Shown here one piece after another: positions 1-43,442 of a stretch of 43,442 bases of DNA. Every line of letters starts with the position of its first letter. Position 1 is the stretch's first letter. The DNA comes from Bacilli bacterium. GTDB taxonomy: Bacteria; Bacillota_I; Bacilli_A; Izemoplasmatales; Izemoplasmataceae. The notes below the pieces were generated by a model. It ran no database searches. It was not told where the DNA came from and worked only from the letters and a program-made list of their open reading frames with translations. The stretch spans positions 1 to 43,442 of the forward strand of contig JAFGXW010000018.1 of assembly GCA_016936415.1 (NCBI GenBank). Reading direction: 5' to 3'. A program made the position numbers and the translations under genes.

Positions 1-172
1 TAGAAAAGTAGACAGATTAGATTTAGAGACAATCGAATTTCATGAAAAAGTGTATGAAGGTTATATGATAATTGCAAAAAAATTTAGTGATCGTTTTAAA
101 ATAGTTAATGGGCAAAATCCCGTTGAACAAGTCGTCGAGGATACAATAAAAATATTAAAGACTGTGATTTAG
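1..172 (+). CDS. tmk: Thymidylate kinase, C-terminal fragment (truncated by window edge)
   Basis: Open frame to TAG at 170-172; translation ...DRLDLETIEFHEKVYEGYMIIAKKFSDRFKIVNGQNPVEQVVEDTIKIL resembles the TMK C-terminus; lies directly upstream of holB as in Bacillus. Confidence 0.8.
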   Translation, partial: RKVDRLDLETIEFHEKVYEGYMIIAKKFSDRFKIVNGQNPVEQVVEDTIKILKTVI

Positions 173-182
173 GTGATAATAT

Positions 183-1163
183 ATGGCATTTGATAAGATA
201 CGTTCTTCACAACCAATGGTTGTTCAATTACTTGAAAATAGTGTAAAAAAAGATCGTCTTTCGCATGCTTATTTATTTGAGGGTGAAATGGGGACTAAAA
301 AATTTGAAACAGCATTGTATTTTGCACAAATGCTTTTATGTACAAATGAAAAAAAGCCTTGTTTGACTTGCCACAATTGTCGAAGAATTGCCAGCCAAAC
401 TCACCCAAATGTCTATATCATTGAACCAAATAAAGGAATTATTAAGAAACAACAGATAACTGATTTACAAACAGAGTTTTCTAAAACCGGTGTGGAAAAA
501 GGTCCGAAGATTTATATTATTAAGGAAATCGAATGCGTAAACGTGAACGCAGCGAATTCGTTATTGAAATTTTTGGAAGAACCTACGCCAAATACGTATG
601 CAATTTTGACAACCACGAATATTAATAAATTATTACCAACTATTATATCTCGCTCACAGGTTGTGCAATTTTCATCGTTAAGCAAAGTGATTATTCAAGA
701 AGAGCTTGAAGAAATGGGATACCCAGTTCAAACCGCTTTAATTATTGCAAATGTTACTAGTTCAGTTTCTGAGGCAATTGATATTGCAAATAATGAGTTT
801 TTTATGAGTATTCTTGACTTAGTAAAAGAATTAAATAATATTATTGCCTCACAAGATGAGTCGATAATCATTTACTTTGGAGAGAATAGTAGTATAATAT
901 ACCAAGATAATAGTTTAAGCCAATTATTCTTATCGTTACTAATAATATATCAAAAAGATATTATCAATTATAAAATCAACGATCAAAAGCATATCGTGTT
1001 TACGGATGAGATTGAATCGATTGAAAGTATCGCAAGCAATAAAACTAAAAACAGACTGATTGAAGAATTAGAAAGCATGTTGAGTTTGAAAGCAAAACTC
1101 AATTCCTACATTAATGAACGACTGGCATATGATAATTTATTGCTTAGTTTAGAAAGAAGGTAG
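183..1163 (+). CDS. holB: DNA polymerase III subunit delta prime
   Basis: HAYLFEG, zinc-binding CLTCHNCRRI, NSLLKFLEEP motifs; tmk-holB-ricT synteny. Confidence 0.93.
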   Translation: MAFDKIRSSQPMVVQLLENSVKKDRLSHAYLFEGEMGTKKFETALYFAQMLLCTNEKKPCLTCHNCRRIASQTHPNVYIIEPNKGIIKKQQITDLQTEFSKTGVEKGPKIYIIKEIECVNVNAANSLLKFLEEPTPNTYAILTTTNINKLLPTIISRSQVVQFSSLSKVIIQEELEEMGYPVQTALIIANVTSSVSEAIDIANNEFFMSILDLVKELNNIIASQDESIIIYFGENSSIIYQDNSLSQLFLSLLIIYQKDIINYKINDQKHIVFTDEIESIESIASNKTKNRLIEELESMLSLKAKLNSYINERLAYDNLLLSLERR

Positions 1164-1167
1164 TAAT

Positions 1168-2007
1168 ATGGCAAATACCGTAATAGGTATTCGATTTAAA
1201 GCCGTAGGGAAAAAGTACTATTTTGACCCTGCTGGATTTGATGTATCAATAAATGACAAAGTAATTGTCGAGACAGTTCGTGGTATTGAACTCGGGACAG
1301 TTATTGAAGAACTAAAGGAAATTGATGATTCAGAAGTAATATCAGCATTAAAACCCGTACTTAGAATTGCTACGGAAGAGGATATGATAAATCATCAACG
1401 AAATCAAGATGATATTCCAATTGCATTAAAAAAATGCGAGGTTCAAATTAAGAAAAATAAGTTAGAAATGAAACTCTTGGGTTGTGAATACACATTAGAC
1501 CGTACGAAATTAATTATCTACTTTAATGCAGAGGGAAGAGTTGATTTTCGCGAATTGGTTAAAGATTTAGCGAATGAATTTAAAGTCAGAATCGAGTTAA
1601 GACAAGTAGGGACAAGAGATGGTGCGAAGTTCTTAGGTGGCATTGGACCATGTGGATACTTGATTTGTTGTAATACATTTTTAGGTGATTTTGATACAGT
1701 ATCAATAAAAATGGCGAAAAATCAAAACTTATCTCTCAATCCTGTGAATATCTCAGGATTATGTGGAAAACTACTTTGTTGTATTAAATATGAGGATGAT
1801 ACATATAAAGAACATCGACAAGTTCTTCCAAAAGTGAATTCTTATGTGAATACTGTTGATGGAAGAGCCAAAGTAATCGCTGTGAATATTATTAATAAAT
1901 CTGTTCGTGTAATGACTCAATCTGAGGGTATAAAATCATTTGACTTAGAAGAGTTGTTGAATATTGAAGAGTTTGATAGTAAAACAGTGATTCAAGATGA
2001 AGAATAA
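1168..2007 (+). CDS. ricT: PSP1-domain protein RicT/YaaT
   Basis: GTRDGAKFLGGIGPCGYLICC and NISGLCGKLLCCIKYE Cys motifs typical of YaaT/RicT. Confidence 0.92.
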   Translation: MANTVIGIRFKAVGKKYYFDPAGFDVSINDKVIVETVRGIELGTVIEELKEIDDSEVISALKPVLRIATEEDMINHQRNQDDIPIALKKCEVQIKKNKLEMKLLGCEYTLDRTKLIIYFNAEGRVDFRELVKDLANEFKVRIELRQVGTRDGAKFLGGIGPCGYLICCNTFLGDFDTVSIKMAKNQNLSLNPVNISGLCGKLLCCIKYEDDTYKEHRQVLPKVNSYVNTVDGRAKVIAVNIINKSVRVMTQSEGIKSFDLEELLNIEEFDSKTVIQDEE

Positions 2008-2019
2008 GTGAGTATAATG

Positions 2020-2751
2020 AGTAAGGAAGTCATTAATGATCTGTTGGGTTATGATGGATTGAAAATTATTCAACGACCAGACATGTTTAATTTTTCACTT
2101 GATTCTACTTTGTTGGCAGATTTTTGTAATCCCCTTGTAAAGACCAAAAAAATATTGGATTTGGGAACGGGAAATGCTCCAATTCCATTATTTTTATCGT
2201 TAAAAACGAATGCAAAAATTATTGGTATTGAAATACAAGAGGATGTGTTTGATCTAGCAAAGAGAAGTGTAGAACTTAATCATTTGTCCGATCAGATTAC
2301 AATTATTCATGATGATATCAAGGGAATACATAAGAAATTTGAAAATGGGGAGTTTGATATTGTAACTTGTAATCCTCCATTCTTTAAATATAAGGAATCT
2401 TCGCACACTAATAAAAACGAATATAAAACAATTGCTAGACATGAAGTCCTTGTAACGTTAGAAGATATCATTGTTGAGTCAAAAAGATTACTTTCTACAA
2501 AGGGTAGTTTGGTGATGGTTCACCGAACAGATAGACTAGTTGATATTATAAACCTATTAACGAAACATAATTTTGCATTGAAAAGAATGCGTCTCGTATA
2601 CCCAAAAGTGGGAGAAGTTTCAAATATGGTATTGATAGATGCTTCAAACAATGGATTACAGGGATTAAAGATTTTAGAACCATTATACGTACATGAAGAT
2701 GATCAGTATACCAAAGAAATCTTAAGAATTTTTCATTATGGAGAAGAGTGA
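2020..2751 (+). CDS. tRNA1(Val) adenine N6-methyltransferase family protein (YfiC/YabB-like)
   Basis: LDLGTGNAPIPLFL SAM motif and NPPFFK catalytic motif; ORF track starts at GTG 2008, ATG 2020 is an alternative. Confidence 0.88.
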   Translation, partial: SKEVINDLLGYDGLKIIQRPDMFNFSLDSTLLADFCNPLVKTKKILDLGTGNAPIPLFLSLKTNAKIIGIEIQEDVFDLAKRSVELNHLSDQITIIHDDIKGIHKKFENGEFDIVTCNPPFFKYKESSHTNKNEYKTIARHEVLVTLEDIIVESKRLLSTKGSLVMVHRTDRLVDIINLLTKHNFALKRMRLVYPKVGEVSNMVLIDASNNGLQGLKILEPLYVHEDDQYTKEILRIFHYGEE

Positions 2752-2755
2752 TTTG

Positions 2756-6406
<3,651 letters not shown>

Positions 6407-6426
6407 TAAATATCTAGTTAATTTTA

Positions 6427-6455
6427 TTGACAAAGGGTACTAAATAATATATTAT
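6427..6455 (+). promoter_or_regulatory. Sigma-A-like promoter for rplM-rpsI
   Basis: TTGACA (6427-6432), 17-nt spacer, TATTAT (6450-6455). Confidence 0.65.
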
Positions 6456-6459
6456 ATAC

Positions 6460-6511
6460 TTCGGTACATTTACAAAAGAACACCCACGCCCGACATTATA
6501 AAATATAATTG
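6460..6511 (+). ncRNA. Possible L13 leader (ribosomal protein autoregulatory 5' UTR)
   Basis: Untranslated leader before rplM containing AACACCCACGCCCGACAT, which I associate with L13-type leaders; covariance model not run. Confidence 0.4.
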
Positions 6512-6523
6512 GAGGACATTAGA

Positions 6524-6958
6524 ATGAAAACATTCATGGCAAATAATCAAAACATTGAACGTACATGGTTTGTTGTAGACGCTAAAGGCCAAAGACTTGG
6601 TCGTTTATCTACTGAAGTAGCTACTATTTTAAGAGGTAAACATAAACCTACATTTACACCTCATGTAGATTGTGGAGATTACATCATTGTAATCAATGCA
6701 AAAGAAATTGAGTTAACTGGTAACAAATGGGATCAAAAGAAATATTACAGACATTCACTTCATCCAGGTGGTTTAACTACTACTACGGCTAAAGTGATGA
6801 ACCAAACTTATCCTGAAAGAATGATTGAGTTTGCTGTAAAAGGAATGCTTCCAAAAGGAAGATTAGGTAGACAAATGTACAAAAAATTGTATGTGTATGC
6901 TGGGAACGAACATCCACATGCAGCTCAAAAACCACAAGTTTTTGAGTTGAAAGGTTAG
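6524..6958 (+). CDS. rplM: 50S ribosomal protein L13
   Basis: [35 protein letters not shown] before ATG 6524. Confidence 0.97.
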
Positions 6959-6969
6959 GAGGAATTTAA

Positions 6970-7365
6970 ATGGCAAATGTAGTAATGTACAGAGGTACAG
7001 GACGTAGAAAAAGTTCAGTAGCTCGTGTAATGTTAACACCAGGTACCGGAAAATTCATCATTAACGGAAGAACATTTGAAAACTATATTCCATCAGCTGC
7101 AACACGTTTAGACGTATTACAACCACTAGAAATCACTAGCACAAAAGCATCTTATGATATTAATGTTACTGTTTACGGTGGTGGTATAACAGGTCAAGCA
7201 GGAGCAATCCGTCATGGTATTACTCGCGCTTTACTTGAGGTAAATGCTGATTTTAGACCTGCTTTAAAAGTGAAAGGTCTAATCACTCGTGACCCACGTG
7301 TTAAAGAACGTAAAAAACCAGGACTTAAAGGTGCTCGTAGAGCTCCACAATTTAGTAAACGTTAA
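6970..7365 (+). CDS. rpsI: 30S ribosomal protein S9
   Basis: [14 protein letters not shown]...[25 protein letters not shown]. Confidence 0.98.
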
Positions 7366-7373
7366 AAATTGCC

Positions 7374-7404
7374 AAAAAACACAACATCCCACGTTGTGTT
7401 TTTT
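7374..7404 (+). terminator. Rho-independent terminator after rpsI
   Basis: AAAAAACACAAC-atcccac-GTTGTGTTTTTT. Confidence 0.9.
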
Positions 7405-7503
7405 TATTTCATTTTAATTTGAATATATGACAATATTATTGAAAGAGTATATATATTTATACTGCGTGAATATGTTATAATTTCACATGAGAAGGTGACC
7501 GAA

Positions 7504-8877
7504 ATGAGTAAAGAAGATACAAGAAGATATTTAATACTGAAAGATCCTAATATTTATAAGGGTCTAATATTTCTAGCACTTCCTGTCATGCTGAATAACT
7601 TTATCAAGACAATTCATGATATTGTTGACATGTATTTTGTTTCAAAAATTGCAGATCATAGTGCAGAAGCAGTTAGTTCGATTTCAATCACTTTCCCTGT
7701 AATATTTATGTTTATATCAATTGGAATAGGACTGGGAATTGCAGGTACTTCATTGATCTCACAATTTGTAGGTTCTAATTTAAGAGAAGAAGCAAAACGT
7801 TACGCGACAAATCTCTTCATAATATCAGCATTAATTGGATTATTGTTAAATATCATAGCATTTTTTGGAGCACCATTTATAATGGAATTGATGGGAGCAA
7901 CAGGATATCTATTAACCAATAGCGTTTCATATTTACAAATTCGTTCTTTTGAACTTACAGCAGTGTTTATTTTCTTTGCTTTTACAGCCATTAAACAAGC
8001 AGATGGGGATACTATAACTCCCATGTATTATGGTGTTGTTACAATTATTCTTAACATTATTTTATCTCCACTTTTAATCTCTTTATTGGATTTAGGTGTA
8101 CAAGGTGCAGCATACGCTACATTGATTGCAAATATTATCATTATGCCATTTGTTTTATATCAGTTGTTTTTATCCAAAAACGGACTTACTGTTTCTTTTG
8201 TCAATCAAGGATACCATGCAAAAGCAGCAGGTGAAATTGTTAACACTGCAATTCCAGCATCTACAGGGCAAGCATTAACTGCTGTTGGGTTTATTATCAT
8301 GAACTCAATTATTATTTCTTATGGTACTGAAACCTTAGCAGCATTTAGCGTAGGGAACAGATTGAGTAGTTTAATCTTGCATCCAGTTATGGCAATTGGA
8401 ACAGTCTTAGCAGCTTATATTGGTCAAAACATTGGTAATTTAAACGTCAGTAGGGCAAAAGAATCTGTTCGAAAAGGAATGATATTATCTGTTTCTGTTA
8501 TGGTAGTATTAAGCGCAATTGCTTTGTTCTTAAGAGAACCAATGATTGCACTATTCTTGAATGATGATCCGGTATCATTTGAACTTGCTGTTAAGTACAT
8601 GTTTTTCTTGATTATTGGGTTACCATTGATGGCTGTATTTCAAACTTTTATTGGGACATACAATGGAACTGGACACACAAATTACACTTTCATTGTAGGT
8701 GTAACTAGATTGTTTATATTGAGAATTCCTTTGATATTTATCTTTAAGTATTTTACAGATATGGGAAGCAGTGGAATTTGGACTGCCATGTTAATTAGTA
8801 ATTTTATCATTGCATTTATTGGTTATGCATTTTATACCAGATTGGATTTTACACCTAAAGTTGATATACAAGGCTAG
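7504..8877 (+). CDS. MATE family multidrug/Na+ efflux protein
   Basis: 12-TM MATE-like translation (LPVMLNNFIKTIHDIVDMYFVSK, SISITFPVIFMF). Confidence 0.9.
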   Translation: MSKEDTRRYLILKDPNIYKGLIFLALPVMLNNFIKTIHDIVDMYFVSKIADHSAEAVSSISITFPVIFMFISIGIGLGIAGTSLISQFVGSNLREEAKRYATNLFIISALIGLLLNIIAFFGAPFIMELMGATGYLLTNSVSYLQIRSFELTAVFIFFAFTAIKQADGDTITPMYYGVVTIILNIILSPLLISLLDLGVQGAAYATLIANIIIMPFVLYQLFLSKNGLTVSFVNQGYHAKAAGEIVNTAIPASTGQALTAVGFIIMNSIIISYGTETLAAFSVGNRLSSLILHPVMAIGTVLAAYIGQNIGNLNVSRAKESVRKGMILSVSVMVVLSAIALFLREPMIALFLNDDPVSFELAVKYMFFLIIGLPLMAVFQTFIGTYNGTGHTNYTFIVGVTRLFILRIPLIFIFKYFTDMGSSGIWTAMLISNFIIAFIGYAFYTRLDFTPKVDIQG

Positions 8878-8965
8878 AAGATTTCTTTTAGTCTTTTTTT
8901 AGTCTATTTTCTAATTGTATTTTATTGGTAATTGTACTATAATATGGAAGTCAAGGAGTGATATT

Positions 8966-10384
8966 ATGGATGTACGAGTTAGATACGCACCAAGTCCAAC
9001 AGGACACCTACATATAGGTAACGCTAGAACCGCTTTGTTTAATTATTTATTCGCTAGAAAATACAATGGAACATTTGTTTTAAGAATCGAAGATACTGAT
9101 ATCGAAAGAAACGTATCAGGTGGAGAAGAATCACAACTAAAATACTTAAAATGGTTGGGAATTGAATGGGATGAATCAGTTGATATAGATAAAGGTTATG
9201 GTCCTTATCGTCAACTAGAACGATTAGATATTTATCAAAAATATGCTCAAATTCTTGTTGATACGGGAGTAGCATATAAGTGTTATTGTACTCCTGAAGA
9301 ACTGAATGAAGAGAGAGAACATTTAAGTGAAGAGGGAAATGATCAAATTCACTATTCACGTAAGTGCTTGGGATTGCCAGATCAAGATAAGCCTTTTGTA
9401 TTACGTTTTAAGGTTCCTGATAATGAGATATATAGCTTCAATGATATTGTTAAAGGTGAAGTTTCATTTAGGAGTGAAGATTTTGGCGATTGGGTTATGA
9501 TGAAAAACAATGGGATTCCTACTTATAATTTTGCTTGTGTAATCGATGATTATCTAATGAAAATATCACACGTTTTAAGAGGAGAAGATCATATTACCAA
9601 TACACCTAAGCAATTAATGGTCTATAAAGCACTCGGGTGGGATGCTCCAATATTTGGTCATATGACACTTATCGTAAATGAAAATAATAAAAAATTGTCA
9701 AAAAGAGATTTTTCAATTATTCAATATATTGAGCAATATCAAGAATTGGGTTATTTACCTGATGCGCTATTTAATTTCATTTCATTATTGGGATGGAGTC
9801 CTACAGGAGAAGAAGAAATTTTATCACATGATCAATTCGTAGAACAATTTGATGAGACGAGGTTATCTAAATCTCCTGCGAAATTTGATAAAGAAAAACT
9901 AGCATATATTAACAATAGATATGTAAAGGAACTAACATTAGAAGACACTGTTGAATTATGTATGCCACATTTGGTTAAAAGCGGAATTTACGATGGACAG
10001 TCAGATGAGTGGGTAAACGCATTGGTTTCAATTTTTAAAGACAGAATAAGTTATGGTGCTCAAATTATAGATTTATATGAAGAGTTCTTCAATCAAGAAT
10101 TTGTTCTTGATGAAGAATCCAAAGAATTTTTAGAACAAGATGGTGTGAATCAAACGTTGATAGTGTTTAGAGACCTACTAAGTCAATTAGATGAATTTAC
10201 TGCAGAAAATATTCAACCATTAATCAAGGAAACGGGTAAAAATGCTGGTGTAAAAGGAAAAATGTTATATATGCCTTTACGAATTGCGACTACTGCTTCT
10301 ATGCATGGACCAGATTTACCAAAAGTATTGGCTTTGCTTGAAAAGGAAATTGTTTTAGAAAGACTAGATTCCATTATAAAATAA
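8966..10384 (+). CDS. gltX: Glutamyl-tRNA synthetase
   Basis: MDVRVRYAPSPTGHLHIGNARTALFNYLFAR, KLSKRD; ATG 8966 after AAGGAG. Confidence 0.96.
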   Translation: MDVRVRYAPSPTGHLHIGNARTALFNYLFARKYNGTFVLRIEDTDIERNVSGGEESQLKYLKWLGIEWDESVDIDKGYGPYRQLERLDIYQKYAQILVDTGVAYKCYCTPEELNEEREHLSEEGNDQIHYSRKCLGLPDQDKPFVLRFKVPDNEIYSFNDIVKGEVSFRSEDFGDWVMMKNNGIPTYNFACVIDDYLMKISHVLRGEDHITNTPKQLMVYKALGWDAPIFGHMTLIVNENNKKLSKRDFSIIQYIEQYQELGYLPDALFNFISLLGWSPTGEEEILSHDQFVEQFDETRLSKSPAKFDKEKLAYINNRYVKELTLEDTVELCMPHLVKSGIYDGQSDEWVNALVSIFKDRISYGAQIIDLYEEFFNQEFVLDEESKEFLEQDGVNQTLIVFRDLLSQLDEFTAENIQPLIKETGKNAGVKGKMLYMPLRIATTASMHGPDLPKVLALLEKEIVLERLDSIIK

Positions 10385-10387
10385 ATA

Positions 10388-10415
10388 ACAGAAAGTCTTC
10401 GGACTTTCTGTTTTG
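10388..10415 (+). terminator. Terminator after gltX with UUCG tetraloop
   Basis: ACAGAAAGTC-ttcg-GACTTTCTGTTTTG. Confidence 0.88.
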
Positions 10416-10487
10416 TCTTCAAGGTAAAAGTGTTATGATGGAATCAAATAGCTTGCTGTATATAATGTATTTAGATAGGGTGATACG

Positions 10488-11201
10488 ATGGAAACACGAA
10501 TTAATAAGTATTTAAGTGAAATTGGGTATTGTTCAAGAAGAGAAGCAGATCGACTAATTACCGATAAAAGAATTACTGTGAATGACAGCATTCCTGAAAT
10601 CGGAATGAAGATATCTGAAAATGATGTTGTGAAAGTTGATGGTAAAGAAGTGACTAGAACTGAAAAACTGGTGTATATTGCTTTGCATAAACCAGTAGGA
10701 ATTACATCTACAACAGATCAATCCATTAAGGGAAATATAGTAGATTTTATGAAATACCCAACTAGAATCTTTCATGTTGGAAGATTGGACAAAGACTCTT
10801 CTGGGTTGATTTTGATGACAAATGATGGGGATATAGTAAATAAAATTCTTCGTGCAGAGAATAATCATGAAAAAGAGTATATTGTTCGAGTTGATAAGCC
10901 TATTACAAATGAATTTATTGATGGAATGAAAAGTGGTGTTCCTATTCTTGATACAGTGACGAAACCTTGCATTGTTCAAAGAATTGGGCACAAGGAGTTT
11001 TCCATAATTTTAACAGAAGGTATGAATCGTCAAATAAGAAGAATGTGCCATTATTTTGGATTTGAAGTTCATAATTTAAAACGGGTAAGAATTATGAATA
11101 TTGAATTAGATATTCCAAAAGGTGAATGGAGATATCTCACGGAAAACGAAATAAAAACGTTGAAAAACTTGGTGGAAAACTCTACAAAAACATTTATTTA
11201 A
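10488..11201 (+). CDS. rluF: 23S rRNA pseudouridine synthase, RluF-like
   Basis: S4 domain RINKYLSEIGYCSRREADRLI; GRLDKDSSGLILMTNDGDIVNKILRAENNHEKEY and NRQIRRMC. Confidence 0.85.
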   Translation: METRINKYLSEIGYCSRREADRLITDKRITVNDSIPEIGMKISENDVVKVDGKEVTRTEKLVYIALHKPVGITSTTDQSIKGNIVDFMKYPTRIFHVGRLDKDSSGLILMTNDGDIVNKILRAENNHEKEYIVRVDKPITNEFIDGMKSGVPILDTVTKPCIVQRIGHKEFSIILTEGMNRQIRRMCHYFGFEVHNLKRVRIMNIELDIPKGEWRYLTENEIKTLKNLVENSTKTFI

Positions 11202-11291
11202 AAAAATGTGTAAGTGAGCAAAATATACCTATTTTAGCACTTTAAAGCACTTGTAAAACGCGTAGGTAAAACATAACACAAAAAAAATTGT

Positions 11292-11320
11292 TTGCATTGA
11301 TACAAAATATATATTATAAT
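11292..11320 (+). promoter_or_regulatory. Sigma-A-like promoter upstream of csp
   Basis: TTGCAT, 17-nt spacer, TATAAT. Confidence 0.65.
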
Positions 11321-11355
11321 AATCACTAGAAACGAAGAAAGAAAAGGAGATTTAC

Positions 11356-11553
11356 ATGACTGGTACAGTAAAATGGTTTAATTCAGAAAAAGGTTACGGA
11401 TTTATTACTACTGAAGATGGAGCAGACATTTTTGTTCATTTCTCAGCAATTGGCGGAGAAGGATTCAAAACATTAGACGAAGGTCAAAAAGTTGAATTCG
11501 ACGTTGTTGAGGGAGACAGAGGACCTCAAGCTTCTAACGTAGTAAAACTTTAA
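11356..11553 (+). CDS. csp: Cold-shock protein
   Basis: [33 protein letters not shown]1/RNP2 motifs. Confidence 0.97.
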
Positions 11554-11563
11554 TGAATTAGCA

Positions 11564-11588
11564 AAACAGGAGATTTTCTCCTGTTTTT
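11564..11588 (+). terminator. Terminator after csp
   Basis: AACAGGAGA-ttt-TCTCCTGTTTTT. Confidence 0.88.
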
Positions 11589-11710
11589 ATTTATTTACTC
11601 TTCATCAGATATTCGTTATAATTTAGGTGGATAAAGGTGTTAATATACATAAATTATGTTATAATCATTTTGATAAAGCAATTGATTTATAATGATAAGG
11701 AAGTGTTACA

Positions 11711-13045
11711 ATGAAAATATTTAATTCATATTCAAATCAATTGGAAGAGTTTGTTCCAATTCATAAAGGAATTGTAAATATGTATGTTTGTGGTCCAACT
11801 GTATATAACTACATTCATATTGGAAATGCTAGACCAGTTATCTTTTTTGATACGGTTAGGAGATATTTTGAGTTTCGTGATTACAAAGTGAACTTTGTTT
11901 CTAACTTCACTGATGTGGATGACAAAATTATTACCAAAGCACTGGAATTAGAAACAACAGAAAAAGAGGTCACTGATCAATTTATTGCGGCGTTTTTAAG
12001 AGATGTGGAAAAAGTAAATTCTTCAACAGATTATTTAAAACCTAGAGTGACTGATTATATGGATCATATCATAGAATATATTGGAATTCTTGTCCAAAAA
12101 GGCTATGCATATGAAACGGATGGTGACGTCTATTTTCGAGTGGAAAACGTGCAAGAATATGGAAAATTATCAAACAGAAATATCGATGATTTGATTAGTG
12201 GGTCAAGAATTGATATCAATGATAAAAAAGAGAACCCTCTTGATTTTACCTTGTGGAAAAAGACAGAAATCGGGATTAATTTTGAATCACCTTGGGGTCG
12301 CGGAAGACCTGGTTGGCATACAGAATGTGTGGCAATGATTGATGATATTTTTGGCGAGCAGATTGACATTCATGGTGGTGGTAGTGGTTTAATGTTTCCT
12401 CATCATGAAAATGAAATTGCACAGTCTCTGGTTTTAAATCATCATCATTTAGCGAAGTATTGGATGCATAATGGACTGTTAAATATATCTGGAAATAAAA
12501 TGAGTAAAAGCGAAGGTGAGATTGTACTAGTCAAAGATTTAATTATTGATTCAAATGCGTTTAGATTATTCACATTATCCACGCATTACCGTAGCCCAAT
12601 CAATTATTCAGAAGAAGTTTTAGCATCATATGAAAAAGAGTGGGAAAAATTAAAAAGGGCTTATACCTCTTTATATTTAAAACTTGATTTGGCAGATGCA
12701 TTATATGAAAATGCTATAATCGATCCGGATTTGCTTCTTATTTATAAAGACTTCTTAAGTGCAATGGATAATGATTTCAATACACCTAATGTGATTACCG
12801 CTTTGCAAGATTTAACTAAAATAGCGAATCAAATGTTGCGAAATAAAACTGAAAATGGTGTTATTTTGTCTGTGATTAAGTTGTTTGATGATATTTTTTC
12901 AGTGTTGGGATTGAGGGTTGATGTTTCTCCACTGAATTCATCTGATAAGGAAACATATCATTTATGGATGAAAGCACGAGATGATAAGGATTTTGATAAG
13001 GCTGATATTTACAGAAATATTCTTCAAGAAAAAGGTATTATTTAA
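11711..13045 (+). CDS. cysS: Cysteinyl-tRNA synthetase
   Basis: MYVCGPTVYNYIHIGNARP, GRPGWHTEC, GSGLMFPHHENEIAQS, KMSKSEG. Confidence 0.97.
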   Translation: MKIFNSYSNQLEEFVPIHKGIVNMYVCGPTVYNYIHIGNARPVIFFDTVRRYFEFRDYKVNFVSNFTDVDDKIITKALELETTEKEVTDQFIAAFLRDVEKVNSSTDYLKPRVTDYMDHIIEYIGILVQKGYAYETDGDVYFRVENVQEYGKLSNRNIDDLISGSRIDINDKKENPLDFTLWKKTEIGINFESPWGRGRPGWHTECVAMIDDIFGEQIDIHGGGSGLMFPHHENEIAQSLVLNHHHLAKYWMHNGLLNISGNKMSKSEGEIVLVKDLIIDSNAFRLFTLSTHYRSPINYSEEVLASYEKEWEKLKRAYTSLYLKLDLADALYENAIIDPDLLLIYKDFLSAMDNDFNTPNVITALQDLTKIANQMLRNKTENGVILSVIKLFDDIFSVLGLRVDVSPLNSSDKETYHLWMKARDDKDFDKADIYRNILQEKGII

Positions 13046-13416
13046 TGAATCAACTTAGTGGAAATACATTGGCATATCTTGGTGATAGTGTATTTGAACT
13101 CGCAGTGAGAGAATATCTCATTTCTAAAGGTGTTACAAGGGTTGACGACTTGCATAAACAAGCAATAGTATTCACAAGTGCAACTGGGCAAATGAATGCG
13201 TATGATTTATTAGAGTCAAATCTAACAGAAAAAGAAATGAATATATTTAAAAGAGGAAGAAATGGTGAATCAACTCGGAAACCCAAAAATGCTTCTTTGG
13301 CTACTTATCAAAAGGCAACAGGATTTGAGGCTCTAATTGGATATTTATATCTTGAAAACGAGCAAGAAAGACTTCAAGAATTACTTCAAATTATATTTGA
13401 GCATACCACAAAATAA
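13045..13416 (+). CDS. mrnC: Mini-ribonuclease 3
   Basis: NTLAYLGDSVFELAVREYLI; directly downstream of cysS as in Bacillus. Confidence 0.93.
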   Translation: MNQLSGNTLAYLGDSVFELAVREYLISKGVTRVDDLHKQAIVFTSATGQMNAYDLLESNLTEKEMNIFKRGRNGESTRKPKNASLATYQKATGFEALIGYLYLENEQERLQELLQIIFEHTTK

Positions 13417-13420
13417 ATGT

Positions 13421-13479
13421 AAGGTAACGATATCATGTTTTGTCTTATGATTGACTGTAATGCAAAAGCACTGTAAACT
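13421..13479 (+). promoter_or_regulatory. Predicted promoter with upstream cre-like operator (pullulanase gene)
   Basis: AAGGTAACGATATCAT (13421-13436; 15/16 to WTGNNARCGNWWWCAW); shared TATCATGTTTTGTC (13431-13444); TTGACT (13451-13456), 17-nt spacer, TAAACT (13474-13479). Confidence 0.6.
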
Positions 13480-13528
13480 ACTGTTATATATTTGGAATAG
13501 ACAATAGTATTTGTGCATATTGAATAAC

Positions 13529-13563
13529 AAAAAATGTCTAAATCAAATTTAGACGTTTTTTTT
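13529..13563 (+). terminator. Intrinsic terminator-like hairpin in the 5' leader of the pullulanase gene
   Basis: AAAAAAT-GTCTAAAT-caa-ATTTAGAC-GTTTTTTTT, immediately before the AAAGGAGG Shine-Dalgarno. Confidence 0.8.
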
Positions 13564-13580
13564 AAAAAAGGAGGATTAAA

Positions 13581-16500
13581 ATGAAGGCAATGAAGATAAC
13601 CTTAGCTACTGTACTGTTTGTATTTTCATTTTTGTTTTTTCATGTCCAAAATGTTTTAGCATCGAGTGCAGAGACATTAGTTGTTCATTACCATCGTTTT
13701 GATGATAGAAGTAGTGAATTTGATTTATGGTTATGGACGGGGGGAGAAAGTGGTTCTAATTACGCATTTAATGGGACTGATAGTTATGGTGTCAAAGCTA
13801 CGATTGATTTGACAAGCACCCCACTAAGTGGCGTAGATAGCATTGGGATAATTGTAAAAGTAGGAGATTTCTCAGAAAAAGACATCGAAGAAAACAGATT
13901 TATTTCAATGACAAATCCTAATGCATCTGGGGAAGTTCACGTTTATTTATTGCAAGGAGAATCATACATATCATATGTATCTTCTGATACAACAAGTTGT
14001 AACAAAGATGTATTTTTGGACCCTGATAATTGTGCACAAGATTTGAGTGTTAGAATTGTGGATTCATATTTTGATGATAATTATGATATTTTCTTTATGG
14101 CGACTGTGCCAGTTGCAGCAAGTAATGTTGTTGTATTAGAAGATGATATTGTAGTCCCATATACTGGATTTTCAACTGGAGCAAGTGGAACACTCCATTT
14201 AAATACTCCCCCGGTTTCATCTAAAAAATACGTTTTAGAAATAACAGTTGGGGAGGATACAATATCAAGTATTGTAAGATTTGGTAATTCATATGATTCA
14301 ACAATCTTTCAAAATGCATATAATTTTACTGGATGGCTAGGTGTGCAATATACCAATCTAGAAACAACATTCCGACTATGGGCACCTGTATCAAGTGAGG
14401 TTGAAATCAATCTATATTCTGCTGGTCACACAATATCCACCAGAAGTGATGGTGCAGACTCACCATATGAAACTCACAGTTTGACATATTTTGAAAAAGG
14501 TGTTTGGACAATCACAATTCCAGGAGATTTGAAGAATACGTATTACACATACAGTGTGATAAATAGTGGCACAAAGATTGAAGATATCCCAGATCCTTAC
14601 GGACAAACATTTGGGTTGAATGGTTTGCGTAGTATGGTTATTGATTTTGATTCTGCCAATCCAGAAGGTTGGGATTTAGACCAAGGTATAGATGGATATA
14701 CCAATGCTAATGAGGCCATTATTTATGAACTTCATGTTAGGGATTTGACAAGTCAGTTGGCTTGGGGAGGACCTTTAGAATATAGTAAAACTTATATGGG
14801 GTTTACGGTTTTGGGAACAACATACACCAATCCAATTACGGGTGTCACGGTTTCTACAGGATTAGACCATTTGGTTGAACTAGGAATCACGCACGTGCAT
14901 TTATTGCCGACATATGATCAAGATTGGAATGATGAAAGAAACTTTTTATTCAACTGGGGATATAACCCGCAAAACTACAATAGTCCTGAAGGTGGTTATT
15001 CAACAGACCCATATGATGGTAATGTTCGAGTAAATGAATATAAACAAATGGTAATGGCACTTCACAATAATGGAATAAACATCATTCAAGATGTTGTTTA
15101 TAATCATACTGGGCCTGGAGCATATTACAGTTTTAATCGGATTGTACCCAATTATTTTTATCGATTAAACTCGGATGGATCATTTAGCAATGGAACTGGT
15201 GTTGGAAATGAAACTGCAAGTGAAAGATTTATGGTGAGAAAATTCATTGTAGACTCAGTAACCATGTGGGCTGAAGAGTACCATATAGATGGATTTAGAT
15301 TTGATTTAATGGCTGTACACGATGTAGCAACAATGAATTTGGTCGCTATTCAATTAGAGAACATTGATGCAGACATATTTGTATATGGTGAACCATGGGG
15401 TGGAGGTACCATTGCACTTGATTATAATTTACAAGCCGGGAAAAACAACTTAAGTAATATGACTTTGATTTCAGCGTTTAATGATCAGTTTAGAGACACC
15501 ATTAAGGGTTCTACATGGGATGCTGGGAATGCAGGATATGTGAGTGATAGTGAAGGTGTTTTTGATGTTATGAACGGAATCAAAGGAAGTACAAGCTATT
15601 GGGGAAATACCTCAACCCAATCAATTAACTATGTATCTGCTCATGACAATTTGACATTGTATGATAAGCTTTTACGCGTGAATGGTGTAACTACCTACAC
15701 ACAAGAAGTGGATTATCAAACCAGGCTCGCAACTTCCATCATTATGTTTAGTCAAGGAATTCCATTTTTCCAAGGTGGAGATGAATTTTTAAGAACAAAA
15801 GGTGGAAATGAAAATAGTTACGACGCAAGTGATTTAGTGAATCAGTTAAGTTGGGTAAGAAAATCAAATAATATGGAAGTGTTTGAGTACTACAAGGGAA
15901 TTATTGAAATTAGAAAACAATTTGAATCTTTCCATATGATAACAAAAGCTGATATTGATGAACATCTAGAATTTTTATATCCTGATGGATATGGAATGAT
16001 TGGCTATCGTTTAACAAAAAATTCAGAAGATATTTTGGTATATCATAATGGTGGAAAATACTCAAATGATATTATATTACCTGAGGGAGCATGGAAACTT
16101 TTAAGCGATAGAGATGAGGCGGGATTGGCTGGGTTAGGAACATACTCGACAAGATATCCAATTGAAAAGGCGGAAACGCTTGTCTTTGTAAAAGGAGAAC
16201 AAGGGGATGTAATCGAATCACCATTGCATTCTCCAGAAATCACCAATACTCTCGCAGTAATGTTTGAAGGAGGAACTTTCAATTTGACATCTTCATCGAA
16301 TATATCGGCATATCAAATCAATGATGGAGATTTTATTTCTGTGGATATCCCTGCGAAAACTATTTCAGTAACTGGACTATCATCAGGCGTATACGAGTTT
16401 AGGGTGAAAGATATCTATGGAGGCATATCTGAGCCATTTACGTTTACTGTTTTAGAACGAGTGATTGTGGAGCAAACATGTGATGAATTCCCAGATCAAG

Positions 16501-16712
16501 AGAAATGTCAACCGTTAGAGCAAACATGTGATGAATTCCCAGATCAAGAGAAATGTCAACCTGTGGAACAAACTTGTACTGAAAATCCAAATCAAGACAT
16601 TTGTTTCATTGATGATAGTGATAATACAAACGTAAAAGTAATTATCATTTTAGCTGGAAGTGTTTTGATGATTGGTATAGGATTTGTTATCATAAAGAAA
16701 ATAATTATATAA
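13581..16712 (+). CDS. pulA: Secreted, C-terminally membrane-anchored type I pullulanase (GH13) with CBM41-like N-terminal domain
   Basis: Signal peptide; CBM41-like TLVVHYHRFDDRSSEFDLWLW; NWGYNPQNYNSPEGGYSTDP, GFRFDLMAVHD, VYGEPWGGG, VSAHDNLTLYDK; C-terminal TM helix. Confidence 0.92.
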   Translation: MKAMKITLATVLFVFSFLFFHVQNVLASSAETLVVHYHRFDDRSSEFDLWLWTGGESGSNYAFNGTDSYGVKATIDLTSTPLSGVDSIGIIVKVGDFSEKDIEENRFISMTNPNASGEVHVYLLQGESYISYVSSDTTSCNKDVFLDPDNCAQDLSVRIVDSYFDDNYDIFFMATVPVAASNVVVLEDDIVVPYTGFSTGASGTLHLNTPPVSSKKYVLEITVGEDTISSIVRFGNSYDSTIFQNAYNFTGWLGVQYTNLETTFRLWAPVSSEVEINLYSAGHTISTRSDGADSPYETHSLTYFEKGVWTITIPGDLKNTYYTYSVINSGTKIEDIPDPYGQTFGLNGLRSMVIDFDSANPEGWDLDQGIDGYTNANEAIIYELHVRDLTSQLAWGGPLEYSKTYMGFTVLGTTYTNPITGVTVSTGLDHLVELGITHVHLLPTYDQDWNDERNFLFNWGYNPQNYNSPEGGYSTDPYDGNVRVNEYKQMVMALHNNGINIIQDVVYNHTGPGAYYSFNRIVPNYFYRLNSDGSFSNGTGVGNETASERFMVRKFIVDSVTMWAEEYHIDGFRFDLMAVHDVATMNLVAIQLENIDADIFVYGEPWGGGTIALDYNLQAGKNNLSNMTLISAFNDQFRDTIKGSTWDAGNAGYVSDSEGVFDVMNGIKGSTSYWGNTSTQSINYVSAHDNLTLYDKLLRVNGVTTYTQEVDYQTRLATSIIMFSQGIPFFQGGDEFLRTKGGNENSYDASDLVNQLSWVRKSNNMEVFEYYKGIIEIRKQFESFHMITKADIDEHLEFLYPDGYGMIGYRLTKNSEDILVYHNGGKYSNDIILPEGAWKLLSDRDEAGLAGLGTYSTRYPIEKAETLVFVKGEQGDVIESPLHSPEITNTLAVMFEGGTFNLTSSSNISAYQINDGDFISVDIPAKTISVTGLSSGVYEFRVKDIYGGISEPFTFTVLERVIVEQTCDEFPDQEKCQPLEQTCDEFPDQEKCQPVEQTCTENPNQDICFIDDSDNTNVKVIIILAGSVLMIGIGFVIIKKIII
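16470..16604 (+). repeat. Tandem 48-bp repeat encoding Cys-rich linker (EQTCDEFPDQEKCQP x2 plus EQTCTENPNQDIC)
   Basis: 44-nt identical copies at 16470-16513 and 16518-16561; third degenerate copy in register from 16566. Confidence 0.95.
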
Positions 16713-16715
16713 ATG

Positions 16716-16744
16716 GAGTACGAAAAAATCGTACTCTTTTTTTA
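16716..16744 (+). terminator. Terminator after pullulanase gene
   Basis: GAGTACGA-aaaaa-TCGTACTCTTTTTTTT. Confidence 0.92.
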
Positions 16745-16874
16745 TTATATCCTTGGATTAATAGATTGAGTGACAAAAACATAAAAATAAGATACATTGC
16801 ATGTGTCTTGCTTTAATGTGCTAAACCAGGCTAAAACACCTTATATAAAAGGATTTATGACATTTTAGTGATTT

Positions 16875-16933
16875 GTGGAACCGCTATCATGTTTTGTCAA
16901 TTTGTTGACTATATAATTCAAAGAATGTAAAAT
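16875..16933 (+). promoter_or_regulatory. Predicted promoter with upstream cre-like operator (1298-aa protein gene)
   Basis: GTGGAACCGCTATCAT (16875-16890); shared TATCATGTTTTGTC (16885-16898); TTGACT (16905-16910), 17-nt spacer, TAAAAT (16928-16933). Confidence 0.62.
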
Positions 16934-16947
16934 TATAATATATATTT

Positions 16948-16963
16948 ATGAAAACGCTTTTAA
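16948..16963 (+). promoter_or_regulatory. Second cre-like operator downstream of predicted start site
   Basis: ATGAAAACGCTTTTAA matches WTGNNARCGNWWWCAW at 15/16. Confidence 0.6.
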
Positions 16964-16982
16964 AGAAAGAGGAGAGATAAAA

Positions 16983-19900
16983 ATGAGAAAGATTTTAAAT
17001 TTATTACTTGTTTTCATGTTGTCCGCTGTAATTGTTGGGGTAGGCTTTAATAATGTTAAAGCAGAAGCAACTACAGATGTGACAATTAATCTTCACATTC
17101 ATCAATTAGACGGTGATTACACGAACACCGGTACTGGTTCTTGGGATGGGATTCAATGGAATAACTGGACTTTCGATTATGGTACTGCATATGCTACTGT
17201 AACGCAAAGTACTGATGATTTTGGGAAATTAATTTCAATTACATATACTGCAAATCAAATTAATGCAGTTAGTGATGAGATTGAGTACAAACCTACGAGA
17301 AACGTAAACGTAGATGAGGCTGCAAATTATTTAGCTCCTGGAGATGGTAAAGTATTTGCTGATGTTACTGCATTGAAAGATGGACTAGCAACTACTCTAG
17401 ATTTATATTATGTTGAAGGAGCATCTGAATGGGTTGTTGGAGAAGCAGACTTAGGTCTGTTATTTGTCGTTTATGCTGACCCACTTGTTGCAACTGGAGA
17501 CCCAGTTTACGAAGGTTGGGAAATGTGGAGCTGGAGCAACGGTTCTACTGGAACAATTGACTTACTTCAATTCAATCAAGAACTTTCATTTAAAAAAGGA
17601 ATATATAATATTGAAGGTAGACTTGGTGTTATTAAAGTGTCTGCAGATGCAAGCGGTAATACAGGATTTAAATTCAGATTTGGTGAATGGGTAGAGCAAA
17701 CTGCTGAATATTCATTTGACAATACTGCAATTAGAGGTTCTGGAGCTGCAATCATTCACGTTGAAAAAGGTGTGACACCTTATCATGCAACAAGCGCGGA
17801 ATTCATAAATAGTGTATTTACTAATTATGAATTAAATGCAGGAAATAAATTTGTTGATGGTACAATTGTATCTTCACCAACTACCATTGAAGTATCATTA
17901 TTGATGCCTCAAAATCCTGCTGGATTTGATGTTTCTAGATTCACATTATTAGATGGTGAAGGAAATAGTATTCCTATTTTATCTGCTGTTACTGATACGA
18001 TGGCAAATTTAGGAACATTTACTTCAGATGTTACTTGTGAAGCCGGAGAGAATCATTTTGTCTTGTATGTTACCTCTGCATTGGAACATTCAAAACTAGG
18101 TCTTGTTGGATCACTTCAAGGATGGAATCCTGGTGCAGCAATATTGTCAACGAAAGATGATTCAGTTGGAAATGCTGTATTTGAAGTATGTACTTCTCAA
18201 GCAAACGGAGAATATAAAGTATTGTATGATCCTGCTGGAGACGGATTTACATGGGATGGAAACATGGATCCAAATGTAACAAAAGATAATCAAATGTTTG
18301 ATTTTGAAGGAAATAGTGCTGGTGTATTCTACATTGATGCTAATATTCCTACTGTATCTTCTTCATTTGTTGGAACTTATGTTTCAGACTTTACTCCTGA
18401 AGAAGGACAAAAAACAGTGATTATTCACTTTGAAACTACAGAAGATCATTCGAAATTAGGAGTGGTTGGAGCATTTGCGAAAAGCTGGAATGTTGGAGAA
18501 GCTTATTTATCAACAAAAGATGACACCAGTGGATATGCAGTGTTTGAAGTTCCGACATTATCTTCTACTGGAGAATTTAAAATTAAATTAGATGGTGGAG
18601 ATCCTGGATTTACTTGGGATGGAGTTATCGATCCAGAGTTAACCATTCAATTGGCTTATGATATGGGAGATGCAGATTCAGTAGAAATCTTTATTAATGC
18701 TGCTGGAGATACAGTATTTGTTGTTGATGGTACTGCTGTTTCTACTCCATTAAATACAAATAATGTACAACTTACTGTTGCACCTGAAAATGCTTTGGAA
18801 TTTGGAGAACAGTACTATGTTCATTACAATGAATTGTTATTTGAAAATTATGTAACTGTATTTGTTGATTCTGAATTAGATCATTCTAAACTTGGATTAG
18901 TCGGTACATTCCAAGGTTGGGACATCAGTTCTCCTTTATTATCAACAAAAGATGATGAAAATGGAAATGCAGTATTTGAACTAGCTTTAGAAGATGCTTC
19001 TGGTGAGTTTGTTGTTGTTTACAATGATACACTTGCATTTACTTGGGACGATAAGATTTCAGGTAATGATAATTTAGTCTTTGAAGTAGATGGTTCTACT
19101 GCTGTATTGTTTGATATGGTTCCACCAATGGTTGCTGCTGATGAAGTTGGGACATTTGTTTCTGATTTCACTCCTACTGTTGATGAAAAGACATTAATTA
19201 TCCATTTTGAAACTACAGAAAATCACTCGTTATTAGGTGTGGTTGGTAATTTTGTTAAAGAATGGAATGTTACTGAATCATATTTATCAACAAAAGATGA
19301 TACTTTAGGATATGCAGTATTTGAACTTCCAGTTCCTGCAACTAGAGAAACTGGAGAATTCAAAATTAAATTAGACGGTGGAGACGCTGGATTCACTTGG
19401 GATGGTGGAGTTGATCCTGAATTAACAGTTCAATTAGCTTATGATTTCAATGGAGAAAGCACATTAGAAATCTTTATCGATGCAACTGGAACAGTGGCAT
19501 ATATCGTTGAAGGTAGCCCACTTCCTAGTTCATACCCTATTTATAACGCTGAACCAAACATGGCGGATTATGGTGCATTTGAAAGAGAAGTATTCCCAAT
19601 GCAATACGTATCTGCAGTTACTGAATCAAGTGTATTAGAATTTGCAACATCAAATAATTTCGTTGCTGCTGATGTTATCAATGAAACTGGTACTTATGCA
19701 GCAACTCCAACTAGCATTATGTTACAATTCTTAAACGCTGCTCCATTAATGAATGATATTGAATTGGTTGATGGTGATGGTAATTTAGTTCCGATTGAAA
19801 GTGTTGGATATGGTCTTGGTGGAATTGGTGAATACACAGAATTAAGAACTTGTGTTCCTTCTAACTTCAACAAACTTACAATTTATTTGAACTTGAATAC

Positions 19901-20879
19901 AATTACACCGACAGATTTAAATAAAATTGGTGTTGTTGGATCAATTCAAGGATGGAATCCAAGCGCTGCAATTGAACCAATCGGTATGGATTCTTCTGGA
20001 AATTACGTGTTTGAAATTTGTGTAACCAAAGATGATGGTATTACATCTGCGGAATTTAAAATCTTATTTGACTCTAATGGCGATGGATTTGCTTGGGGAG
20101 ACGTAGAAGTTACTCCTGGTAACGTTGTTGTTGCACTTGATGGAGCTGTTGAATATTATATTGAAGAAGGTCAAACTAGCTCAAATACTAGTTCACAAAA
20201 AATAGTATTATTAGATGCAAATAAATTAGATATTACTAAAACATATCAATTGAGATTCACTGATGAAAATGGATTTGAAGTATTTATTGATTTAGATCTT
20301 GATGATACTGCTCCATTTAGTGATTTTACAGTCAAAGCAAATACACCGTTAGAGATTGAACAATGGGCAACATTTAACATTATGGACTTCTATAATAAAT
20401 TTGACTTTATTGATAACCGTGATGGTGAAGTTGATTATGTAGTTGTAACTAACATTGATACATCAGTTCCTGGTGCACAATCATTTGTTGTTACTGCTAC
20501 AGATGCTTGGAACAACGTTACAACTAAAACGATTAATTTCACAGTATTAGATGCAGATCCAGTTATTACAGGTACTACTTCAGTTACGTTTACTGCTGGA
20601 GATGATGAACCGGATTGGACTACATATGTAACTACAAATGAAGGAACAATTACTGTTGACACATCACAAGTAGATATGGATACAGCTGGTGTATTCTTCG
20701 TTAGATTTACAGCTACTGATGCTGGTGGAAATAAGGATGTTCATAGTTTAGAAGTTACGATAGAAGAAGGTCCTGCAAAAGATACAGGATGTGGAGCATC
20801 TATTAATGTTGCAGGTTCAGTTGTTATTGCTCTTATTGCCGTAGCTGGAGTTGCATTAGTTATTAAGAGAAAATTTTAG
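16983..20879 (+). CDS. Large cell-surface glucan-binding-like protein with five internal SusE/F-like or X25-like repeat domains, two Ig-like domains and C-terminal membrane anchor
   Basis: Signal peptide; PUD/CBM41-like N-terminus (VTINLHIHQLDGDYTNTGTGSWDGIQWNNW); five LG(V/L)VGxxxxWN...AVFE...GEFKI...FTWDG repeats; C-terminal GCGASINVAGSVVIALIAVAGVALVIKRKF. Confidence 0.75.
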   Translation: MRKILNLLLVFMLSAVIVGVGFNNVKAEATTDVTINLHIHQLDGDYTNTGTGSWDGIQWNNWTFDYGTAYATVTQSTDDFGKLISITYTANQINAVSDEIEYKPTRNVNVDEAANYLAPGDGKVFADVTALKDGLATTLDLYYVEGASEWVVGEADLGLLFVVYADPLVATGDPVYEGWEMWSWSNGSTGTIDLLQFNQELSFKKGIYNIEGRLGVIKVSADASGNTGFKFRFGEWVEQTAEYSFDNTAIRGSGAAIIHVEKGVTPYHATSAEFINSVFTNYELNAGNKFVDGTIVSSPTTIEVSLLMPQNPAGFDVSRFTLLDGEGNSIPILSAVTDTMANLGTFTSDVTCEAGENHFVLYVTSALEHSKLGLVGSLQGWNPGAAILSTKDDSVGNAVFEVCTSQANGEYKVLYDPAGDGFTWDGNMDPNVTKDNQMFDFEGNSAGVFYIDANIPTVSSSFVGTYVSDFTPEEGQKTVIIHFETTEDHSKLGVVGAFAKSWNVGEAYLSTKDDTSGYAVFEVPTLSSTGEFKIKLDGGDPGFTWDGVIDPELTIQLAYDMGDADSVEIFINAAGDTVFVVDGTAVSTPLNTNNVQLTVAPENALEFGEQYYVHYNELLFENYVTVFVDSELDHSKLGLVGTFQGWDISSPLLSTKDDENGNAVFELALEDASGEFVVVYNDTLAFTWDDKISGNDNLVFEVDGSTAVLFDMVPPMVAADEVGTFVSDFTPTVDEKTLIIHFETTENHSLLGVVGNFVKEWNVTESYLSTKDDTLGYAVFELPVPATRETGEFKIKLDGGDAGFTWDGGVDPELTVQLAYDFNGESTLEIFIDATGTVAYIVEGSPLPSSYPIYNAEPNMADYGAFEREVFPMQYVSAVTESSVLEFATSNNFVAADVINETGTYAATPTSIMLQFLNAAPLMNDIELVDGDGNLVPIESVGYGLGGIGEYTELRTCVPSNFNKLTIYLNLNTITPTDLNKIGVVGSIQGWNPSAAIEPIGMDSSGNYVFEICVTKDDGITSAEFKILFDSNGDGFAWGDVEVTPGNVVVALDGAVEYYIEEGQTSSNTSSQKIVLLDANKLDITKTYQLRFTDENGFEVFIDLDLDDTAPFSDFTVKANTPLEIEQWATFNIMDFYNKFDFIDNRDGEVDYVVVTNIDTSVPGAQSFVVTATDAWNNVTTKTINFTVLDADPVITGTTSVTFTAGDDEPDWTTYVTTNEGTITVDTSQVDMDTAGVFFVRFTATDAGGNKDVHSLEVTIEEGPAKDTGCGASINVAGSVVIALIAVAGVALVIKRKF
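18030..20165 (+). repeat. Five-copy domain array, arrangement A-B-A-B-A
   Basis: Approximate A copies 18030-18350, 18846-19125, 19849-20165; B copies 18411-18735, 19189-19515. B copies share KT(V/L)IIHFETTE and FKIKLDGGDxGFTWDGxxDPELTxQLAYD. Confidence 0.85.
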
Positions 20880-20894
20880 GAGAGGAAGATTAAT

Positions 20895-22712
20895 ATGAGA
20901 AAACTATTATTATTAACTGTATCCCTATTAATTACTTTTGTATTAGTAGGTTGCGGTACAGATACAACTCCACCTTCATTTAATGGGGTTGTTCAAAATG
21001 CTACAATTACAGTAAAAGTTAATTCAAGTGAAGTTCCTCTTACAGGAATTTCTGCAACAGATAAAGATGGAAAACCTGTTAGTATTGTTATTACAGGTAA
21101 TTACGATTTAACTACAATTGGTACTTATAGTATTAATTTAGTTGCAACAGACCCAGATGGATATAGAACTACAATCGCAGTTACACTTAGTGTATTAGCG
21201 TTAACTTGTGAAGAAGATCCAGAACAAGATATTTGTAAAACAGCTTTAGATAAAGCTAGAGAATTATATGAAGGAACTATTTACAATGTCGATCTAAATC
21301 AAAATGGTACTCCTGACTGGCAAGAAGATACAATTGAATTGTCTATGGGGTATAGTTATTATGGTGACGACAATGAAGCAAATGCAGTATGGCAAAATGT
21401 TCTTAAATTCATGGAACAATATCCAAACATTACTGTAACAAGAGATCCATTATTCTCAAGTGGTTGGGAAAATGGTGATGATGGATTATTGGTTTTACAA
21501 GAAGCTGCTTTATTAGATGGAACATTACCTGACATTTTCCATAACCCAAAAGGTGCGGAAACATATGATAAAGGTATGACGATTGACTTAACTCCTTACA
21601 TCTTGACTGATGAAGAAGCAGGATTCATTACACCGAATGCATTAAGTGGAATGATGACTTACGATAACCTTGAAATGTGGGGTATTCCATGGCAAGGTGT
21701 TGGACCAATGGTTGTTCTTAATACTGGTTTATTAGAAGCATTGGACATCGATTTACCTGGATATGATTGGACTTATGCAGAGTATGAAGCGTTACGTAAT
21801 GAAGTTGGAGCGATTACAAATGCTGGACAATGTGTATTCCCTGGTGTTATTGACTTCTCAATTTTTGGACCAAACTATTTTGATAGCGTTCCAAATGGAT
21901 ACAAAGGATACAACTCTGTTACACAAAGATTCGATTTTGCTGGAGCTACTAATTATGGTGCTTGGTTAGAATCAGTTGCTACAGAAGCAAAACAAGGTTG
22001 GCATTTCTATGATTTAGATGAAGCTGATCGTGAAGCAACTTGTGAAGGTATTACAGATTCATGGACTGGTGGAGTACGTGCCGTGAATACAATCATGTTA
22101 TATTCATTTAACGCAGACGTTAACACAATGGTAAATAATGGTCAAACAATCGACATTTATCCATATCCTGTTGCACCTGCTGGTGGACAAACTGCTACTT
22201 ATACATATCATGACTATTACAGTATTTCAAAAACATTAGAAGCAGATAGAGTAAAAGCCGAAGCTGCATTCCAATTAACAAAGTGGTTAACATATGGTGT
22301 TGAAGGATTAGAAAGTAGATGGGATTTAATTTATGATAAAGACCCAGCATTATTCGCAAGTGGAGACTTATATTTAATGGATTATATTCAAGGTTGGCCA
22401 ATTACAAGTAATCCTGCAGTATTAGCAATGCATCCACTGGTAAAAGGATTCCCAACTGACGGACCATTAAACAGATATAATTTCGCTGCATTCCAAAATG
22501 AAGCGTTCCAATATCAAATGTCAAATGCGAACCCTTATCCACGTCAAACACCTGCATTCGCAAGTGTTGCAAACCCATTTGACCCTTGGACCATTAAAGA
22601 TCAAATGCGTGATGAATCATTAAGCTTTGAAGATATTGCACCAAATCTACAAGATACAATGAATGAAGCTATTGTTGAATATCTACAATATTACATAGGT
22701 TCAGGAAACTAA
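20895..22712 (+). CDS. ABC transporter sugar-binding lipoprotein with N-terminal Ig-like domain and Cys linker
   Basis: Lipobox LVGC; Ig-like domain then CEEDPEQDIC; SBP fold features (FMEQYPNITVTRDP, LDGTLPDIFHNPKG, WGIPWQGVGPMVVLNTGLLEAL). Confidence 0.85.
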   Translation: MRKLLLLTVSLLITFVLVGCGTDTTPPSFNGVVQNATITVKVNSSEVPLTGISATDKDGKPVSIVITGNYDLTTIGTYSINLVATDPDGYRTTIAVTLSVLALTCEEDPEQDICKTALDKARELYEGTIYNVDLNQNGTPDWQEDTIELSMGYSYYGDDNEANAVWQNVLKFMEQYPNITVTRDPLFSSGWENGDDGLLVLQEAALLDGTLPDIFHNPKGAETYDKGMTIDLTPYILTDEEAGFITPNALSGMMTYDNLEMWGIPWQGVGPMVVLNTGLLEALDIDLPGYDWTYAEYEALRNEVGAITNAGQCVFPGVIDFSIFGPNYFDSVPNGYKGYNSVTQRFDFAGATNYGAWLESVATEAKQGWHFYDLDEADREATCEGITDSWTGGVRAVNTIMLYSFNADVNTMVNNGQTIDIYPYPVAPAGGQTATYTYHDYYSISKTLEADRVKAEAAFQLTKWLTYGVEGLESRWDLIYDKDPALFASGDLYLMDYIQGWPITSNPAVLAMHPLVKGFPTDGPLNRYNFAAFQNEAFQYQMSNANPYPRQTPAFASVANPFDPWTIKDQMRDESLSFEDIAPNLQDTMNEAIVEYLQYYIGSGN

Positions 22713-22732
22713 ACTTAGTCTAAACTGACAAA

Positions 22733-22765
22733 CAATAACTCTTCAAAATTTTTGGAGAGTTATTG
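22733..22765 (+). terminator. Intercistronic hairpin between two SBP genes (processing/attenuation candidate)
   Basis: CAATAACTCTTC-aaaattttt-GGAGAGTTATTG, 12 bp including one G-U; no strong U-tract. Confidence 0.6.
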
Positions 22766-22799
22766 ATTTGTTATTATAACAATATAAAGGAGTGATAGT

Positions 22800-25700
22800 A
22801 TGACAAAAAAAATAATCATTATTACTCTATTACTTTCATTGTTATTCGGAACAAGAGTATTGTCTCACTTGAATAACATGGCATATGCGAAAAACCTGGA
22901 AGAAGAGGCTTCTTCATTAAAATATGATAGTATTGTTGAATCGAGTGCTACGTATTTAGAAGGTTATAGCGAAAGTAGTAGCTACTATGGTGTATATAAC
23001 TACTGGAAGGAAATCGGTATTGCTATCCCAGAAGAAATATATCATATATCTCAAAATGAAATCAGTGGTGGTGAAATTGTTTCCCCTGAAGATAGCTTTG
23101 GTGCTGAAACTAGCACGGTAAAAGTTACTCCCGGTCAAACAATTACATTCACGATTGATGTTTTAAATGAGGGGTTATATGAGTTCTCTATAGAAAACTA
23201 CTTGTTGGAGGAAACGTTATTAAGACCTTCATTGGCTGTGAAGATTAATGGTGATGTACAATACAATGAAATGTATAACTTAGAGTTACCGTTACAATGG
23301 GTTGTGGATAGTGAACCATTATTTGATCGTTTTGGTGATGAAATTACGCCAAATAGTTCACTATATAGTTCATGGGAAACAATTTTTTTGAATGACCCAA
23401 ATTATTTCTTTACGGAACCTCTTAAGTTTTTCCTTGCAGCTGGAGAAAACCAAATAACTATTTTGGTGAATGAAGGCTTTATCTTATTTGGGGATATCAC
23501 GATAGGAAATCTATCGACTGAAACTCGAACTTATTCCGAATACCAATCATTGGTATCCGATGCTCTTTCTGTGAATAAAAAAATCACGATTGAAGCAGAA
23601 CGATACACATTTGAGAGTAAACAAAATATTAGAGCAAAATTTCAAAGAAATCCTGCATTAACACCATATTCATATAAGAATCGAGTGTTAAATGTATTGG
23701 ATCAAACTTCTTATCGTAAAAGTGGAGATAGTGTGACCTATACGTTTGAAGTGGAAGAAACAGGAATTTATAATTTATCATTTAACTACATGCAAAGTGA
23801 AAATGAAGATCTATATAGTTCAAGATTAATTAAATTAGATGGGGAAGTGCCTTTTATTGATTTAGAAAGTTACGGGTTCCCTTATTCAAGAAGTTGGGCA
23901 AATGAAACGCTAAATAACAATGGAGTACCATATGATTTTTATTTAACTGCCGGAACACACACTTTAACAATGACTGCGGTTAATTCAAATGTGAATGATG
24001 TTTACCATCAATTGGTTGAAGTGTTAAGTGATATTAATGATTTGGCACGCGAAGTTAATAAAATCACTGGTGGTCTTACAGACCGCTACCGTAATTATAA
24101 ATTAGATGTCTATATTCCAAATATTATTTCAGAATTAACAAGACTTCGTGATGAAATAGTGAACGCTAAAACAGAGTTAATACAGATATATCAAACAAGT
24201 AATTCAGCTATCATTTCTGAGTTAGATGTTGCCATTAAATATATGAATCAATTTATTGATGATCCAAATGAAATTCCACCATTCCAATCTAGATTTAGTG
24301 TTGGGGATACTTCAATCTATGGAAGAATTAATATTATATTGCCTAGATTGATAGATAATCCTTTACAACTTGATAAAATATATGTTCATGGAGAAGGAAT
24401 GGAACTGCCAAAACCAAGTGCAAATATATTTGTCCGTGTTTGGGAGGGTATTAAAGCATTTACTTACTCATTCTTTGATCCTAAATATAACGAAGATTCT
24501 ACTGTGGATGATCAAACTGTAGAAGTTTGGGTCAGAAATTCTCGTTTGTATATTGAGGTTATGCAACGAATGATCGATGAAGATTTCACACCTGAAACAG
24601 GCATAAAAGTACAATTATCTGTTATGCCAGATGAAAATAAAATTGTGCTTGCTAACGCTGCAGGAACAACACCGGATGCAGCAATGGGATTATCTGTAAC
24701 AAGACCGTTTGAATTTGCTTTAAGAGGAATTGTTACTGATTTATCAGCATTAGATGGTTTTTACGAATTGAGCAATCAATTTAATTCTAGTTCATTTATT
24801 CCTTTTGTTTATGAAGAAGGAGTTTATTCTATCCCTGAAACACAAGATGTTAAACTGTTATTTTATCGAAAGGATGTAATGGAATTTCTAGGTGTAGAGC
24901 CTCCACAAACATGGGAGGAAGTGGTTAGTTTAATTCCGATAATGCAAAAATATAACTACTATTTCTATACACCACTAGGAGGAGACAATGCCTTTAAAAC
25001 ATTTGGAGAAACAACACCTTTTATCTATCAATTTGGTGGTGTTCTTTATAATGAAACAGGTGATAAAACTGTAATCAATGAAGATGCATCTTATGATGCT
25101 TTCGAGTTTATGACAGACTTGTTTAGTGTATATAATGTACCAATTACAACTTCAAATTTCTTCCAAAAATTCCGTGATGGACAAACTCCACTTGGAATAG
25201 GAGATGGAAATACCTATATTCAATTAAAATATGCTGCACCTGAATTAGCTGGGCAGTGGGGCGTGATTCCTATCCCTGGAATTGAGACTGATAAAGATGA
25301 AACAACATGTCCTGGTCCACTAAGTGATGATGGTCGTTGTATTGAACGTTGGGATCCGACGTATGGAACCAGTAGTATTATTTTCTCAGACTCTACCAAA
25401 AAAGACTTGGCATGGGAATATTTCTTATGGTGGTTTGAAAAAGATGTTCAAAGTGAATTTACGTATCAATTACAATCTTTATTGGGAGATGAATTTTTAT
25501 ATATGACTGCCAATATTGAAGCGTTTAGAACCAGTGCTTGGCCAAGTGATTCTAAATATGAAGTATTGGAACAATGGGAATGGGTTCGTACGACTGGACG
25601 AGTTCCTGGAGATTACTTACTAGAAAGAGAGTTAAGTAACGCTTGGAATAAAGTGGTAAATGACGGTGACAATGCCCGTGGGGCAATTGATGATGCAGTT

Positions 25701-25832
25701 ATTATTATCAACCGAGAATTAAAGCGTAAGTTAACTGAGTTTGGATACTTTGAGAATGGCGTGATGATTAAACCTTATACAGTACCTACTTCTGATACAA
25801 TTCATTTATGGCTAGAAAGAGGAGGTAATTAA
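22800..25832 (+). CDS. Large extracellular solute-binding protein fused to N-terminal CBM-like domains; no lipobox
   Basis: N-terminal hydrophobic segment without Cys; beta-rich CBM-like segments (ITIEAERYTFES..., GDSVTYTFEVEETGIYNLSFNYMQ); C-terminal SBP (KVQLSVMPDENKIVLANAAGTTPDAAMGLS). Confidence 0.8.
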   Translation: MTKKIIIITLLLSLLFGTRVLSHLNNMAYAKNLEEEASSLKYDSIVESSATYLEGYSESSSYYGVYNYWKEIGIAIPEEIYHISQNEISGGEIVSPEDSFGAETSTVKVTPGQTITFTIDVLNEGLYEFSIENYLLEETLLRPSLAVKINGDVQYNEMYNLELPLQWVVDSEPLFDRFGDEITPNSSLYSSWETIFLNDPNYFFTEPLKFFLAAGENQITILVNEGFILFGDITIGNLSTETRTYSEYQSLVSDALSVNKKITIEAERYTFESKQNIRAKFQRNPALTPYSYKNRVLNVLDQTSYRKSGDSVTYTFEVEETGIYNLSFNYMQSENEDLYSSRLIKLDGEVPFIDLESYGFPYSRSWANETLNNNGVPYDFYLTAGTHTLTMTAVNSNVNDVYHQLVEVLSDINDLAREVNKITGGLTDRYRNYKLDVYIPNIISELTRLRDEIVNAKTELIQIYQTSNSAIISELDVAIKYMNQFIDDPNEIPPFQSRFSVGDTSIYGRINIILPRLIDNPLQLDKIYVHGEGMELPKPSANIFVRVWEGIKAFTYSFFDPKYNEDSTVDDQTVEVWVRNSRLYIEVMQRMIDEDFTPETGIKVQLSVMPDENKIVLANAAGTTPDAAMGLSVTRPFEFALRGIVTDLSALDGFYELSNQFNSSSFIPFVYEEGVYSIPETQDVKLLFYRKDVMEFLGVEPPQTWEEVVSLIPIMQKYNYYFYTPLGGDNAFKTFGETTPFIYQFGGVLYNETGDKTVINEDASYDAFEFMTDLFSVYNVPITTSNFFQKFRDGQTPLGIGDGNTYIQLKYAAPELAGQWGVIPIPGIETDKDETTCPGPLSDDGRCIERWDPTYGTSSIIFSDSTKKDLAWEYFLWWFEKDVQSEFTYQLQSLLGDEFLYMTANIEAFRTSAWPSDSKYEVLEQWEWVRTTGRVPGDYLLERELSNAWNKVVNDGDNARGAIDDAVIIINRELKRKLTEFGYFENGVMIKPYTVPTSDTIHLWLERGGN

Positions 25833-25833
25833 G

Positions 25834-26736
25834 ATGCAAAACGACAAAGGAATTAAAAAAGCGTTTCAATCACCATATTTATTTATTGCACCTTATGCGA
25901 CACTGTTTATCTTAATTATTGCTCTTCCGGTTTTGGTAGCTATGGTTTTGAGTTTCACTTCATTTAATACGATTCAAACTCCTGTTTTTGTAGGGTTAAA
26001 GAATTATGTGGATATTTTCACTGGTGATACAGTATTTTTACAACATGCGGTATCTAATACCATTTTATTCAGTGTAATTGTTGGGCCAATTGGTTATATG
26101 ATGGCATTTTTCTTAGCTTGGATGCTTGCACAGGTACCACATAAAATTAGAACAATTTATGCTGTAATTATTTATTCACCATCGATTACTGGCGCAGTTA
26201 TGATGGCTTTTGTATGGCGTATTGTCTTTAGTGGTGATGAAACAGGGTACATGAATAATTTATTAATCAATTTCTTTGGTGTTGATTCACCAATTCAGTT
26301 TTTACAAGATGCTGATTACCTATTTCCTATTATGATTGTTGTATCATTATGGGGAAGCATGGGATTAGGCTTTTTAGCAATGCTTGCCGGGATTTTAAAT
26401 ATTGATCGAAGTTTGTATGAAGCAGCTGCGATTGATGGAATGAAAAACCGTTGGCAAGAAATTTTTTATATTACAATACCTTCCATTAAACCACAAATGC
26501 TCTTTGGTGCAGTTATGAGTATCATTGGAACTTTTAATGCTGCAGGATTGGCACAAGCTCTCGCTGGTGGTGGGGTTCCACCTCAATATGCTGGGTGGCT
26601 CATTGTAGACCATGCGAATGATTTTGGTTTCACAAGATTTGAAATGGGGTATGCAAGTGCCATTACAGTTATTCTTTTATTGATCGTGTTATTGTTCAAT
26701 AAGGTTGCTTACAAATTATTTGGAGAGAGGGGTTGA
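25834..26736 (+). CDS. Carbohydrate ABC transporter permease (MalF/UgpA type)
   Basis: Six TM helices; EAA loop EAAAIDGMKNRWQEIFYITIPSIKP. Confidence 0.92.
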   Translation: MQNDKGIKKAFQSPYLFIAPYATLFILIIALPVLVAMVLSFTSFNTIQTPVFVGLKNYVDIFTGDTVFLQHAVSNTILFSVIVGPIGYMMAFFLAWMLAQVPHKIRTIYAVIIYSPSITGAVMMAFVWRIVFSGDETGYMNNLLINFFGVDSPIQFLQDADYLFPIMIVVSLWGSMGLGFLAMLAGILNIDRSLYEAAAIDGMKNRWQEIFYITIPSIKPQMLFGAVMSIIGTFNAAGLAQALAGGGVPPQYAGWLIVDHANDFGFTRFEMGYASAITVILLLIVLLFNKVAYKLFGERG

Positions 26737-26740
26737 TACT

Positions 26741-27616
26741 ATGGCAAAATCAGGTATAACTTTTAATCCGGATCGTTTCCATAAAGACCAATGGCGTTTT
26801 CACGCTTTTCTTGGTGTGGTGTCGCTATTTATGGGATTGCCAATTATATTTATCGTAAACCATGCATTCAAACCATATAGTGAATTATTCGCTTATCCTC
26901 CAAAATTCTTTGTTAGAAGACCAACATTTGAAAACTTTTTACGATTGGCTACTTTTTCTTCTGAATCAGGTATTCCAATCAGCCGTTATATTTTTAATAG
27001 TATATTGGTAACAATTATTGTAATTATTGCAACAATCATCATTAGCAGTTTGGCAGCATTTGCGCTATCTAAATTAGATTTTAAAGGTAAAATTGCTCTA
27101 AATAAAATAAACACATTTAGTTTGATGTTTGTTCCTGTAGCTGTTGCAATACCTAGATTCTTGGTATTGATTAATATTGGAATATATAATACTTATTTTG
27201 CACACATTATTCCATTGCTTGCGATGCCAGTTGGTATTTTCTTGATTAAGCAATTTATGGATACCAATGTTCCAAAAGAATTAATTGAAGCAGCGAAAAT
27301 AGATGGGGCTGGGAACTGGCGCATTTATTGGAATATTGCTTTACCTTTGGTTATGCCAGCAATTGTTACAGTTGCTATTTTAGCATTTCAAGTTTCATGG
27401 GCAAATATGGAAGGTTCTAGTCTCTTTGTCGATAAAGAAGCGTTAAGAACTTTGCCATTCTATATGTCTACTGTTATATCACAGCAAGGAAACATCGTTG
27501 TTACTGCGGGTGTTGGAGCTGCTGCACAGTTGATAATGTTCATTCCTAACTTAATTATTTTCATCTTCATGCAAAATAAAGTTATGGCGTCAATGGCGCA
27601 ATCAGGTATCAAATAA
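26741..27616 (+). CDS. Carbohydrate ABC transporter permease (MalG/UgpE type)
   Basis: EAA loop EAAKIDGAGNWRIYWNIALPLVMP; ATG 26741. Confidence 0.92.
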   Translation: MAKSGITFNPDRFHKDQWRFHAFLGVVSLFMGLPIIFIVNHAFKPYSELFAYPPKFFVRRPTFENFLRLATFSSESGIPISRYIFNSILVTIIVIIATIIISSLAAFALSKLDFKGKIALNKINTFSLMFVPVAVAIPRFLVLINIGIYNTYFAHIIPLLAMPVGIFLIKQFMDTNVPKELIEAAKIDGAGNWRIYWNIALPLVMPAIVTVAILAFQVSWANMEGSSLFVDKEALRTLPFYMSTVISQQGNIVVTAGVGAAAQLIMFIPNLIIFIFMQNKVMASMAQSGIK

Positions 27617-30012
27617 TGAAAAAATTTAATGTAAATCGCGCAGTAGCAACTATATTATTTATGAGCATAGTCACTATTATGTTAATATCGACAACTAGTA
27701 GTGTTTTTGCAAGTAGTACACCTTATTATACCTATACAACCGACAACGAATTTGGCTGGGTTAAAACAAGTGATGCCTATACGCCTGCAGGTCAAATTTT
27801 AAGTGCTGGAGGAGAAGCTTTCAAAACACCTGAGTATGTTTATGTTGATCATGAAGATTATGTATATATTACAGATTCTGGTGTATCAAAAGTGTATATA
27901 TTTGATAAAGATTTGAATTATGTAGATACCATGGAGTACTATGAATCAGCTATTGGTTTAAAGGATGGATTCCAAGCTGTTAATAGTGTGTTTGTTACGG
28001 AAGATAAAATCTATATCCCAGACTCTTTCCGTAAATGTGTATTTATTTTTGATCGTGAGAAAACCTTGAATCGTGAACAACAATATAATCTTTGGATGGA
28101 TGATGTTGACGGTAATGAAGAAATCTCATCAGGTGATTTATTCTACTTAAGTGAAGAAGTGGATGGGGAACAAGTTCCTATGGGAACACCTGTGTATGAA
28201 GTTGAAGTTACTGGACTAACCGAAGACGACAACAAGATTGTTGATTTTAAAGATTATGTAACAAATGAAGTCATGTTTACGAAAATTGATAAAGACGAAA
28301 TGCGTGGAAAATTTTTAAGTTGGGTTACCGCGGAATATGAGTCAAAAACATTGTTAATGTATACCATGTATGCATCAAAAAATGTTCCGATTCAAATCAT
28401 CAAGACACCTGAAGCACCTGTGTTTATTGAAGGATATACATTTGCACCTAAAAAAATCGCTGTAGATACTAGAGGGAATATGTATATTGTTGGTGCACAA
28501 TCCGATAATGGATTAATCATGTTGAACTATGAAGGTGAATTTTTGACTTTCTTTGGAGGTAACCCATTAAGAACGCCATTTATTGATCAAGTAAGATCGT
28601 TATTATTAAGTGAAGTTCAAAAGAAAAAACTCCGTGAAGAGTCGCAAATTTACATTGATTATGTGAGTAGTGTTGCGATTGATAAGAAGGGATTTATCTA
28701 TACAGTTACTTCAACATTAGAAGATAATGTTATAAAAAAATACAATGTATCAGGTAGAAACTACTTTAGTAATGATGCAGCAGGATGGGTTGGTGCTGTT
28801 GATTTATGGGTTGGTAATTATGGAAATGTTGTTGTTGTCGAAGAATTTGGTTGGATTAATGAGTACAATTCTGATGGACAACTGATCTTTAGTTTTAGTG
28901 TTAGTGATCGTGGGATCGATCGTGAAGGACTACTTAGTTTACCAAAGAGTATCGCCATTAGTTCGGAAGATAAGCTATATGTAGTTGATCAGGGGAATAA
29001 ACTACTTCAAGTATATGAACCAACAGAGTTTGCAAATGCTGTGCACACTGCTTTACAAGCATATCAAGATGGTGACGAAGCTCTTGCAAAACAAAATTGG
29101 AGTTATTCTTTAGAATATGCAACAGTATTTGATTTAGCGCATATTGGGCTTGGTGATGCTTACGTAAGACAAGAAGATTATGCTGCTGCACTTCGTGAAT
29201 ATCAATTGGCTTCATATAAAGTTGGTATATCGGATACATATTGGCAAGTTAGACAAGATTGGATGGAACAAAACTTAGAGACTGTTTTTACCGTTATTAT
29301 TGCGTTTGTTGTGTTACAGTGGATTCTTCGTTTTGTGAATAAGAGATATTTGTTTACCAAAAAAATTGGAACCAAAATACAGGAACTTAGAAAGAAAAAT
29401 AGTGTGATTGATGAGTTGTTCTATATTCCAAAATTTATCAAAAACCCATTGGATGGTTTTTATCAAATCAAACGTAAAAATCGAGTTTCTGTCAAAACAG
29501 CAAGTATTATTTACTTTGGTTTAGCATTGGTATTTGTGATGTACTATGAATTGACAAATGTAATATTTATTGAGGACTCTAATCCGAATATTTTATATGA
29601 ATTATTGATTTTAGCAAGTGTGTTAATCCTTTGGGTAGTTGCTAATTATTTCGTTTGCCTTATTAATGATGGAGAAGGATCGTTTAAAAATGTATATGTT
29701 TCTACAGCGATGAGCTTTACTCCAATATTCTATGTCATTCCTGCATTAATATTACTGAGTAATGTTTTGACTTACCAAGAAGCAGTATTCTATAGTGTAC
29801 CAATGACATTTACAATGATATGGGTTGCAATCTATTTCTTCTTCATGATTAAGGAAATTCATAATTATGAAGTCGGAGAAACCATGGGTATTATTTTTAA
29901 GAGTATGTTTACAATGTTGATTATGGGTATTTTTATCTTCGTAGTCTACTCACTAAATAGTCAAATTTTCACTGTCTCAACTGAGATAGCTAGGGAGATG
30001 ATTGAAAGATGA
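27616..30012 (+). CDS. Membrane protein: extracellular NHL/beta-propeller repeats, TPR-like segment, C-terminal YIP1-like multi-TM domain
   Basis: Signal peptide; repeats FKTPEYVYVDHEDYVYITDSGVSKVYIFD and LLSLPKSIAISSEDKLYVVDQGNKLLQVYEP; TPR-like GLGDAYVRQEDYAAALREYQLA; several C-terminal TMs after IPKFIKNPLDGFYQIKRKNR. Confidence 0.8.
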   Translation: MKKFNVNRAVATILFMSIVTIMLISTTSSVFASSTPYYTYTTDNEFGWVKTSDAYTPAGQILSAGGEAFKTPEYVYVDHEDYVYITDSGVSKVYIFDKDLNYVDTMEYYESAIGLKDGFQAVNSVFVTEDKIYIPDSFRKCVFIFDREKTLNREQQYNLWMDDVDGNEEISSGDLFYLSEEVDGEQVPMGTPVYEVEVTGLTEDDNKIVDFKDYVTNEVMFTKIDKDEMRGKFLSWVTAEYESKTLLMYTMYASKNVPIQIIKTPEAPVFIEGYTFAPKKIAVDTRGNMYIVGAQSDNGLIMLNYEGEFLTFFGGNPLRTPFIDQVRSLLLSEVQKKKLREESQIYIDYVSSVAIDKKGFIYTVTSTLEDNVIKKYNVSGRNYFSNDAAGWVGAVDLWVGNYGNVVVVEEFGWINEYNSDGQLIFSFSVSDRGIDREGLLSLPKSIAISSEDKLYVVDQGNKLLQVYEPTEFANAVHTALQAYQDGDEALAKQNWSYSLEYATVFDLAHIGLGDAYVRQEDYAAALREYQLASYKVGISDTYWQVRQDWMEQNLETVFTVIIAFVVLQWILRFVNKRYLFTKKIGTKIQELRKKNSVIDELFYIPKFIKNPLDGFYQIKRKNRVSVKTASIIYFGLALVFVMYYELTNVIFIEDSNPNILYELLILASVLILWVVANYFVCLINDGEGSFKNVYVSTAMSFTPIFYVIPALILLSNVLTYQEAVFYSVPMTFTMIWVAIYFFFMIKEIHNYEVGETMGIIFKSMFTMLIMGIFIFVVYSLNSQIFTVSTEIAREMIER

Positions 30013-32324
30013 TGAAAAAACTAATGTTATTTTTAGTAATTCCAAGTGTAATTTTTGGTGTTTTTGCTCTTTCTAGAATCGTTTCTGCGAAAGAAATTGA
30101 TTATGACGTTTTATATGGAAATTCATTACACGATGTTGATTATATTGGAAATACCTATATTGAAACCGTAGACAAAGATTTAATGAATTATAATGTTGTG
30201 ATTCCTCCTTCATTTGTTTTAATGAGTGAAGATGACACATTACAACTATATTTAGAAGAAGAAACGTTGGCAATTGCTGTTAGAGTGAAAGCCAATGGAT
30301 ATGTTTATTCATCTTATAATTTTAACGATTCTTTTGCTGGAAAAGGGGCTTCAGTAGTTAATCCAATTAAGTCAGGTGTTGTGCTTGATTTATACAAAGA
30401 AAGTACACCAACCTCACAGTCATATCTTGATGAAAAAGAAGTATTTATTGATGGTGTATCAACGGTATCTCAAATTGCAAAATCTGTGATAACTCCAACA
30501 TTAAATGGCTTTAAAGCTGCCATTGATTTTGATAATCCAGAATTAATGATCAAGTTTGATTTATATGTAGAAATTATTCAAGGGGAATTGGTAGTAAATA
30601 TCCCAAATGATTCCATTATTGAATACAATCCAAACTTATGGGTAACAGGAGAAGAATATTACTCTCTACGTAATATTGTCTTATTCCCTTATTTTGGAAG
30701 TACAAAATCGGTTAACGATGGTTATGTAGTGATTCCTGATGGAAGCGGTGCGTTAATCTCACTTGAAGCTTCGCCTGATATCAAGGCTTCGTTTACACTT
30801 GATGTGTATGGAGATGATTTGGGATACTCTTCTCCAGCATTTCGTACGAGAGCTTTGAGTGTAAAAGATGTAGCACGTATCACGATGCCTATCTATGGTA
30901 TGGTACATGATGTCGGAAATACTGGTTTCTTGGTGATTAGTGAATCTGGTGCAAATTATGGACTATTGAACTTTAAATCAGCTGGAATCATCAATGATTA
31001 TTATAATACGTATTTTAGTTACCGTTACCGTGAAAGCTATGAACAATATCAGTCGCGAGCAAACGAAGACCAATATCGTATCTCATTACAAGAAGAATTA
31101 GACCAATATGATTTGACTCAAAAGTATGTGTTCCTAAGTGGAGAAGAAGCATCTTATGTTGGAATGGCAAAAGCATATCAAAATTATTTGCTTGATTCAA
31201 ATCAATTAGGAGATAAAAGACGAAGTATATATTCCGAAACACCGACAAAAATTGATTTTATAGGTGCGGAGATTACCAATGGAATCTTATCTTCAAAAAC
31301 ACAAGAAGTTACAACATATAATGAAATAGTTGAAATTTTAAAGGAACTAAAAAATGATGGGTATTCTGAATTGATTGGTTCATTAAAAACTTATAATATG
31401 AGTAAGGATAGTTATCGTTTTGATATTTATCGTCAACTTGGTGGAAAAAGTGATTTTGAAAATATGTTGAAGTATATGGCGGATAATGACATTCCATTTA
31501 GTTATTATTCAGATTATGTAAGAAGTTATGCTGACTATTCAAAAATGCATGCACAAACATTAAGCAAACGATCGATTTATTACATTGAGCTATCTTGGAT
31601 GTTTTATGCACATAATACCGTTTCAGCAAAATACTATATGGATTTTGCAAAGGACGATGTGGATGAGTTAAGCAAGTACAATATTAACAGTATTGCACTA
31701 GCAGGTTTTGATCGTTCTATTTTTACTAGTTATAAAAATCGTGTTATTTTCAGCAATGAGAATATGGATTTGATTATGGAAACGCTCGCCTATTTAAATG
31801 AGCAAGAGATTCATACGAACTTGTATTTGCCAGATGCGTATTTGTATCAATATGTAGATGAGTATTATGATGCACCAATTGGTTCATCAGAGTTTAGTTT
31901 CCAAGCAGCAACGATTCCGTTTTTACAGTTGGTTGTTGGTGGGTATATGGATATGTATTCTCCATATTTAAACTTTGTTTCTGATGAAACGACATCATTG
32001 CTACGCATGGTTGAATTTGGTGTATTCCCAAGTTATGTTTTAACGGGATCTTCACCATATGTGTTGAAAAATACTAACTCTAGTAATGTTTATATCAGTG
32101 AGTATAGTGTTTTATCAAGAAGAATTGGTGATTATTATAATTTAATTAATGAGGGATTAACAGCCACAATTGGATTAGAAATGACAGACCACACATTTCT
32201 AGCTGAAGGTGTTAGTATGGTTGAATATGATAATTCAACACAAATAATTATCAACTATAATACAGTTGATGTCACCATAGGCTCAATCATCGTTCCGAGC
32301 CAAGGATATGTGGTGATACCATGA
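30009..32324 (+). CDS. DUF5696-like secreted protein
   Basis: Signal peptide; large C-terminal domain with VVIPDGSGALI and position beside YIP1/permease genes, which I associate with DUF5696; no family search run. Confidence 0.65.
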   Translation: MMKKLMLFLVIPSVIFGVFALSRIVSAKEIDYDVLYGNSLHDVDYIGNTYIETVDKDLMNYNVVIPPSFVLMSEDDTLQLYLEEETLAIAVRVKANGYVYSSYNFNDSFAGKGASVVNPIKSGVVLDLYKESTPTSQSYLDEKEVFIDGVSTVSQIAKSVITPTLNGFKAAIDFDNPELMIKFDLYVEIIQGELVVNIPNDSIIEYNPNLWVTGEEYYSLRNIVLFPYFGSTKSVNDGYVVIPDGSGALISLEASPDIKASFTLDVYGDDLGYSSPAFRTRALSVKDVARITMPIYGMVHDVGNTGFLVISESGANYGLLNFKSAGIINDYYNTYFSYRYRESYEQYQSRANEDQYRISLQEELDQYDLTQKYVFLSGEEASYVGMAKAYQNYLLDSNQLGDKRRSIYSETPTKIDFIGAEITNGILSSKTQEVTTYNEIVEILKELKNDGYSELIGSLKTYNMSKDSYRFDIYRQLGGKSDFENMLKYMADNDIPFSYYSDYVRSYADYSKMHAQTLSKRSIYYIELSWMFYAHNTVSAKYYMDFAKDDVDELSKYNINSIALAGFDRSIFTSYKNRVIFSNENMDLIMETLAYLNEQEIHTNLYLPDAYLYQYVDEYYDAPIGSSEFSFQAATIPFLQLVVGGYMDMYSPYLNFVSDETTSLLRMVEFGVFPSYVLTGSSPYVLKNTNSSNVYISEYSVLSRRIGDYYNLINEGLTATIGLEMTDHTFLAEGVSMVEYDNSTQIIINYNTVDVTIGSIIVPSQGYVVIP

Positions 32325-33415
32325 GAAAAGTGATGAGAAGTATAAAGAGTGGTCTCTTAAAAACAAAACATTTTGTTGTTTCAGTTTTGGAAAAAGCGAT
32401 GAATTTTATTGGTAACTTATATGATTCAAAGCCTATTTTTGCTGTTAGAAGTTTTATTGTAAAAATATTGAAATTCATCATAGTTGTGCCTTGTGTCTGG
32501 TTCTATCAACACGTAATAGACAAAACTGTAGGTAAACTAATCAAAAAATCGTGGTTTAAGGCAACATTCGCACAAAAAAGAGCAATTACAGGTTATTTAT
32601 TTGTTCTGCCTTGGATTATCGGGTTTGTAGGGTTAGTAGTTTACCCATTTGGTAGAATCGTTTATATGAGCTTAAATAATGTTAGTTTATATCAACAAAA
32701 TTATACGTTTGACTGGGTTGGGTTACGAAATTTTGAAAGAATATTATTTGAAGATATTGATTTTGTTCTTGAGATTCAAAACTTTATCGTAAGGGTCTTA
32801 TTGTACTCACCAGTAATTATTACGCTTTCCATTATTATAGCAATGTTATTGAACCAAAATATTAAAGGAAAAGGTTTCTTTAGAATGGTATTCTTCTTAC
32901 CAATCATTATTCTAAATGGTGAATTACTTGAGAATATGAGTAACTATGGTGGTATGGATATTAATTTAAGTTTCTTTGTTATTGATATAATCACTACCAT
33001 TGTTCCACACTCAGCATTGGACTTATTTGTTGGTCTGTTTGAAATTATTATTGAAATACTTTGGTATTGTGGTGTTCCAATCTTAATCTTCTTAGCCATG
33101 TTGCAAAAAGTAGATAAAAGTCTATATGAAGCAGCATCTATTGATGGGGCAAACAGTTGGAGTATATTCTGGAAAATTGTACTACCTGCCATTTATCCGG
33201 CAATTAGTGTTTCCATCATTTTCATCGTTGTATTTCTAGCAAACTTTGATGGAAATCCGATTAATCTATTAATTTTACAGTCTAAGAATGACGGTTCACG
33301 TCGAGACGGATATGCTTCGGCAATGGCTCTAATTTATGCATCACTTCAAATTGTAATAATTTCCTTATTATTCTTACTAACAAGAGATCGCTCAAGTAAA
33401 AAGGAAAGGGTGTGA
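32321..33415 (+). CDS. Carbohydrate ABC transporter permease with ~90-aa basic N-terminal extension
   Basis: EAA loop EAASIDGANSWSIFWKIVLPAIYP; ATGA overlap with upstream gene. Confidence 0.9.
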   Translation: MRKVMRSIKSGLLKTKHFVVSVLEKAMNFIGNLYDSKPIFAVRSFIVKILKFIIVVPCVWFYQHVIDKTVGKLIKKSWFKATFAQKRAITGYLFVLPWIIGFVGLVVYPFGRIVYMSLNNVSLYQQNYTFDWVGLRNFERILFEDIDFVLEIQNFIVRVLLYSPVIITLSIIIAMLLNQNIKGKGFFRMVFFLPIIILNGELLENMSNYGGMDINLSFFVIDIITTIVPHSALDLFVGLFEIIIEILWYCGVPILIFLAMLQKVDKSLYEAASIDGANSWSIFWKIVLPAIYPAISVSIIFIVVFLANFDGNPINLLILQSKNDGSRRDGYASAMALIYASLQIVIISLLFLLTRDRSSKKERV

Positions 33416-33419
33416 GAAG

Positions 33420-34586
33420 ATGACCAAATATGAAGAGTTAAAGAGAAAGATATCAAATAAACTTCCAACTTGGAAAAAGCATCTTATTGGGAACGGAAAT
33501 GGCAATGGTGTTTTATTTAAAATTGCAATTTACTTCCTTTCAATCACCTTTGCATTTGTATTTATTTATCCGATATTTTATATGTTTATGATTAGTTTAA
33601 TGTCAAACACAGACTTAGTGGATAGCACAATTCTTTGGATTCCATCTAGTGTATACTATCAAAACTATTTGTTTGCGGTAAATGGACTAAGTCTAGATGA
33701 ATCTTATTTTAAAACAGTTATTAATATCTTCCTACACAAAGATTTAATCATCACATCACCATATATGGTTGAGGTAAGAAAACTAATTGTTATCATCGCA
33801 ATTATCCCAATTACAGTATTATTTGGAGGAATCTACTTTGAAAACAAAGGGAAACTATTTGGTGTAAGTTTGTTTATTGTTGTTTTAATTATGATTTTCC
33901 CTAAGAGTTATGTAGATAGTTTATATGTTGCAGGAACCACTACTTTAGTAACGGTATTTAGTAGTGCAATAATTGGGTATGGTTTGGCAAGATTTGAGTT
34001 TAAAGGCAAAAAATTAATTATGGTTTTGATGTTATTGGTGTATGTATTACCAAAGACATTATTGTTTATTTCAAGAAGTCAATTGTATGGTACTTTGGGA
34101 ATTAAAGGAACTATGTTTGCACTTTGGATCCCGTCATTTATGGGTCAAGGGTTACAAGCCACTTTCTTTATATTAATATTCTTTCAATTCTTTAAAATGT
34201 TACCAAATCAGATTGAAGAATCGGCTTATATTGATGGTGCAAATACATTGACAATTTTCTTTAGAATTGCCATTCCAATGGCTGTGCCAGCCTTTGTCAT
34301 TTCAATCACTTATGGATTTGCAGTGAACTGGAATGAATTGTTCTTAACCAATATTTATTTAAACGGAAACATCAAGACAATTCCAATGTTACTACAAGGT
34401 TTGCAAGCAGCTTGGGGTAGCGTTGCAGACTACTCAACAGGTAGTGATGTGGTGAATGTTGACTTCACAGAAGCCAAAGCATTTGCTGGAACAATGTTAT
34501 CAATCATACCTCTTGTAATTATGTACGGAATCATTCAAAGATACTTTATTGAAAGCATTGATAAATCAGGAATTACAGGTGAATAA
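33420..34586 (+). CDS. Carbohydrate ABC transporter permease
   Basis: EAA-like loop ESAYIDGANTLTIFFRIAIPMAVP, multiple TM helices. Confidence 0.9.
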   Translation: MTKYEELKRKISNKLPTWKKHLIGNGNGNGVLFKIAIYFLSITFAFVFIYPIFYMFMISLMSNTDLVDSTILWIPSSVYYQNYLFAVNGLSLDESYFKTVINIFLHKDLIITSPYMVEVRKLIVIIAIIPITVLFGGIYFENKGKLFGVSLFIVVLIMIFPKSYVDSLYVAGTTTLVTVFSSAIIGYGLARFEFKGKKLIMVLMLLVYVLPKTLLFISRSQLYGTLGIKGTMFALWIPSFMGQGLQATFFILIFFQFFKMLPNQIEESAYIDGANTLTIFFRIAIPMAVPAFVISITYGFAVNWNELFLTNIYLNGNIKTIPMLLQGLQAAWGSVADYSTGSDVVNVDFTEAKAFAGTMLSIIPLVIMYGIIQRYFIESIDKSGITGE

Positions 34587-34617
34587 AAAAAGTGTAGTCA
34601 TATTGACTACACTTTTT
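34587..34617. terminator. Bidirectional terminator between convergent permease and amylase genes
   Basis: AAAAAGTGTAGTCA-tat-TGACTACACTTTTT. Confidence 0.93.
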
Positions 34618-36838
34618 AATTCACTAAGGTATCTAATAATTCAAAAGGTAATTTTAGGACAATACTACCATTTGGAGAGATGCCTCCAAAATCAGTATCA
34701 AAAGTGCTATATAGAATTTCGTAACTACTAAACTCATTTGGAATAGGTACGTGGTTTCTAGAACTAAAATTAAAGAGTACAATGACGAGTTCAGAATCTT
34801 CTCCGTTATCAAATACGCGATAGTATCCTTCTAATCCAGTAGATGAATATGGAATAAAGTCTCCGTAACTTAAAGCAAGACTGTGGTTTCTTGCATACCC
34901 AATATCAATGTATGATTGTAAAATAGATTGATTATCCAATAATTGAACGCTAACTGGGTCAACATTAGAGTCTGCATAATTGATTGGCATTGTATCGTAA
35001 TAATCTCCCCATACCATTGATGTTCTTTGCCCCATAATTCCAATTTCGTCACCGAAATATATGTATGGATTTCCAGGTAAGAATAATACAACTTCTGCAG
35101 CTAACCTAGCTTCTTGAATGTTATCTTCAAAAATGCTGGCGATACGCTCTTGATCATGATTCCTTAAAAAAGGAGCATCAATATAATTGGAAGAATATTT
35201 GGAAATCTCTGAATATATTTGTTGTATTGAAGACGACAAGGAAGTTCCTAAATAGCCATTTATAGAGGCTATAATTCGATCTGATACTTCAAAATTAAAT
35301 GCAGAAATCCCCGAACGATAATACTTTGCATAAGTAGTGTAACTGTCCCATGCCTCGCCAACTATATAGACATCAGGATTACTGAGAGAACAGTGATTTT
35401 TGAAACCAGTTAAAAATTCAATATTTGCTTCTGTATTGTTTGGAATGTCTAGGTATTCGTTTACGCCAAAAATATGTGCAATTGCATCCATACGATATCC
35501 TGTAACTCCTGTTTCTTCAATCCACCAAGTACCAACATCATAAATATAGTCAATAACTTCTTGGTTTAAATAATTAAGGTCAGGCATCCAATCGGAGAAG
35601 TAGGCAGCATAGTACTTGCCACTTAAAGAAGAATGTACGGTAAAAGATGTTTTTTTCAAGTGTGGATTGGCAAATGGATTATACCAAATAGTTTGTCCCC
35701 ATGAGCCTTTTAGATTGAAGCGAGGATCATTAGAATCTATCCAAGTAAACCAATCATAATAATTGCTAGTTACACCATTTTTAAGGACATCTTGGAATAT
35801 TGAATTATATGCTCCCATATGATTGACCACTAAATCAATTATCACATCTATTCCCATTTCTTTTGCGGTGCTTACCAGTTCTTTAAAATCAAGCATTGTT
35901 CCATATTCATTATCAACTTCATAATAATCATCTGTCTCATAACCATGATCAGATCTTGATTGCATAATTGGCATTAGCCAAATTCCACCAACACCCAGAC
36001 TTTTTAAATATGGTAGGTTATCAATAATTCCTTGGAAGTCACCAATATTATTGTTGTTGCTATCTGCGAATGTTCTAACATATATCTCGTAGTAAATTTT
36101 ATTGTTTTTATAAACCAATTGATAGTTAGTGCCAGATACATTTTCATCTGGAAGGGTAATGATTCTTGAGGTATCTCCTAAATATTCATCTACGCATTTT
36201 GTTTGAAAGGGATCTTCGATACAGCTTTTTGCTAATACAGAAATCACTTTTGAAATGGTAAAGTTTCCATCGACAGTAGAAATTGTAATGGTTACAGTAC
36301 CTTCACTAATACCAAATACGTATCCATAACTACTTACAGTTGCAATGGATTCATCACTTGATGTGATTGTAATATCTTGATTTGTAGCATCTGTTGGTAA
36401 AATCTCCCATTTTAACTTGATGAATTCATCAATAAATACTTCAGTTAAAGAATTACTTTCTTCAGCAAAAGAAATACTTGATACAAGAGTACTACATTTA
36501 TCTTGTGTATTGTCTTCTTCACAAGATAGTTCAACCACATTGATGATTATGTTTAATTCGCCCTTAGTTTGTTGGTCATCAAAAACAAAAAGCACGACTG
36601 GGTAAGTGCCAACCGTATTTAAATCATATGTGCCATCGATTTCAATCAATTGTGATAAATCATTCCCATCTTCATCAAAAGCACTGATGACGCTGAAATC
36701 AAATGAGTCAGTCCCAATTTTCACATCAAAGATAGTATCATCTGGATAATTAAATGTGATGACACGATTTGTTTTATTGCATGAAGTTAAAGTGAACAAC
36801 AACAATAGAAGTAAAAATCCTGTGATTAATTTTTTCAT
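34616..36838 (-). CDS. Lipoprotein alpha-amylase family (GH13) enzyme with N-terminal Ig-like and BIG2-like domains
   Basis: Lipobox LTSC; YEIYVRTFADSNNNNIGDFQGI, VIDLVVNHMG, GYRMDAIAHIF, YIVGEAWD, FLRNHDQERIAS. Confidence 0.92.
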   Translation of the reverse strand: MKKLITGFLLLLLLFTLTSCNKTNRVITFNYPDDTIFDVKIGTDSFDFSVISAFDEDGNDLSQLIEIDGTYDLNTVGTYPVVLFVFDDQQTKGELNIIINVVELSCEEDNTQDKCSTLVSSISFAEESNSLTEVFIDEFIKLKWEILPTDATNQDITITSSDESIATVSSYGYVFGISEGTVTITISTVDGNFTISKVISVLAKSCIEDPFQTKCVDEYLGDTSRIITLPDENVSGTNYQLVYKNNKIYYEIYVRTFADSNNNNIGDFQGIIDNLPYLKSLGVGGIWLMPIMQSRSDHGYETDDYYEVDNEYGTMLDFKELVSTAKEMGIDVIIDLVVNHMGAYNSIFQDVLKNGVTSNYYDWFTWIDSNDPRFNLKGSWGQTIWYNPFANPHLKKTSFTVHSSLSGKYYAAYFSDWMPDLNYLNQEVIDYIYDVGTWWIEETGVTGYRMDAIAHIFGVNEYLDIPNNTEANIEFLTGFKNHCSLSNPDVYIVGEAWDSYTTYAKYYRSGISAFNFEVSDRIIASINGYLGTSLSSSIQQIYSEISKYSSNYIDAPFLRNHDQERIASIFEDNIQEARLAAEVVLFLPGNPYIYFGDEIGIMGQRTSMVWGDYYDTMPINYADSNVDPVSVQLLDNQSILQSYIDIGYARNHSLALSYGDFIPYSSTGLEGYYRVFDNGEDSELVIVLFNFSSRNHVPIPNEFSSYEILYSTFDTDFGGISPNGSIVLKLPFELLDTLVN

Positions 36839-36892
36839 TTATATCAACTCTTTCTTCTATAATTATATCACAAATTGATGAAGAAAATAAAA

Positions 36893-36924
36893 ATATGACA
36901 ATGCAAAAATTGCGTTGTCATATT
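36893..36924 (-). terminator. Terminator for the cysteine desulfidase-like gene
   Basis: Minus strand ATATGACAACGCAA-ttt-TTGCATTGTCATATTTTTATTTT. Confidence 0.85.
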
Positions 36925-38183
36925 AGTTCAATTATTCCTTTATTTGCTGAATGTAAAATTTCATTGTTCAGTTTTCCTAGATTTTTGATTGTTCTATCAA
37001 TATCAATTTTATTTAAACCCGTTCCATCACATACTGTGTTGTGATCAAGCACCATTTTTCCAGCAATCATACCATTCATTGCTGCAAATGAAACTTTATG
37101 TGTGCAAGATAATTTTGCACCATCACATACAAATCCCATCGACGTAGCAAGATACAAATTGATTGCTTCTTTGATTTGATTGCGGGTTGCTCCTTTTACA
37201 AAAGCTGTCGCGGCAGCTGAGCTACATCCTGTCGCATGTCCAGTACCACATAACACAGTAACTATGTTCATTTCCTGTTTTACATATACACTGGTTAGAA
37301 ATGATAAAACAATCATTTTTTGTTTGATCGAAATATCCAAATTAAGAGCATGTGCAAGAAACACAGGTGTAATCAAAGTTCCAATTCCTAAATTCCCACT
37401 TCCTGCAACGCCATAAACTGTGTATATATCTCCTACCATTCTCTTTCTTGAAGGAACAGTGATATGTTTTCTTAAGAAATTAGATAAATCATATAAACAA
37501 TCTTTTTGTGCTTCACGAAGATCTTCTACTAGATAGTTTCCTTCTTCTTTTTTGATTTCTTCTCTTGCATTTTCATATTGAAGATCTGCAGTTTGAAATA
37601 AATAATCTAATCCTTCAAAATCTCCTTTTTCAACAAATTCTAAAATTTCATCATATTTGAGAATTTTATATTGATTTATTCTCCCCATTAAGGCACTTTT
37701 TTCATAGTCCTCTAAAATTTCACCATTTCTTGTAACGCTAAACACATTATCGTAGGAATCTTTTATGACAATTGTTGCACTGTTTCCTTCGACTGAAGTG
37801 ATTTTCAGTTCTTCATATAAAACGGTGTCCTCAAATTTTTGATATTTAATGGATACCTCTATTTCGCTAAGTAATTGTTCGATTTTTTCAATGTCATCAT
37901 TCGTAACACTTTCAAATACACTCAATTGCTGTTTCGGGTTTTTTAATAAAATCCCTAAAGCCAAGGCACTGTTTAATCCGCTTTTCTTTAATCCAGGGAT
38001 ACCTACATTAACACTGTTTTTATATAATTCTTCACTCATTAGTAAAGAGACTGTCTTAATTTTTTCGTTTCTTAGGATATAGGCACCTATTGATGCAATG
38101 TAACCTACAACACCAATATCTGTACAACCCATTGTTTTGGTTAAATTGGCGTTTAACAATCTAACAGCTTGTTCATTATCCAA
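36918..38183 (-). CDS. L-cysteine desulfidase / UPF0597 (serine dehydratase alpha-like) family protein
   Basis: NLTKTMGCTDIGVVGYIAS, YGVAGSGNLGIG, LCGTGHATGCSSAAATAF, MGFVCDGAKLSCTHKV; likely TTG start at 38183 after GAGGTGATCA. Confidence 0.85.
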   Translation of the reverse strand: MDNEQAVRLLNANLTKTMGCTDIGVVGYIASIGAYILRNEKIKTVSLLMSEELYKNSVNVGIPGLKKSGLNSALALGILLKNPKQQLSVFESVTNDDIEKIEQLLSEIEVSIKYQKFEDTVLYEELKITSVEGNSATIVIKDSYDNVFSVTRNGEILEDYEKSALMGRINQYKILKYDEILEFVEKGDFEGLDYLFQTADLQYENAREEIKKEEGNYLVEDLREAQKDCLYDLSNFLRKHITVPSRKRMVGDIYTVYGVAGSGNLGIGTLITPVFLAHALNLDISIKQKMIVLSFLTSVYVKQEMNIVTVLCGTGHATGCSSAAATAFVKGATRNQIKEAINLYLATSMGFVCDGAKLSCTHKVSFAAMNGMIAGKMVLDHNTVCDGTGLNKIDIDRTIKNLGKLNNEILHSANKGIIELI

Positions 38184-38306
38184 AATGATCACCTCAAATT
38201 TTATTATAAACGGCAATTGAAGCAAGTGCAATATTTTTCAAAATTTATCATTAGCATACAACAATCATTTATGGTAAAATGAATTAAGAAAAAAGGATGT
38301 GATCAT

Positions 38307-39014
38307 ATGGCAACAATTATTACAGGAAAAAATACTGTTTTAGAGGCCATCAAAGCAGGTCATAAAGTTTATGAAATATATTATCAAAAAGGAACCAATG
38401 TTGATGTATGTGAAATAGCTTCGGCTCGTGGTATTAAGGCCAAAGAATATGACAAAGAAGGGTTAATGAAAATTCTTCCTCCGAATAACCAAGGCGTTGG
38501 GGCATTGGTAGATGATTACCAGTACACGCTTTTAGAACAAGTATTAAAAAAACCTTCACAGAGAAAACTGTTTGTGATGTTAGACTCATTGGAAGATCCC
38601 CACAACCTAGGTGCGATTTTAAGAAGTGCTGATGCATTTTCTGTGGATGCTGTGATTATTCCTAAAAATCGTAGTGTAAAACTGAATGCAACAGTGGCAA
38701 AAGTATCAACTGGTTCTATCGAGTACGTTGATGTAGTTGAAGTGGTAAATTTAAATCAAACCATTAAAACGCTGAAAGACAATGGATTTTGGATTGTAGG
38801 TACAGATGCTGATACCCCTCAAACAATTCATGACATTGATGTGGATACCAATCTTTGTGTTGTAATTGGTAGTGAAGGTAAAGGAATCAGCCGACTTGTA
38901 AAAGAAAATTGTGATTATGTTGTAAAAATACCGATGTCAGGACATGTTAATAGTCTAAATGCTAGTGTTTCTGCCGGATTGATTATATACGAAATTTTCC
39001 ATCGAAGAGGGTGA
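38307..39014 (+). CDS. rlmB: 23S rRNA (guanosine(2251)-2'-O)-methyltransferase
   Basis: SpoU motifs LDSLEDPHNLGAILRSADAF, VIGSEGKGIS, IPMSGHVNSLNASVSAGLIIYE. Confidence 0.95.
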   Translation: MATIITGKNTVLEAIKAGHKVYEIYYQKGTNVDVCEIASARGIKAKEYDKEGLMKILPPNNQGVGALVDDYQYTLLEQVLKKPSQRKLFVMLDSLEDPHNLGAILRSADAFSVDAVIIPKNRSVKLNATVAKVSTGSIEYVDVVEVVNLNQTIKTLKDNGFWIVGTDADTPQTIHDIDVDTNLCVVIGSEGKGISRLVKENCDYVVKIPMSGHVNSLNASVSAGLIIYEIFHRRG

Positions 39015-39018
39015 ACTT

Positions 39019-39561
39019 TTGAATTATATCAAACATAATGATTATGAGATAATTGGGCAAATCCAAGAGGGTAATCAAGAAGCCTTAGAACTTATGTTTG
39101 ATAAATACAAATCGTTAATTTCGAAAATTATATATAAGTATAACCTGTATTATGATTATGATGATATGTTTCAAGAAGGTCAAATGATTTTATACAAATC
39201 TATTTTGCATTTTCAAGATAGATATGATAAAACATTTACTAGATTTTTTGAGCAAAATTTGGAGAGGAAATATATCACGATTATATCTAAGAGAATTCGA
39301 AGAAAAGAAATATTTACGTCAAATATTTTATATATTTATGAGACGAACAATAATTTACAGCAAAATAGTGCATATTTTGAGACGCTAATAAAAGAAATTG
39401 CAAAAATACTTACAAATACAGAAAATTTAGTATATACTTTAAGGGAACTACAAAATTTTAGCATTTCATATATAAAAGAGAATTATGGCTTAGGTGAGAA
39501 AGAAATCTACAATTCATTACACCGAGCGAAAGTAAAAATTAAGAAGCATTTTGAGAACTAA
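39019..39561 (+). CDS. SigH-like sigma-70 family factor (divergent)
   Basis: GNQEALELMFDKYKSLISKIIYKY...DDMFQEGQMILYKSI (region 2); position between rlmB and rpmG-secE-nusG. Confidence 0.75.
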   Translation: MNYIKHNDYEIIGQIQEGNQEALELMFDKYKSLISKIIYKYNLYYDYDDMFQEGQMILYKSILHFQDRYDKTFTRFFEQNLERKYITIISKRIRRKEIFTSNILYIYETNNNLQQNSAYFETLIKEIAKILTNTENLVYTLRELQNFSISYIKENYGLGEKEIYNSLHRAKVKIKKHFEN

Positions 39562-39562
39562 C

Positions 39563-39591
39563 TTGACAAAAATATTTATTTTTGTTAAATT
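39563..39591 (+). promoter_or_regulatory. Sigma-A-like promoter for rpmG-secE-nusG
   Basis: TTGACA, 17-nt spacer, TAAATT. Confidence 0.65.
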
Positions 39592-39617
39592 ATATATTTG
39601 CAAGAGAGTTGGATTAT

Positions 39618-39764
39618 ATGAGAGAAAAAATTATATTAATATGTGAAGTTTGCTTATCTAGAAATTATTCTTTATATAAAAATAAGGAAAATAAAGAAAG
39701 AATGCAAATAAAAAAATATTGCAAGCGTTGTGGTACACATACTACACACAAAGAAAGCAAATAG
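39618..39764 (+). CDS. rpmG: 50S ribosomal protein L33
   Basis: [49 protein letters not shown] 39618. Confidence 0.92.
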
Positions 39765-39776
39765 GAGAGATTAAAG

Positions 39777-40205
39777 ATGGCTAAGAATGTTGAAGAAGTT
39801 AAAAAAAATAAAGTGTTAGAGATTTTAAGAAAAGAATATCCTTTTGAAAGATTATTACTAGGAGTTTTGGGGCTAATCGTTTTGATTTTAGGAGTTTATT
39901 TAATTGAGGGTTCAGTACTAGAAATTCGTTATACTGATTTTTGGTTATTTAATACGCCTTTGAAAATTACGTTATTTTCAGTCTTTGTAATTATTGTGGG
40001 TTCTGTATCGTTTCTTTTATCAGTATGGGCGTTTTTCGTTCCAAGTGTTGCAGAAATGAAAAAAGTATCTTGGCCAGATGGTCCAACAATTTTAAATCAC
40101 TCAGCAAGAGTATTTGGGTTTATTATTATTATTTCATTGTTCTTTGTATTAGCTAATGTTGGATTAGTACCATTGTTTAAATGGCTTAGTTCTTTAGGAG
40201 TTTAA
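39777..40205 (+). CDS. secE: Preprotein translocase subunit SecE (N-terminally extended)
   Basis: EMKKVSWPDGPTI motif; precedes nusG. Confidence 0.85.
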   Translation: MAKNVEEVKKNKVLEILRKEYPFERLLLGVLGLIVLILGVYLIEGSVLEIRYTDFWLFNTPLKITLFSVFVIIVGSVSFLLSVWAFFVPSVAEMKKVSWPDGPTILNHSARVFGFIIIISLFFVLANVGLVPLFKWLSSLGV

Positions 40206-40207
40206 TA

Positions 40208-40744
40208 ATGGGTGATAAAAGATGGTATGTTGTTCAAACATATTCTGGATTTGAAAATTCAGTTAAAATTAATTTAGAACGACGTATCGAATCAATGCAA
40301 ATGGAAGATAGAATCTTTCAAGTAATGATTCCTGAAGAAATTAGAATTGAGAAAAAAGCAGATGGAACAACAAAAGAAAAAATGGTAAAAATATTTCCTG
40401 GATATGTTTTCCTTGAAATGGAAGTTACTGATGATTCTTGGTTCGTTGTTCGTAATACTCCAGGTGTTACTGGATTCTTAGGATCTAGTGGTGGGGGAAC
40501 AAAACCTATTCCTGTACCAAATGAAGAGATTGTTCCTATTCTGAAAAAATGTGGTCTTATTGAATTACCAACTATTAATGTGGTTGTTGGCGAAAAAGTT
40601 CGTGTTATCACAGGACCGTTTCGTGATCAAATCGGATCAATTGATGCAATTGATAGTGAAAAACTGGAAATTACTGTGTTGGTAGATATGTTTGGACGTA
40701 AAACTCCAGTTGAATTAGCATTTGAAGATATTGAAAAGATCTAA
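40208..40744 (+). CDS. nusG: Transcription termination/antitermination protein NusG
   Basis: RWYVVQTYSGFENSVK, FPGYVFLEMEV, VRVITGPFRDQIG (KOW). Confidence 0.97.
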   Translation: MGDKRWYVVQTYSGFENSVKINLERRIESMQMEDRIFQVMIPEEIRIEKKADGTTKEKMVKIFPGYVFLEMEVTDDSWFVVRNTPGVTGFLGSSGGGTKPIPVPNEEIVPILKKCGLIELPTINVVVGEKVRVITGPFRDQIGSIDAIDSEKLEITVLVDMFGRKTPVELAFEDIEKI

Positions 40745-40755
40745 CATTTTAGTTC

Positions 40756-40785
40756 TTGACATCTAATATAATAGTATAGTATAAT
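40756..40785 (+). promoter_or_regulatory. rplK promoter
   Basis: TTGACA (40756-40761), 18-nt spacer, TATAAT (40780-40785). Confidence 0.65.
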
Positions 40786-40817
40786 AGCGTGGCATGCAGT
40801 ATGCCATGCTATTTTTT
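40785..40817 (+). terminator. Terminator after nusG, overlapping the rplK promoter
   Basis: TAGCGTGGCAT-gcagt-ATGCCATGCTA-TTTTTT (11 bp with one G-U). Confidence 0.88.
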
Positions 40818-40819
40818 GA

Positions 40820-40857
40820 GTGGGAGGATTTTAAAAAAATCTGGTGACCACATCACG
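40820..40857 (+). promoter_or_regulatory. Probable ribosomal protein L1 mRNA-binding site upstream of rplK
   Basis: GTGGGAGGA...GACCACATCACG with GUGG/CCAC closing stem. Confidence 0.65.
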
Positions 40858-40878
40858 AAAAAAAGGAGGTGTCTTTCG

Positions 40879-41303
40879 TGGCTAAAGAAATTAAGACTCA
40901 AGTAAAATTACAAATACCAGCAGGTAAAGCAAATCCTGCACCACCAGTAGGACCAGCACTTGGACAAGCAGGTGTTAACATTCAAGAATTTTGTTTAAAA
41001 TTCAACGAAGCTACTCGTGAACAAATGGGTTCTGTAATTCCTGTTGTTATCACAGTTTATGACGACAGAACTTTTACATTCATTACTAAAACTCCACCAG
41101 CAAGCGATTTATTAAAAAAAGCAGCTGGAATTAAAAAAGGAGCTAGCAATGCATTAAAAGAAAAAGTTGCTACTATTACTCGTCAACAACTTAGAGAAAT
41201 AGCAGAAATCAAAATGCCTGACTTAAACGCAAATGACGTTGAAGCGGCAATGAACATTATTGCAGGATCTGCAAGAAACATGGGAATCGTTATCGAAGAC
41301 TAA
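40879..41303 (+). CDS. rplK: 50S ribosomal protein L11
   Basis: [38 protein letters not shown]; likely GTG start after AAAGGAGGTGTCTTTC; ORF track starts upstream at 40869. Confidence 0.97.
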
Positions 41304-41331
41304 GCACTTAGTTGTTTATATACAGCTAATT

Positions 41332-41358
41332 GTGGGAGGAGATTCCGTTAGACCACAT
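41332..41358 (+). promoter_or_regulatory. Second probable L1 mRNA-binding site upstream of rplA
   Basis: GTGGGAGGA (41332-41340)...GACCACAT (41351-41358), same elements as the rplK leader. Confidence 0.65.
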
Positions 41359-41376
41359 TTAGGAGGTAAAAAAATT

Positions 41377-42078
41377 ATGGCTAAAAAAGGAAAAAAATTC
41401 GCAGCTGCAGCAGCGCAAGTGGATAAAACAAAAGCTTATTCAGCGCTTGAGGCAATTGAATTACTGAAAAAAGTATCATTTGAAAAATTTGATGCTTCTG
41501 TAGAATTTGCAATTCGCCTTAAACTAGATCCACGTAAAGCAGAACAAAACTTACGTGGTGCAGTAGTACTGCCACATGGTACAGGAAAAACTAAAACTGT
41601 TTTGGTTTTTGCGAAAGGTGAAAAAGCAAAAGAAGCATTAGCAGCAGGGGCTGACTTTGTTGGAGACGACGAAATGATCGACAAAGTACTTAAAGGTTGG
41701 TTCGAATTTGATACTGTAGTTGCTACACCAGATATGATGGCTCAAGTTGGAAAACTTGGACGTACATTGGGACCAAAAGGATTAATGCCTAACCCTAAAA
41801 CTGGAACAGTTACTATGGATGTAACAAAAGCAATTAATGAGATTAAAGCAGGTAAAGTAGAGTACAGAGTAGATAAAGTAGGAAATATTCATGTAAGTAT
41901 CGGGAAAGTATCATTCAACAATGATCAACTTCTTGAAAACTTAAGAACTATTTACGATACATTATTTAAACTAAGACCTTCGACTGTTAAAGGTGTGTTT
42001 GTACAAAATGTTGCAATCGCGTCTACAATGGGACCTGGCATTAAAGTTGATTCTGAATCAATTTTAGCAAAATTATAA
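41377..42078 (+). CDS. rplA: 50S ribosomal protein L1
   Basis: [53 protein letters not shown] 41377 (upstream in-frame extension is the leader). Confidence 0.97.
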
Positions 42079-42094
42079 TCAATACAATTGAATA

Positions 42095-42210
42095 AGAACT
42101 TTGTGTCCAAGACTTAGGTGCCGATAAGCTTAATACCCTAACGAGATAGAAGAAATGATATAAAAATAATATATCCTCTTTTGTCTATGACATGAGAGGT
42201 TTTTATTTAT
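42095..42210 (+). ncRNA. Ribosomal protein L10 leader
   Basis: TAGGTGCCGATAAGCTTAATACCCTAACGAGATA core, then hairpin CCTCTTTTGTC-tat-GACATGAGAGG followed by TTTTTATTT. Confidence 0.88.
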
Positions 42211-42235
42211 TGAAAAACGTTTTGGAGGTGGAAGA

Positions 42236-42742
42236 GTGTCAGAAAAAGCAATCGCGATAAAAAAAGTTGAAGTAGAAGCTTTGGTTGAAAGAATGCAAAA
42301 TTCAAGTAGTTTTGTTGTCGTAGACTATAGCGGACTTACAGTAGAACAAGTTACGAAATTAAGACGTGAATTACTTGCAAATGGTTGTGAAATGAAAGTT
42401 ATTAAAAACAACATTACTAGAAGAGCGGCTTTAGTAGCTGGTTATAATGAATTAAGCGATTCATTATCAGGACCTAATGCTGTTGCATTTAGTGCAGAAG
42501 ACAGTATAGCTCCAGCTAAAGTAGTTTATGAATTTTCAAAAACAAACAAAAAACTTGAATTAAAAGTTGGTGTTGTTGATGGAGCTTACATGAACAACGA
42601 AAAAATCAACAAAATTGCAACAATTCCTACAAGAGAAGTATTACTTACTATGTTTGCTGCTGGAATTATGCAACCAATCAAAGAAGTTGCAATCGCATTA
42701 GACTTACATATGAAAAATTTAGATCCAAGCATTCAAGAATAA
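42236..42742 (+). CDS. rplJ: 50S ribosomal protein L10
   Basis: SSSFVVVDYSGLTVEQVTKLRRELLANGCEMKVIKNNITRRA; GTG start. Confidence 0.96.
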   Translation: MSEKAIAIKKVEVEALVERMQNSSSFVVVDYSGLTVEQVTKLRRELLANGCEMKVIKNNITRRAALVAGYNELSDSLSGPNAVAFSAEDSIAPAKVVYEFSKTNKKLELKVGVVDGAYMNNEKINKIATIPTREVLLTMFAAGIMQPIKEVAIALDLHMKNLDPSIQE

Positions 42743-42762
42743 TATATTAGGAGGAAAATAAA

Positions 42763-43128
42763 ATGGCAAAATTAACAAATAGTGAAATTATTGAAAGTTT
42801 AAAAGAAAAAACTTTATTAGAATTAAAAGACTTAGTAGATATGATGAAAGAAGTATTTGGTGTTGATCCAAGTGCTGTTGCAGTAGCTGCACCTGCAGCT
42901 GCGGCTGATGCTGAAAAAACTGAAGTTACTGTTACTCTTCAAAATGCAGGAGACAAAAAAATCGCTGTAATCAAAGCTGTTAGAGAAATTACAGGATTAG
43001 GATTAAAAGAAGCAAAAGACTTAGTAGATTCTGCACCTGCTCCAATCAAAGAAAACATTAAACCTGAAGAAGCAGAAGAAATCAAAACTAAATTAGAAGA
43101 AGCTGGAGCAGTAGTTACAGTTAAATAA
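42763..43128 (+). CDS. rplL: 50S ribosomal protein L7/L12
   Basis: [21 protein letters not shown]...[28 protein letters not shown]. Confidence 0.98.
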
Positions 43129-43144
43129 TTTCCTTAATCAAGCT

Positions 43145-43169
43145 AACCTGAGTGTAAACTCAGGTTTTT
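43145..43169 (+). terminator. Terminator after rplL
   Basis: AACCTGAGT-gtaa-ACTCAGGTTTTT. Confidence 0.88.
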
Positions 43170-43210
43170 GACTTTTTAAAGTTTAACTAAAAAAAGTTGG
43201 AGATGATGTA

Positions 43211-43442
43211 ATGGCTCACTATTTTTCGGAAAATAATGACACACTCAAAAGCAATCCACAAGTGATTGCTTTTAGTGTTAATAATACACCATTAAAGTTC
43301 AGTACTGACAATGGTGTTTTCTCGAAAAAAGGGTTGGATCGAGGAACTGAAGTGCTATTGAAATATTTAGAAGTTGGTCCTTCTGTATTTAACGCATTGG
43401 ATCTTGGATGTGGATATGGAGTTGTAGGAATTTATCTAAATA
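43211..43442 (+). CDS. RsmC-like class I methyltransferase (truncated by window edge)
   Basis: MAHYFSENNDTLKSNP...FSTDNGVFSKKGLDRGTEVLLKYL...ALDLGCGYGVVGIYL; follows rplL as ybxB does in Bacillus. Confidence 0.85.
   Translation, partial: MAHYFSENNDTLKSNPQVIAFSVNNTPLKFSTDNGVFSKKGLDRGTEVLLKYLEVGPSVFNALDLGCGYGVVGIYLN

Follow-up and report, generated by a model that had tools for sequence, protein, structure and literature searches.

The window, the whole 43,442-nucleotide stretch of DNA analysed here, carries a gene cassette that would be best read, with a probability of about 0.6, as a substrate-specialised CUT1-type glycan ABC importer with two obligate accessory subunits, its predicted substrate in the window being alpha-glucan. 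The cassette spans 22800-34586 and encodes an approximately 1000-residue solute-binding protein (SBP2), permease pair A (PA1 and PA2), a propeller/TPR/Yip1 protein, a DUF5696 protein and permease pair B (PB1 and PB2) (Table 1). The first-pass annotation had described two MalF/MalG-type permease pairs flanking two large proteins between 25834 and 34586, and this layout was confirmed: all six genes lie co-directionally on the plus strand, with the claimed start/stop overlaps present as TAATG at 27614-27618 and as ATGA at 30009-30012 and 32321-32324. The proposed extent of the unit takes in all six of these genes and is nevertheless too narrow, since SBP2 (22800-25832) is an invariant member.

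Table 1. Features of the cassette and its surroundings in the window.
Feature	Coordinates	Strand	Description	Basis
Type I pullulanase (PulA)	13581..16712	+	Upstream of the cassette	TIGR02104, 620.8 bits, over cut-off
SBP1	20895..22712	+	Lipoprotein (lipobox VGC); Ig-like domain and family-1 sugar solute-binding domain	
Hairpin	22733..22765	+	15-bp stem and T-rich tail between SBP1 and SBP2	Pattern only
SBP2	22800..25832	+	1010-aa extracellular protein; C-terminal SBP_bac_1 (maltose-type solute-binding) domain; invariant member	
PA1	25834..26736	+	MalF/UgpA-type permease	Pfam, NCBIfam, EAA motif
PA2	26741..27616	+	MalG/UgpE-type permease; start revised from 26705	Pfam, NCBIfam, EAA motif
Propeller/TPR/Yip1 protein	27616..30012	+	Signal peptide, NHL/SBBP beta-propeller, TPR, one TM, basic linker, five-TM Yip1 domain	
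DUF5696 protein	30009..32324	+	Signal anchor at the N-terminus; profile relation to GH129; lacks the catalytic acid pair	
PB1	32321..33415	+	MalF-type permease; N-terminal extension; intact EAA loop	Pfam, NCBIfam, hydropathy
PB2	33420..34586	+	MalG-type permease; extra ~100-aa membrane segment; intact EAA loop	
Inverted repeat	34587..34622 (about)	.	AAAAAGTGTAGTCA-TAT-TGACTACACTTTTT, between converging genes	Sequence
GH13 alpha-amylase lipoprotein	34616..36838	-	Cassette neighbour in six loci of the window's clade	

The operon starts at 22800 at the latest, or further upstream, and likely ends at the long inverted repeat that follows PB2. The hairpin between SBP1 and SBP2 is terminator- or attenuator-like by pattern only; this strong hairpin may result in a higher expression level of SBP1, whose gene lies in the same neighbourhood as the cassette. 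SBP1 is a neighbour only and is absent from some cassette loci. The profile of its relatives matches solved sugar-binding proteins (E 1e-38), and profile searches assign both SBP1 and SBP2 to the family-1 sugar-binding proteins typical of CUT1 importers; the long N-terminal part of SBP2 gives weak, carbohydrate-related matches. Further upstream, a 1298-aa protein (16983-20879) adjoins the pullulanase, and its sole domain match is a weak pullulanase-associated one.

All four permeases of the window are of the MalF/MalG type and carry the EAA coupling loop. Each matched the Pfam domain BPD_transp_1, PB2 with a sub-threshold 21.5 bits (cut-off 26.4), and the identity of PB2 is backed by GlcU/MalG NCBIfam matches and an intact EAA motif. 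The listed TTG start of PA2 at 26705 is probably wrong and was moved to the ATG at 26741, 5 nt past the PA1 stop, because a ribosome-site-like stretch, GAGAGGGG, precedes that ATG. Across loci, an EAA-like loop was found in 77/78, 79/79, 81/81 and 80/80 of the four permeases, with a loose pattern applied to PA1 and part of PB1. With the loop kept in all four, each pair would be expected to be capable of ATPase coupling. No ATPase gene lies within the cassette, and its motor is likely an unlinked enzyme of the UgpC type. The window's own genome encodes such a UgpC/MsmK-type ATPase near a transketolase-like gene (G000:C69:237-1325, L095), a candidate to power its sugar importers. It is 57% identical to the ugpC found directly 5' of the cassette in Paenibacillus, and UgpC-like open reading frames occur near five further cassettes.

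Conservation was scored in 83 loci using HMMs made from the proteins of the cassette. Apart from the window, the loci came from 80 regions, each at most 20 kb long, taken from genomes within its phylum, and from two plasmid regions with annotation; one phylum accounts for 81 of the 83 loci. The order SBP2-PA1-PA2-NHL-YIP-DUF5696-PB1-PB2 on one strand was found in 74/83 loci, window included, with DUF5696 present partly by selection, most regions having been fetched on a DUF5696 match. Eight of the nine incomplete loci are cut by contig ends. The gene order is unshuffled in all 74 complete loci, and both accessory genes always lie between the permease pairs. The possibility that the homologues mostly occur without ABC permeases was checked and was not borne out, both pairs being present in these 74 loci; chance juxtaposition of the genes was rejected. 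A profile of the cassette-type Yip1 domain, which provides a test independent of the DUF5696-based choice of regions, gave 97 matches in 40/299 genomes, all with E <1e-46, and 90/97 of these adjoin a listed DUF5696 match. The remaining seven occur in three genomes (G066, G188 and G223) for which only four DUF5696 candidates had been scored, and inspection of the sequences found DUF5696 adjacent in all seven. When 72,556 plasmids were searched, each accessory protein matched the same two records, from Paenibacillus cellulosilyticus and Butyrivibrio fibrisolvens, both with the full cassette in the same order. Coverage beyond the phylum is thin (two loci), because both accessory proteins match these two records only. 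The carriers include rumen, soil and Mycoplasmatota-like lineages, some genomes holding four or more copies. A second DUF5696 gene, present as a C-terminal fragment at a contig end (G000:C15:2987-3172, L002), means that the window's own genome probably holds a second cassette.

Pairwise-distance correlations among the seven cassette proteins range from 0.79 to 0.95, those of DUF5696 being 0.93 with the propeller protein, 0.88-0.89 with pair B and 0.79-0.82 with pair A. The one true exception to the complete arrangement, L124 (G023:C3, 8404-11509), is a reduced or decayed form in which a 339-aa protein corresponding to the C-terminal 40% of DUF5696 is followed by pair B; GH30, GH16 and LacI genes are present, and SBP2, pair A and Yip1 are missing. 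The full set is therefore not always kept. The closer tracking of pair B by DUF5696 distances, together with the pairing in L124, faintly suggests that DUF5696 may serve pair B. Co-inheritance of this kind speaks for a functional link, not for physical assembly. Functional coupling of the cassette parts is well supported, and the parts may be coupled physically as well, perhaps as the stoichiometric assembly suggested by the first-pass annotation. In its strongest form, physical coupling would mean one membrane supercomplex in which the Yip1-propeller protein, together with a pseudo-glycosidase that threads long glycans, links the two importer cores, and whose branches would be tuned to alpha-glucan, beta-1,3-glucan, beta-1,2-glucan and peptidoglycan fragments; we regard this arrangement as tentative, with the balance somewhat against it. 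It is unlikely, if still to be reckoned with, that the cassette instead comprises two ordinary, independent CUT1 importers that are merely co-transcribed (SBP2 with pair A, and SBP1 or another binding protein with pair B), the accessory proteins being surface glycan handlers that never touch the permeases. Two binding proteins and two complete EAA-bearing pairs would suffice for two importers, and L124 retains pair B and a portion of DUF5696 but has neither pair A nor Yip1; however, the fixed order, with the accessory genes always between the pairs, argues against this reading, and a single pair occurs on its own in L124 only.

Of the NHL, TPR and YIP1 domains assigned to the first accessory protein by the first-pass annotation, NHL passed its Pfam cut-off and Yip1 came close to it. 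In the window, NHL scored 21.2 bits against a cut-off of 20 and SBBP 23.5 against 20.5, while Yip1 (PF04893) reached 27.1 bits vs a gathering score of 28.6; cassette relatives from Butyrivibrio (50.4 bits) and Paenibacillus (37.7 bits) exceed the Yip1 cut-off. The TPR match is faint when the sequence is searched alone and strong in the family profile. Hydropathy analysis places a signal peptide at residues 9-27 and a transmembrane segment at 556-574, followed by the basic linker and by five peaks between 624 and 777, the number expected of a Yip1 domain. The propeller-TPR and Yip1 parts are fused in 56 loci and encoded by two adjacent genes in 24; in the split loci the propeller-TPR gene closes with one transmembrane segment and a basic tail, and the separate Yip1 gene encodes ~206-240 aa. 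Applying the positive-inside rule to this layout, the basic linker is predicted to lie on the inner side of the membrane, and the propeller and TPR on the outer side. AlphaFold2 models of the two accessory proteins made without an alignment had pLDDT values of 30.5 and 36.0, too low for use.

The second accessory protein proved to be DUF5696-like as proposed, matching PF18952 over the cut-off at 455.7 bits across profile positions 5-612 of 612. Because its sole hydrophobic segment is N-terminal, it is predicted to be anchored or secreted. The family profile (A1) matches structures of GH129 and 3,6-anhydro-D-galactosidase enzymes with E values of 1e-4 to 1e-7, which indicates distant relation, not membership. 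Most GH129 proteins and free-standing relatives from Planctomycetes have an FIDT/YIDV-like Asp and a GSEGG-like Glu, which we take to be the GH129 catalytic residues; the Glu is absent from L092. Acids occupy both columns in 0/62 cassette members and lie within two columns of both sites in 4/62, the exact columns being uncertain because sequence identity in the GH129 alignment is about 20%. The single fully conserved acidic column in the cassette proteins is an even D/E mixture. Since no cassette member has acids at both columns, we infer a GH129-like pseudo-enzyme that would bind glycan. Free-standing DUF5696/GH129-like proteins occur in G350 (L090, L091) and other Planctomycetota and number about nine in a single genome; most have the acid pair, and they may be a set of active glycosidases not yet described. 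A single-protein DUF5696 search of genome contigs gave one weak Planctomycetia match, and single-protein searches of viral contigs gave none.

It is very improbable that the two accessory proteins form a surface glycan sensor that controls the operon or the transporter and takes no part in transport. In favour of a sensing role, which the first-pass annotation had raised for the propeller, a propeller joined to membrane helices would resemble receptor layouts and a pseudo-enzyme would suit binding, but Pfam and hydropathy analysis found no cytoplasmic signalling domain in either protein, and many cassette loci have their own LacI regulator. The chance that DUF5696 is an active glycosidase processing the incoming chain at the transporter is slighter still, and this was rejected as its main role: the profile relation to GH129 and 3,6-anhydro-D-galactosidase and the acid pair of most free-standing relatives would fit, but the cassette members lack that pair and share only the mixed D/E column.

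The importer with obligate accessory subunits is further characterised by its neighbouring enzymes, by which a tree of concatenated cassette proteins splits the loci. One branch has GH13/pullulanase (the window), another GH16 and GH3, and another PF10091 (GH144-type) with SOGP-type GH94; further branches have NamZ with MurQ-like SIS and BadF kinase, or NAGPA or GHL10. When 60 loci were labelled by their most specific enzyme, the five classes required four changes on the tree, the minimum, compared with at least 28 in 1000 shuffles, although related loci inherit neighbours by descent and the 60 are therefore not independent cases. The labelling ignored GH3 and LacI, which recur in several classes, and passed over loci in which no enzyme was recognised; a GH13 is also present in three of the GH144 loci. 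Because single genomes hold several classes (e.g., G028, G034, G204, G212 and G232), the split does not follow species history. Cassettes with NamZ, MurQ-like SIS, BadF kinase and DUF624 (L033, L044, L048, L066, L069, L072, L075, L077, L078 and L080) suggest that importers of this type also take up peptidoglycan fragments. The earlier idea of a glycan-uptake machine is supported, on genomic grounds, as a dedicated multi-gene cassette conserved well outside the window's own genome, while restriction to glycogen or pullulan was rejected for the family as a whole, its branches carrying different polysaccharide enzymes.

In the proposed mechanism, extracellular pullulanase and amylase would trim alpha-glucan, and SBP2 and SBP1 would capture the chains. 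Outside the cell, the DUF5696 pseudo-glycosidase would bind each chain or present it, and the propeller/TPR/Yip1 protein, its propeller-TPR part extracellular and its Yip1 domain in the membrane, would hold the extracellular components beside one or both permease cores. Shared UgpC-type ATPase dimers would power uptake.

Parts of the cassette are annotated piecewise in public records (the Paenibacillus and Butyrivibrio plasmids). A literature search, with subscription literature and preprints outside its scope, found no paper that describes the cassette, treats DUF5696 or links Yip1 to sugar ABC transporters, in line with the first-pass annotation, which knew of no mechanistic description. Families annotated only as DUF5696 and YIP1 gain a functional context and are seen to form a single genetic unit together with two permease pairs, and the substrate class of a branch becomes predictable from neighbouring enzymes. 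If long chains are imported, the cassette would represent a strategy by which monoderm bacteria generally take up glycans.

The cassette shares with CUT1 importers (MalEFGK2, UgpBAEC and MsmEFGK) its sugar-binding proteins, MalF/MalG-type EAA permeases and UgpC/MsmK-type shared ATPase, and differs from them in having two pairs in an invariant unit, an approximately 1000-aa binding protein and obligate Yip1-propeller and DUF5696 partners. DUF5696 resembles GH129 (NagBb; 3,6-anhydro-D-galactosidase) in matching solved structures over its N-terminal and barrel parts, whereas the cassette members have no conserved catalytic acid pair, are membrane-anchored and are tied to an ABC importer. Like the Yip1 family (PF04893), the cassette has a five-TM domain, but one that is fused or coupled to an extracellular propeller-TPR part and has no membrane-trafficking context. 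The Sphingomonas alginate importer AlgM1M2SS/AlgQ, also a glycan ABC system, takes up a polymeric glycan through one permease pair, in contrast to the two pairs and accessory proteins of the cassette, and we know of no Yip1, propeller or DUF5696 partner for it. SusCD-type systems of Bacteroidota perform TonB-dependent outer-membrane uptake and combine a conserved core with many different glycan enzymes. The cassette core is likewise conserved and paired with varied glycan enzymes, with no homology between the two systems, and the tentative supercomplex would, by analogy, make the cassette a monoderm counterpart of SusCD.
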